Shown: piece after piece, positions 1-64,000 of the stretch
Numbering within the stretch: the stretch's first letter is position 1
How the letters are laid out: every line of letters begins with the position of its first letter
Assembly: GCA_035610835.1 (NCBI GenBank)
Contig: CM069442.1
Coordinates: forward strand, 30,457,798 to 30,521,797
Direction of reading: 5' to 3'
From: Ophiura sarsii
Lineage: Eukaryota > Echinodermata > Ophiuroidea > Amphilepidida > Ophiuridae
Length of the DNA stretch: 64,000 bases
The notes under the pieces: model-generated
Databases searched by the model: none
The model's input: only the letters and a program-made list of their open reading frames with translations
Told to the model about the DNA's origin: nothing
Made by a program: the position numbers and the translations under genes

Positions 1-312
1 TCGATGAAATAACGTCGAATTACCACGAACGGTGGTAACCACCGATATAGTTTGTGTACTACTCAATGGGTACAGTTCACAGCATCTCGTGCGTCTAAAA
101 TAAGAACCATTAGAGCTATGCAACTCAAACTTTGGAACACAACTTTTTTAAGGATGACCTTTCATGTAGAATAGAAAACTTTAAGTTGAAAATCAGAATA
201 TGATCGGGTCATCTACCTTTAAGTGAGTTTTGAAGCATGTGCTTGTGTATGATCTTATTTTTGATCTCATGGTGATTTGTATTCTAAGTTATTCCAATGC
301 ATCATTTTAATA

Positions 313-501
313 TACTGTAAAACACTATAATTTTGAAACATACTTTACTTTTTCCCGAATTTGAAATTACTGCTATTTTTACGGGCATTTAATTTCACGA
401 ATCTGGATATCTTGCTGTTACTTTCAATGCGAAATTGTCAGTTTGGCGGGTATTTAATATCGTGAATCCACATCCCTCGCGAAATTGAGCAGTTTACAGT
501 A
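313..501. mobile_element. TACTGTAAA-ended MITE
   Basis: The ends are inverted copies of each other: TACTGTAAAAC at the left and GTTTACAGTA at the right. The interior has several short CACGAA/TTCGTG-like inverted words and no open frame. A relative with similar ends lies at 53112-53316. Non-autonomous DNA transposon is the likely nature; the superfamily is unclear, although the ends would fit a TA target. Confidence 0.55.
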
Positions 502-694
502 CTCAGGTGAAGTGCTTCTATTGAGAGAAAAAAAAAATCACATGGAATTTGCCAAAGAACAGTTCACATTTTAAAGGAAAAGGCGACAGAAAATGTGATG
601 ATAAAAATGGATGGATAAAAGCACACACCTTTAAATTGACAAAATATGGCCTTACAGTTACACAGGGCTAATTTGTCGCAGAGTATGGTGATCA

Positions 695-905
695 AAACTT
701 GATTTACTGTAATGATAATCTATGTGAATCATTGATTCACATTAATGATAATCTATGTTGATCAAAATTTGATTCACGTCAATGATAATCTATGCGAATC
801 ATTGATTCACAGTAATGATATTATCTATGTGAATCAAAACTTGATTCACGGTAATAATCTATGTGAATCAAAACTTGATTCACGATAATGATTATCTATG
901 TGAAT
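695..905. repeat. 33-bp palindromic minisatellite, diverged part
   Basis: Diverged units of the array that continues at 1850-2104 and 2566-3927. Units carry GTGAATC and GATTCAC in inverted orientation separated by a few bases, so each junction can form a small hairpin. Unit length here is irregular. Confidence 0.8.
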
Positions 906-918
906 CATTGATGTTATT

Positions 919-1854
919 TATAGTAGAGTCATTTTCTTGGATTTCGTGACCAATTTCTTGATACCAAAGTTTCTTAGTCAATTTGTCAACTAGAACCATT
1001 TTAAGAGAAAATGAGCTCCCATGCACCTCTCAAAAGTGACGGGAAAGTTCTTTTATAGCGCAAATTCCAAAATGGCCGCCATACAGGGCCCAAAAACTCA
1101 AATGACTTTAATTAAGCTGAAAATCACACCAAATTGTTCGGCTGATCACAAGGATTCCGAAAAAGTATAGTTTGCCCTACTTCCGATGTTTGGTTAACGA
1201 GTTATAGGGTAAAACGTAAAAAGGTCGTTGACCTTTGCATATGGGGTCCAAATTTAAACTTGCTCCGATTTTGAAAAACAATATCTCATATTGTTCGTAT
1301 GATCACAAGGATTCCAGAAATAGGGTTTTTTTTTACCACCAGGAATATTTTGTGTAGGTCAAAAGGTCAAGGTACATTGCCCTATATAGAATCTGACCTT
1401 TTGACCCCTTTATAAGGTACAACAGACACTCTAGGTGGTAAAAGCTATCATTTCTGGAATCCTTGCAATCAGACGAACAATTTGAGATATTGTTTTTCAA
1501 AATCGGAGCAAGTTTAAATTTTGACCCCATATGCAAAGGTCAACGACCTTTTTACGTTTTACCCGATAACTCGTTAATCAAACATCGGAAGTAGGGCAAA
1601 CTATACTTTTTCGGAATCCTTGTGCTCAGCCGAACAATTTGGTGTGCTTTTCAACTTAATTAAAGTCATTTCAATTTTTGGGCCCCTGTATGGCGGCCAT
1701 TTTGGAATTTGCGCTATAAAATAACTTTCCCGTCACTTTTGAGGGGTGCATGGGAGCTCATTTTCTCTTAAAATGGTTCTAGTTGACAAATTCACTAAGA
1801 AACTTTGGTATCAAGAAATTGGTCACGAAATCCAAGATAATGACTCTACTATTA
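919..1854. mobile_element. ~0.93-kb foldback element inside the minisatellite
   Basis: The two halves are inverted copies along nearly the whole length: TAGTAGAGTCATTTTCTTGG at 921 matches, in reverse complement, the sequence ending near 1850. Matching continues through the GGCCGCCATACAGGG segment (near 1074) and the CATATGGGGTCCAAATTTAAA segment (near 1240). The central part near 1330-1440 is itself inverted (CCACC...GGTGG). No transposase is seen. It interrupts the GATTCAC array, so it inserted after the array formed. Confidence 0.8.
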
Positions 1855-2104
1855 ATGATAATTTATGTGGATCAAAACTTGATTCAAGGTGATGATAATC
1901 TATGTGAATCAAAACTTGGTTCACGGTTATGATCCATGTGAATCAATACCTGATTCATGATAATGATAAACTATGGGAATCATTGATTCACGGTAATGAT
2001 AATCTATGTGAATCTTCAATGATTCACGGTAATGATAATCTATGTGAATCATTGATTCACGGTAATGATAATCTATGTGAATCATTGATTCATGGTAATG
2101 ATAA
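1850..2104. repeat. 33-bp palindromic minisatellite
   Basis: About seven units of the GATTCAC...GTGAATCATT repeat. Because 33 is a multiple of three, the array stays open in several frames on both strands and gives repetitive pseudo-proteins such as LIHGNDNLCES; there is no sign of a real gene. Confidence 0.85.
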
Positions 2105-2108
2105 TTAT

Positions 2109-2293
2109 AGGTCAATAAATGCGTATGTCTTGTTTTGAGAGAAATGAGAAAAATCAATGCACACGCGCTGGTGTTGATGCGAATAATGCCCCGACCCCAC
2201 AGGGGGAGTGGCATTGTGAGCAAAGCAACACCAGCGCAAGTGCATTGATTTTTCTCATTTCTCGAGAAACAAAACATACGCATGTATTGACCT
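2109..2293. mobile_element. 185-bp foldback MITE
   Basis: AGGTCAATAAATGCGTATG at the left pairs with CATACGCATGTATTGACCT at the right. The arms continue inward through GAAATGAGAAAAATCAATGC and its complement, leaving a short G/C-rich loop near 2190-2215. No coding capacity. Confidence 0.75.
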
Positions 2294-2565
2294 AATTCAT
2301 TCATACACGACACTATACGAATCAAATTTTACAATTTTAAGCATACTTTTGATCTATTTATTAACAAATAAAAACATGTTGACAAGTTTGCTAACACCCG
2401 CCGTGAAAATCGGCGAACCCTTGCTGCGAGAACAACGAATCAAAACAAAGCGCATGGTGCGTGAATTGTTCGGCGCGCACGCGGAGTGCCGTTAGACACT
2501 TTCAATGCACTCCGCATATTTTAGTTTCTTGCTTTCTGATTGGTTCGACACTACCAAGAGTGTAT
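2294..2565. other. Unassigned segment between minisatellite blocks
   Basis: No gene seen. Short inverted words near both edges (TTCATACAC near 2300; GTGTATGAA near 2560) suggest another MITE, but the match is short. Confidence 0.35.
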
Positions 2566-3102
2566 GAATCTATGTGAATCATTGATTCACAGTAATGATA
2601 TTATCTATGTGATTCAAAACTTGATTCATGGTAATAATCTATGTGAATCAAAACTTATTCACAATAATGATAATCTATGTGAATCAAAACTTGATTCAAG
2701 GTAATGATAATCTGTGAATCGAAACTTGTTTCAGGGTTATGATCTATGTGAATCCAATACCTGATTCACGATAATGATTAACTATGGGAATCATTGATTC
2801 ATGGTAATGATAATCTATGAGAATCATTGATTCACAGTAATTATAATCTATGTGAATCATTGATTTACAGTAATGATTATCTTTGTGAATCATTGATTCA
2901 CAGTAATGATAATGTTTGTGAATCATTGATTCACAGTAATGATAATCTTTGTGAATCATTGATTTACAATAATGATAATCTTTGTGAATCATTGATTCAC
3001 AATAATGATAATCTTTGTGAATCATTGATTCACAATAATGATAATCTTTGTAAATCATTGATTCACAGTAATGATAATCTTTGTGAATCATTGATTCACA
3101 GT

Positions 3103-3275
3103 CATGGCCTGAAAAAAAAGTTTTTTCCCGGCAAGCGATTCCAAATTTCCCTCCAAAATGGAATGCATTTCTTAATAAAAGAGTATCATTTCCCTCCAAA
3201 TGCCAAAATTTCCCTCCAAATGCTCAAATTTCCCTGTAAGGAGCTTTCCGTATTGCCTACTTTTTCAGCCTGTGT
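3103..3275. mobile_element. Short TIR-like insert in minisatellite, copy 1
   Basis: Starts GGCCTGAAAAAAAAG and ends CTTTTTCAGCC, an imperfect ~11-bp terminal inverted repeat. The interior holds three TTTCCCTCCAAA words. It carries no gene. Copy 2 is at 3615-3792. Confidence 0.55.
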
Positions 3276-3614
3276 CACAGTAATGATAATCTTTGTGAAT
3301 CATTGATTCACAGTAATGATAATCTATGTGGATCAAAACTTGATTCACAGTAATGATAATATTTGTGAATCATTGATTCACAATAATGATAATCTTTGTG
3401 AATCATTGATTCACAGTAATGATAACCTTTGTGAATCATTGATTCAAGGTAATGATAATCTTTGTGAATCATTGATTCACAATAATGATAATCTTTGTGA
3501 ATCATTGATTCACAATAATGATAATCTTTGTGAATCATTGATTCACAATTATGATAATCTTTGTAAATCATTGATTCACAGTAATGATAATCTTTGTGAA
3601 TCATTGATTCACAG

Positions 3615-3792
3615 TCATGGCCTGAAAAAAAATGTTTTTTTTCCCAGCAAGCGATTCCAAATTTCCCTCCAAAATGGAATGCATTTCTTAATGAAAGAGT
3701 ATCATTTCCCTCCAAATGCCAAAATTTCCCTCCAAATGCTCAAATTTCCCTGCAAGGAGCTTTCCGTATTGCCTACTTTTTCAGCCTGTGTC
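3615..3792. mobile_element. Short TIR-like insert in minisatellite, copy 2
   Basis: Nearly identical to 3103-3275 and in the same orientation, with the same flanking array phase. This indicates segmental duplication of insert plus array rather than two independent insertions. Confidence 0.55.
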
Positions 3793-4335
3793 ACAGTAAT
3801 GATAATCTTTGTGAATCATTGATTCACAGTAATGATAATCTTTGTGAATCATTGATTCACAGTAATGATAATCTTTGTGAATCATTGATTCAAGGTAATG
3901 ATAATCTTTGTGAATCATTGATTCCATAAAATTCATAATCAGTCACTGGAGATAGATTAATGATTGCATAACTCTAGCTGGTGAGTTTTTATGTGAATCT
4001 TGGCATATCAATTCATGGAATGGCATTGAATTTCTAGCTCTGCTTACAAGTGGAATAAAAACTAATACAAGAATTTTAAAGAGTCTTAAAATCATGACTT
4101 CCACCATAAATTAATTGCGATTATATATTTATATTCATGTAGTTTTTACTGGTGTGGTAGTTACATGTAACTCCTTTTCAGCTTTTTGGTCAAATCAACT
4201 AAAGGATTGCTTTGCCAGTTGACATCTGTCAAAGCTGCACTATGGGCGAGGCAAACCTATTTGTACATTTGGATTTTCCCCCCTTTTTCAAAAACTTCTT
4301 TTTTAAAAATAGTTTTGAAAAGCAATCTTTGAAAT

Positions 4336-4534
4336 GCTTTTTCGAGCCATTGTTCTTGAGCTCCGTAGCTTTTAGGATCATCACGTTTCCTTCATTCAGT
4401 GTAGTGTTTACTTCCCTCAACTTTTGGGTGATCAAATGACAGCAGGGCTTCGTAGTTCAAATACTACGCTGAATGAAAGGAACGCGATTAATCCCGAAAG
4501 CTACAGAGCTCAAGAACAATGGCTCGAAATAAGT
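4336..4534. mobile_element. Miniature foldback relative of the Penelope-like element
   Basis: The arms CGAGCCATTGTTCTTGAGCT and AGCTCAAGAACAATGGCTCG are inverted copies. The same terminal sequence, including CTTCATTCAG and ATGACAGCAGG, occurs in the element at 42687-43512. This copy lacks the endonuclease-coding part, so it looks like an internally deleted derivative. Confidence 0.7.
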
Positions 4535-5995
4535 ATCTAAATGAATTATTTACCTTCTGGGCACCACCTGTCTTGTTTCATTGTTAAATTTGAGCTAACC
4601 CGGCTCGTGACAATTGGGGCCAGTGCCATTTCATTCCGAATGACCATAACAAAACCCGAGGATTTCAAAACAAATTCACGAAAACAGTTGTTAAGCAGTC
4701 ATTATTCTCATTCATTACTGAAAAAGATGCATATTTTATCTAAATCGTTGATTTGTACCGATATAATCTTGCTAATAATTAATTAGTTTTCTGTTTATTT
4801 TGTCCACCCCTTCTTAGTTATTGAAACAGTCCAAGTCGGGTCATCCCTCCATTAACATTTTTATCATTCAACCAATCAGAAATAAGCTTTAATCGTGTTT
4901 CCTCATAACTCATTGAATATTCAGTTTAGGGGCGTGAGGCGTTAATTTGATTGGTCGGTCAGTGAGCAAAACAATGGAACACTTTGGCGCATACTTTCGG
5001 GCAATTATTAGTAACCCGCGCTCGGCGTGCGCGTTCTCATCTAACGATTAATTTGATTGGAACGCACTTGGTACGCAGCTATCGCGATTATTCATGAAGT
5101 AATGAATGCTTAATAATTGTCTGTCAATAAGCTGTTAAACCTTGGCTCCTGACAGCAGGCCTTCTGGCATAATGTTCCCCCCTCTAGCCCTGGAGCAATG
5201 CTATGTAACATATTAGAACTAACTCAGTTAAGGGAGGGTGCATGGCAGTATATTATTTTAATGGACTTTATATCAAACATACAAAGATGACATTGTATTA
5301 AAATTTTATAATAACCACAAACACTTCATTTGTTGTCACTGGTTTGTTTTCTTTAATTATTGAATCTTTTTTGTGTGAATTTGTGTACACTTTGTACTGT
5401 TTGGATGCTTTATTATATGGGATATTACAATTGTAAATACCAACATTTGATTGGTATTCTTTGTAATATTATACGGTGATTTCCAGTATATAGCATTTAT
5501 TGTCATATCGTGTTTAAGGCATATTATGCGATCTACACCTAGCACATAAAATCCCGGACCAGGTGCTTTAAGGTTGGCTAATTCAAAATAGATAATCGGT
5601 ACCAAAAATCTGAGATATACATTAAATGAGCAAATTCCAAACACAGTTTGATACTTCATTTAACAAAATTGAATGGATACTTAAGTTATGGCAATTCCAA
5701 TGACCGCGCATAACAACAGCAAAGTTGCACTAGGCATAAATACTGGAGAGGAACTCTCCAGTATTTATGCACTAGGTATAGGAAATCATTGATTTGTGTT
5801 GGAAGGACTGCACTTTTCCAATTGCCTGACATTTCCTTTTTGTTGTTGAAAATGTTAGTGAACAGGGGGCCGGGGGGAGGGGGGGGGGGGGGGGCGGTGG
5901 TACTCATTATTTTGTTTGTTTTGGGTTTATGTGTGCCACCAAGGATTGAACTATGACAGAAACATTTACCACTTAGACATCATTTTGCCACCTAT
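4535..5995. other. No gene recognised
   Basis: AT-rich sequence without a convincing exon. It holds a short perfect hairpin at 5735-5769 (CATAAATACTGGAGAG, loop GAA, then its complement) and a long G tract near 5872-5895. Confidence 0.5.
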
Positions 5996-7087
5996 ATACG
6001 AGGGTCATTTAATAAGTTCTACCTCCTCACTCATAACATTGCTAATATGAATGTCAGCCTCATGACATTTGTCATGATTATAGCTCTGAATCATAGCTAT
6101 ACATTTATAGTAAATGCTAATTGATACCTATTTCACTTTTGTCATGATGCAATCAAAGCCAGAGAGAGATTTTGGACAACAGACATGGAAAATTACCCAA
6201 AGATAAATACATGTTTTTTTTGTTTTCTCTTCGTATTGTATGATTTGGTATAACCGCCCGATTTAAATACTGAAAATAGAAAACAATGGATGACTTCTGA
6301 ATATAATGCTATACTATCATGTATAAATCAGATTGTTGGCAATATTAACCTTTGTATTATATCAACTCAAATGTATTGACACACGCCTTTAGCATACTGG
6401 AATACTGATATTCAGTCAAATGTCCGTTGTTACAAGTCAAGCCATAGTGATGCCTCGAATATTAAATCTTAATTAACATGATAGTAACTTTATCAGTTTA
6501 CTTATATGTAACATTTAGAATAGTTAATCAGGTAGTCATATGAAACATTTAGAATAGTTAATCAGGTAGTCAGTGATAGAAAAATATATATTCGAGAGAC
6601 TTGAAATATATCCATTTAGTCCTGTATGATAAAGATCTCTTAGTTCCTTGAAAACCAAATATGACTTTTGCAGCGGTTCTCTAGGGTAGTGTTGAAATTG
6701 ATGGCTGTCCTGGTCTGGTTCTGGCTAATTAGAGGGCATTTTCCACCAAGAAATCAGTTACTTGTATTGTTTAAAGTCTGTTCAAGAGATATTTGTAATT
6801 TAGAACGATTGTAATTGACCGATAGGTACATTTTGTCTCTTAGAATTGGCCAAATGAATAGCACTTAGGAGACATTTGGCTTTTTTTTACCCGTTTCCGT
6901 CACACTATATGGAAGTTTTGTTTTACTGCATATCCAGAAAAGTACAATGAGTATCTAGACCAATCTACTATAATTTGGTAGCTGAGATTCAAAGCTGCAA
7001 TTGTGGAATATTTCATACGACTGGCTTATAATATAATAGCCGAAGTTAATGAGGTAGGAGGTAGAACTTATTGAATGACCCTCATAT
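5996..7087. mobile_element. mariner-like TIR element, non-autonomous
   Basis: The left end ATACGAGGGTCATTTAATAA and the right end (reverse complement ATATGAGGGTCATTCAATAA) match for about 30 bp, continuing through GTTCTACCTCC. ACGAGGGTCATTNAATAAGTT is the style of end seen in Tc1/mariner elements, and the flanks are TA-rich. No transposase frame is visible in the ~1.1-kb interior, so this is a dead or non-autonomous copy. Confidence 0.75.
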
Positions 7088-7205
7088 TTATCACTAATGA
7101 CCTCATTTCTTTACCATCATTTCCCAGAATGATGTGATACTCTGCTATTATTCTTTACCTTGACAAATAATGAACTCATAAATTTACCAGAAAATAAGGG
7201 AAAAA

Positions 7206-7735
7206 AAGGGTCATCCGTTTACGTTTTTACCAGACGTTATATTTTAAAGGCGACCCTATTTGTTGGCACATCCCCGTAACCTCGGATCCACTGAGTACCC
7301 CCCCTCGCCCCTTTGGAAAAGGGGTGAATTATAGGATCCCAGGTAGGGGATGAATCAATGTTTCTTGAAAAGTGGGGGGAGGGGGTGCCCATCAAATAGG
7401 GGCCTGTTTTCACATGTCTAGTAAATATATGACCCTTATTCATTTTCATACCTAGTGGAAAAATTGGAAAATAAGAAAAATAAGCCAGGGTCATCCATTT
7501 ACCAGACGTTATATTTTAAAGGCGACCCTATTTGTTGGCACATCCCTGTAACCTCATATCCACTGAGTACCCCGCCCCACCCCCCTCTCATCCCTTTGGG
7601 AAGGTGAATTATATAGATCCCAGGTAGGGGAAGATTCAATGTTTCTTGAAAAGTGGTAGGGTCAATTTTAATTCTTGTCTTCAGTACCCCCCCCCCCCCC
7701 CCCCCCCCCCCTCCCCCAGGAGGTAGGGTCTTCAA
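7206..7735. repeat. Tandem duplication, ~272-bp offset, with G/C tracts
   Basis: The segment from GGGTCATCC through CCAGACGTTATATTTTAAAG and TTTGTTGGCACATCCC occurs twice, at 7206 and 7488. The second unit ends in a long C tract (about 7686-7712). Open frames here come from G/C tracts and are not genes. Confidence 0.8.
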
Positions 7736-8623
7736 TTTGTGGGTAAAGAAGGGGACATGCCTGTGATCAGAAGGGTCGATATAACCAACTAGTTTTGGTT
7801 AATCATACAAGTTTGCCATTTAATTTAGGGGCACCAGGCTTGGTGGTGCCAGTCAACATTGACTTTGTGTACGTATAAGCGTTCCAAAATTTGCGGAAAA
7901 GGGGCTGTTTTCCGTACCATCCGCGAATTCCCAAAATTCAGAATGTTTTTTGAGGCTCTGTCCGCTATTTCAAAAAAAATTAGGGGTGTTTTTGGAGAGG
8001 CTATGTCCGCGAAAAATAAAAATAAATTAGAATGAGTATTGTGTCAGATCCGAATTGTCCTGGAAATAGGAAAAAGTGGTTTTTTTAACCAGATGTGTCC
8101 TCGTTTTTGTAAAATAGGGGCCTTTCAAGGATGAAATGGTGAAAAAAGGGGGTTATTCTCAGTGACCAAATTGTCCGTGCTTCTGTGTGAAAAAGAGGGT
8201 ATTTCAAGATCCTGGAACAATCATGTGTTATCCTCTGAATACTGAAGAGAGAACAACAGGGGGCATGTTTTCTGACATCTAGGACAGCAGGGGGAGGCAA
8301 ATTCCCCCAATCCAATCTTTGATTGAATAAACTAAAGAAACAGGTGCCCAAGATTTACAGAAATGATATGACCCCAATATATTTGGTACGGCAGTTTCTA
8401 TATTGACAGTAGTGGCAGTACTGAGAATTGTAAAAAACTAGCACAGAACCGTTTATGAAAGGTCGAGTTAGGTATAAATCGAGTTAGTTCATATGCTGGT
8501 CCCATTATATGTAGAGTCCATACTCAAACGATTTGGTCGAGTTGATCAATATCCAGTTGACTGGTGTAGATTGTTTTGCTTTCTAAATATTACGTCGCAA
8601 GCTGTAAAGCTCACATAATAAAA
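7736..8623. other. Region upstream of PRPF18 start
   Basis: This stretch should hold the PRPF18 promoter and 5' UTR. No TATA box or initiator can be placed with confidence. The bases before the start codon, AATAAAAATGG, give A at -3 and G at +4, a favourable Kozak context. Confidence 0.35.
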
Positions 8624-8689
8624 ATGGATTTTCTAAAAGCAGAAATAGCCAGGAAGAGAAAACAATTAGAGAGCAGTGCTGTTACGGGA
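8624..8689 (+). CDS. PRPF18: PRPF18 exon 1 (coding part)
   Basis: Encodes residues 1-22 ([20 protein letters not shown]...), matching the family N terminus. Ends in phase 0 at donor GTAAGT. The start is the first ATG of the conserved N terminus. Confidence 0.93.
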
Positions 8690-11600
8690 GTAAGTGTTTA
8701 CGGTCGTGTTTACTTAAGTATGAAAGTTGATCATTTTACTATTGAGATTGACCATGATTGATAGATCGTTTTATAATTTGTTATTTGGTAGATCACTGTT
8801 TAGCTGTTGAATTCTGCACCAATAAACTGTGTGTATATGGGCCATTCCACAAAAATGGGACCACTTGGGTTTTTATCATTCTTTGATCCGGGAATTCTTA
8901 CTGCAAGTATATATCACAAATGTTTATTAATATTATGGTAAAACTCGATGAGTTCTACTCAGAACACCATACCATGGTATGGTTTGCCATACTTTAAATG
9001 ACATTATCAGGTTCATATTTGTACTGAAACTTGAAAGGCCCTCAAAACCACCAAAACACTGTTTCCACAGCTCGATGTCTCAATTTTATGCTGCTGAATT
9101 TAATTCTCAATTCAAGTTTTTGTAATATTTTGGTACGAATAAATGTAGCAAACGTATCAAACCTAAATATAAAGGCATTTAGTTCTGCCTACATTAATCT
9201 TAACGTGCACTTTTATTAATATCAAATGTCATAAATGAACTTTCCACGAAATGTGTGTAATTTCCTATATCCGCACAGCTAGCGTTCCAACATAAACTGA
9301 ATGTACTAAATTTGCAATCGTTTATGAACAATCCCCTAGCAAACCCACCACGCTATTAAAATTATATCACCTCGAAAGTCTCTGGCGCATCATTTGGGCT
9401 ATAAAACATGTTGAAGTTCAGTATTTCAAATGACTGTTTTAAGCTTGTGAACTCTGTGATCGATATTTCTCGCCATTCTCGGTAAAGTAGGTATTCTGTA
9501 ATGCTGAAAACATACTAGACGGTCGCTGGTCGCCACGGGTCGCGTAGTACTCGCTAGCTCAAAAGTATCTCGGTGCGACCAAAAGTCGCATCGAGCTACT
9601 AAATCGCCGGTAGTCGCAGGTATTTCCCGAACACGCAGACGACAACAAACCTGCTGATTGGTTATGCTAATTTCGAAGCAAAATAACCTCCCCCTATTGG
9701 TTGAAAAAGTATGGTGTTCATTACGTCATGAGCGACCGATCTTTCGAGTTGAACTGAAGTCAACTGGTGGCGACTGGTCGTTTCCAGTCAAGCGATCTCT
9801 TGATCGATGTATCGGGGTTTTTTATATGACGTAAAACTCGTCATAGGAGCGATTTAATCGCAAAGCGACCTTAGTATGTTTTCAGCATTACCATATAAAA
9901 GGTAATATAATATAGGTCCAATGTTTTTCTCACCATTTGTGTCGAAAAAAATAGAAATGCAACCATATGGCTTGCAGAAGGTCCGAAAAGGGATGAAAAC
10001 GTAAAAGGCGTTATCGTGAACGGCGTTATCCTGTAAAGTGTTATCACCCTCATTTGAAAAAAATATTGCAAGAGCACAATCTTTCTTCTTTGGAAAATCT
10101 TTGAGAAGTCTAGATACAGCAGCGAAACATTGAAAACAGTGAGTTTGCTTCTTCTTTTGTGTTCTATATAACGCATTTCACTTTGTGAACCAAACGGTTT
10201 CTTCTAGAATATGCTGTAAGTGTAAATATATGGCTCATAGTCCACATATATGAGTGTTTACTACCGCGCTACACATAGCCAAATCGCTCTATTGAGCAAG
10301 TATTGAGCATGTGTTTTCGTCAGGCTTATTTCGCGTGTGTATGTCAGGATAACCATGGATAACGCTGTTCACAGGGATAACGGAATACAATAGTTAATGT
10401 AATATTAGTTATCCCCTGCATGTTCACACAATACGGAAAAATACCTATGGTTTGGCATGTCATGGCACAAACCATAGGTATTTTTCCGTATTGTGTGAAC
10501 ATGCAGGGGATAACGAATTTATCGTTTAGTCCAAAGGCCCCCATAAAAATGGTATTTAAACACTCGCGGAAAACTAAACTTCAAACAATTAGAGCAAAGG
10601 CGCTGAATTCTCTTCTCTTCCTTACCTCCGTAAAATTCAACCCTTTTACAGGCTCTGAGCCGTCATCAATCTCCAAAAAATCATCGCGAAAAACATGTTT
10701 GGTTATGTTAAATGCAGATCATTTATTTTTCGGTGTGTGGTAGACCTTTCTGCGGTCTATCTCGGTTGCATTTAAATCATCCGCCATTTTATTTGTTGTC
10801 ATATTTTAAGCAACTCTTCCACAGACCTGCACAGACGCAAATCAATCGCTTTACACGTAATATCTTTCCCGATCATACCGCGCCATCTGGTGACGCGGTT
10901 AATCGACGATATGAATATCGTGTGGTTTGACCAGGTTTGACATTCTAGTTTACACGATATGGATCAGATTTCATACGTGTTAACCAATGAAATTGAAGTA
11001 TGTACATCTACATGTACTAAAAGATAATGGTACCTACCCCTTTTAAACGAAAATGCAAGCTATATAAAACATTTAAAGTGAAAATTAAATATTTGACCAC
11101 TGTTTGACGGTCAATATTGGGAAATTCAGCCCAAATGTATGGTTTAAATCATTTTTTCGTATTAAAATTGATAAAAAAAATAAAGTTTCTGCAACAGCTA
11201 CATGATTTATGTCAGTTTCAATTGTTTTATCTTTGTTTCAATCCCATAACTGGCATACACGTGAACGGCATTATCCAAGAATAATACCATTGAAAATAGC
11301 ATATAAAGTTATCTTTATATAATGACACGCAATTTCAATGTTGGGCTTAAAGAAAAGTTGACAATTGATACATTACAGAAGGGAATATTCTTCTACTAGA
11401 GTAAAATTGACAAAACAAGTTTTGGAAAAAGGTACAAAATTGAAAGCACATAGTTGTCAAAAGCGTTGATTCATAGCAAGAGATTTGTTGAGGCTAACAA
11501 ATGAAATTCATTCTTCTGTCGCATAACTTGTCAAATATTGTTATGGGGAGACCTCTCAACGACAAAAAAAACAATAATTTGAATATCATATTCGGACTTA

Positions 11601-14600
11601 GTTAGGGATGCAATGACTGCCAATGCAATATGACACTAGATAACGCCGTTCACCGAGTGAAAAAAACATATAAAACACCTGAATTACATGGTTTCGTACG
11701 TAAAAATGTGAGCAGTGGTGTTCGCAAACATTATTGTTCTAGTAACTTTAGCATATTGGGTCATCAAAAACAATTAAAGTAAGCAGATTTGAAACAATTT
11801 ATTTTCATAATTTTCCAAAGCTGAAGTGGTCCCATTTTTGTGGAATGGCCCATATCATCACTACTATCAGCCTTATCTTATTATGACTTACCAGTTGAAT
11901 ACATTAATTTCATAGGTCTAAGTAATATAGACAATCTCGACAATGTCTTGCTAGACGTCCCGTAACTGATGTTGGGATAACAATTAAAATATGTTATAAT
12001 ATTTTAGTCCACTACGATACCTACCCGGTTTTCCGTACGGGACGTCATCATCATTCATGATCATTCATAGTCCACTCCATACCATAAAATATTATAATAC
12101 TATGGACATAATTTAATCTATTTCACACAAGTGTGTTTTGCTGCTGTTCGCGAATCTGCGTCCAGATCATAAATGTGTGAATAACTAAACTATGTATGCA
12201 TGAGCGTTACAATTGACCAATCATGTCCCACAGTCATTTTTGACATTTGAAAGTGCCGCGGTACACAATTCCGAGCTTATAACATTACGCACGCACGCAT
12301 TGTTGGAATTATGTCCAAAGCATTATGACACTTACTATAGCGAAAATAAAATATAGCCGACTAGCTGTAATCTCTCGAGTCTAAAGACATGTAAAATGTG
12401 TCCTTGGTAGTGGCGTTATACCAGGAGGGTGAGGGGGGGGGGGGGGGGGGGGGGGTGGTGGGAGGGTATTCACTCCATATGGACCATCAAACTCATTCAT
12501 GGGTTCGAGTTTTGTATTGAAAACTGGACAATGGACAACAGGGACTTACTTGGTATACTTGTTACATGTACTGTACATATCTACCAAGTATACATGATGT
12601 ACATGTATACTTGGTAGATCCTTTTGATCCTTATGTAGGACTCGCAGGTTCTTTTTAAAGGGGCATTGAAAGATACGTATGGGAGTGCGCCCTTAATATC
12701 CTGGAAATCAGTTTTTTTGCATCAAACTCAAAGTAATACTTAGGCATACTAACTACCATCTGAAACAGTGAACCAACATTCGCCGTTTATCATATAAAAT
12801 GTCATGATTTTCTTAGTTTCGATATGATCATATCGTAACTAAGGTGCTGAATTCGGAAGTTATGCTAGGTTTTACTCACAGACTTTCGCGGCAAATCTCA
12901 ACCCGGAAGTGCCGTTATTTGCTTAGTTTGGCATGAAGGCGATGTCGGAATTGTATGATATTTTGGATTTGGGCTATGTTGATGATTATCTGTACGTTAT
13001 TTGCTCATTTAGTATTTATATCGATACATCTCTCAATGCCCCTTTAAAGGTAATAGCCACTGTTGGTGCAGACACAGTTGATTCTGGCAGGGAGTTCCAT
13101 GGGTTAGCAAACCACTCTATTTGAGTAGAAGTGATAACAGGCATGATACTTTGTAGATAAAAATCGGAAAGTAGATATTTTTCACTCTCAAATGTAGATA
13201 TTTTTGCATTTATTTAGCTTAATTTTAGGCAATTTAGCACAAATGTCTGCTGTTTTACTAATATTTCAGGGAATTTCACCTGATGAGTATCATGCCTGGG
13301 TATTAGCTGTGTCCATGTGCGTCTTTTGACCAGCTTTTTGGAATGACCTCGTAAATTTGTGTGGGGGAGTGAGAAGAACTTATCCGCTTCCGTATTATTA
13401 TATCCATGAATAAATTTGTAGGTGTCATGTCAATAAGATCAGTCTGTCTCTCCTCTCTTGAAGAGATTCCATCCATTTATATAACAAGTATATCTTTTCA
13501 AATCGATACTTAACGCATCTGTGAATGTTTTACTTATACATTTTGAAATGTTGTTTCATGACAGTTGAGCGGTCTTCATCTGAGACGAGCATAGTGTCAA
13601 AGGAAAATACCCCTTCTCTATCCATACCTTCATAATTTATGATCAGGTATGCATTGTGTATCCATGTGTGTGTATACTCAGGACATTATTACTAAATGAT
13701 CAAAGATTGTGAAAATCAGGTTTAGAATGGAACTTGTGTATACATAGAGCCTAATTTTTTCTTACATCTTGACTTTCTTCTTCCAGGAAACATCAGGAAA
13801 GAAGTATTTTAAACGAGGTGATTTGATGGCAAAGGAAGCTGAAGAATACATGAAGAAACATAGAAAGGTGAGCAATTCAAGGGTTAGGTAGAAATCATGG
13901 ACCATATTCTTGTGCTATGTATTCGGGTACCCGTTTGCCCGCCCAAAATTCCCAGCCTTATAGACCATTTCAAATTGAGATCGGCAAATCTTCGGAAAAA
14001 CAGGTCACGTGGAGTAGGTGCGTTGCGCGTTCTTCGCAACAGTTGATTGCATTCACAGTCTTATCCTAGTTGGTTGTCCGCCTAGTGATTTACTATGTTT
14101 ACATACACACGTGCACACATGAGAAGTAAAATGTGGAACGAGACTATTTTGTTTTTTTTATTAACAATGGAGTTGACGGGCAAATTCCAGGGATACAATC
14201 TGTCACCAACACCAGTGCAATCTACCACATGGGCAGACGGGTGAAAAACACGTTTGTTTTTCTCCGGCACATGGCCATAACCTGTCAGGAGCTGACAGGT
14301 CATGGAAACACTCGGCTAATCGGAAATATCCGGAACCGATCGTATATTTTCGGATTTGAAATGGTCTATCTTTTAGACAGGACGTTAAATTATTTCTTCG
14401 TAACTCCACACATAAATGATAGTCAGTGATTTTGTTCACTGACCATCTAGCCTCCAGGATATTATGATTATGGATTCATTTCCAAAAACATATTTTTTTT
14501 GATAAGAAAATGTTAGAGGATAGGATTGAACTGAAGGCCTACAGATAATGTAATCAACATTCTTCCCCATCTGACTCAATAGCTCAGGTGGTAGAGTGCT

Positions 14601-17600
14601 GGTCCAGCGATCCAGGGGTCCCAGGTTCAAATTGAGGATGGTCCATGATTTTTTTTTCACTGTCTATCATTTGTAACTTGTGGAGTTAAGAAGACATACT
14701 TTACTCACTTAATCAAGAATAAGAATAGTGTTCAGCCCATAAAGCCAATGTAATGTTAATTTACCTATCCTAAATAAACTGATAGAAATGGTGTTTCTGT
14801 TTTATTCTCAGGACAGTGAAACAGACACAGAAGATAGGTTAAAGCCTGGTAGCTCCAATGCCACAGACGATGCTCAGCAAGATCCAAGTATCAATATATT
14901 ATCTAGGCAAGAGGTTTGTATCGGCCAAGAGACTGTATCTAAGTTGATCAAAATAAAATTTATAATTCCTTGATCCAAGAGGATTTGCCCAAGTGTTATT
15001 AAGACTTGGAAATGGTGCATACATTTGAAAAAAGCCAATAGGCACCTGAGAACACATGAATGATTTAAATCAAACTTACTGAAAACCGGGACTGAAAAAT
15101 GCCAAACCTATTCTGATCCACAATTTGTCGGCTAAATGAGATTTTTGAGAAAAAAACATTTTTTGGGCACTTTTTGGTCAATATTTTCAAAACAAACAAA
15201 TTTTAAGCCATAAAAAAAAATTCGCTCCTAGATAATTGACTTTAGATGATTTTGGTGAAATTTTGGAATTTTTAATCAAAAACTGATATTGTTAGGTTGT
15301 CTGAAAAATTTTGGCGCCAAAAAGGTGATTTTTGGGCAAAAATGTAAAAATCACTAATTTTAGTAAAATTTGATACCAAAAATGGATTCTCGGACTCATT
15401 TCATTACAAAAAATGTATACTTTTATGTACATCACATTAATAATTTAAAAGTTACAGTGCTTGATAAATTTGGCGCCAAACAGGGTTGACACCAACCTTA
15501 AAGCGGAGATTCCTTTGACATGGAGTAGATTTCAAAAAAGGCATTTTAATGCAAATGCTAAAAAAGCAATTTCAAACTCCTATATGTCATTGCAATTCGC
15601 TGGGTGGTCCAATTTCTGTAATAATGTTGGCAATGATTGGTGGTGTTATACAAGCAGATGATGTCAGGGACATTTTCCCAGCTCAAATTTATATGCACAT
15701 GTCACATGTCATTGTCAACATTTGTATCAAATTATTTTGACATGAATGTGTAGCCCAGGCTTGAAATAATAACATGATAGATTGAAGTGTCTAATGATAA
15801 CTATAATGAACCTCAAGACTTGGAGCATGACTGGAACCTTTACCATGTACTTTTGTCATTTCCATTTTTAAAACTTTGCATATATTCATGTGTTTCAGGT
15901 GATCAGAAGATTAAGAGAACGTGCTGAACCAATCCTTGTATTTGGAGAATCAGATTCCGATGCATTCTTCAGATTAAGACGGATAGAAATGATGGCGCCA
16001 GAAATTAACAAGGTAAGCCATGATGAAGTAATGACTTTGAAATGTAAATGAAATAGTATGTGACTAATCACATCTAAAGAGGGCCTTTTCAGCAGTGGTA
16101 TGCTTTTGAAGATATTGATGAAGTAAAGCATAAAAAAAGAAGTGTGGATAAAATCCTCAATTTTCATTTTTAATGACATCATTTAAGCTGATTAAGCTCC
16201 CTTTTGATATATCACCGGTGACATTATGGCCAACATTCGAAGCACGATTGATGCCTCTGAACACTTTATACTGGACCTGTTCCAAGATAGAGCTTGTCCT
16301 TGTTTTGGTGTAGCAGATATCTTGTTGAAAGAAAGAATATACACCTTTTTCATGGTAGCAAAATTCATGCCATGAATTGGATGTCACACATTGACTCAAT
16401 GTAGTACGGAAGGGGCACTAGTCCGCCGCTGTGTCCGTTCTGCTTGACTGCATGGATAACATCCAATTCAAACCAAAGAGAATGGATTTTCATCAGGATC
16501 TAGGACTATGCTAGCTTGCAAATAGAAGCATTATTACATTATTTTAAAAATCATGAACATGTCAGGGAACTATGTGGATGTTCACAGTTTGGTGTGTATC
16601 CATGGTTGTGATGTTAAATACCAGAAGATTGCCTTTGTGATCTGGGATTGATTTAAAGGGGCATTGGGAGATTGTCGAGAACAATGAAATTTAGAAAAAA
16701 GGATTTTTTTCTTCAATAGATATATATCAATAGGTATGTAGAGAACCCTGTGCTGTAGTGTTATGATTTATGGGAAAATGGTTGAATAATGGCGTTAGAT
16801 TGAAATTTGGCTGAAGCAAGTTATGTGGTGAGTGATGCTGATAATTTCGATGTGATCTACATCAAAATTACCAAATCGTGACATTTTACATGATAGTCCG
16901 CGAATTAAGGTAGACGGTTTCAGATGGTTGCCTAAGTATTACGAAGGTGCAAAAAAATATAGCTCTGTGGAATAACACACACAAGTTGTGAATCACTGTG
17001 AATTACTTTTTTATTATTATTATTTACTGTAAAACAAAAACATATTGAAAAATCTTTCCAAATATTGTACAGGGTTATCGTAATGATTTCAAAGATGCCA
17101 TGGATAAAGTTGACCAAGCCTATCTTGATGAGATGGTCAGAACGCAAGGAGAAGATGTCCCTAGTAGTGCGTACGATATCAAGTGTCCAGATGAGGGTCT
17201 TACGGAAGAAGATCTCATTGAAATGTCTAAAGGTTTAAGGAAAGGTGATGAAGAGCTGGATTTCAGGGTCACACTGAGTTTTATCAAGGTGAGTTGTCTC
17301 CATGGGAGTTACAAGGAACGAATATTTTCAAGAAAGATGAGAATTATCATGGCAATGATAGAATCAATTCAATTCACATCTTAGATCGTAGTCTGCTTGA
17401 AATATTGAATTAACACTGTGTGAGCAACACACTGTAAGCACCTGAAATTATCATGCTTCTGGTTGTGCTTGCATCACACACGATATGCAGTTCTTATTGT
17501 TGTCAGTTATAAATCTGATTGTAGATTGTTTTACCTGGGAATCCAAGGGAAACTTCACAAAACCAAAGTAAGTTATCGGAAGAAAAAAAAGGTCAAAACA

Positions 17601-20600
17601 TGCATATTTGACCCATGTGTTATACTATTAACCCCTGGGTACTACCTATCTTTTGTACAAGAATTCCCATTGGTCAATTGCATGATATAATCATCTTGAC
17701 AACCAATTACATTTTTGCTTATAAATCTTTGTGTGTTAATCTTTTTGAAATTTGTAATATTCTAATAATATCTCTGATTGGCACAATATTTCACGGCTGT
17801 TTGACTGTCCGCTTTATAATTAAAATTATGGGATAAAAAAGATTACATAGTGGCACATTTATGGTTTGACCTGATTTAGGTAGCGCTAATGAATACGAGT
17901 ATCATACGGTAAAAAATTCAAGAAAATTGTTCGAGCCCTTTTTAAATTATCTGCATTTTTTACTTGGCACACATTTTACATGTAACTCTATGGGAAATGT
18001 GGCCGATGAGGGCGCTATTATAGTAAATAATAATATTCAAAGCTCTATTTCTCAGAACTGGCACCAACAAATGTTCTGAAATTTCTACAAAAGATGGCCA
18101 GTATAGTCAGGTACTTGAATCAGTTAAAACCGGAACAGGGCCAGCAAGTTACGGTGTTCTTAGAATAAATCGGACAAATTATGTGGGATCAAACAGCCGT
18201 GATTTGACACATTCTAAATTTCAACCAATCGGCAGGTAGTTCTCATGGGGTTAACAATGAAGCTCAATTTATATTGAAATATAATTTTATAATCACTAAC
18301 CAAAGATCAGAATATGTATTGTCGAGATTTAAACAATGAAATAATCACACAGCTGCCACCAATTGTTGCAATTTAGACAAACTTATTGAGATAAAGAAGA
18401 AACTCATACATATTCAATACAATATCAGTCTACATGCTGCTATATTCAATACAGTTGCATATTCTTATTAAATCATATAGGCTCAAAGTGTACCGGTCAA
18501 AAGCTACTTTCAGAATCTTATTTACAGGCTATATTCAGGCTATTATATAGATGTGTCATGGTCAAGTGCTACAAGCAGAATGACTCTCCCTGGCAAATCC
18601 CTTTCATAGGTTTTGGTCCCACCCACAATTATAACCCAAGTCAATAAGCTACACTATCTCTACACAATCTGTGAGAGATTTTGCGGGCTGGCTCTACATA
18701 ATCTGTGAGAGATTTTGCAGGCTGGCTCTACATAATCTGTGAGAGGTTTTGCAGGCTGGCTCTACACAATCTGTGACAGATTGTGTGAGGGATTTTGCAT
18801 GGATAAACAATGTGCATGAAATTGCGAGCCCCTATGAAGAGGTGAAGAGATGAGAAAATGAAACCTTTGTTTATTCTCTATGTAGTTTCTTCTTGAAGTC
18901 TGGGCAGATGACTTAAACGCCAGACCTGAATTTGTAAAGAAAAGCACCCGTGGTAAACTACATAGTGCTACGTACAGTCAAACACAAGCAATGATTAAAC
19001 CACTCATGAGTAAATGAAACCTTTGTTTTTGGTCTATGTAGTTTCTTCTCAAAGTGTGGGCAGACGACTTAAATGCCAGACCTGAATTTGTAAAGAAAAG
19101 CACCCGTGGTAAACTACATAGTGCTACGTACAGTCAAACACAAGCAATGATTAAACCACTCATGAGTAAATGAAACCTTTGTTTTTGGTCTATGTAGTTT
19201 CTTCTCAAAGTGTGGGCAGACGACTTAAATGCCAGACCTGAATTTGTAAAGAAAAGCACCCGTGGTAAACTACATAGTGCTACGTACATTCAAACACAAG
19301 CAATGATTAAACCACTCATGAGTAAATGAAACCTTTGTTTATGGTCTTTGTAGTTTCTTCTCAAAGTGTGGGCAGACGACTTAAATGCCAGACCTGAATT
19401 TGTAAAGAAAAGCACTCGTGGTAAACTACAGAGTGCTACGTACAGTCAAACACAAGCAATGATTAAACCACTCATGAGAAAACTCAAAAAGAAGGTAAGT
19501 CAGAGTAAATTTTTGTAGCAAAAAGTGCTCAAATATTTAATGTTCATGAGGGAAATGGTGCAAAATAACTTCCCGAGGTGACTGGAGACGTGTGGGCCTA
19601 CTATTTCCCCAAGTCTGAATGCACCATTTTCAGCATATAGAGTGTCAGTAAATATTTGTTTTATATAACACATACAAATATTTCTGTCATTTGAAATACT
19701 TTGATAAACAAAAGATAATAGGTCAAAAGAGTATTTGGCCATCATGAGACAGTGACGTAACCACGTATTCTACTAATTGCAGCACATAGCGCGCGCCTAC
19801 TCGCGGCGCTGGTGTATACTCACGAGGGTTGAAAGGCGGAAGATACATACACGTGCATAAAAGCTGCGCATGTTAAGTTACGTCACTGTCCAGAGGAAGC
19901 CAAATAGAGTATGGGCCTACTCAATGTACCAATCAAGGTTCAGTCGCTATAAGCTTACCTCCATCGGCGCCTTTTCTCTCGCCGATTGACAGCATATTTG
20001 ATTTGATTTTTCTTATTAGCACTGTCTACATCGTCGAGTAATTGCTCCAATGCATCTTCCTTCACCAATGGGCCGAAACCCAAATTCTACATTTTGGTGA
20101 AAAACTCTGGGAAAATTAGTCCGAATGGCAGTGAAATAAAAATAAACAATGCAGACGATACAGAGTCTGATTGATTGACACAAACGTGTCAAGGTCAAAT
20201 TATTTACAAAAGTTCGCATAAAAAGGTACTATTTCCCTTGCAGCTCTTCATCACAGGGTAATAGTACTTTTTTATGGGAACTTTTTTCCCTCCTGGGAAA
20301 TAGTGGGGAAATAGTTCAAATATTTTATGTCACATGACGTAGTATCCACCAATCAAATGACAGGAATATTTACATGTGTTATATAATATGGTATGTAACA
20401 TACCAATCCAGATAAATGAAAACGCAATTTTTCAAATATTTGTGAGTTTTTGGACTGTGTCATGTATGTCTGTCCATCACCCCTATTGGAAAACAAGTTA
20501 TTTTTTTTGCGCCACATTTTGTTTGTTTTGCTATGCATTAGTAATATTAAAAAATAGGGTAATTTTGTTATGTGAAAACATGTTTTCACAAGTACTAGTA

Positions 20601-23600
20601 CACAAGTACAAGTATTATAGAAGCAAAAACAAATCCAGAATCTTTCTTTTTGACCTACGTTTGCACGAGCTACCCAGCACCACTTCAATAGCTATTCAAA
20701 ACTAAACTTGTCAACAAGAAATAAATCATGGATTAGGCGACAAACCCCCTCCCCCCCTGGTCGGTCGGTCGGGCGTTTCTTATTTTTATTTTAACCTAAA
20801 ATGTCACCAAAATCTGGATTTGTAAAAAAAATCTGTGAACAATGTTTCTCGACAGATTTTCAGCCAAAACAGATTTTACATGATTTGAGACAAAATTATC
20901 TAAAATAAAAAAGTTTTTTTTTTCCTTGCCTTACAGACCAATTTTACCCTTCAATGTATTTACATAAATACGTAAGGAAATGCATGAAATTATTCTCAAT
21001 TAACTGTTATGATTTGATGTGTATTATGTTTTGCAGGCTCTCTCTCCTGATCTGCTGGACAGTCTTGCAGAAATTGTGAAATTTATGATGCAAAGAGAGT
21101 ATGTTAAGGTAGGGTTCCCACAATGCAGTTGTGTAAAGAATTTTAATTTGCGAATCATTATTTATTCTCTTGTGTCACACTCTAACACCTAATTTTGAAA
21201 GACTGATCACAGTCATTTACATTTTATCGCATATTATTAACAGCAAGCCTGCATGATTCACTTATATTTTTTCCGAGAAAATTGAGATTCAATACATTTA
21301 AAGTCATTTTCATTTGTGATTTTTTTTCCTAGAAGTGCATTTTGTTGTTGTCAAATTACATTTATAACCATGAAACTAAAATATCTAATAAGTTACAGAA
21401 CAATACCTTTCCTAATTACTTCAAAACAAGATTTTGAAATCAGTTGTCCTGGTACCGGGACAGTTTATTATCTGAGTACCGAGTGGTTTTTTCGTTCGTT
21501 AATAGAATTCCATGGTTTGATACCGTTTTAACGCCATTTACAGTGTTTCCGGTTATGACCGCAACTGTACACAAGTGAACACACCCCTACAGAATGCTTT
21601 ATGATGAAAATCGAAACAAATGTGTTGAAAAATTCCTTAAATTCGAAGCAGATTTCCATTATGATTTACATGTAGTAAAGTTCTTTGATGATTGCTTTAC
21701 TAAAAATACAGTCAAAGAAGATTCATGAGTCCAGGAAAGTCTTTCCTGATAGTCAAACTTCACTATGAGAGAGAGAGAAAAATATGTGTAAACATTTGAA
21801 AAAGATCACATAATATTGCTTTAGATGAGCTATAGCAATGTATTAATTGACTCTGATAGGGTCATAGATCAACATGTTAAGAGTCGTCAACCTATGAAAC
21901 TTTCATGACTCCTTTAGACCGGGCTGTACATATTTCTTTGACAATATATCTCTAAACAGCAGCAGCTATCTTGTTAGGCCAAGAAAAAAGATTTGTCTCA
22001 CATACCTGCGTGCATAAGCATGTGGAGTCACTTTTACCGCATAACTCTACACTATGAGACAATTTTGGGCTATAAAAAAGAAATTGTTGTGTGAAAAAAG
22101 TGGACCAAACACACAATCATTTTTTTTCTGCATTTAGGGAGTGTTCAGAAATACTTTGGTGGGGGGGGGTTGGCCAAAACGGGGGGGGGGGGTCTAAAAA
22201 GTTTGAAGTCTCAAAAAGGGGGGGGACTAAAAGGTTTTACCTACTCAAGAGGGGGGGTCAAAAAAGTTAGGCCCAAATACTAGTCGTTAACGGGAAAAAT
22301 ACCAAAATTTTATGCGCTACGCGCAAGTAAATACTGCAATATTGCCATTTCTATAACAAATTATACAGATTTCCGCACGCTCCGCGCAAATCTTTGTAAA
22401 AACATTGTGCCCACAGCAGAATTTGTTATACAAAATGTGGCTAACCAGTGTCCACAATTTTTACTTGAGAACTGTTGATAAGGGTGATCGTCAACAGGGT
22501 TAAATACACATTTCCATGCGCTACACGTTATTTTGAATGCAGTTGACCAAATTTCTGCGCGGGGTCAAAAAAGTTAGGCCAAATAGGTAGTCGTTAACGG
22601 GAAAAATACCAAAATTTTCTGCGCTACGCGCAAGTAAATACTGCAGTATTGACATTTCTATAACAAATTATATTTGTAAAAACATTGTGCCGACAGCAGA
22701 ATTTGTTAAACAAAATATGTGGCTAACCAGTGTCCACAATTTTTACTTGAGAACTGTTGATAAGGGTGATCGTCAACAGGGTTAAATACACATTTCCACG
22801 CGCTACACGTGATTTTGAAGTTGAACGCAGTTGACCAAATTTCTGAGCGGGGGGTCAAAAAAGTTAGGCCAAATAAGTAGTCGTTAACGGGAAAAATACC
22901 AAAATTTTCTGCGCTACGCGCAAGTAAATACTGCAATATTTACATTTCTATAACAAATTATACAGATTTCCGCACGCTCCGCGCGTGTCTTTGGGAAAAC
23001 AACGTGCAGACAGCAGGATTTGTTATACAAAAATTAATGTGACTTACCATTTTTTGCCCGCTACGCATGATTTTGAACTCATTTTTTCACATTTTGTACT
23101 AGCAAGTTGACCAAATTTTTTGTTCTCTTTTTTTTTGTTCTTTTTGTGAAAGTATTGTGTAGATAGAAGGACTTGTATACAAAGAGTCACTTTTTACAAT
23201 TGGAAAAAGAAACCGTTTTTAAAAAGGCTATAACAATACATGATAAATACAAATCACCGAAAAATACAATTCGGAGTCTTGAAAGATATGTTTCAAGTGA
23301 ATTTGAAATGTTGCAAATTGATTGCCAGCTATACACAGTTCTGACTGTAGTGTAAGCGTCATAGAACTTGAGTCAAATGTCTATCTACATCTGACAGTAG
23401 GGGGGGGGGGGTCAAAAAAGTTTTTCACCCTGTTAAAGGGGGGGGGGGGGGGGGGTCAGAAAAGTTTGTCAATTTGTAAAGGGGGGGTCCAAAAAGTTTA
23501 GACACCAACAATTTTTTTTTGGCCAACCCCCCCCACCAAAGTATTTCTGAACACTCCCTTAGCATAACTATTTTTTTCAAAATAAACCACAAAAACAAAC

Positions 23601-26600
23601 AAACCTCATATAGCATAACTATTTTCCCAAATGTATGTGAGACAGACCTGTCAATTTCAACATGTCTTTTAAATAATAAGAAATCATTCTCTTTTTTTGA
23701 CCTTTTTCTAAAGAAGTTCAGAATGTAATAAGGCCTAAAAAAAGGTGTTTGATTGGCCTAACATGACAAAAACAAATAGGGTAGGTCGGTCGGGATTTAA
23801 AATTTTTTAATTTTATTTTTTAAATCAACTGCTTTGGGGACTTAAAATAGCCGAAAATGAAAGCAAACAGTAAGAAACTTTTTAAAGTATAAAAATTGAA
23901 CAAGTATTAAAATACTTTGTTCAATTTTTATTTATTTTTTTAATTTTTTTAATTTTTTACATTTAAAAAAAATATTTATTTTTATTTTTATTTTTTCCTC
24001 CCTCAAAATAATTTTTAAAAAAAGGGTCGGCGATGTATTTAGGGTTGGTCGGGTTAGGCCAATCAACATTTTTTTTTTTAGGTCTAAGTAACAAAAAACT
24101 ATTTCATCACTCAGCATCAATTAATATGTGATATCGTCGCTAATCTGTCAAAAGCGCATATCTTCATCCGGCCTTTTATCATGTAGCCTATAAACAGGCA
24201 TGTGAAATCTCCGATTTGTGTCGGAAGTCTTATTTTTCCCAAAATCTCCCAGATTGAAATTTTAGATTTTAAGTATAAAGTAATAATTCCTATGTATAAC
24301 CTTTGTGGCAGACTGCTCTAAACATGTTCAAGGGCCAAAAACACAAACGCATCTTATCAAAACCTTGCAAAGTGCTCCTGCCCTGAACATGTATAAAGTA
24401 ACACTTCCTATGCATAACCGTTGGGAAGTTTTACTTTATATGCCGAAGGGCTGTTAGAAAAGCAACGATATATTAACTTCTGTTTTTTTCCAGGCGAATG
24501 ACCAGTATTTACAGATGGCTATTGGCAATGCACCGTGGCCTATTGGTGTCACTATGGTTGGAATCCATGCCCGTACAGGCAGAGAAAAGATCTTCTCAAA
24601 AAATGTGGCCCGTATCCTTTTGAATTGATTGAATTATTTGTACTAGGGCAACAACTTGACTGAACCATTTTTTGTCTCGCCTGATATAATCAGGATGAGA
24701 CTATGTACTCACTATTTCTGTATGTCCGGCGTATGGTGTATGGCGTATGCCGTGTGCAGCTTAGAATTGTTTGTGAACGCTGCCTCTTAAGAATGGTAAC
24801 AGTTATGAATGTGTGCGTTAGTGCAAAATAAAGAGGATGTTACCGTTCATAATCTGATGTCGGTTTGGGCCCAAAATATGCTAAGGAAGGGCCTCATTTG
24901 CATATTTTTTTGCGAAAACCACATACACGGTTGCTGAGCAGGCGAGATGCGCTTTTTTTCATTGTTACCTTATCAAATAATTATTGAGTAAGTTAAAAAA
25001 GGAAATATGTTTACAACAGGAAACGAACTTTTTTGAGCCATATTTTAATGTTCACATGTGAGAGTAACACTTTTATGCTACATATTTGAATAGATGAGTT
25101 TTTCACACTTCACTCTACTCTGTGCAGCCCTGCATTAACTTTGAATTGGTCCTTGACAATGCTAGTTTGTTTTGTACTAAATCATGAATGCATTGTAGTT
25201 TAAACCAATCACATCATTGGTCTGACTAGAACAGACAGTGTTTCCAATTTATGAGCCTTACTGTGCTTTATAATATTGGATTCATTAGCTTATTGGGCTA
25301 CTTTGAAGGACTAAAAGCTGACATTATTGCCAAAGATAGCAATTTTTAGGCTACTTTAGCAATCATTGGCAATCAAGGTTGGTATTGAGAAAAGGTATCT
25401 ATCAGGCCTATTGTTTGCACATAGATTTAGTCAGTTTCAACTCATGAACAAAATATGCTGCTAGAATTCTCATAGAAGCTTTGGTGGATAATTTCAAGGC
25501 CAATGTAATGTTCAAAAACTAAATTCATCGAAAGTGCTGTTGAGTTGTTGTTATTACATCTTCTTCTGGAAAAGTGTAACTTTATGGACTAGTCGAGGTT
25601 GAAATGCTCTGCAGGTCTTGGTCAATGTAATATCTTGGACACACTGAAATGGGCTCCACTCAAAAGACAGATGCAAAATCCACAGACTTGCCTGCCTTTA
25701 CAAAATGATCAATGGTCAGATAGATATCAACCACGAGGACTACACTACACCAAAGACATCTAGAAACAGGCGTGGTCATGCACAGCAATTCCAACAAAAG
25801 CACCCAAGAACTGACATCTAGCTATGCCAACTCTTTCTTCATGAAGACTCGTCGATTGGAACAAACTCTCTCCCGAAATCGTAAAAATACTGACTACCAA
25901 CTACCCCCCTCCGTCGCACCTTCAGTCAAAACTCTGTTGGAGTATTTGGAGGTTCCAAGGTGTGTGAGCTTGCAGATATGGACGCAAGCTACTACAACAT
26001 ATACTTCTGTTTCTACTGGTTAGCCTGTTTGCAAGTTCCTTGTGCGATATCCTGTCCTGTGATCAGCGCAACAAGAAAAAACACACTTGTGGCCAACATG
26101 AATTGAACAAGCGCAATCTTACACACTGGAAGTGTTGGGTAGTATTTCTTCCAGAACCAGAAAAGCACAAGTTAGTGCACCTATTCCTGTATAAACTTTG
26201 GTTCTTTATCGGATGCTATTTGAGGAACAATTCAGGAATTCAGCATGTTGTTAGTAACTGTGACTACATTTACTAGTCTGTGGGATGATGCCGGTGCCAC
26301 AATTGGAGTAGTCATATAATAATCCGATCGACATATGGTGGTGTTCTAGCCAATTTGGGTAAGTGTTTTGAAGGTTTTTTTGAAATCTTTTAGTTTAAAT
26401 TGGAGTTTTAATTTATTACTTTCAGACCAGGGTTTGAATTGATTCGAAGCAACATGAAAGGAATGTGAGAAAACTGCAGCATGTAATGTCAGCTAAACAC
26501 ATCAGGATGACAGTTGAACAATTCTATGGTAGTGGGAGTTATGTGACCAAAACTCTCATCGTGTGTTAAATTTGAAGGGGCTTCAGAAAAGGAGACAAGT

Positions 26601-29600
26601 TTGGTATCAAAATAATTCTACAAGTTTTCTCAATTTAAATATGTTTTCAATTTTATTCTGTTAATTATTATACTAGAGATATACAGCTTTATAAAAGTAT
26701 CGAAAGTTTTAGGACACCCTGTACCAGATTCATGCACTGATTGTCCCCTTTTGACCGATAGAAAGGGCTTGAAAACAAATAAATGTACCGTGGAGATGAT
26801 TTTTTGATTTTCATTGTGTTTTGATGAATAAAACCTTCTTGGTCTACTTAAAAGACCAAAGTACTGATAAAGCTCATTTGAATTCATGAAATTAACATTG
26901 TAAAAGAACCTGCTTAGGTTTTAACATTTTGTTTTTTGTTTCTTTTACTAGGGCCATCTCTTTACTGCATTCCAGGCCAAGTCATTAAGTTCTTCCAAGA
27001 TATTAAGAACATCTGATTATGCCATGCCAGCTTGCATCACATCCCACCAAGTGCTCTAGTCTTCAAATTCGTAACGAAGAAGTACTGAATACAGTAACAA
27101 TTTCCTGGTGACACAGTGATGGCAATGGTCTAGTTTCTACTGCAATGCAAATTCTGATTTTTATACGAGGGGGTATCAAAAAGTTTTAGAAAACACCCAG
27201 AAGTGAAGGAGCCAGAAACTTCATTTTGTTATGTGATCCTTCAGACATCTTTACAAAGTTCCTGTGCAAAGTTACGCATTTTTCCTACTATTTATTAACC
27301 GTCCACAGACCGCCATTGTAGAGATCCTCAGATTGACCGCCATTGATCGATTCTCAGATTGTGTTATTCCCAAAACAGCAATAAATAGTTTAAAGTGTTG
27401 ACAGAAAGGGTCAAAGGTCATGTAGGGGTCATTAGAGTTCAATCTGTGTACACCCCATATTACCAATAAGTTTATTGTCACCAAGCTTGTTTGTAATGAC
27501 CTTTGACCCCTTTCTGTCAAAACTTTAAATTATTTATTGCTGTTTTGGGAATAACACAATCTGAGGCAATCTGAGAATAAATCAACGGTGGTCAATCTGA
27601 GGATCTCTACAATGGTGGTCTGTGGACAGGTAATAAATGGTGGGAGAAATGTGTAACTTTGCACAGGGACTAAGTAAAGATGTCTGAAGGATCACATATC
27701 AAAATAAAGTTTCTGGCTCCTTCACTTCTGGGTGATTTCTAAATCTTTTTGATACCCCCTCGTATAGGTGTCGCAGGGTGGGAAAATCAAGGATTACATT
27801 AACACTATTAATTTGCTGATGCTTCATGAACGGAGCGGAGCGTAGGGGCTTTTGTCGGACGAAGAGAATAAAGACGAAGACCACTGATGACACGTAGATT
27901 TAATTGTTGATAACTTTTAATAACTCAATTCAGTAGACATCTGTCTGCACCTGTATAAACTTTTAAATCAAAGGAATGTTGCCAATTAACAACATTGGTA
28001 ATAAACAAAAATGAAATTTAAATATGACCTTTGATGATCAACTTTAAAATTAAAACACATGGAATAACTATGACATAATAACATAATTAAATGAATATTA
28101 CTGAACATAAAGTTATGCAATGGAAGTACAATAGGAATAGACCCATATCTGCAACTTCAGCAACATTCTACAATATTGGCGATGGTGCTCTCCTTGAGGT
28201 GCACCCACCTGATAATGTGCTCTAATGTTAGTTTAGTATAAAAAAAGTCTTAATATCTATCTGAACTCTTTTTAAAAATTTAATTAAACTTTTCTGTATT
28301 GGTATTCACTCGTTTCAATAGTAATTCCAACCATGGACATGTTTGCCAGACGAGGAGAAAGTCTAGAAAAGTGGTATAATTCAAGGAATATGGATGAAAA
28401 ATGCAATTATAGCTCTGATATTAAGATAGCGACAGCTTTTTATGTCTTAACCTCTGTACATCACAAAATAGACATTGGTATACTCCATTGACGAGTCACA
28501 TGAATAATATCAGTACAACATTTATATTTTGTGCAAGTGGAAGATGTAGAAGTACCAACACTGATAAAACAAGTGCTATACAGGGTGAGTAAAAAAAAAA
28601 GTGTACTCAAATTTGGGATTTTATATCTTAAAATCTGTGAAAAAAATTCACAGATTTTTTTTATTGAGGCATATGGATGATCTTATTAGCTTTCTAAAGA
28701 ATTTTAGTTGGTTGAAATTGTTCATGGTAAACATATGTTATGCTCATTTGCGTAAAAGTGAACAGTTTATAAACCGAACAAGATTTGCGATATTTTCTCT
28801 TATAAGATCTATTGAATTCCAGTATTAAAAACGGTCCACACTCTGTCCGAGCTGAGTCCGACTATCACAAAAGCCAACTTGTTTGTTGTTGTTGCTAAAT
28901 TAATGTTTGAAAAAATATCTGAGAATGTTTGATTTGACTTTATTAGTTTTTATTTTCCTTTGACGACACTTTTTTTTCACTCGCCCTGTATGTCCATTGA
29001 TAAATTCTGCATAGGGGTGTTATTTTTGCGGTGAATAACAAAATGTGCATAATTTGATCAGTAATCAACCAAAAAAGTTTCATTGCCAAATAAAGAATTA
29101 TTAGTGCCAATTTGAGATTGGCAAATAAATATAAGAGGTCGAAAGTTGAAGAAATTAGAAAAAATGTGCTCTTATGATCATATTTTATCTGTTATTATTA
29201 TTGCTTTTATTTAAAATCATATTTATTGGTTTTATTTACAATCATGCCACTACATGCATGTCTTCAATGGGGACTTTTAAAGAACTACCATACACTTGGT
29301 ATGGTGTTCTAAATTTGAGCCAAAATGATTGGCTATTTGCAAACCTTTTTAGATTAAAATCTCCCATTAGGGACAATTTTAATAAACATAATCTTTTAAC
29401 ATTTTATTTTCCCCCTCAAAAACCAGATCCTCTTTTATACCCCTATGCAGAACTATTAATAGTGGATCCTTCACCATAAAGGTGTTGGCAGTTCACTCCC
29501 CCTCCCCCTAACATGTGTTGTGTGATTATTTATACTAGTGTGGTTGTCATTTATTCATTTGTGTACATTGTGAACAAGGCATCATCAGTTAACATGAATT

Positions 29601-32600
29601 AAACCTTGATCTTAAAATGCTGAATCGACAGTTTTAGGTTGGATGGGAATCTTGAAGTAAGACATTGTTAATGGGGTATTGCTATGTTTTAAAACCAAAT
29701 CCACATAAAATCTAGGGTAACTTTTTCTGTAATGCAAACACGCATGGGAAAGGGATATTGCTGTTAATATATATTGGTGATGCTTGATCACAATGTTTAC
29801 AAGTTTATGATGATTATCATTCATTTATCAAGAATCATTTTCATAAATATATGACTATTTTTTTGGTTTAAATATCTGCATTAATAGTAAAGCTAGCATG
29901 TAAGACTAATTTGGAAGAGTGAAAGGCACCATACCATCTCATAACTTTATCACCTATAGAGGAATTTCTGTTCTGTTCCAATAGACTTATCTGATGTGTA
30001 TTGAATCATTTGCATTACAAAACTCCCAGCACTATGCTATTGTTGCAATTAATAACTACAGGGTGTCTCAATAATAATTGATACCTTTTAAAACCTTTGT
30101 ATCGCCGATAAAATAATCTATAGAAAAACTGAAAGGAAACTTGGATAGAGAACACTTGGAGAATTATTTTGATTCAAACATTGTTTCTTCCATCCAAATA
30201 TATTTTCAGCTGTAAAATGCAAATTATTTTACAGTGGATAGGAAACTTTAAACTAGGTATTGACACTTTTGGGACACCATGTTCATAAATCATTTGTACT
30301 ATCAACAGGAGCCATGCTGCCATCAGACGGGGCTGAATGAAATCTAAATAACACATTTGATGTAATCACGGTTATTGATTTGCATGAAGAGAATAGGCCA
30401 AGATTCATTTTTGTTTTTCATTCTTCCAACTAGTAAACTTACATTATGCCCTAAAAGAATGCATAACAAATCTCTGAACATTAATTTTACAATCATATTT
30501 TCAACCAGTCATATTAAATGATTTGCATAAATGAATTATAATGATCATGAAACAAGTAAGTACATTATGAATATTTACCTCCTTCATATTCATTTGTAAT
30601 TCTTATTTGATATCAAGATTGTCAATGTCAAAGAATAATCTGATGAAATGTCTTTGTGATGATATCAATTAAGAATAAATAATATGAATAGGTACTTAGT
30701 CATAATGTGAACAAATAAAGTACATAATGATTATTCATAAGGTACACAATGAATATTCATGAGGTACATATTGAATATTCATGAGGTATGCATTGAATTT
30801 TCATGAGGTATGCATTGAATATTCATGAGGTACGCATTGAATATTCATGAGGTACGCATTGAATATTCATGAGGTACATAATGAATATTCATGAGGTACA
30901 TAATGAATATTCATGAGGTACATAATGAATATTAATGAATATTCATGAGGTACATAATGAATATTCATGAGGTACGCGTTGAATATTCATGTGGTACGCG
31001 TTGAATATTCATGAGGTACGCATTGGATATTCATGAGGTACGCATTGGATATGCATGAGGTACGCATTGAATTGAATATTCATGATGGATATCATGAGAT
31101 GCCAGATGAATATCCTTGAGGTTCATGATGAATATTCATGAGGTTCGTAATGGTTATTTATAACTACATAATAACATCTAGTACGGGGGAAAATGTACAC
31201 TCGTGGCATAGAGCCTCATTGTTGTTTTATAAAATAACACACATTTTGGTGCACGCCAATTTGTGCACAGCTTCGATTCAGAAAAGAAGTGTATATTTGA
31301 CATCCAATGAATAAGATTTTGCCAAAATCACAAATTATTTGTGTTAGTGTACTTGTTTAAATTGAAGGAGGATTGAATATTTATATATCTAACCCAATAA
31401 AGGATAGAGTTCACAATGAGTGTTAAAAGACAACTTCAGCGTAAGTAATTATTACTTGATAATCTATGAAATAATATCACTTAAAGCAAAGCCAGTCAGA
31501 TTTGTGGTTTGAGAACCAACTTTCTTTTACTTTTGCATGATAACATCCTCCCAACCTTCTACTGCTGCTAAAACAAACTGATCTACTCATTACATGTCAT
31601 CAGGCGCAAGCAGGCGAGACGTGCCGTACGAGAACTGCTTGTTTAGAATGTGAGAACAAAATGTAAATACATTTTGTGAACAATTTTCCAATTTAGAAAA
31701 TTGTCGAATATTCACCAACATTTCCTACCTACCTGAGTGGTTCGTTTACCAATAATACAGGGGTTTTGTCGCCTAAGCACAAAGAGTCTGTAATAAACAT
31801 TTTGGCCGCAAAAACATTTCTTTGGAAAAGGTGTCTCGGTGGTTAGGGTTAAAAACCAGCAACGGAAGTTACGGTAGCCCATCACTAAGCCACACCATCA
31901 ATGCCGCTTTGACATGAATTCCCTTATCGCATGCGGGAATGGACTCAATAATACGTATCAGAATGCACGTGCATGATAAATGTTAGAAACACTTGCGGTC
32001 TAGCAATAAATACAGTGATCACGTTGATGGATGGTGTGACAGTAATATCGATAAAAGGTATTTCAAGTCCTTCAGCCGGCGATCGGAACGCTTTTTTATT
32101 TTTCATCCACACTTTTTACACAAACACGCATTATAACCAGGTAACTCCCAACCACACGCTTTTGTTAAAATTCAGCAATTTAAAAAGCGTGGGTTGCACA
32201 CTATGTGCTTACTTTCTATGACTGGAATGAAACCAAAACAATTAATGTGTAATATTTCATTTTACTTGATACATACATGTAGGTCTACATTTAAGCTTCT
32301 TTATCCTATAGCATTGAAAGGTTAGTTCTCGTCACTGTTTCTGACATCTCTATTGCCCAAAATAGTGTACTGTTGATATCATGGGGCTTTTCAGAAACAA
32401 GTTTGTGCCTAACTTAAAAATAATGAGCACATGAAATGAGACTATACATGTACATACAACGATCATGTATACAATAACACATAACATCTCACCTTCGTCG
32501 ACTCCACTGGCTCCCCATCAACAAACGGATTATCTACAAAATTCTTTTTCTGATTTTCAAGGCCATGCTCGATCTTGCTCCATCATATATCTGCAAACTT

Positions 32601-32965
32601 TTGCAACACCATAATGCAAATCGCGTTTTACGCTCGGCATCACAATTCCGCCTCCACGAGCCTATAGGTCATCTACTTCGTCATACGGTATGAGAGCATT
32701 TTCGATCGCGGCGCCTATGTTATGGACTAATTTGCCTTTGACTGTTAAAAATGCCATTTCCGTCTCTTCATTCAAACATGCTCTCAAGACTCACCTTTTC
32801 TCATGATCCTATCAGACTCTCTATTTTTGTATCTTTTTACGTTCCTGTGTGTGCATCGATGCTCCATGTTGCTGTTATATTCTTTGCCTTTAATCCCGTA
32901 TCTTTTATGTGTATTTTTGTGTACAGCGCTCTGAGGTCTTTATACATGTTGCGCTTTATAAATAC

Positions 32966-33003
<38 letters not shown>

Positions 33004-34037
33004 CATCCTTGTTGCAAATTGTGGAGGAAGGAATAAAAATGCAACAATTTAACAATATGTAAGCAATTTCTGCATCAAAAATATCTAGGCTCAACACTTA
33101 TGAGATGCCCTTAACTTTTATCCTGCAGATGTGTTGAATGATGAAGCTCAAAGAAAATTTATACAGGTAAGTAACTACTTTGATATTGCACCCCTGAAAC
33201 ATGCTGCCAAAGAGGGTCAATAGTTCAAGGGAACTGCGATGAGGTGCAAAAGGGGTCATAACCGGAACCCAGTGGTGTTTTTTCTGTTACGATAACAATT
33301 ACAGGCATGAGAATTTTCAGGCTTTTGCCTGTACTCATGCTATTTTGTTTTCCAAATGTCCACACTTTCTTTTATTTTCAGCCAGTTGTGGCCTTTATAA
33401 CCCAATTTCACGCACCTTTTCAGGCTGTTCATGTTTTTTCAAGCAAATTCATTCTCATGCCTGTCAATTTTATATTCTGGCATATTCATTTGTACCACTT
33501 CAAAGTTTTTTGGCAGCACAACCTTACCCCAATCCTATTCGAGTCACCCATCATATGCCAATCATAGATGAATGCTAGCCAAGCTTATGGTTTGAGATAC
33601 AGGAAAAAACAAAATCTATTCTGTAAATTTGTTGCTTGAAAGTTGAAATAAAACACACTACCAAAACACACAGAAAAAACCAACAAAAAACCAACAAAAA
33701 AACCCAAAACATGAAAATAACAAAACAAGGTATCACTGAAAAGGTTATTGAATATTTTGATACCAGCTAATTGCTTAGGAAAAAGGGTCTGTCTCACATA
33801 CATTTGGGAAAACAGCTGCGATATGCAATGTATTTTTCGAAAAAATAGCTATGCTAAATGCAGAAATTCTTCTTTTTGTTGTGTTTTTGACCAACTTCCT
33901 CCCCCTTTCGGAGCCTTATGAGTCACTCATGAAATGATGTTCCTTTTGTTTTGATACAGGCATTGAAGAGACTCATGACACTGATGCAGAGGCATTTCCC
34001 GACAGATCCATCAAAGTGTGTGGAGTATAATGCATAG
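8624..34037 (+). CDS. PRPF18: PRPF18, pre-mRNA-splicing factor 18 (10 coding exons)
   Basis: Exons are join(8624-8689, 13787-13867, 14812-14913, 15899-16012, 17073-17288, 19354-19494, 21037-21108, 24494-24611, 33129-33166, 33960-34037), giving 1026 nt and 341 aa against about 342 aa for human PRPF18. All introns are GT-AG and all phases join cleanly. The protein starts [18 protein letters not shown]4-like/splicing-factor motif lies at about residues 78-113 ([15 protein letters not shown]). The C-terminal Prp18 domain spans about 185-330, including the conserved-region loop with [20 protein letters not shown] (276-295), and the end is [10 protein letters not shown]. Family knowledge: Prp18 is a nuclear U5-linked factor acting with Slu7 at the second transesterification and in 3' splice-site use. 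The acidic linker at residues 50-76 is the least conserved part. Unusual points: exon 6 is tandemly repeated, and the last exon has decayed downstream copies. Identity is very secure; 5' UTR and poly(A) site are not placed. Confidence 0.96.
9498..9891. mobile_element. Nested ~394-bp TIR element
   Basis: GTAATGCTGAAAACATACTA and its complement form the ends. Just inside are GGTCGC words in both orientations, and the interior is rich in GTCGC/GCGAC. No open frame. It lies within the 3-kb element, so it inserted later. Confidence 0.7.
10408..10514. repeat. Perfect 46-bp-arm hairpin
   Basis: The arms begin GTTATCCCCTGCATGTTCAC and are perfect inverted copies over 46 bp, around a 15-bp loop (GGCATGTCATGGCAC). 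No mismatch is seen, so the palindrome is either recent or maintained by arm-to-arm conversion. Confidence 0.9.
12654..13048. mobile_element. TTTAAAGGGGCATTGA-ended MITE
   Basis: TTTAAAGGGGCATTGA at the left and TCAATGCCCCTTTAAA at the right form the ends. The TTAA inside them could be a target site of piggyBac type, but this is not proven. A diverged relative in opposite orientation starts at 16652 and shares the internal segment containing CCATCTGAAAC. The short frame at 12933-13124 lies inside and is not a gene. Confidence 0.65.
13787..13867 (+). CDS. PRPF18: PRPF18 exon 2
   Basis: Residues 23-49 ([20 protein letters not shown]...), matching the family KKYFKRSEL region. Acceptor TTCTTCCAG, donor GTGAGC, both phase 0. 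Confidence 0.93.
13960..14369. mobile_element. TAGACCATTTCAAAT-ended MITE in intron 2
   Basis: TATAGACCATTTCAAAT at the left and ATTTGAAATGGTCTATC at the right are inverted copies, about 410 bp apart. The interior has no supported frame. Confidence 0.65.
14570..14646 (+). mobile_element. tRNA-like head, probable SINE fragment
   Basis: Contains a box A-like TAGCTCAGGTGGTAGAGTG and a box B-like GGTTCAAATTG with tRNA-like spacing. The B box and acceptor stem deviate from a functional tRNA. Best read as a tRNA-derived SINE or tRNA relic. Confidence 0.55.
14812..14913 (+). CDS. PRPF18: PRPF18 exon 3
   Basis: Residues 50-83: acidic, Ser/Asp-rich linker followed by ILSRQE, the start of the PRP4-like motif. 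Acceptor ATTCTCAG, donor GTTTGT (weaker than consensus), phase 0. Confidence 0.92.
15899..16012 (+). CDS. PRPF18: PRPF18 exon 4
   Basis: Residues 84-121 ([20 protein letters not shown]...), core of the PRP4-like motif. Acceptor GTTTCAG, donor GTAAGC, phase 0. Confidence 0.95.
16652..16950. mobile_element. Decayed relative of the 12654-13048 MITE
   Basis: Starts TTTAAAGGGGCATTG, as at 12654, and contains, in inverted orientation, the CCATCTGAAAC / ACTTAGGCA segment of that element. The far end is not recognisable. Confidence 0.5.
17073..17288 (+). CDS. PRPF18: PRPF18 exon 5
   Basis: Residues 122-193, the longest coding exon. It begins [20 protein letters not shown] and ends [11 protein letters not shown], matching the human segment from GLRNDLKAAL to ITKFLK. 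Acceptor GTACAG, donor GTGAGT. Confidence 0.95.
17628..18254. mobile_element. piggyBac-like MITE in intron 5
   Basis: Both ends are TTAA-flanked: TTAACCCCTGGGTACTACCT at the left and, inverted, TTAACCCCATGAGAACTACC at the right. TTAA duplication with CCC-starting TIRs is typical of piggyBac-type elements. No transposase frame. A shorter relative with similar ends is at 41609-41822. Confidence 0.7.
18658..18785. repeat. 34-bp tandem repeat
   Basis: Three full units and a partial one of CTCTACATAATCTGTGAGAG followed by ATTTTGCAGGCTGG, immediately upstream of the exon 6 array in intron 5. Confidence 0.85.
18886..19009 (+). pseudogene. PRPF18: PRPF18 exon 6 copy 1 (truncated tandem duplicate)
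   Basis: Preceded by its own acceptor CTCTATGTAG, it reads [20 protein letters not shown]... to PLM, then SK and a TGA stop, because the exon 3' end and the normal donor are replaced by repeat-junction sequence. A GTAAAT at 19010 could act as a donor, giving a 124-nt exon that shifts the frame. It differs from copies 2-4 in the first ~30 nt (FLLE against FLLK). Spliced alone, it would truncate the protein. Confidence 0.9.
19042..19165 (+). pseudogene. PRPF18: PRPF18 exon 6 copy 2 (truncated tandem duplicate)
   Basis: Exactly 156 bp after copy 1, with acceptor GGTCTATGTAG. Reads [20 protein letters not shown]... and runs into the same SK-stop at the junction. Almost identical to copy 3. Confidence 0.9.
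19198..19321 (+). pseudogene. PRPF18: PRPF18 exon 6 copy 3 (truncated tandem duplicate)
   Basis: Exactly 156 bp after copy 2, with the same acceptor, near-identical coding sequence and the same junction stop. No complete donor, only GTAAAT at the junction. Confidence 0.9.
19354..19494 (+). CDS. PRPF18: PRPF18 exon 6 (intact copy 4)
   Basis: Residues 194-240, [20 protein letters not shown] through PLMRKLKKK, the start of the Prp18 domain. Only this copy keeps the 3' end of the exon and a consensus donor GTAAGT. Acceptor GGTCTTTGTAG. It carries GKLQSATY where copies 1-3 have GKLHSATY. Confidence 0.93.
19748..19890. mobile_element. Short GACAGTGACGTAAC-ended MITE
   Basis: GACAGTGACGTAAC at the left and GTTACGTCACTGTC at the right are inverted copies about 143 bp apart. 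GC-rich interior, no frame. Confidence 0.65.
21037..21108 (+). CDS. PRPF18: PRPF18 exon 7
   Basis: Residues 241-264 ([20 protein letters not shown]...), matching the IIKFMLQREYVK region. Acceptor TTTTGCAG, donor GTAGGG, phase 0. Confidence 0.95.
22137..23558. mobile_element. Harbinger-like 1.42-kb TIR element, TTA target duplication
   Basis: GGGAGTGTTCAGAAATACTT at the left is matched, inverted, at the right end; the TIR is about 38 bp and includes a G run. TTA lies on both sides (22134-22136 and 23559-23561). The empty site is present elsewhere in the window: the complement of 33845-33865 reads CTGCATTTAGCATAGC, which becomes CTGCATTTA / TTAGCATAAC here, proving a 3-bp TTA duplication. That fits PIF/Harbinger. 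The interior has three ~290-300-bp tandem units starting near 22255, 22561 and 22850, each with TACGCGCAAGTAAATACTGC. No transposase seen. Confidence 0.85.
22255..23130. repeat. ~290-305-bp tandem units inside the Harbinger-like element
   Basis: Three units begin GGGTCAAAAAAGTTAGGCC, followed by TAGTCGTTAACGGGAAAAAT. The third is shortened and diverges after about 23040. Confidence 0.85.
23732..24084. mobile_element. GGCCTAAAAAAA MITE, TAA target duplication
   Basis: Starts GGCCTAAAAAAAGGTGTTTG and ends with the inverted equivalent. Flanked by TAA (23729-23731 and 24085-24087). Further inverted words are TTGGCCTAAC and GTTAGGCCAA, and GGTCGGTCGGG. A 3-bp TWA duplication suggests Harbinger-type mobilisation. 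Confidence 0.7.
24494..24611 (+). CDS. PRPF18: PRPF18 exon 8
   Basis: Residues 265-303 plus the first base of codon 304. Carries the most conserved stretch of the family ([20 protein letters not shown]), the conserved-region loop. Acceptor TTTCCAG, donor GTATCC. The split codon C|AT gives His304. Confidence 0.95.
25575..25950 (+). pseudogene. Dead L2/CR1-type retrotransposon, RT C-terminal fragment
   Basis: Conceptual reading across frames gives [28 protein letters not shown] and [17 protein letters not shown]. This is the order seen at the C terminus of L2/CR1/Jockey-like ORF2 proteins (YKI.NG, then H...F, then SFF.RT...WN). At least one frameshift and an in-frame stop break it, and there is no upstream RT core. 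It lies in PRPF18 intron 8. Confidence 0.7.
27162..27766. mobile_element. 605-bp mariner-like foldback element
   Basis: TATACGAGGGGGTATCAAAA at the left is matched, inverted, at the right. The match runs through AAGTGAAGGAGCC and on to near the centre, so the element is almost one long palindrome (arms of about 270 bp). The ends are mariner-like and the flank is TA. No coding region. Confidence 0.85.
28581..28988. mobile_element. mariner-like MITE
   Basis: TA then CAGGGTGAGTAAAAAAAAAA at the left; ACACTTTTTTTTCACTCGCCCTG then TA at the right. The interior has a short ORF that is not supported. Typical non-autonomous mariner-like ends with a TA target. Confidence 0.75.
30711..31160. repeat. 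22-bp minisatellite in PRPF18 intron 8
   Basis: About 19 units of GAATATTCATGAGGTACGCATT with variants (ACATAA, ATGCATT). Each unit contains GAATATTC, a perfect 8-bp palindrome. Both ends of the array are more diverged than the middle. Confidence 0.9.
32490..33000 (+). pseudogene. L2/CR1-type retrotransposon 3' end with (TTA)n tail
   Basis: Reads [20 protein letters not shown] and then [17 protein letters not shown], the C-terminal region of CR1/L2 reverse transcriptases. After a frameshift and stop it resumes as [15 protein letters not shown] and [11 protein letters not shown]. The 3' end GCGCTTTATAAATACG followed by (TTA)n at 32967-33000 is typical of these elements. It is dead (stop near 32690) and lies in intron 8, on the same strand as PRPF18. 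Confidence 0.85.
33129..33166 (+). CDS. PRPF18: PRPF18 exon 9
   Basis: Only 38 nt. Completes His304 and adds [12 protein letters not shown] (305-316), matching HVLNDETQRKYIQ in human. Acceptor ATCCTGCAG, donor GTAAGT. It is the smallest exon and sits alone after an 8.5-kb intron. Confidence 0.95.
33960..34037 (+). CDS. PRPF18: PRPF18 exon 10 (last coding exon)
   Basis: Residues 317-341 ([20 protein letters not shown], then VEYNA) and TAG. Human ends VEYNAL, so this protein is one residue shorter here. Acceptor TTTTGATACAG. Confidence 0.95.
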
Positions 34038-34080
34038 AGGTCGAAGGTCACTTAGAATACAGACATTTTCGGACCTGTCA

Positions 34081-34163
34081 CTAATGCGAAGACATTTCCC
34101 AATGGATCATTAATGAGTTGTTTAATCGCATAGAAGTCAAATATCACATAGAATACAGACATC
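34081..34163 (+). pseudogene. Decayed copy A of PRPF18 last exon
   Basis: CTAATGCGAAGACATTTCCC aligns to the exon segment CTGATGCAGAGGCATTTCCC. It continues through GCATAGAAGTC (exon GCATAGAGGTC) and the shared downstream words TAGAATACAGACAT. Indels destroy the frame. It begins about 100 bp after the matching point of the real exon. Confidence 0.75.
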
Positions 34164-34164
34164 G

Positions 34165-34245
34165 CTAATGCGAAGACTTTCCTCAACGAGGTTCTGCGAA
34201 ATGTGTGGAGTAATAATGCATAGAGGTCAAAGGTCACCTACAACA
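34165..34245 (+). pseudogene. Decayed copy B of PRPF18 last exon
   Basis: CTAATGCGAAGACTTTCCTC, then ATGTGTGGAGTAATAATGCA, then TAGAGGTCAAAGGTCAC. Same order as the real exon plus the start of its 3' UTR, about 84 bp after copy A. Not in frame. Confidence 0.75.
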
Positions 34246-34312
34246 CGACTGTGCATTTAACCAGTTGACAGCACAGAGGAAGAGAAGAAATCATAGTTGG
34301 CAAACAATGCAC

Positions 34313-34526
34313 TACTGTAAAAGCTGAAATATTCGTGGTGGTTTTATTTTGTCGCGCTTTTCGCGCAAAATCTTTTTCCGCGAAAATTACAACACGCGAA
34401 AATATTGTTTTCAACATTCATGCAATGCATCCTGAAAGTCGCACGCAAAAAAAACAATTCGCGAAATGTCTATGATACCAAAATGCGCAAAAATATCTTT
34501 ACGCGAAAATATGGGCTTTTACAGTA
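34313..34526. mobile_element. TACTGTAAAAG MITE with CGCGAAAAT words
   Basis: The ends TACTGTAAAAGCTGAAATAT and, inverted, TACTGTAAAAGCCCATATTT. The interior has many TTCGCG/CGCGAA words in both orientations. Relatives are at 42194-42384 and, with two nested insertions, at 53313-54354. Confidence 0.8.
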
Positions 34527-34759
34527 TTTCAAACTGGCACAAACTTATTATATCCCATAATGCTGAATCAAGTGTGTTCATCCGGAGTACAACAAAGTGT
34601 TTTCTCATAATTGTGTGATCTCTAATAGATGCTGAATAATTGAATGACCACGCAAACTTTAAACATCAGGTGTATCCATGATGTGTGCATTCAAACCCTT
34701 ACATTCACAAGCGCATTAGCCATATAATAATTTTAGTATGTATTTTGTACAAATGTATA

Positions 34760-34880
34760 TTGATTGTATATTTTTCAGCATATTATGTCCTGTTGTAGTT
34801 TTTAACATTTTCTGTACAGCGCCTTGAGTCTGTTGACATCGTAAGGCGTTTTTAATAAGTCCCATGTAATAATAAACAAT
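34760..34880 (+). mobile_element. L2/CR1-type 3' tail, + strand
   Basis: TGTACAGCGCCTTGAGTCTG followed by GGCG...TTTTAATAAG and ATAATAA resembles the 3' tail of CR1/L2-like elements (compare GTACAGCGCTCTGAGGTC at 32925). Only the tail is visible. Confidence 0.55.
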
Positions 34881-35335
34881 AATGGACATTTATAAAGCGC
34901 CGGTATCCGCCGCAAGCGACGCTCATGGCGCTTCTCTACATAACAACCAAAGTAACATAAAAAGACATACTAAAAATGCATAACAACAAATATGAGGAGA
35001 GTAACATCAAGCAAATGCTTCAGAGTACAAATATGTCTTCAGTGTTTTATTAAAAATATGTACAGAGTTGACAGTTTCACATATTCAAGCAAGTTTTGGT
35101 GCTGCGACCTGAAAACTTTGCTGTCCCCACTGGTGTTTTGCAGAAAGCCTTAGTTTTGAAGAGCGTAGCCCACGATGCCCTGGAACATATGGTTGCACGA
35201 GTTCTGTTAAGTAGAGGGAGCCGTATCACGCAAGATCTTGAAAATAATAAGGCATATCTTGTATTTCAGTCTCTGTTCAATCGGAAGCCAAGGTCTGCTA
35301 ATACAGGGGTTATATGATATGTTTTCATAGTGTAT
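34880..35335 (-). pseudogene. L2/CR1-type retrotransposon fragment, - strand
   Basis: On the - strand: RPWLPIEQRLKYKICLIIFK, then ILRDTAPS, then after a frameshift LRSSKLRLSAKHQWG, QSFQVAAPKLA and FNKTLKTYL. It ends with a GGCGCTTTATAAATGTCCATT tail. This is the C-terminal RT region plus 3' UTR. It lies tail to tail with the + strand fragment just before it. Confidence 0.75.
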
Positions 35336-35886
35336 GTAATCATCCGGGCGGCTATATTCTGCAATCGTTGAAGGCGAGAGAGTTGTGAAATTGTTATAAA
35401 ATGTAGTATTATTATAATTATCATAATCCTTTTCAGGGAATGAATAGATCGATATCATGATACTATTTAATCGTTTGTCGACATAGAAATAATTTATGAT
35501 AAAACAGTGATCATTAGTGAAAAGAGAACCGAATCTTGAGGGAAGACGCACAGTTCTCCACAGTGATATTGATGAATCTACTAATGATCAGCATTATTTA
35601 GCTTGTCAAACCAAAGTCTCAAAACTGCATCTTTGTAAGGGAACTTGTACAAGTTGATAGACATGTTATTTTGAATTTGTTATCATGTTTTTTTAATCAT
35701 GGTGCATTGTTTGCCGACTACGATTTCTCCTCTTGCACAGAGGTGAACTTGCAAGTGTGCATATCTATGCTGAAGGACGTTTATTGAAACAAGTACTGGA
35801 GGAGGGGGAGGTGCATGTGTAAACTTTCCATGTGTGTGATTTTCAGAATAAGGTGGTACATATACACCCTTTCGGTGTCACCTGGT

Positions 35887-35972
35887 AAGAGACTCTTGAC
35901 ACTAAATACATTTCCTGAAGGATCAATCCAAATATGTGTTGTATAGAGGAAAGGTCACTTACCTTTAAGACA
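35887..35972 (+). pseudogene. Decayed copy C of PRPF18 last exon
   Basis: AAGAGACTCTTGACACTAAA, then CATTTCCTGAAGGATC, then ATATGTGTTGTATAGAGG and AAGGTCACTTA. It aligns from the first codons of exon 10 (AAGAGACTCATGACACTGA) to its 3' UTR with gaps. It sits 1.9 kb downstream of the real exon. Confidence 0.7.
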
Positions 35973-35980
35973 TTTAAAGA

Positions 35981-36060
35981 CTAATGAAACCAATGCACAA
36001 CTTGCCTATGGATCCTTCTAAAATGTGTGGAGTATAATACATAGAGGTCAAAGGTCACTT
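35981..36060 (+). pseudogene. Decayed copy D of PRPF18 last exon
   Basis: CTAATGAAACCAATGCACAA, then GATCCTTCTAAAATGTGTGG, AGTATAATACATAGAGGTCA and AAGGTCACTT. The TGTGTGGAGTATAATNCATAG string is almost intact. Adjacent to copy C. Confidence 0.75.
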
Positions 36061-36109
36061 GTTTCAATACAGGCTTTGAATAGAATAGACTATGAATGAC
36101 ACCCATGTA

Positions 36110-36391
36110 GAGTGCGAGTCAAAAAGAAGTTGTATGTGAATGAATATTTCTATCCAAAAAGACCAAACAAATTTGACAAATCAACGAGGGATATATTCAA
36201 AGAGCATATTCTTCCGCTCATGAAAAATTAATCACTGAAATTGATCCTTGCTATGAAGAAGTATGCCTGTTTTAATAAATGACTCCATTTTGGGAGCTGT
36301 CAACTAAATGCTTAATCATTTTGAAATTATCTTCCTGGGTTTTTTTCAAACAAATATTCATTCTCGTACAACTTCTTTTTGACTCGCACTG
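36110..36391. mobile_element. mariner-like MITE
   Basis: AGTGCGAGTCAAAAAGAAGT at the left is matched, inverted, at the right (ACTTCTTTTTGACTCGCACT). About 280 bp, no frame. Confidence 0.75.
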
Positions 36392-36450
36392 TGGACTATA
36401 TAATGAGTTTAAAAATCATGGGTAAACCGTGCCGTTTATTGAAGAACATC

Positions 36451-36777
36451 TGTGACCTGCTCCCACAAAATGAGCGTAAAGTCGCGGCGAAGATGTTGCT
36501 GAATTGAGCTAGGATATCATGTTATTACTTTTTGCCGTTTGTTGTTAGTATGGATCAAGCCCTTCTATAGCGGGATTATAAAATAATAGCCTGGCATGGC
36601 CGGTAATACTCTTTAAATAAGTATACATACTGTCATTTTAGAATTCCCCTATAATAGAGGGGACCATGAGTCCATACCAACAACAATTTAAACGGCAAAT
36701 CAATAACATGCTATGCTGCCTCAATTCAGCAACATCTTCGCATCGACTTTACGCTCATTTTGTGGGAGCAGGTCACA
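36451..36777. mobile_element. TGTGACCTGCTCCC-ended MITE, uninterrupted copy
   Basis: The ends TGTGACCTGCTCCCACAAAA and, inverted, the same at the right. The arms continue through GAAGATGTTGCTGAATTGAG. A second copy with a nested insertion is at 38452-39056. Confidence 0.85.
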
Positions 36778-37956
36778 TTTATTATTGTTGATCGTTCTAT
36801 CGGAGATGACCTGTAATTGTCATGCGAAGTGTTGACATGTTTGGTGCACACCACTTGCCAAGTAATAAAGCACTTATTATAGCACAATTGTGGACTTTAT
36901 TGTTATTACATTCAGTTTTAACTAAACCAGGTGATGGTTGATACGATTTGCCCAAATCTGCAATTCGTACTGGTTAAATATGTGATCATGGATTTCTATT
37001 TAAAAAAAATCAACTATCAGATATTTGTGTTAAAACTAAATGATTTCAACCTAAACCGTAGGGTGTTGGAAAGTAAATTCCACTGTTATTTAATCCAATC
37101 ATTGTCTGAGAAATGCTGTGTTATTTGGTACGTTTGAAAATTCATATTTGTTTTGTTCTACTAATGTTCTAAACACAGTGAAGTGTGTTTTCAAAACATT
37201 TGTTTTGAACTCACAACCCTTCGCATTTCCAGATTTGTACATTTAACACCTTCTGAGATTCAAAATCCCCATAGAGTTTGTACTCACCGCCACCCTCGAC
37301 TTTCGAAATATAATCAACCATATCTCAGCCAAACAGTGATATAAAAACCTGTTTTATTCATACAATGTAGCTAGATGTATGGGCTTTCAAATGACACCTA
37401 AACCATAAGCCTTACCACATTTAGTTGTTGAGTTAATAGAGAACAATGGATGATTCGTCACTAAAAATGCAACGCCGCCACCCTTTTTGGGTGGCGAGTT
37501 CAAAACACACTGCCACATCTCAAATCTTGAGTGCAACTCATAAGCTAAATATGCCGACTCCTGCATTATGGTTAACACAAGCAAGCACTTGAGTTAAACT
37601 CATTTATCGGAACTTGTCTCACATTATATAATTCCTCGCTGGAGTCTTGCCGTACACTTCTTTTTGTTGTGTACACATATGGAACGTACATAAAACTGAT
37701 TGATTAACATACTCAAAAGACAATTTCTTGTATGGTCATAGAAACCGGTTCTAATTTTAATACAAATAAACAGCAAATTCATTTGCAGTAGAGTACAATA
37801 TAAAGATCCAATTGGGCATTTTGTATAAAGGTGAACATAAAATATCAAGTTGCATTGGGCAATTACAGGTTTAACATCCCACCCCCCCCCCCCCCCCCCC
37901 ACCCTCTATTCCTTGACATTGCTGAAATTCTGTGAGTAAGCTATCACAAATTAGCC
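36778..37956. other. Intergenic, no gene recognised
   Basis: No exon-like frame. Contains a small hairpin at about 37470-37498 (CGCCACCC / GGGTGGCG) and a C tract of about 20 at 37880-37900. Open frames here are short and unsupported. Confidence 0.5.
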
Positions 37957-38171
37957 TATAGTTTGATCAGTTCCAAACTGGCGAAGCCGCCTTGCAGCAG
38001 CGCATGAAGACAACTTACGCACTGTGCATCGTATCGTGATGCATGCGTGCGGCTAATACCATGTGCGAGTGGTCTGTGGTCATAATCGCTGACGTACGCT
38101 TTGATTACTATTGCGCGCAGAAAGATAAAAAAATGAATATTTCTCACCAATTTTGAACTGATTGAACTATA
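37957..38171. mobile_element. TATAGTTTGATCAG-ended MITE, copy 1
   Basis: TATAGTTTGATCAGTTCCAA at the left; the right end complement is TTATAGTTCAATCAGTTCAA. A second copy at 55735-55975 shares GGCGAAGCC, AGCAGCG, GCGCACTGTGCATC-like and CCATGTGC words. Confidence 0.7.
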
Positions 38172-38231
38172 ATTAGTTATAAGGATTCCAATTTGAGAAA
38201 CTTTAAACAAAAGCAAAGGTTTTGCATAAAA

Positions 38232-38316
38232 TCTGGCGATATGGGATTTGAACCAAGCACCTTTCAGCCCCTAAGTGAATGTCATAACTACTAGATCAGC
38301 TTGGTGTCTATGTACT
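38232..38316 (-). mobile_element. tRNA-like sequence, probable SINE or tRNA relic
   Basis: On the - strand there is a perfect box B GGTTCAAATCC and a box A-like TGATCTAGTAG at tRNA spacing, with a GCTTGG... arm. Stem pairing is imperfect, so a functional tRNA is unlikely. Confidence 0.5.
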
Positions 38317-38451
38317 TATTTTAATCCTACAAAAGAGGTAGGTAGCCCATAGTCTGTGTATTATGGAATAAATCTGTATAACTCGTACAATAGAAGTGTT
38401 TACACTCGAGAATACAGTTTTGGATTTTTAGATTTCTGATTCACTCTTAAA

Positions 38452-39056
38452 TGTGACCTGCTCCCACAAAATGAGCGTAAAGTTGAGGCGAAGATGTTGC
38501 TGAATTGAGGCAGCATAGCATGTTATTGATTTGCCGTTTAAATTTTTGTTGGTATGGACCCAAGGTTCCTTCTATTAGGACCCCCCCCCCAAAAAAAAAA
38601 AAAAGTTGACTTGCCCTTTCCGACCGACCCGAATTTTCGGAAATCTAGGGTCGCTATTTATTTATTTTTATTTGTTTTCAAAACAAAAAATATATATATA
38701 TTGAAAGAAAAAAAATAAGCACATAACAATAAAGAAAGATGAAAACGTGTTTTTGAGTAGTATCTGCTTGTTTAAAAATCAACAAAAAATCAACAAAAAA
38801 TCCGACCGTCCGACCCTGACAGGGCAAGTCAACTTTTTTTTTTTTGCCTTATAGAGGAATTCTAAAATGACAGTATTTATACTTATTTTAATAGTACTAC
38901 CAGCCATGCCAGGCTATTTATTATATAATCCCGCTATAAATAGAAGGGCTTGGTCCATACTAATAACAAACAGCAAAAATCAATAATATCCTATCCTAGC
39001 TCAATTCAGCAACATCTTCGCCGTGACTTTATGCTCATTTTATGGGAGCAGGTCAC
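38452..39056. mobile_element. TGTGACCTGCTCCC-ended MITE with nested insertion
   Basis: Same ends and arms as 36451-36777. The interior is interrupted by a poly(A)/poly(T)-flanked insertion at about 38581-38849. The rest (GCCATGCCAGGCTATT..., CCCGCTATA) aligns to the uninterrupted copy in inverted order. Confidence 0.8.
38581..38849. mobile_element. GTTGACTTGCCCT foldback MITE (nested)
   Basis: AAAAAGTTGACTTGCCCT at the left and AGGGCAAGTCAACTTTTT at the right are perfect inverted copies. The interior has CCGACCGACCC and TCCGACCGTCCGACCC. Same family as 53391-53729. Confidence 0.8.
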
Positions 39057-39813
39057 GATTATCATATGTAATCGCCCATTTGTAATTTGTAGTGTGATCA
39101 AGCAAGATGAACCGGTCAGATATCTAATTGATTGTATACCTCATTTGAAAAGGTACATTTGTTAGAAAACTCCATTAAAATCAATTGGTTCCAAAGGTAT
39201 GAGCAGTTGAATGGTTGCAAAAACAATAAGAAACAAAATACATTATCTCTTTTGTTTGGTCATATCTTAAAATCCATATTTGGAAGTTCCCGACTCATTT
39301 TGCTTGATTACATCACATTTGACTTGTTTTTGCAAGAGCTTAACATAAAGTTCTGTTAATACTGATATACATAATATTGTGAACCTATCTTTTATGCAGT
39401 AACATATGAAGAGAATTGTTGCAAAAGGGCAACCAGACCACCCCGACATGTTACTCATTTTGCATTAGTGAATTTGTATTGACAGGTCCATGGAATTAAT
39501 CAAATCATTGTATGGCTGTGTTCATTACTGTTTCCATGACTTGGATTAGTGCACCCATGCCACGCTAATTGAGGCACCAACCAATACAAGCCAAATTCCA
39601 CATAATGAATAAACATCCATTCAATAATGCAAATTGAGTAAAAAGGCAGAAGTGGATGTAGGCCCTTTTGCAAAACAGCTCTTCATATCAAGAAATTGCA
39701 GCATACGCACCAAGGTATCTGCAGTGGGTTTCTCAGTTCACCGAGTACTAATACTAATAAAAGGCAATATGCCCAAGTTAATAGTTTGACTCGCCATATA
39801 TTGTGAACCTATC
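39057..39813. other. Intergenic, nothing recognised
   Basis: No exon, tRNA or clear repeat boundary seen; short open frames on both strands lack any family match. Confidence 0.45.
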
Positions 39814-39816
39814 TTA

Positions 39817-40143
39817 GGCTAAATTACAAAAATCATTTGTCTCAAAGCTCCCGCGCACGTTAGTTAATTGCTGCGCGTTAGAAGAAGAAAAAATTATGAA
39901 AAAAAATTATGAAAAGAAAAAAAAGAAGAAAAAAAATTTTCAAATAAAATAATAAAAAATCCCAAAATTACACTGATTTTTCAGATTTTCATTGATCAAT
40001 CACATCATTCTTAATACAAAAGTTCACTTTTACAAGGATTTCAATATTTTATATTTATACATTTAAAAATAAATAAATCGCATTCCGCATTAGGTTTTGA
40101 AAAACTGAAGAGTTTTGAGACATAAGATTTTTTAAATATAGCC
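39817..40143. mobile_element. GGCTAAATTAC MITE, TTA target duplication
   Basis: Left end GGCTAAATTACAAAAATCAT followed by TTGTCTCAAA; the right end complement GGCTATATTTAAAAAATCTT, then ATGTCTCAAAA. TTA lies on both sides (39814-39816 and 40144-40146). The interior is A/T-rich. Harbinger-type target site. Confidence 0.7.
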
Positions 40144-40913
40144 TTAGTGTACGCACCAAGGTATAATCTTATCTGCATTAGCTTCAATTACTGTATTGGG
40201 TTTATCACTTTACTGAATACTGAATACTATAGTAGATTCATAAACATTGGCCGATGGGTTATTGATTTGGACCTATTCCATTTAACGTTAGAGGAACCAC
40301 AATAGACCAATCATGACGATATCGGCATTGTTTAGATGCTATTGGTTTCGCTGTGATAAAATAGACTTCAAAGCGTTGAAGCAACACATACATCCCCATC
40401 CCGAAATATGCGTCCATGAACATGAATTTAAACTATCAAAGCAAAAAGTGCGCTATTCAAACATGTTAGACATAACAAGTGAGACATATTGATCATCATT
40501 TCTAATCCTTCTAATCAAGAGAACAACTCGTGTCGTCTGTTCAATGAAGTGTTACATTGTGGTATCATTGGTAAGATAACACATCAGCCTTCCATTGATA
40601 TGCTACTACTACCGTAAAAGCTCATTACATAGACGTATACACAAAATAAATATCTTCGGGTTTTTTAACATTTTTGCGGTAGCTGCTTGGAGCGTGACAA
40701 TTAATGTAGCGCGGAAATTTCCATGTTTAGTCGTTTACAGTATATGAACATATCACAACCAATACGAAAGACAGGCAATTAACAAATATTTCTGAACTCT
40801 TTTTGAGGGTTTATAAAACCTTGATACCTCCTTACAATCCACTTTGTGAAAACCATGCACTAGCAAGGGTCATTGCACCATGTGCAGGTAGCCAATATAT
40901 AATTCCTAGCATT
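40144..40913. other. Intergenic, nothing recognised
   Basis: No exon-like frame. The first 80 bp resemble 39700-39780 (ACGCACCAAGGTAT, then GGGTTT and ACTGAATACT/GAGTACTAATACT), so a short flank duplication is possible. Confidence 0.4.
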
Positions 40914-40916
40914 TTA

Positions 40917-41196
40917 GGCCAAACAAAGAAGATAGTCTGTTTCAGAAGCCCGCCCGCATTGGTATGTGAAATCTATGTGCCGAGGCCTTTCTTTTAATTT
41001 TTTTAATTTTTTAAAATTTTATTTTTAGAAAAAAAGTTTTAAAAAGTTCTCTGAAGCTTGGATTAGCAAAAAAATCAATAAAAAAAATCACATACCTCAA
41101 AGCCTATTTTCTAAAAAAATCAATAAAAAAAGAATCGCGCAGCACTTAGCTTATTTGCAATATGTTTCTGAGACAGACTATCCTCTTTGTTTGGCC
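40917..41196. mobile_element. GGCCAAACAAAG MITE, TTA target duplication
   Basis: Ends GGCCAAACAAAGAAGATAGT and, inverted, GGCCAAACAAAGAGGATAGT. Flanked by TTA (40914-40916, 41197-41199). Same family as 50983-51237, sharing the subterminal GCCCGCCCGCATTGGTATGTG. Confidence 0.8.
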
Positions 41197-41608
41197 TTAG
41201 TATTTATACGTCACTGTCATAATGCTATGGATGAAATTCAAGCTATTTCACTCAAGCATGTTTTGTTGTTGTTTGCGGAGCTGCGTCCAGATGCATGAAA
41301 TATGCGAACAAATAAGCACGCACAGTACGCACTTCCGGGTTTTTCATAGCTTTATGACACTGACTTATACCTCTAAATTTTAATTCCTTCTTTGAAGGTC
41401 GAGCGCTACTTCTGTAGGCACATTGACAATTATCATTATTTCATAAGAAAATCGTCTCATCAGCTATTTTAATAATTTTCAGACACTTTATACAATAGTG
41501 TCATAAACTATGGTGAATAAATAATAGACTAATAGTTGGTTTATCATTGGAAAGTACCATTGCATAGACACAATAGCTGATATCATTTTTAAATGAAATC
41601 ATTAACCA

Positions 41609-41822
41609 TTAACCCCCTGAGAACTACCGGCCGATTGGTCAGAAAGATGGATACATCATTTATTGCACCAATGAGAGACATTGTTAGAATAATTGTATCC
41701 CTGATAAAGATGGGAGTGAAACATTTTACAAGCTGCATTTGAATTGGCTATTCATATGAGTCATCTTGTAATAAACCAATCAGAACCACTGTAAGATAGA
41801 CAGGTACACCCCAGGGGGTTAA
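41609..41822. mobile_element. TTAA-flanked MITE
   Basis: TTAACCCCCTGAGAACTACC at the left and CCCCAGGGGGTTAA at the right. The ends and TTAA flank match the element at 17628-18254 (there TTAACCCC...GAGAACTACC). Probably piggyBac-type. Confidence 0.65.
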
Positions 41823-42002
41823 ATATATTATTTTATCAATATATCAGACACCACATACAGATAACAAAAACAAAAAATAAACATACAATTGAACAAATTG
41901 TGCAAACTATTTGAAATATTTTGTGAGAATTCATTTGAAATTAGGCTAATGAAAGTTGATTGAAAGTGTCCAATAAGCCTTATCGCCAATGCAAAAAAAT
42001 CC

Positions 42003-42097
42003 ATTGAATATCCTTTTCTGATGCATTGTGGGATCCAGAAAGGGGCAGATTTTGCCCTTTTGCGATCCCACAATGCAACAGAAAAGGATAATCAATT
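42003..42097. repeat. 95-bp hairpin
   Basis: ATTGAATATCCTTTTCTGAT, then GCATTGTGGGATC, pairs with GATCCCACAATGC and AACAGAAAAGGATAATCAAT. The loop holds AAAGGGGCAGATTTTGCCCTTT, itself an inverted word. MITE-like. Confidence 0.7.
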
Positions 42098-42193
42098 GGT
42101 GTTTTTTTGATTCGCGATAAACCTTATTGCATACTTTTGGCCGAAAGGGACATGAATTCCTTCCAATGTGGGTTGCCTCATATCATTAATGAC

Positions 42194-42384
42194 TACTGTA
42201 AAAGTAGAAATTTTCGCGAGGTTTTTATTTTCGCGAATCAATCCTCATCCGCGGAAATATAAACTCTCGAAAATGATTGACTATCCGTTGACTTATGTTC
42301 ACAAATTTTGAAAATCGCGAAGTGCCTGTTTAATGACCATTTTCGTGAAAATATCTTATCGCGAAAATATTGACTTTTACAGTA
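42194..42384. mobile_element. TACTGTAAAAG MITE, clean 191-bp copy
   Basis: TACTGTAAAAGTAGAAATTT at the left and, inverted, TACTGTAAAAGTCAATATTT at the right. The interior is full of TTCGCG/CGCGAA words. Closest relatives are at 34313-34526 and 53313-54354. Confidence 0.85.
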
Positions 42385-42636
42385 TTTTTGAACATTTTTA
42401 TTTTAACAATTGACCCGCCTTGGATCATTCTTTGGTTTGGTTAAATAACAGAAACAAACATTCAATTATTTGGTAACAAATCTGCACAAATAAAAGTTCA
42501 CAGTGGTTTCTGGACAAGTTATAAAAACTTGATGTGGACATAATGGTTTTAAAACTCTATAAATCCATCTTCATTTGAATTAAGTGACACAATGTGCAAA
42601 ATATATACGATGTACAGTGTAGGCACATATCTAAAC

Positions 42637-42648
42637 AGAGTTATTCAT
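42637..42648. repeat. Target duplication, left copy (Penelope-like element)
   Basis: AGAGTTATTCAT occurs here and at 43512-43523, bracketing the Penelope-like element. Confidence 0.75.
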
Positions 42649-42775
42649 AGAAGCATGTAGACTGATATTGGGTTCGATCATGATTTTAGGAATAATTTAG
42701 ATACCTTTTTCGAACCATTGTGTTTGAGCTCCGTAGCTTTCGAGGTCATCACGACCCCTTCATTCAGCGTAGTGT

Positions 42776-43207
42776 TTACTGCCCTCCGTTTGTCACATGA
42801 CCACCTTTTAGGCGATCACATGACAGCAGGTCATCGTAGATGGCGGGTAGGTCGTAGCCGGTGTCTCGGTTGAGGGTCGGTTTCCGTGTCCTTATTTCAA
42901 CTGCCTCTCTGATCTTGCGTTTCCAAAACTGGTCCTCTCTCGCGATCACTTGGACGTCGTCTAGCTTGATTTTGTGCTTAGAGTCTTTTGAGTGTTCTGC
43001 TACAGCTGTGAGAGGAGTAGCTTTGTGGTTCGAGTGTTCTTTGAACCTAGTGGCGAGTGCTCTGCTGGTTTCACCCACGTAAGATTTGGGGCACTGCGGA
43101 CAGTCAATTTGGTATATCACGCCACATTTATTTGCATCAGGGGTTTTGTCCTTGGGGTGTACCAAAAAAGATCTGATGGTGTTGATCGGTTTGTGGTAAG
43201 TTCTCAC
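42776..43207 (-). CDS. GIY-YIG endonuclease fragment of a Penelope-like element
   Basis: 143 aa. The GIY motif appears as GVIYQIDCPQC and the YIG motif as SYVGETSRALATRFKEH, which includes the conserved Arg and the His. Further on are AVAEHSKDSKH, QFWKRKIREAVEIRTRK (candidate catalytic Glu) and PTLNRDTGYDLPAIYDD near the end. In full-length elements this domain follows a reverse transcriptase and nicks target DNA. Here the frame starts at the inversion point, so the first ~20 residues have no certain origin and the RT is missing: a remnant, although the endonuclease frame itself has no stop. Confidence 0.8.
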   Translation of the reverse strand: MRTYHKPINTIRSFLVHPKDKTPDANKCGVIYQIDCPQCPKSYVGETSRALATRFKEHSNHKATPLTAVAEHSKDSKHKIKLDDVQVIAREDQFWKRKIREAVEIRTRKPTLNRDTGYDLPAIYDDLLSCDRLKGGHVTNGGQ

Positions 43208-43423
43208 TCAAAAGACTCTAAGCACAAAATCAAGCTAGACGACGTCCAAGTGATCGCGAGAGAGGACCAGTTTTGGAAACGCAAGATCAGAGAGGCAGTT
43301 GAAATAAGGACACGGAAACCGACCCTCAACCGAGACACCGGCTACGACCTACCCGCCATCTACGATGACCTGCTGTCATGTGATCGCCTAAAAGGTGGTC
43401 ATGTGACAAACGGAGGGCAGTAA
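43206..43423 (+). pseudogene. Inverted duplicate of the GIY-YIG C-terminal part
   Basis: The + strand repeats the last 71 residues of the endonuclease frame (SKDSKHKIKLDD... to VTNGGQ) without visible change, because it is the other arm of the inverted repeat. It lacks the GIY and YIG motifs and has no function by itself. Confidence 0.8.
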
Positions 43424-43511
43424 ACACTACGCTGAATGAAGGGGTCGTGATGACCTCGAAAGCTACGGAGCTCAAACACAATGGTTCGAAAAAGGTATCT
43501 AAATTATTCCT

Positions 43512-43523
43512 AGAGTTATTCAT
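43512..43523. repeat. Target duplication, right copy (Penelope-like element)
   Basis: AGAGTTATTCAT, identical to 42637-42648. Confidence 0.75.
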
Positions 43524-43651
43524 GTTTTTTTCTACATAAATATTGACAATATTCCATTCCATAAAACACTTGAGATGCGTGTGGAAGTAACGTAGACATA
43601 AAGATGAGATGAAGATGACTAGCTGAGTATAGCGTATAGCGTATGGAGTTG

Positions 43652-44109
43652 TGAAAGGTCCAGCAAAGTGTATACAATCATGTATTATATATCAAAATAC
43701 AGAGGAAATCACAAAGATTTTGAAGAAAAAAAAATTTATGAGCGATCCATTAAAGGGAAAGAAGAAATTTACCAAAAACATAAATGCGCCCAAAATCCGT
43801 GTTAAAAAACGATCTTCGTGTCTTGAAAAACCCGCTCTACCAGGCAACACGGGAACTGTGACGTCAGTCCGTGAATCACTGAGCCGTCACTTTGGTTCCT
43901 TCCCAGTGTGACGTCAAAGTGAAGTCGCCCAAACCACTTTGTGGTTCATTGCATTTCTGGCGAGGGGCTTGGATTTGGTATAATGGCAAAATCATATTTC
44001 ATAATTTTTCATATATATTTATTTACATTTTATAACATGTGAAATGCCAACTAATATATTGTGCAACTTTTGATAATAAGTTTCATGAGCACTTCGCTGG
44101 ACCTTCACT
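43652..44109. mobile_element. TGAAAGGTCCAGCAAAGTG-ended TIR element
   Basis: TGAAAGGTCCAGCAAAGTG at the left and CACTTCGCTGGACCTTCA at the right are inverted copies. The interior has a short Lys-rich open frame (43651-43911) and CACTTTG/CAAAGTG words, but no recognisable domain. Non-autonomous element. Confidence 0.65.
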
Positions 44110-44671
44110 GGTATTGATGGCTTGCCTGCCCAGAACCTTCCACTAGGGCAAGGTAGCACCAACCCTTACAGACATGGATGATTGTTTATAGCATACAATC
44201 TTGTGGTTCAGTTTTTAAAGCCATCCATTCCCTGGACACGGCGATAATGTGGTGTCCAGCTGACAACTTATTACAATACTGTATATGTGATGAGTCATGT
44301 TGAAAGGAGGCACTTTGCTGCAAAGTGAATTTCATGATAACTCACAATTGCAAATCTACAAAGTACCCCCCTTTCGATGTGACGCATCACAATGTTTATA
44401 CCATCAAACCTTGGCACATCAATGTTCAGATACCAATACATAGCACTGTATATTGTTTATGTTTCACGTGCAGATATTACTCCTGCAGTGTCCTTGTGAA
44501 ACCACCACATGGGTATCTCATGGGTATCACATGGGGTATCACATGAGTTTCTCATGGGTATCACACATGGGTATCACATGAATTTCGTATGGGTATCACA
44601 TGGGTATCTCATGGTATCACACAAGGTTCTCACTGGTATCTACTGTTGTGCTGCTTCATAGTTCATATTGA
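44110..44671. other. Downstream flank of FKBP8, includes short repeat
   Basis: The FKBP8 3' UTR should lie here on the - strand. No poly(A) signal is assigned. The 44505-44640 part is a short tandem repeat. Confidence 0.35.
44505..44640. repeat. Irregular ATGGGTATCACATGGGTATC repeat
   Basis: About eight irregular units of CATGGGTATCA/CATGAGTTTCTC, just downstream of the FKBP8 stop codon and probably in its 3' UTR. Confidence 0.75.
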
Positions 44672-44755
44672 TTACGTTTGACTTGCAAATATTGCTCCAA
44701 GTAGCACCGCCACTGCCAACACACCCACTGTAATTGCATACATCCATTGACTTCT
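44672..44755 (-). CDS. FKBP8: FKBP8 exon 10 (last, membrane anchor)
   Basis: Residues 391-417, RSQWMYAITVGVLAVAVLLG then AIFASQT and TAA. About 21 hydrophobic residues preceded by Arg and Trp form a tail-anchor. Acceptor CTTTGTAG, phase 0. Confidence 0.92.
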   Translation of the reverse strand, partial: RSQWMYAITVGVLAVAVLLGAIFASQT

Positions 44756-47700
44756 CTACAAAGGAGGGAAAAGAACAAAATGTACAGAAAAGTTTTAAAC
44801 ACCAACATTTTTGATTGAATATGGATTATTGTTGTACGACACATGATTTAGGCAATATTGAAAATGAGATGTTTTTTAATGATGGGAACCAATTTCTGCT
44901 TTTCTTGTTGTATAGGAACAGAAATGACTAGCAGCAGGGCTGCCAACATTTCATCGTTTGCATCACATACGTGCTATTCAATACACGGTTTATTTGACGC
45001 ATTGTTCGATTTGACTTTAATAAATCTAAATAATGGCTCAATCAATGTCCATAAAAAGGTATCGATATTAAGAAATTCAAGAAAATAAGAATAATAAGGT
45101 TTTTATTTTGGTGAAATCTGTATGCTTATCCAGGCAGTAACCAAGGGGATGCCTTTACCCCCCACCCTTCCAAAAAAGTATTTAAACTTGACTTTAGTGA
45201 GAGTCTGTGGATTTTCTTCCAGTCAAGTGGTGTTTTTTTTCTCTCTTTCGAGATACGACTATGCGCGAGAATAGGTTCTTGGATTCTTGACTTTCTAATC
45301 CCGGTACCCTCACCCCTGGGTCGTTTTCACGTTAGTTTTTTTCATTTACCATGGGATCATCTGAATCTGTGCGAGAATAGGTTCTTGGATTCTCGTCTTT
45401 CTACCCCCGGTACCCTCGCCCCCTGGGTCGTTTTCACATTGGTTCTTTCACTTACCTCGGGATCATCTGAATTTACGTGAGGATAGGTTCTTGGATTCTT
45501 GTCTTTCTAAACCCCCGGTACCCTCACCCCCTGGGTCGTTTTCACGTTGGATCTTTCACTTACCTTGGGATTATCTGAATCTACGTGAGGATAGGTTCTT
45601 GGATTCTTGTCTTTCTAAACCCCCGGTACCCTCACCCCCTGGGTCGTTTTCACGTTGGATCTTTCACTTACCACGCAACTCTACTGCCTAGAATCTGCGC
45701 GAGAATAGGTTCTTGGATTCTTGTCTTTCTAACCCCGGTACCCTCACCCCTGGGTCGTTTCACGTTGGTTCTTTCACTTACCTTGGGATTATCTGAATCT
45801 GCGTGAGGATAGGTTCTTGGAATCTTGTCTTTCTAACCCCGGTACCCTCACCCCCTGGGTCGTTTTCATGTTGGTTCTTTCACTTACCTTGGGATTATCT
45901 GAATCTACGGGAGGATAGGTTCTTGAATTCTCGTCTTTCTAACCCTGGAACCTTCACCCCCTGGGTCGTTTCCACGTTGGTTCTTTCACTTACCACGCAA
46001 CTCTACCGCCTAGAATCTGCGTTAGGATAGGTTTTTGGATTCTTGTCTTTCTAACCCCGGTACCCTCGCCCCCTGGGTCATTTTCACGTTGGTTCTTTCA
46101 CTTACCTTGGGATCATCTGGAATATCCAATACTTTTGCCATGTCACCAACCATCCGTTGATACAACTCTTTCTCAGACTGCCTCATCTCTGCTTGCCTTG
46201 CAGTCAGCTTGGATAACTCCTGGTGGATAGTCTGTGTAATAGGATAAGAAAGAGACTGATTCATTTATGATGTAGCATCAGATTAATATCAAAGAGTGCC
46301 CTCAAGTTGTATTCATTCTTGGGAGTACTAATGTTTGTTTTTTCCAAAGGGAGACTGATAAAGTGCACGGAGACTCTGTACTATTCATGGATTGGGAAAA
46401 TATTACGACAGCGTCAAGTAAATGTCTTGGGTGGAGTTGGGCTCAAAACTCATTACTTAAATGTGTACGTGTATTTAATGCAATTTCAGCGGAAGTTTGG
46501 AGGATTGAGTAAGCAATAGTGTTGACTGGAACATTTCGGTGTATAAACATGATCAATAAAATTCACCGTAAATTCTTGAAATAGTTGATCACAACCCTAA
46601 AATAATTGAATGTTATGCTGTTATGCTAAATATACACACACACATTTAATTTTGTGTGTTGGTGTCATTGATGCTCTGCATGCATAGTATAATAATAATG
46701 GAGGCTGAAAAATTTCCGATTGGAATGGATGCCTAAGCTGACTGGGGGCATATATCGTGACTATGCCTCCTTCCCCACCACCCCCGTAGTGCCGCCACTG
46801 TCTAGTATGAATAGACCAAAACCCTATATAATACGTCATGCAAATGCCACTGTGCCCAATAGAGTACCATGACATTGACCATTTATTGACTCCAGTGGCG
46901 TAGCTCAGGGGGGGCAGGGGGCAATTTGTGCCCCCGCCCCCACCCCTCTAAAAAAAAAAAAGGTGAGAAAAAAAGGAAATAGGAAAAAATTGAGAAAAAA
47001 GATCGAGGTTATTAGCCAAATAGAAGGCAAAATTGTAAATGTAGTACATTGACTGTGCGATATTTTTGGACTGTGCGAAATTTTTTGAGCTCACCCCCCC
47101 CCCCCCCCCCCCACTTACGTGAAAGTGACTAGAATTTTTTTTGGGGCAACCTTTTACGAAAATTTTAGAAATCTTGCCCCCCCTGAAAAAAAATCCTAGC
47201 TACGCCACTGATTGACTCAACTTACCTTATTGGCTGGTTCAAGAGCAAGGGCTTCTTTCATAATAGTAACTGCTTCTTTGTATTCACCTTGTGTAGCTAG
47301 CACCTGCAACAAATGCATCCAGAAGTTAAAATCATTCTGATATATCTATTTCTCTAACTCATTGCAGATTGTGATATGTGACCAGTCACATCAAAAGGGA
47401 CTTTTGCCGTAATATGGATTTTAAGAGATAATTTTGTCTAGGCTGACAAACTTGTGGACATGCCATCTCTTAGATGGTGCCTAAAGTTTGGGAGGTGAAA
47501 GAAATTAAGAAGTTATGTAAAGATATTTAAAAATTCAGCAACCCTCTGTTGCCATGTGTTTGAAACAGCTGAATTACATTCTACTTGGCTACAACTCATT
47601 GATAACCTAGCTGATCTAAGTTGTCGTCAGAATGCTTTGCCTCTTTTGAGCGTAATTACATCATTTATTTCGTGTTGAGCGCTGACCGCGGTGTGTGGTA

Positions 47701-50354
47701 GCTGTGGTAATTGATGACATGCGCAATGGTTACCATCTACGGACCGCCAACATTTCGCATAATTTTATTTACAGCTCGAGTATACTTCTAGTAAAGGATT
47801 CTGAAAGCTACTATACTACATTACATATTAGCTTACCTTTCCTTTTCTAAATAAAGCCTTGACATTTTTGGGTTGTAAATCTAACACTGCATTACATGAT
47901 TTCAGAGCAGCATTAGGGGCTTCAACCTGATGGGAAAAATAGTGAGATATAAAAAAGAAGTTTGTGATTTAAAAGTTAATCTTTCAATCTCAAAGTAGAA
48001 AAGTTCTCTGTCTGGGGTTTTGGGGCCCAGGGTGTGATGTAGGCCCTAGTTAGTACACAAAATATGCTGGAACTTGGATGATGTGGGGTTTTTGGGAAAG
48101 GGGTTGGGGGGGGGGGGGGGGGAGACAAATATTTCGCTGGACAGCATCTTGGTTCCAAGTCCCAAATCAAATTCAGGAGTTAAATAGGGTCTTTGTTAAT
48201 CCCTTAATTTGTTTGCCTCTGAGGGTCAAGGTCAAACTCATGTAATCAGAAAACCAAATTCAAATAATATCAATACTATTGCAAATTAATTATAGTGTGT
48301 AATGCCATATGTATGGGTAGAATATCATATTTTTTTATGTAGGAACTAGATGTATAGTTTTGGGAGTTATGAGCATGTTTCTAACCGGGTTAGTTACTTT
48401 GTTGAGGATTATTCAATTGTATACAAAATATAAATATGTTTTACCTTGAGTTGTGCAGCTGCCAAGTTATTATAACATTTAATGTTGAGTTCATCTACGG
48501 TTTTCTTGGAATCTTCTCCCAGAGAGATGAGCTTTGAATTGAATTAAAACATATATCAATGTAAAAATAATAACATAATCATGATAATAGCTTGAGGAAA
48601 ATGTAGAAAATATATTTGTTTTAACTCAGAAAATAATGCAAATCATGAAATAAAAATCTGTAAAGAAAAACAACAATTATATAATTACCCTTTTCAAACT
48701 TTTTCAATCATGTAAACTCAAGAATGGGGGAGAAACAATCTGGGGGGAAAGAGCAAACATTGAGTGGGGTAAGATGCACTCGAAAATGTTGAAATGTTAA
48801 AATTGCCTGTAATTTGCTTAATTTGATCTGACATTAGTAAATTCAGACCAACTACATTATGAAGAGCTATGTTCCAAAAGGAATCAACTCCATATAAGTG
48901 AAATAGGAGAAGTTTTTCAAATTAAGGATGTTGCACTTCTTTGATTATGCTAATTTTCTGCCATATGAAAGATACCATACGTGTTAGCTTCAAAACAGGT
49001 TTGATTTCATTTTTTGATTTCACTGTATTTCCTACATCATTCTTTATTTTCGGAAACTAGTGGAGTTGATCCCTTTCGGAACATTAATGTTTCGACCAAT
49101 TTTTAAAAACCACTTTACTAAACAATCGTTATTTACAATTAAGGTACCCCTGAAAGACATCATCAAATCACATTGAAAACAGAAAACTGCATCTAAATAC
49201 CTCTTCAACTTTTTAAATTATGAAATTTTGTTTTTTGAAAAACTGAAAATTTTGACAATTTGGCACATTTTTTGAAATAACAACACTGCTGTTTGTGTGC
49301 AATTTTAAAAACTATTATCCCATATATTTTACGTTTTGTTCATTGCATATCATTAAGGACATTCTATCAATGTTTTACCATGATAAAAGAACCATACTTC
49401 TACCATTTTGGCTTACAAAATAGTGAATTATATTAAAATTTCCGGAAAATTACGGAAATTACCGGATATTTCCAGATATTACAGAGGGCCATAACTTTTG
49501 ACCCGAACATGCTAAAGATGTAGAACAAAGTTTAAAAGATGTATTTCGTAACTCTCTTTCATGTTCTGCACCTAACTCAATTTCCACAAAAAGTGGAGTT
49601 GATTACTTTGGAATAGAGCTTTTCATATACAGGCAAGTCAGAAAGAACGGGCACTTTTTTAGAGAAAGCGCCACATAAATAGCTGCCTGTATATATAGAA
49701 ATCAATGATAGCGCTACAAAGACCACATATTTTGAATTCGAATATTGCGTCATAGTGTTACAACAACCTTTGAGTAGAACCCGGTATTTTTAAGTCAATC
49801 CAAGGAATGGCAATAGCAAACAGTATTGCTGGGTGGCTGATCAGTGATGCCAACCAATGAAACTAGAGAGAGAGACATAAAAAGGCACATAAATGTTCAA
49901 AATCTTAAAATTACTAGAAATCATTAGAACTGGAATTATGAGTAATTAAGCCTGGATTCAAGGGGGGGGGGGGGGTGGGGGGGGGGGGGGGGTGAAAAGG
50001 GGCATTTCAGCTAATTCAGAATGCGAAACCTCATTAAGGAATGGCTTGATATAATTCGACTATCCTGTGGATTGGTTTCAAAAGTTGGGGCTTTACTCAA
50101 ATTAGTGTAGCATGATAATGCAATTGTCGATTTTTAAAATTCTTCTTTTGAATGAAAGCCGAATTATAGGTCTTTATAGTGCTGAATTGGTTTTGAATAT
50201 GCACGCATACATTATATGTGACGCCTTTGTGAAAAAAGTGCCCGTTCTTTTTGACTCTCCCTGTATAAGATCATTTTCAAGAATGTTTACATTGCAAGTC
50301 AACTTTTTTGATTGTTTGGGGACATAATGTGGTGGGCTTGCGCTGATGGGGGTG

Positions 50355-50385
<31 letters not shown>

Positions 50386-53300
50386 AGGGGGTAAGGATTG
50401 TGACTAATAAGACATTCCAATTATTGTTGGAAGAATCTTTGTCCTGTGAACCTCATCAAAATCACACTATGGCACTGTTGCCAATGACATGCCTTGCTTA
50501 AAACATATAACTCAATACTACAGATATAGCAAACTTACCTTGATTTGCTTTAAGATATCTAAGGCTCTGAAAATCAAACAAACCACAAACAATATTAAAA
50601 TCAGTGCCGAAAAACAAACACGGATAGGAGACCCCGCACTTAGAACCCTGTCCCACTGACTTGCCCATCATCCCACACTGAAGAATGTAAAATCAAATGT
50701 GGTTATCAATAGGTAACAAGACATAAATAGGCCTTATTTGATAGTATGATTTCCCCCTACCATTTCTGTGCTCCCCCCCCCCCCCCCCCCCACTCTAATG
50801 AAAAAGTCTAGTTATGACACTATTTAAACTGTTGATGATAATCTACTATTCGGAAGAATACATTACGACAAAGGTATACATTAAGTGATATATTTACAAA
50901 TATAAATCAGTCTCTGATCACCTGCATGTGTTTTCACACAAATTAATAGCTTTATCATTTCTCTTTTCTACGTAGACTGTTAGGCCAAACAAAGGAGTTT
51001 TTTTGTTGTTGCTAATATCCAAGCTTCAGCGAACTTGTTAAATTTTCTTTCTTCAAAAAAAAAAAAATAAAAAAATAAAAAATAAAATAAAAAATAAAAA
51101 AATAAAAAAAAAAAAAAAAATTCTAAAAAAAGAAGAAGTTTTTTTTAGGCCTCAGCGCATAGACCTACATGGCGTAGCTCATTTCACATACCAATGCGGG
51201 CGGGCTTCTGAGACAGACAGATCTTCTTTGTTTGGCCTTAAGATATGATATTTTGTGGATTACTTACTTTGAATATGAGTTGATTGCATTGGAGTAGTCT
51301 TTCCTGGAATATAATTCATTGCCGTGATCCCTTTTCTTATCTCTGAAAAACAAGCAAACAACAAATGACAACGCTTGGGGGAGGTCGTCTCAATCTAACT
51401 CATTTACTCATGGAACGAAAGTGGCATGCTTTATGGATGTTGTTAGGATACCTCTGTCATGGCTACCAGATGAAGAGGTATTCACCCGAAGGACCCACAA
51501 AATTAAGCTCATTTGGTTCCACCACCAGTGCCCCCCGTTTGATCTCACACTGCTTGTCAGTTGCTTGCTGAGAGGATGGGTAACAAATGTTGTTTAGAAA
51601 TGAGTTGCTGTGACAGGGATCATAAAAGGTAAGTCATCTTATCACCTTCCTTAAAAAAATTGTTGGGAGCCATGCCTTTCTCCAAGAGCCAACAATGTTT
51701 GCTGCAAATATTTTAAAACATTAACTACTACAACTAGACCAATTTTGTTGTGTCTCAAAAATCAGGGTCGCAATTTTTTTTTTTAAAGATTTTAAATTTT
51801 ACCCAATTTGTCAAAATATTACTATTTTCTGCTTGAAATGAATAAGTTTACTTGAATAGATTGGTTTTAAACTATTATCACGCTACATGTAGAAACATTA
51901 GTTAAATTGACATTTACCAATTTTGTTCTTGTCATGAACCACGGGCTGTCAGTAATATCAGCAAATAATCCAAAAAAAATCAACCGACCAACCCAACTTA
52001 AAGATTTTTGCACTTGAGGGCAACACATACAACAATTTTTATTTGTTTGGTCCTGTACTTACGCCATTTGACAGCTTTCCTCCAATGGCAGCATTGCTAT
52101 ATCGGGTTTATCCTCAACTTTCATCAGTTCTAAATCATATATGATTTCACTGTTGGCTGGAATGTCATTGGGTCTGCAAAAAATAGATAATTGAATATTA
52201 ATTTGAATAAATGGAAATTCAAAATGTCTGTTTCAAATGTTTGACTGTTCTCAAAAGCATTGTCTACATTCTTGTTTTTGACAATTAAACTATCAGGGGA
52301 GAAAAACTAGTCAATTTTGTTTGGAGAAAATCACTCTTCACCAGTGCCGGTGATCGAACCCGGGCTGCCGGCATGAAAGTCGGACCACTAACTGTATGCG
52401 CTAATGGAGGAGCTCGAAAAAGTTAACTTTGACAGCCTGTCGAAATCGTGCCACGAGATAGAACCGTCAAACATGCAGTACCAGCAGCTATTCGTTGCAG
52501 CGATTTGTGGCTTTGAATATGCTCCAAAATGTGTTAAAATATACGTCTCAAATTAGTTTGCTTCATAAGTCACAGACAAGTCAGGCAAATGCCCTTTTTG
52601 CAGTTTTTTTACTTGGGGCTAAAATTCCAAAATTGATATTCTTTTTGTTTGTTTCTTATTTAGTCTTTGGATTTTTAGAAAAGGGATACTCGGTAAGTAC
52701 TAGAATTTATCCTTGCCCAGCTGCCCAGGGCACCATTAACCTTGACTACCCCATTGCACAGACGTACCTTCCTACTTCTCCATATGCAAATCTTGGTTTA
52801 GTTTCTACGAGTGCTTGCTCTCCTACTTCCATTAATGCTATTGCCAAATCCCAAGCTAAATGATTAAGAGGAAAAGAAAAAAACACCACAATTATTACAT
52901 TAAAAGTCATTCATAACATTTAAATTATCTAAATTAATATAGTAAATGGTTTGCCCACAAATTAGGATTGCTCAAATAACCATGGTCGTTTTGATTACTA
53001 GGACTACAGTCGCAATGTAAATGTTTATAGCTCGGGAGATGGGTTGGAGGGTGGGTAAATGTAATATATGTTGAGAGGATCTTGAACAGTCTTTTCATTT
53101 GGAAAGGACTAACTGTAAAACCACTTAATTTAGCATTTAATTTTACGAATACATGTACCTCAAATTCACGAAATTAAATCCCCGTGAAATATACATGGTC
53201 ATGCATATAATATGAGTCAAATTTTGGAATCCGAAAATTAAATCCTCATGAAAATGTTGGTTTTTCGGTAATTCGTGAAATAAAGAACCTGCAAATTTTA

Positions 53301-55184
53301 AGTGTTGTACAGTACTGTAACAGCTAACATTTTTGTGATGGTTTTATTTGGCAAAAATTATAACACACAAAGAAAATGTTTTCAACACTAGGCCAAAAAA
53401 AAAAGTTGACTTGCCCTATCAGGGCCAGAGTGTGGGTCGGACGGTCTGATTTTTAAAAAAAAAAATTGAAAAAATTTGAAAATCTAAACAGGATGCTACA
53501 CAAGAACACGTTTTAAAGATTTATTTTTTTTAGATTTTTTAAGATTTTTTTTGATTTTTAAATAAGCAGATACTACTCAAAAACACGTTTTCGCTTTTCT
53601 TCATTGTTATGTGCTTCTTTTTCATTTTCAAATTTTTTTTTTTGAAAAAAAAAAAAAAAAAAAAAAAATAGCGATTTCCGAAAATTCGGTTCGGTCGGAA
53701 AGGGAAAGTCAACTTTTTTGTTGTTGGCCTAATGCAGTGCATCCAAAAGGTCGCCTGCGATAAAAAAAAAATTCGCGAAATGTCTATGATATCAAAATGC
53801 GCAAAAATATATTTATATACATAATAGCTCGTTCGTCTGGTATTCATGTAAGCACAGTCCCTGTAGCCTAGTGGAGTAACCAATCGCCGCGATAGCGAGA
53901 GGGACCGGGTTCGAGGCTGTGTATTTTAAGGTCTTTGTTAATTTAATTCTCGCCAGTTTGTCCGAGTCTATATATTACTTATTCATTTCATTTACTCGGC
54001 TGGTATCATTTGCTTGATCCTCGCGTTTATTTAATTAAGTTTCGCTCGTCATAGATTCTGCTAGAATCATGCTTATAGGCCATCATCAATTGTTATTATT
54101 TACTCATGTATTTCGGCTGCTAGAGGCTTTCAATAAAGACTTTGTATACATAATAGCTCGTTCGTCTGGTATCCATGTAAGCACAGTCCCTGTAGCCTAG
54201 TGGAGTAACCAATCGCCGCGATAGTGAGAGGGACCGGGTTCGAGGCTGTGTATTTTTAAGGTCTTTGTTAATTTAATTCTCGCCAGTTTGTCCGAGTCTA
54301 TATATTACTTTAAAAATATATTTACGCGCAAATATTGGCTTTTACAGTACATTTACTGAAATTTGGTCTCAAACAATTTAAAAAATAAAAACTTGGATCA
54401 AAATAAATAATATTACCTAATTAAGAATGTCTCTGAAACTGAATCAGAGATCACTATACTCTGTTCTTCTAACCTGGTGAAGTAACACTTGCTAGAGCAT
54501 ACCAATAATTGCAGATCATCACGACGTATTTGAAAATTTGGGTTTATACTTTTGTACCTCGATCTCTATTCACGTTATAAGACATGTATAGGTAAAGGGA
54601 TACCTGGGTTGGTATTGGGTACATGCGTGCATACATTGTAAGAATGGCAGAGCAAATAACATGTAAAAGAGCTGTTTTGATGAGAACAAAATCTTACCTT
54701 GTATGACATCTCCATCTCCCAAAACAAATGTAAGCTCCTCATGACAGTCTACCTCCTCCCCATTGGGCAACTTGCCGACACTCTTAACAGTCACCAATTG
54801 ACCTCTATCCGGCCGACTATCCATTCCTTGACCCTCACGTAGCACCTTTTTCTTTAAATGTCCAGTACCCAAGATATCGACCCACCCATCATCTTTCTCC
54901 GTCTCATTGTCTTTCTTCTCTTCCTCCTCCTCAGCAGGTTTGTTGCCAACCTCCTCCAAGCGTTCTCCCTCCTCCTCGTCTCTATTTGAATCTTGTTTCG
55001 ATTCAACGGTCTTTTCATCCCCCGTCATCTCTGATGGTTTGGAGTCTAAATCGGGCGCATCACCAGATTCTGTTATTTCGCTCTCTTGGTCCTCATTTGT
55101 GTTCACGGTGTCCTTATTAGCTCCTTCTGACTCCACAGACTTTGTCTGAGCATTGTCTAGTATTTCATCACTTGTAGTCTCCAT
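44672..55184 (-). CDS. FKBP8: FKBP8/FKBP38, TPR-type prolyl isomerase, membrane-anchored (10 coding exons)
   Basis: Exons in transcript order: 55184-54698, 52855-52768, 52173-52063, 51342-51268, 50566-50539, 48531-48445, 47926-47837, 47303-47226, 46231-46106, 44755-44672; 1254 nt, 417 aa (human about 412). All introns are GT-AG with matching phases. An acidic, Glu/Asp/Ser-rich N-terminal tail covers residues 1-98. The FKBP domain starts at GWVDILGTGHLKKK (about 100) and ends near 225. Three TPR units follow at about 230-263, 280-312 and 313-348 (NVKALFRKGKVLATQGEYKE), then a charged linker with KELYQRMVGDMAK. A C-terminal membrane anchor lies at about 394-414, with a very short luminal tail (ASQT). 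Family knowledge: tail-anchored in the mitochondrial outer membrane/ER, binds Hsp90 through TPRs and Bcl-2-family proteins, acts in apoptosis control and mitophagy. Orthology rests on domain order, length and clear local similarity. The FKBP part is divergent, as in vertebrate FKBP38, so isomerase activity cannot be assumed. Confidence 0.95.
45255..46106. repeat. ~107-bp minisatellite carrying repeated FKBP8 exon 9 donor sites
   Basis: Eight units with period 106-112 bp share AGGTTCTTGGATTCTTGTCT, CCCGGTACCCTCACCCC and CTGGGTCGTTTTCACGTTGG. The last contains the genuine end of FKBP8 exon 9 and its donor. Donor copies (CTTACC on the + strand) lie at 45451, 45559, 45667, 45777, 45883 and 45989, a weaker TTTACC at 45345, and the true one at 46101. 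Units at 45667 and 45989 have a variant flank (ACGCAACTCTACTGCC), so there are two unit types. Confidence 0.92.
46106..46231 (-). CDS. FKBP8: FKBP8 exon 9
   Basis: Residues 349-390 (TIHQELSKLTARQAEMRQSE, then KELYQRMVGDMAK... PDDPK), matching the human HAELSKL...ALYRKMLGN region. Donor CCCAAG|GTAAGTG is strong. If the donor is missed, the frame continues for 27 residues (VSERTNVKMTQG...) to a TAA at 46022, giving a form without the membrane anchor. Confidence 0.95.
46232..46892. other. FKBP8 intron 8, left part
   Basis: No coding sequence supported. Near 46795 there is a hAT-like end on the - strand (CAGTGGCGGCACTACGG), but no partner end is found. Confidence 0.4.
46893..47210. mobile_element. 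hAT-like MITE with perfect 8-bp target duplication
   Basis: Starts CAGTGGCGTAGCT and ends inverted, AGCTACGCCACTG. Flanked by ATTGACTC on both sides (46885-46892 and 47211-47218). The 8-bp duplication and CAGTGGCG ends are diagnostic of hAT-type elements. The interior has C and G tracts and no transposase. The duplication ends 5 bp from the FKBP8 exon 8 donor GT (47224-47225). Confidence 0.92.
47226..47303 (-). CDS. FKBP8: FKBP8 exon 8
   Basis: Residues 323-348 (VLATQGEYKEAVTIMKEALA, then LEPANK), second half of TPR3, matching human VLAQQGEYSEAI. Acceptor TTGTTGCAG, donor GTAAGT. Confidence 0.95.
47837..47926 (-). CDS. FKBP8: FKBP8 exon 7
   Basis: Residues 293-322 (VEAPNAALKSCNAVLDLQPK, then NVKALFRKGK), end of TPR2 and start of TPR3. 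Acceptor CCCATCAG, donor GTAAGC. Confidence 0.95.
48445..48531 (-). CDS. FKBP8: FKBP8 exon 6
   Basis: Residues 264-292 (LISLGEDSKKTVDELNIKCY, then NNLAAAQLK), matching human VKCLNNLAASQLK. Acceptor TTCAAAG is weak in pyrimidines; donor GTAAAA. Phase 0. Confidence 0.92.
48532..50538. other. FKBP8 intron 5, no exon seen
   Basis: AT-rich sequence, with the mariner-like element at 49626-50267 and long G tracts near 49962-49992 and 50345-50385. The segment 48900-49600 contains TTCCGGAAAATTACGGAAAT-like short repeats near 49440-49480 but nothing identifiable. Confidence 0.5.
49626..50267. mobile_element. mariner-like MITE with G-tract interior
   Basis: TATACAGGCAAGTCAGAAAG at the left, then AACGGGCAC; the right end complement is TATACAGGGAGAGTCAAAAA, then GAACGGGCAC. 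TA flanks. The interior holds a ~30-base G-rich tract and no transposase. Confidence 0.75.
50539..50566 (-). CDS. FKBP8: FKBP8 exon 5 (28-nt microexon)
   Basis: Completes Lys254 and adds ALDILKQIK (255-263), the end of TPR1. Acceptor ATTTTCAG, donor GTAAGT. Phase requires exactly this exon: AA from exon 4 plus A here gives AAA. Easily missed by gene finders. Confidence 0.88.
50983..51237. mobile_element. GGCCAAACAAAG MITE, TTA target duplication
   Basis: Ends GGCCAAACAAAGGAG and, inverted, GGCCAAACAAAGAAGATC. TTA on both sides (50980-50982, 51238-51240). The interior has an A-rich run at 51053-51120. The right end lies about 30 bp from the FKBP8 exon 4 donor. Relative of 40917-41196. Confidence 0.8.
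51268..51342 (-). CDS. FKBP8: FKBP8 exon 4
   Basis: Completes Ala229 and encodes DKKRDHGNELYSRKDYSNAI then NSYS (230-253), the first TPR, with the GNELY signature. Acceptor TTTTTCAG, donor GTAAGT. Confidence 0.94.
52063..52173 (-). CDS. FKBP8: FKBP8 exon 3
   Basis: Completes Arg192 and encodes residues 193-228 (PNDIPANSEIIYDLELMKVE, then DKPDIAMLPLEESCQM). End of the FKBP fold (IPANSEIIYDLEL, where FKBPs have IPP.A.L.F.VEL) and linker. Acceptor TTTTGCAG, donor GTAAGT. Confidence 0.94.
52338..52415 (-). mobile_element. tRNA-like sequence, probable SINE fragment
   Basis: The - strand has GGGTTCGATCACCGGCACTGG (box B-like GGTTCGATCAC) and an upstream TTAGCGCATACAGTTAGTGG box A-like arm with tRNA spacing. 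Arm pairing is imperfect. It lies in FKBP8 intron 2. Confidence 0.55.
52768..52855 (-). CDS. FKBP8: FKBP8 exon 2
   Basis: Completes Ala163 and encodes 164-191 (WDLAIALMEVGEQALVETKP, then RFAYGEVG) plus two bases of Arg192; matches human LDLSVPLMDVGETAMV and KYCYG. Acceptor AATCATTTAG, donor GTACGT. Confidence 0.94.
53112..53316. mobile_element. TACTGTA-ended MITE adjoining a second MITE
   Basis: ACTGTAAAACCACTTAATTT at the left; the right end complement TACTGTACAACACTTAAAAT. The interior has ATTAAATCC words in both orientations. It overlaps the start of the next MITE in TACAGTACTGTA. Confidence 0.6.
53391..53729. mobile_element. GGCCAAAAAA/GTTGACTT MITE (nested)
   Basis: GGCCAAAAAAAAAAGTTGAC at the left and GTCAACTTTTTTGTTGTTGGCC at the right. 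Flanks CTA and TAA; an imperfect TWA target. Same family as 38581-38849 (GGTCGGA..., TTCGG near the right end). Confidence 0.75.
53816..54311 (+). mobile_element. tRNA-derived SINE, dimeric, with perfect 13-bp target duplication
   Basis: AAAAATATATTTA occurs on both sides (53803-53815 and 54312-54324), and the uninserted site is visible in the MITE copy at 34493. Two heads each carry box A TAGCCTAGTGG and box B GGTTCGAGGCT (first head about 53864-53925, second about 54184-54246). The first unit continues about 200 bp to AATAAAGACTTTGTATACAT; the second is truncated soon after its head. Similarity between the heads is very high (about one change near ATAGCGAG/ATAGTGAG). Confidence 0.88.
54698..55184 (-). 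CDS. FKBP8: FKBP8 exon 1 (coding part)
   Basis: Residues 1-162. Starts METTSDEILDNAQTKSVESE; an acidic, low-complexity tail to about residue 98, then GWVDILGTGHLKKKVLREGQ, the first FKBP strand, and VLGDGDVIQ at the end. The GLGDxDVIQ-type ending matches human TLGDCDVIQ. Donor GTAAGA, phase 1. Start chosen as the only ATG upstream of the conserved part in frame; bases before it are GGAG. Confidence 0.92.
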
Positions 55185-55320
55185 CTCCGTAGGTGATTAC
55201 TGTTTACAAATCACAGAGAGAATATGGTCAGCTATGAATGTATAGCGAGTTTATATTTAATGCATGTGGAACCTTCTGTTATAAATGAAGCCCTAAAAGT
55301 GAGCCAAATATCAGACACTG
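55185..55320. other. FKBP8 5' flank
   Basis: Expected to hold 5' UTR and core promoter of FKBP8 on the - strand. No TATA box in a convincing position. Confidence 0.3.
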
Positions 55321-55495
55321 TACAGGATAGGGTGTATCAAAAAACATGACTCTTTCAGGTTGGATTTAATCGTTATTAACATCATCGAACCATGGCCAAT
55401 ATGATTTCATTGTAGAGTACGACTTACAAAGATAAAATCCTGAAAAGATGAGAAAAATCCATCATCAATTAAGAAAAATTTGATTACACCCTGTA
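55321..55495. mobile_element. mariner-like MITE
   Basis: TACAGGATAGGGTGTATCAA at the left; the right end complement TACAGGGTGTAATCAAATTT. 175 bp, TA-type ends, no frame. It sits about 140 bp upstream of the FKBP8 start codon. Confidence 0.65.
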
Positions 55496-55734
55496 TAATT
55501 CATGTGAAACCATAGAAGGGATAAGCTCACAGAGAGTGGTGAGCTTTGTGAAACCTATTAAGTGAGCTCATCTGTACTTACACACTGTGAAACCATATAA
55601 AATTGACATCACAGTTTTGGCGTATAACCATGAGTTAACCAAAAGGTCTAGTTATCAAAAAATAATTTCATTTTTCCCTACAATATCAATCTTAAAATAC
55701 ACTCCAACTTATCAGACCTATACAAATGTTTAAA

Positions 55735-55975
55735 TAGTTTGATCAGGTCCAAATTGGCGAAGCCTCCTTAAAGCAGCGAATGAATACAGATTACAGAAGG
55801 ATGTGTGCATGAAGGCAACAAGCGCACTGTGCATCACACATGTTTGCGTGATGCTTGCATGTGGCCAAAACCATGTGCATGTGGCCATAATCTTGCCGTG
55901 AATTGGATTATTTTTTCACACAGAGAAATAAAAAATGAATATTTATCACCAATTTTGAACTGATTAAATTATAAT
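55735..55975. mobile_element. ATAGTTTGATCAG-ended MITE, copy 2
   Basis: Same ends and order as 37957-38171 (GATCAGGTCCAAATTGGCGA, GCACTGTGCATC, CCATGTGC, CACCAATTTTGAACTGATT), with small insertions. Confidence 0.7.
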
Positions 55976-56701
55976 ATTGCAGGACTCTGATTACAATTGC
56001 ATTCTACCTGTTATTTAAATGCATGGTTGTTAAAGCTTTTGAGGCTCAATAATCACTAGAGGCCATTCTTTTACTTAAATGAGGTTTTAAGCAAAACACA
56101 TGTGTTTAACTTTGATTTTATAAACACACCGTTAACGAAACGCAATTCTCTAAAATTTGTTTAACTTAAACATGCATCGAACTCACTAAAAAGTGTCTAA
56201 CTTTAAACATGAGTGAGTATGGGGGTGTTTAACACAACTTTGAATGATACTCAACCGTGCGGCAACCGTCCGTGCCAAGTGCAAGCTGACGTGCAGATCG
56301 ACTAGTCTTATAATTTTTGCATTTGATAAATTCGGTCGATATTGTATTGTAACCCGTTGGGGGCCACAATAAATTGAATACCCATACGGTGAACGCACTA
56401 CCACTCTGGGAATGAGATTTGCGGACTTGCCCCCGGCAGAGGGGATTCATTAGCTACGTTATGAAGCATAGACAGTCCACGTCGCCGATTTATGTGTAGC
56501 GGGAATAGGGCGGTCGAAATTCAAGCCAAAATATCACTTGGAAATAGTTGCTGGTTGATATTTAACCAATGTATAAATATTACTTGAACAATAAATATTA
56601 GGCCTATAAGCCCTATCTGAAGCAAAAGTTTTAACTTTAAGACTTTGTGTAAAGTTAAGCTCTCATACAGAGTAGTATGACTGAGAGATAGGATAACTAA
56701 C
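55976..56701. other. No gene recognised
   Basis: Short open frames on the - strand near 56186-56450 have no recognisable family. No repeat boundary identified. Confidence 0.4.
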
Positions 56702-57882
56702 TATAGTCTATCCATCTGAGACCGATCTTCCAACCACGTGACTCAGCCGTTCCATTGACTGGGAGAGGAGGCTATTTTCTGACAAAAATATCGATGGAAT
56801 CAGTAGAGTGAAAAACGGCCACAATAAAAAATAATTATGTTACCCACCTACTTTTATCATCATAACCCAAGTTGGGCCATGAGAGTCAGTATAATTGACA
56901 TTGCAAAGACAGGTAGCTTTCCCTTCCCAATTTCTCCATGTCAAAAAATGCTTTCAATTTGGCAAGCACTGGCTGCATCTCATCTTTAATGGTCTTATTT
57001 TTGGTGCCAATTTAAGCTCTACTGTACTACAGGCCTCTATGAACAGATACATGTAGAGTGATAGACCCCGATGAAGACAACCTTTCATTTTATAAGTCAG
57101 AAAATAAACTTTATTTAGTTTGTCAACGTTCAAATTGTATAATATTTGGTTGAATATGAAAATCGTACCTTTCAATATTGATACCATATTATCATTGTAA
57201 GCGTATTTGTTTCTTTCTATACTTAACAAGGAAATCTGATTGATTCGGACATGCAGACAGAACATAGGGATACGGAGATTCATATCATTTTACAACCATT
57301 TTATCTTACTATAGGCCCGGCCAATCCGAGTGAAAATATACATTATTTACTGTTGGAAACATTACAAGATAGCAAATAAAAATTAAATGTGGCCTCCTAC
57401 AATATGCTAAATGTTAAAAAGTCCATCACTTTCGATCTTTTTCAGCTTTGTGATTCTATTCATATGCCGAAATCACAGGTGACGATTATGGTAAATGTTC
57501 AAAGTCCATCACTTTCGATCTTTTCCAGCTTTGTGATTATATTCATAGGCCGAAATCACAGGTGACGATTTCAAAGCCTTTTGATATCAGATAATGCGCA
57601 AATGGTTCGATATTTGTCTCTCTTTGAATGGTACACTAGACGTAGCTGCTATGTGCATGTGTGTGATGAGAATAATATGCATTGGAACAGTGTTGTGTGT
57701 GTTTGCATAAGGCAGCTTAGTTGTTTCAATTCACATTATAGATGAGGTTCGACCGGAGGTTGGAATAAAATGGGATCCTTCGACAACTAGCAAATATACG
57801 CCAGAAGACAACACATCTTATTTTTACTCATCTCCCCTGCCCATCCGAGCACCAAAGATCGCTCTCAGATGGATAGACTATA
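56702..57882. mobile_element. 1.18-kb TIR element
   Basis: TATAGTCTATCCATCTGAGA at the left is matched, inverted, at the right (TCTCAGATGGATAGACTATA), followed by GATC on the inner side in both. TA may be the target. No transposase is seen; it contains the 57411-57576 tandem duplication. Confidence 0.75.
57411..57576. repeat. Two-unit tandem repeat, 83 bp
   Basis: GTCCATCACTTTCGATCTTT and CCGAAATCACAGGTGACGAT occur twice with an 83-bp offset and only a few differences. Confidence 0.85.
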
Positions 57883-57888
57883 ATACTA

Positions 57889-58413
57889 GGCCTGCCCTAG
57901 CCTAGGCCTAGTCCTTGGTACCAAAATCTAGGATTTTGGTACTTACTCAAGGCACCGTGTTGAAGGGAACCGATTTAAATACCAAAACCATTTTCTTGAC
58001 CAGATTTATTGCTTAATAGTCTTACAGCAAGTGAGTCTCCTGTGGAGGTCAATAACTTCTTGTTCTATTCACCAATTTATTAAGTTTATTGATTCTTTTG
58101 TCATGTTTGTTCTATGATGGGTATGCATTCATGTACTAACCATGGATTAACATAGGCCCAATCCCAACTTATCTTTTCTGGCATTTCTGGAGCAATCAAT
58201 CACTTCTTTTCATAAACATGATGCCTTCATTCAAGATGAGATGGATGCTGAGTATGCAATCTGCCACGGATTAGTTTTTTACAAGCATGGACTTATTTTA
58301 AAGACTGATTAAGTCTGATTATAAGTCTGTGTTTCAAGAGATGGTTAGCTTCCACCTTACACACTTGCCTGAGTTAGTACCAAAATCCTAGGCTAGGGCC
58401 TAGGCCTATATCA
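57889..58413. mobile_element. CCTAGG-rich inverted-repeat element
   Basis: CTAGGATTTTGGTACTTACT near 57935 is matched, inverted, by AGTACCAAAATCCTAG near 58375. Outside both are CCTAGGCCTAG-type words. The exact ends are unclear. Confidence 0.5.
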
Positions 58414-59711
58414 TATGGATTTGTTTGGCTCAAAAAGCACACCTAACAGAGCCTATTAAATACACGCAAATTACTAGCTATAGGTTGGGGCGGACCTACG
58501 TCACGCCGGTGAAAACAAATCAACGCCGGTGAAAACAAAAACAAAAACAACTTGCGCAGATCAATCAATTAAGGCAACCGCACATTGCGCCTACTGCGGA
58601 TCAAGTGCGTAACGCTCAGCGTTGAGTGCGTGCATGGAATGTTTTGTTTCTGAAACACTGGTTGCCAAGCAAATTTGCTAAAAATAACTCAAAGTTCCCG
58701 TATGTCCGCGCCCTCGTATTTCCTATTTGCCACTGTGTAAACAAATTATTACGGGCCGTCTGTGGGGATATCGATTAGCTTCACGTAGATTCCTACACGT
58801 AAGATTTTTATTTTTCCAAATTCATGAAATGCCCTGATAATATCTCCATTTAACTCCCTTTCCATCACTCTCTGACAACTGATATTTGACAAATAGTATC
58901 TTTATATTGTTAATAAACTTCATGTTAAGTCATACTGTTAAAAAATAGATGAAAACAGTGAATTTGTATCAATAGAACGATGAGTACTGTATGAACTCAC
59001 AGCTCGCAATCCGTGTTTGTGTGTATAGTCAATGGGGCTACGCTCGACCGTAAGATTTTGGTACCGATTCCGTAATTCGTCAATTCAGAAAAGTACAAAT
59101 GACGTGGGCTTTTCTCAACCAATCAAAATGTATTTAACATGGACACGTTTCAAACACACTAAGTGTACGATGGCGTGTGTATGAGATGTGTACCTTATTT
59201 ATTTCCAGAGACACAGCAAGCTGAATACATGCCCCGTAAAAAACGCGTGCACTTGGTGAATTTGACAATAATGTTGTTATTCTTTACTGTGTGGGGAATC
59301 GTGAAATAATAGGATGGAAAAGTAAAATATTAAATGACGCGGGCATATATTTTTCTAAAAATATAAAATGTTGATTTTAAGAAAGAGAATTACTTTAGCT
59401 TTATGTGGACACCTGGGCAATCTACCTTAATAAGACGGACAACTAATCGGACCCCCTAGCTTACTGAAAAAAACACTGGAAAAATAAACAAAATCAGCTT
59501 AACGATGTTATCGATCTCTCACAGCGGTACTGCTGTGGGAGATCAATATTGTTCGCGCGTCAAAAATAATAATAAAATTAAATAATTAAAATAGCCTAAT
59601 CACTTACAGCTATAGTGTGTCTCAATTTTTGTGTGTTTGTCTAATTTATTATAGTGTGTCCCACGCAAACCCAATCAATGATATTAGTAATATTATTGAC
59701 GTCATAATAGG
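58414..59711. other. No gene recognised
   Basis: No exon-like frame. A short hairpin-like TCTCCCACAGCAG / GATCTCTCACAGCGG pair occurs near 59510-59545 (GATCTCTCACAGC...GCTGTGGGAGATC). Otherwise featureless to my reading. Confidence 0.45.
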
Positions 59712-60155
59712 TGTGATGGGCATCCTACGCTCTATATACTTACTACCTTAACACGACGGAAACGGCTTTTTCTCCATTGTCGGGTATGCTGTTCCGTCTT
59801 GTTAAGGTAGTAAGTATATAGGTGTGATGGGCATCCTACGTTCTATATACTTACTACCTTAACACGATGGAAACGGCTTTTTCTCCATTGTCGGGTATGC
59901 TGTTCCGTCTTGTTAAGGTAGTAAGTATATAGGTGTGATGGGCATCCTACGTTCTATATACTTACTACCTTAACACGACGGAAACGGCTTTTTCTCCATT
60001 GTCGGGTATGCTGTTCCGTCTTGTTAAGGTAGTAAGTATATAGGTGTGATGGGCATCCTACGTTCTATATACTTACTACCTTAACACGACGGAAACGGCT
60101 TTTTCTCCATTGTCGGGTATACAGTTCCGTCGTATTAAGGTAGTAAGTATATAGG
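59712..60155. repeat. Tandem array of four 111-bp hairpin units
   Basis: Unit starts at 59712, 59823, 59934 and 60045, exact 111-bp period. Each unit holds TATATACTTACTACCTTAAC and its complement GTTAAGGTAGTAAGTATATA, giving a ~29-bp stem around a ~35-bp loop (CGGCTTTTTCTCCATTGTCGGG). Units differ at only a few positions; the last has CGTCGTATTAAGG, which pairs better than CGTCTTGTTAAGG in the first three. Confidence 0.93.
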
Positions 60156-60499
60156 TTTTGATTAAATATTTATCATACTAAATGAATACACGGTCCGGTA
60201 CGGACGGAAAAGGGGATTTCTTTGGGGGATATATAGCAGCAAAAAAGAGGGGCTTGGTATAGTTTTGGGGGGAAAAGAAGAGGCTTTTTTTTATCAAAAG
60301 TACCGTCCTATTTATTTCTGGATCTGCCGTCTTATTAATTTTTGGGGAAAGCGTGAATATTTATCTTAAAAATAACGCTTTTTTTAATTTTTGGATCTGT
60401 CGTCTTATCATTTTGGGGGGAAAACGTGTTATTTTGAAGTCCCAAAATTAATAAGACGAAATTGAAAAATAAATACAATTTGAAATGGTGGTGAAAATA

Positions 60500-60791
60500 T
60501 TTTCACGGAGTAAAGCTAAGACTGGTTCTATGATGCGGTTTATTCCGTTTTGAGGATGATTCCTACAAATTATCAAAAGCTACTTTCTAAATATTTTTAC
60601 GGAGTAAAGCTAGAATTGTTCTATGCGGTTTATTCCGTTTTCAAGATAATTTCTAAACACTAGAGGAGCTACTTTCTGAATATTTTACGGAGTAAAGCTA
60701 AGATTGATTCCGTTTTCACTGATTCCTAAAGCAAATTATAAAAGCTACTTTCTGAATATTTTACGGAGTAAAGCTAAGATTCACTGATTCC
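60500..60791. repeat. ACGGAGTAAAGCTA array, left part
   Basis: Four units of about 80-90 bp; ACGGAGTAAA and TTTATTCCGT are inverted within each unit. Units here begin near 60507, 60598, 60686 and 60764. Confidence 0.8.
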
Positions 60792-60793
60792 TA

Positions 60794-62543
60794 CACTCTC
60801 AGAACAAAGGTTAAAATCTTTAACCATGTTGGTTAAAATTTTAACCAACGGGAGGTTACCAGGTGAACCACACAATTGGTTGGTTAAAACCGTAACCAAC
60901 AGCTGTTGGTTAAACTTTAACCTGTGGTTGGTTACAATTTTTAATCATTTGTTGGTTAATATGTTTTAACCAACAGTGGTTGGTTAAAAAATGTTGGTTA
61001 AACTTTTATTTTGTTTGCTTAAGTTTAACATGTGGTTGGTTAAAACTTTTAATCATTTGTTGGTTAATTCTGCACAACTTAACCATTTGTTGGTTAATCC
61101 TGCTTGATAAATAACATGGGTTGGTTAAAACCTAACTATTTGTTAGTTAAACCTGCTTCATATTTAACATGGGGTTGGTTAAAACCTAACCATTTGTTTG
61201 TTAAATCTGCTTCATATTTAACATGGGGTTGGTTAAAACTTAACCATTTGTTGGTTAAATCTGCTTCATATTTAAAATGGGGTTGGTTAAAACTTAACCA
61301 TTTGTTGGTTAATTCTTTTGATGCACTGGGCAGTAGCTCTGTTATTGTATGGCTATGAAGTATTGCTGCGACATCATGGCAGACGACAGAGTGTTTCAAG
61401 GTACAGGATTGATTTCTTAATACTGTAATTTAATAATTATGTAACTGTCTGAGCTTTTGATGATTAAGTCTACTATTATTGTATTGACCAGAGGCATCGT
61501 AGGTTCATCACTATTTTTCAATATTTTCAAAATTTATCATATTTTGGTTCACATAGTATCTATAACAATCAATTAACATGTAGCAGTTGATGAAATGGCT
61601 GAGGCACCTTCTATATATCCATGTTATATATCAAGCAGGATTAACCAATAAATGGTTAAGTTTAGCAGAATTAACCAACAAATGATTAAAAGTTTTAACC
61701 AACCACATGTTAAAGTTTAACCAACAGAAAATTCAAAAAAAATAAAGGTTTAACCAACATTTTTTAACCAACCACTGTTGGTTAAAACATATTAACCAAC
61801 AAATGATTAAAAATTGTAACCAACCACAGGTTAAAGTTTAACCAACAGAAAATTCAAGAAAACATGACTTGAAATTTGTTTGCCCTTATACACGCTACAG
61901 TGAAAATACGATGTAGGAAGTCTATGGTAGGCTTCGTAGCTATAGCTTAACCATACATGCATGTTGTAGTAAGTGAAGGTAAAATAGTGTCCTAAATCTG
62001 CCTTTCTTGATAGACAAATACCATGATATTGTACAGTTTAGCTCAGACAGTTACATAATTATTAAATTGTAGTATTAAGAAATCAATCTTGTACCTTGAA
62101 ACCCTTCTATATGCGTCTCCAGACCCCACAACCGGAGCATCGCAATCACTTGGTCGTCTGCCATTTTGTCAAAAAGAGAGTGAACGGGCCAGCCTCGTTT
62201 TGATGTCGCAGCAACGCACCATATTTTTAACCAACGTTGTGCAATAGAGATTTTTTTACCAACACATGTTGATTAAAATGTAACCAACAATTTGATAATA
62301 TGCACAAAATATTTTCCCGCCATTGAAATTCTTTGGCGGGAATCTTGTTTTGACCTATTGTTGGTTAAAATTATGATGCTTTAACCAACGTTGAATAAAC
62401 CAAAAATGAATGATATTTGTACTCTTTAACCAACGCAGTATTAAAAGTAATTTTTAACCAACGCTTAATTTTTAACCAATGTAGTATACTTTTTAACCAA
62501 CTTTCTTTTAACCCATGGTTTTTTAATACCTGTTCTGAGAGTG
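60794..62543. mobile_element. 1.75-kb foldback element with 13-bp perfect TIRs and TA target
   Basis: Starts CACTCTCAGAACA and ends TGTTCTGAGAGTG, perfect inverted copies. TA lies on both sides. The array unit restores as CCTACAAATT when the element is removed, proving insertion into TA. The interior is filled with TTGGTTAAA/TTTAACCAA words. The left part (60890-61110) is inverted at 61620-61860, and 61357-61450 is inverted at 62040-62220. No transposase. Confidence 0.88.
61105..61315. repeat. 54-bp repeat inside the foldback element
   Basis: About four units of GGTTGGTTAAAACCTAACCA then TTTGTTGGTTAAATCTGCTT. Because 54 is a multiple of three, both strands stay open (84-87 codons) without being a gene. 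Confidence 0.85.
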
Positions 62544-63375
62544 TACAAATTTTAAAAGCTAGGCTTTCTGAATATTTACAGATTAAAGCTAAGATTGTTC
62601 TATGATGCAGTTTATTCCGTTTTGAAGATCATTCCTAAAATAACATAAGCTATACTTTCTAAATATTTTTACGGAGTAAAGCTAAGATTGCTCTATGATG
62701 CGGTTTATTCCGTTTTAGAAGATCATTCCTAAAACTATATAAGCTGCTTTCTAAATATGTGTACGGAGTAAAGCTAAGATTGTTGATGATGCGGTTTACT
62801 CCGTTTGGGAAGATCATTCCAAAAATTATAAGTTACTTTCTAAATATTTTTACGGAGTAAAGCTAAGATTGTTGATGATGCGGTTTACTCCGTTTGGGAA
62901 GATCATTCCAAAAATGATAAGTTACTTTCTAAATATTTTTACGGAGTAAAGCTAGGATTGTTCTATGATGCGGTGTATTCCGTTTTGAAGATCACTCCTA
63001 TAATTTTTAAACCTACTTTGAGAATACTTGAAAGCTAGTATTGATGCGGTTTATTCCGTTTTGAAATTCATACCTACAATTATAAAAGCTATACTTTCTG
63101 ATTATTTTGACGGAGTAAAGCAAGGAAGTTTTTCTGTGATGCGGTTTATTCCGTTTTGAAGATCATTCTTATAATTTTAAACCCTAGGCTACTTAGAGTG
63201 AATATTGACGGAGTAAAGCTGGTATTGTTCTATGATGCGGTTTATTCCGTTTTGAAGATGAATCCTAAAATTGTAAAATCTAGTTTGTGAATCTTTTTAT
63301 CATGAAATATTATTCTATGATGCGGTTTATTCCGTTAATCATTCCTAAATTATAAAAACTACTTTCTAGTATTAT
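62544..63375. repeat. ACGGAGTAAAGCTA array, right part
   Basis: About eight units of 90-100 bp, each ACGGAGTAAAGCTAAGATTG ... GATGCGGTTTATTCCG ... TTTCTAAATATTTTT. Continuous with 60500-60791 before the foldback element inserted. Confidence 0.85.
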
Positions 63376-64000
63376 TATATCATACTTGACTATCGCGACT
63401 ATACGGCCACCATACGGTAAAATAATATTCCGACTATTATAATCGGCGTGCTAGAGCAACAAACGAAAGAGATGTTCACATGTGTCACCTAGCGTACAGG
63501 TCTATGATATGATAAACCATATTGATAGTGTACAAGTATTGCCCAAAAGGGGACCGAAATGACATTTGTCACTGAAAGTGAACCATATTGCCATCCAACA
63601 AGTTGTGCCACAGAAGACCAAAAGGATATTTAACTATTGCCACATACAGCAGTCCATTAAACATTCACAACCCGTGACTACGCTGCGCGCGGTCGGTGCC
63701 GTATTTTACCGCAAGATAATACCCGTCAAAAGTACTAGTCGACGGCGTGCTAGCGCGTTGCCGCAAACACATTCACGGGTTCTCCACGGCACTATATACG
63801 CTGCGCGTGGCCATGATTGACCGGGAGAATACCCGGCACGGTATAGTAGTGAAAGGTCTTCTGACTTCCCACCACGGTTTGAAATTGTATTATTGTTAAC
63901 GTCGTCTTATTAATTTTGAGGGAGAAACATGTTATTTTTCTTACTTCATGTCAAACAAAAAATAACATCTGAAAGAAATCAAACGTTATTTGTAAGACAA
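63376..64000. other. No gene recognised at the window edge
   Basis: CGTCTTATTAATTTTG near 63903 with GGAGAAACATGTTATTTT also occurs near 60400 (CGTCTTATCATTTTGGGGGG, AAAACGTGTTATTTTG), so similar sequence flanks the hairpin array on both sides. Nothing coding is supported. Confidence 0.4.

Follow-up and report, generated by a model that had tools for sequence, protein, structure and literature searches.

In tandem exon duplication, as in clusters of mutually exclusive exons, copies of an exon and its upstream splice site lie head to tail within one gene as products of local duplication. In intron gain by tandem duplication, the duplicated segment lies within coding sequence, and an AG/GY proto-splice site that it contains gives rise to a new intron. 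Test constructs with duplicated 3′ splice sites, in which near-identical acceptors stood in a row with one donor and a truncated exon followed some of the acceptors, were reportedly made by Reed and Maniatis in 1986. Minisatellite-type arrays show near-identical inner copies and probable unequal exchange, and poison exons add an early stop to the mRNA of splicing-factor genes, the SMNDC1 poison exon being conserved and regulated according to the accessible sections of one report (PMC11357089).

A locus that resembles each of these systems in part was found at exon 6 of the PRPF18 gene of the brittle star Ophiura sarsii, within a 64-kb stretch of genomic DNA (the window). The locus shares head-to-tail exon copies with an upstream splice site, local duplication and confinement to one gene with tandem exon duplication; however, a full exon is present only in the last copy, and since copies 1–3 have lost the exon end and the true donor and reach a stop, the copies are not exchangeable. 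As in intron gain, the duplication of part of an exon alters which splice sites compete, but the PRPF18 unit carries the old acceptor and lengthens intron 5, and the counts of AGGT and AGGC proto-splice sites were zero in each of the four units. The arrangement of the test constructs recurs here in a natural, fourfold form in a conserved gene. The 156-bp unit with its near-identical inner copies recalls a minisatellite, but it spans a splice site and a coding exon. Copies 1–3 would add an early stop to a splicing-factor mRNA as poison exons do, but in contrast to the SMNDC1 poison exon, as described in the accessible text of PMC11357089, they are alternative acceptors and not cassette exons. 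No earlier report of the array was found in listings of the tandem-exon-duplication literature or in the accessible part of the O. sarsii genome paper (PMC11139871); a phrase search for duplicated 3′ splice sites also gave none, which is uninformative because the prime sign is unsearchable.

The complete PRPF18 coding region was located on the forward strand of the window at 8624–34037. Most exons were placed by tblastn, using a human PRPF18 sequence as the query, and splice-site reading gave the ten-exon model. Coding exons 1–5 occupy 8624–8689, 13787–13867, 14812–14913, 15899–16012 and 17073–17288, exon 6 (copy 4) occupies 19354–19494, and exons 7–10 occupy 21037–21108, 24494–24611, 33129–33166 and 33960–34037. 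With copy 4 of exon 6, the ten coding exons form an open frame of 1026 nt including the stop, encoding 341 amino acids (AA); when exon 6 is skipped, the frame is kept and 294 AA remain. A Pfam scan of the exon peptides gave 34 bits for Prp18 (PF02840; cut-off 32.5) with exon 6 copy 4 alone and 24.8 bits, under the cut-off, with the truncated copy 1, and together with the ten-exon model this confirmed the preliminary description, which had assigned the repeated exon to PRPF18 as exon 6. The assembled protein had 2118 protein matches at E ≤ 0.001. Among the best 120 of these, the majority were named pre-mRNA-splicing factor 18, the top eight were all from echinoderms, and the highest identity (84% across 77% of the query) was to PRPF18 of the brittle star Amphiura filiformis. 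No PDB sequence matched the 47-AA exon 6 peptide, and no structured RNA family in the window reached its gathering threshold. Intron 8 (24612–33128) resembles a U12-type (minor) intron. Its 5′ end at 24612 reads GTATCCTTT, which occurs once on the forward strand of the window, CCTTAAC is present at 33109, shortly upstream of the acceptor at 33129, and its donor scored −0.6 bits under major-class weights; the two motifs resemble the U12-type consensus.

TRF analysis revealed a tandem array at 18850–19482 on the forward strand (period 156 bp, 4.1 copies, 96% matches, score 1161), with the regular period, several copies and high identity of a tandem repeat, and unit comparison resolved it into four 156-bp units plus 9 bp without any indel. 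Each unit consists of the final 36 bp of intron 5, including the polypyrimidine tract and TAG acceptor, and codons 1–40 of exon 6. Unit 1 (18850–19005) carries the acceptor at 18886 and a truncated exon 6 with a derived Glu at codon 4 and His at codon 26. Unit 2 (19006–19161; acceptor 19042) also has a truncated exon with His at codon 26, and contains a junction T at 19011. The truncated unit 3 (19162–19317; acceptor 19198) differs from unit 2 by a single base (19289, Ser to Ile). Unit 4 with the unique exon end (19318–19494) holds the acceptor at 19354, the complete 141-nt exon 6 and the donor AAG|GTAAGT. In copies 1–3, the frame ATG AGT AAA TGA crosses the junction into the next unit, so that 41 codons are followed by Ser-Lys-stop, and only copy 4 reads through 47 codons as far as the exon end and donor at 19494. 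The in-frame TGA codons reached from acceptors 1, 2 and 3 lie on the forward strand at 19015–19017, 19171–19173 and 19327–19329, which is 477, 321 and 165 nt upstream of the exon 6 donor. The numbers of differences per 156-bp unit were 9 (copies 1–2), 10 (1–3), 11 (1–4), 1 (2–3), 4 (2–4) and 5 (3–4). Four tandem copies of the exon and its 3′ splice site with the last alone complete, their four start positions at an exact 156-bp period, the 41 codons and Ser-Lys-stop of copies 1–3 with loss of the exon end and donor, and the near identity of copies 2 and 3 had all been reported in the preliminary description and were borne out by these analyses. A second tandem array in intron 5 (18658–18782; 34-bp unit, 3.7 copies) stops 67 bp short of the exon array.

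Immediately after unit 4, on the exon side, come 9 bp (19474–19482, forward strand) that read ATGAGAAAA, exactly like the start of unit 1 on the intron side (18850–18858, forward strand). Among random pairs of window positions 100–999 bp apart, with two repeat regions masked, a shared stretch of at least 9 bases occurred in 24 of 365,884. Such identical ends mark a tandem duplication made at a microhomology shared by intron 5 and exon 6. At this microhomology the unit links intron 5 with the interior of exon 6, and the sequence thus shows the first event to have copied the final 36 bp of the intron, with its polypyrimidine tract and AG, together with codons 1–40 of exon 6. All three internal junctions read ATGAGTAAATG, with a T at unit position 6 that is present at neither array end, and most simply the first junction therefore mutated before the array grew. 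We consider it likely that an ordinary tandem duplication at the 9-bp microhomology was followed by further growth, with a probable unequal crossover within the unit, and that copy 4 is the one mostly used. As a mutation, the duplication is nothing out of the ordinary; its unusual features are its position, on a splice site of a conserved splicing-factor gene, and its tolerance there.

The shared junction base, absent at both array ends, also bears on the alternative that the assembler made extra copies or strung two haplotypes together. Such an artefact would agree with the single-base difference between copies 2 and 3 and with the published O. sarsii heterozygosity of 1.97% (PMC11139871, accessible sections). 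The published genome (1.57 Gb, scaffold N50 78.03 Mb) was, according to the same sections of PMC11139871, assembled from PacBio HiFi reads with a read N50 of 12,313 bp, about 19 times the array length, which speaks against it. Moreover, the copies differ by up to 11 bases, a false join is not expected at a 9-bp microhomology inside an exon, and a search of the assembly (1,573,662,873 bases in 748 contigs) gave a single place, the counts being lower bounds. With an array far shorter than the HiFi reads and internal junctions carrying a base found at neither end, misassembly is highly improbable.

Comparison of the units revealed 13 variable positions. Seven of them (26, 27, 45, 46, 51, 60 and 69) set copy 1 apart from copies 2–4, as does the junction base at position 6. 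Positions 31, 99 and 114 distinguish copy 4 from copies 1–3, position 24 is common to copies 2 and 3 and is the sole two-against-two split, and position 128 is a variant private to copy 3. Three amino-acid differences result, namely Glu in copy 1, His in copies 1–3 and Ile in copy 3. Residue polarity was assessed from a protein alignment of 11 relatives. At site 46, Lys is present in copy 4 and in 7 of the 11 relatives; at site 114, copy 4 shares Gln with four relatives, including A. filiformis and both sea urchins; and at site 128, Ser occurs in copy 4 and in ten relatives. Glu, His and Ile are considered derived because none of the 11 relatives carries them at these residues, and the candidate role of copy 1 as keeper of an ancestral Glu was rejected on the same count. 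The confinement of derived amino-acid changes to copies 1–3 fits copy 4 as the coding copy.

The seven copy-1-only sites are crowded within 44 bp of the unit (positions 26–69; P = 0.002). After the duplication, the 5′ copy would have lost its use on being separated from its donor, and the coding role would have stayed with the 3′ copy. The two copies may then have diverged until an unequal crossover between unit positions 70 and 98 produced a hybrid middle copy, with a left half like copy 4 and a right half like copy 1, and a recent doubling of this hybrid would have given copies 2 and 3. The clustering of the copy-1-only sites points to the crossover, although no pair of sites formally requires it. 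Under the crossover model, the differences between copies 1 and 4 showed no significant clustering (P = 0.055), and by itself the surplus of changes along the branch of copy 1 was not significant (P = 0.09). Of the five coding differences found only in copy 1, four are synonymous, which is unlike a dead copy and speaks against the course favoured here; the crossover model absorbs this bias only if some of the copy-1-only changes belong to the working copy. With these small counts, a statement on selection is not firm. Tree-like growth without crossover was also considered. In this scheme copy 4 branches off first, copy 1 next and copies 2 and 3 last, and the left half of copy 1 would owe its differences to chance or to conversion by an unseen relative. 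The variable sites are pairwise compatible with a tree, but the seven differences confined to copy 1, leaving aside the junction base, all fall within the same 44 bp, and we regard this course as rather unlikely. The array had at first been described as young or homogenised. Youth holds for copies 2 and 3, with their single difference, but not for copies 1 and 4, which differ at 11 of 156 positions; an older first duplication with an in-unit crossover and a recent doubling fits better because of the crowding of the copy-1 differences. At the neutral rate of 1.885 × 10⁻⁹ quoted for A. filiformis in the accessible part of PMC11310086, 11 differences per 156 bp would correspond to about 19 million years and one difference to about 1.7 million years, as orders of magnitude only. 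Copies 2 and 3 differ by 0.6%, below the published heterozygosity of 1.97%, and the copy number would on this basis be expected to be polymorphic.

Splice sites were scored using human-type weights, and on this scale the acceptors of copies 1–4 scored 6.56, 6.00, 6.00 and 6.00 bits, with copy 1 marginally highest. The nine PRPF18 acceptors ranged from 6.0 to 13.5 bits, and that of exon 6 copy 4 was the weakest. The true exon 6 donor AAG|GTAAGT, at 11.8 bits, is the only strong donor and lies behind copy 4. Joining acceptors 1, 2 or 3 to this donor would give exons of 609, 453 and 297 nt with a premature stop; the stop had been foreseen in the preliminary description and was verified by frame reading and isoform translation. 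Only acceptor 4 gives a normal 141-nt exon with a strong donor, and on this basis we infer that exon definition favours copy 4 in splicing and that the spliceosome would mostly pick it. Three observations run counter to this preference: the copy 1 acceptor is slightly the best of the four and that of copy 4 the weakest of the nine in the gene; closeness to exon 5 might give copy 1 an advantage; and moderate donor-like sites inside the copies (5.1 and 4.4 bits) are comparable to the exon-3 donor (4.9 bits). Nonsense-mediated decay (NMD) acts on premature stops more than about 50–55 nt upstream of the next exon junction, and the stops reached from acceptors 1–3 all lie beyond this distance. Leakage to acceptors 1–3 would give stop-containing, NMD-type transcripts; the array would have no product of its own and may persist because the leak is small. 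A branch-point-like CTCAT formed by the unit junction (19003–19007, 19159–19163 and 19315–19319, forward strand) is present 36 nt upstream of acceptors 2, 3 and 4, and a motif search with the human-type branch-point consensus yUnAy found no such motif 15–50 nt upstream of acceptor 1. This contrast is weak because the PRPF18 acceptor at 15899 also lacks such a motif.

As a natural fourfold version of the duplicated-acceptor experiment, with near-identical acceptors at graded distances and one strong donor, the array would allow RNA-seq to show how far exon definition overrides proximity. It also bears on how a gene survives a duplication expected to poison it, and local duplications of this kind can add decoy splice sites to introns.

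Donor-like sites within the copies were examined in relation to the possibility that copies 1–3 act as cassette or mutually exclusive exons, ending either at the junction GTAAAT (124 nt) or at a GT within the copy. The junction base change created the GT of the weak donor-like site TGA|GTAAAT on the forward strand (19010–19015, also 19166 and 19322), which scored 0.0 bits, the 60th percentile of the GTs in the window. A frameshifting exon of 124 nt had been proposed earlier; its arithmetic is right, but the exon itself is unlikely with this donor against 11.8 bits for the true one. Three such exons together would have an in-frame length; nevertheless, the six isoforms that were tested with such an exon all end prematurely, at 238 or 248 residues, and the 32 nt between the junction GT and the next AG are too short for an animal intron. 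Inside the copies, the moderate donor-like GTG|GTAAAC occurs in all four (18953–18958, and after 19108, 19264 and 19420, forward strand; 4.4 bits) and AAA|GTGTGG in copies 2–4 (19053, 19209 and 19365; 5.1 bits). These internal donors are not dismissible, as their scores are near that of the exon-3 donor, and they lend the cassette explanation some weight. Isoforms with the 67-nt exon ending at GTG|GTAAAC stop early at 219 or 229 residues, and early stops were also observed with a 14-nt exon and, as above, in the three isoforms joining acceptors 1–3 to the normal donor. A 12-nt microexon ending at AAA|GTGTGG, from a copy ahead of copy 4, does stay open (345 AA), but it is unusually short, and as a replacement for exon 6 it leaves an open product of 298 AA with most of exon 6 dropped. 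The complete exons of a mutually exclusive cluster are absent, copies 1–3 having neither exon end nor true donor, only substitutes, which score 0.0 bits for the junction site and no more than 5.1 bits for those inside the copies. Mutually exclusive or cassette exons were not favoured, given the missing strong donor and the early stops of the 124-, 67- and 14-nt-exon isoforms, and we hold such a role to be extremely improbable.

The upstream acceptors are all intact and lead to stops 165–477 nt before the exon 6 donor, as would also be expected of a functional poison-acceptor array, in which regulated use of acceptors 1–3 would send PRPF18 mRNA to NMD and the gene would set its own level. According to the accessible text of PMC11357089, human core spliceosome genes have been reported with NMD-targeted transcripts, and the PRPF18 orthologue was among the Arabidopsis counterparts examined, which would suit this explanation; in the same text, however, Arabidopsis poison-exon reads are given for the SMNDC1 orthologue only. 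The accessible part of PMC10711555 describes yeast Prp18 as promoting 3′ splice-site fidelity, which again is favourable, but also states that some upstream 3′ splice sites can be favoured when Prp18 is missing. The sign of such a loop would be destabilising for this reason, as loss of Prp18 favouring upstream sites would lower PRPF18 further, the wrong direction for homeostasis. Structural and biochemical studies cited in the same part of PMC10711555 found no PRPF18 in human C* and P spliceosomes, and the acceptor choice would probably precede the Prp18 step because every copy has a tract and an AG of its own. The location of the amino-acid changes in copies 1–3 argues against a regulated array as well. 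The A. filiformis PRPF18 protein contains exon 6 once, although a protein says nothing on silent upstream copies. Judged by the titles listed, no paper on PRPF18 autoregulation was found. We regard a regulated poison-acceptor array as very unlikely. An array that senses dose, in which four competing acceptors with only the last productive would report and adjust the PRPF18 level through their split, and copy number would be a tunable, possibly polymorphic dial, is a highly doubtful extension. An influence of the PRPF18 level on acceptor choice would amount to a new way for a splicing factor to regulate itself, but the evidence does not lead in that direction.

The frequency of tandem arrays (period of at least 50, at least 1.9 copies) was estimated from 20 stretches of 10 kb, which contained 13 arrays covering 5,139 of 200,000 bases (2.6%). 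From this coverage and the nine acceptors of the gene, chance would place about 0.2 PRPF18 acceptors inside an array before any selection. The window contained 13 arrays of period at least 50 in 64 kb, about three times the density of the sample (13 in 200 kb), and five of them lie between 59707 and 63282. The array at 59707–60156 (111-bp unit, 4.1 copies, 97% matches) is of a size class like the exon array but lies outside PRPF18. A further local duplication within PRPF18, in intron 7, consists of two copies of a 290-bp unit (22393–22962). The window also contains a perfect inverted repeat of 308 bp (42687–42994 and 43205–43512), whose arms overlap part of a GIY-YIG ORF on the reverse strand (42779–43207; Pfam 23 bits, cut-off 22.6). 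The ORF and the inverted repeat are possibly part of a Penelope-like element. A 208-AA ORF on the reverse strand at 54573–55196 scored 20.4 bits for FKBP_C, below the cut-off of 21.1, and is perhaps an exon of an FKBP8-like gene.
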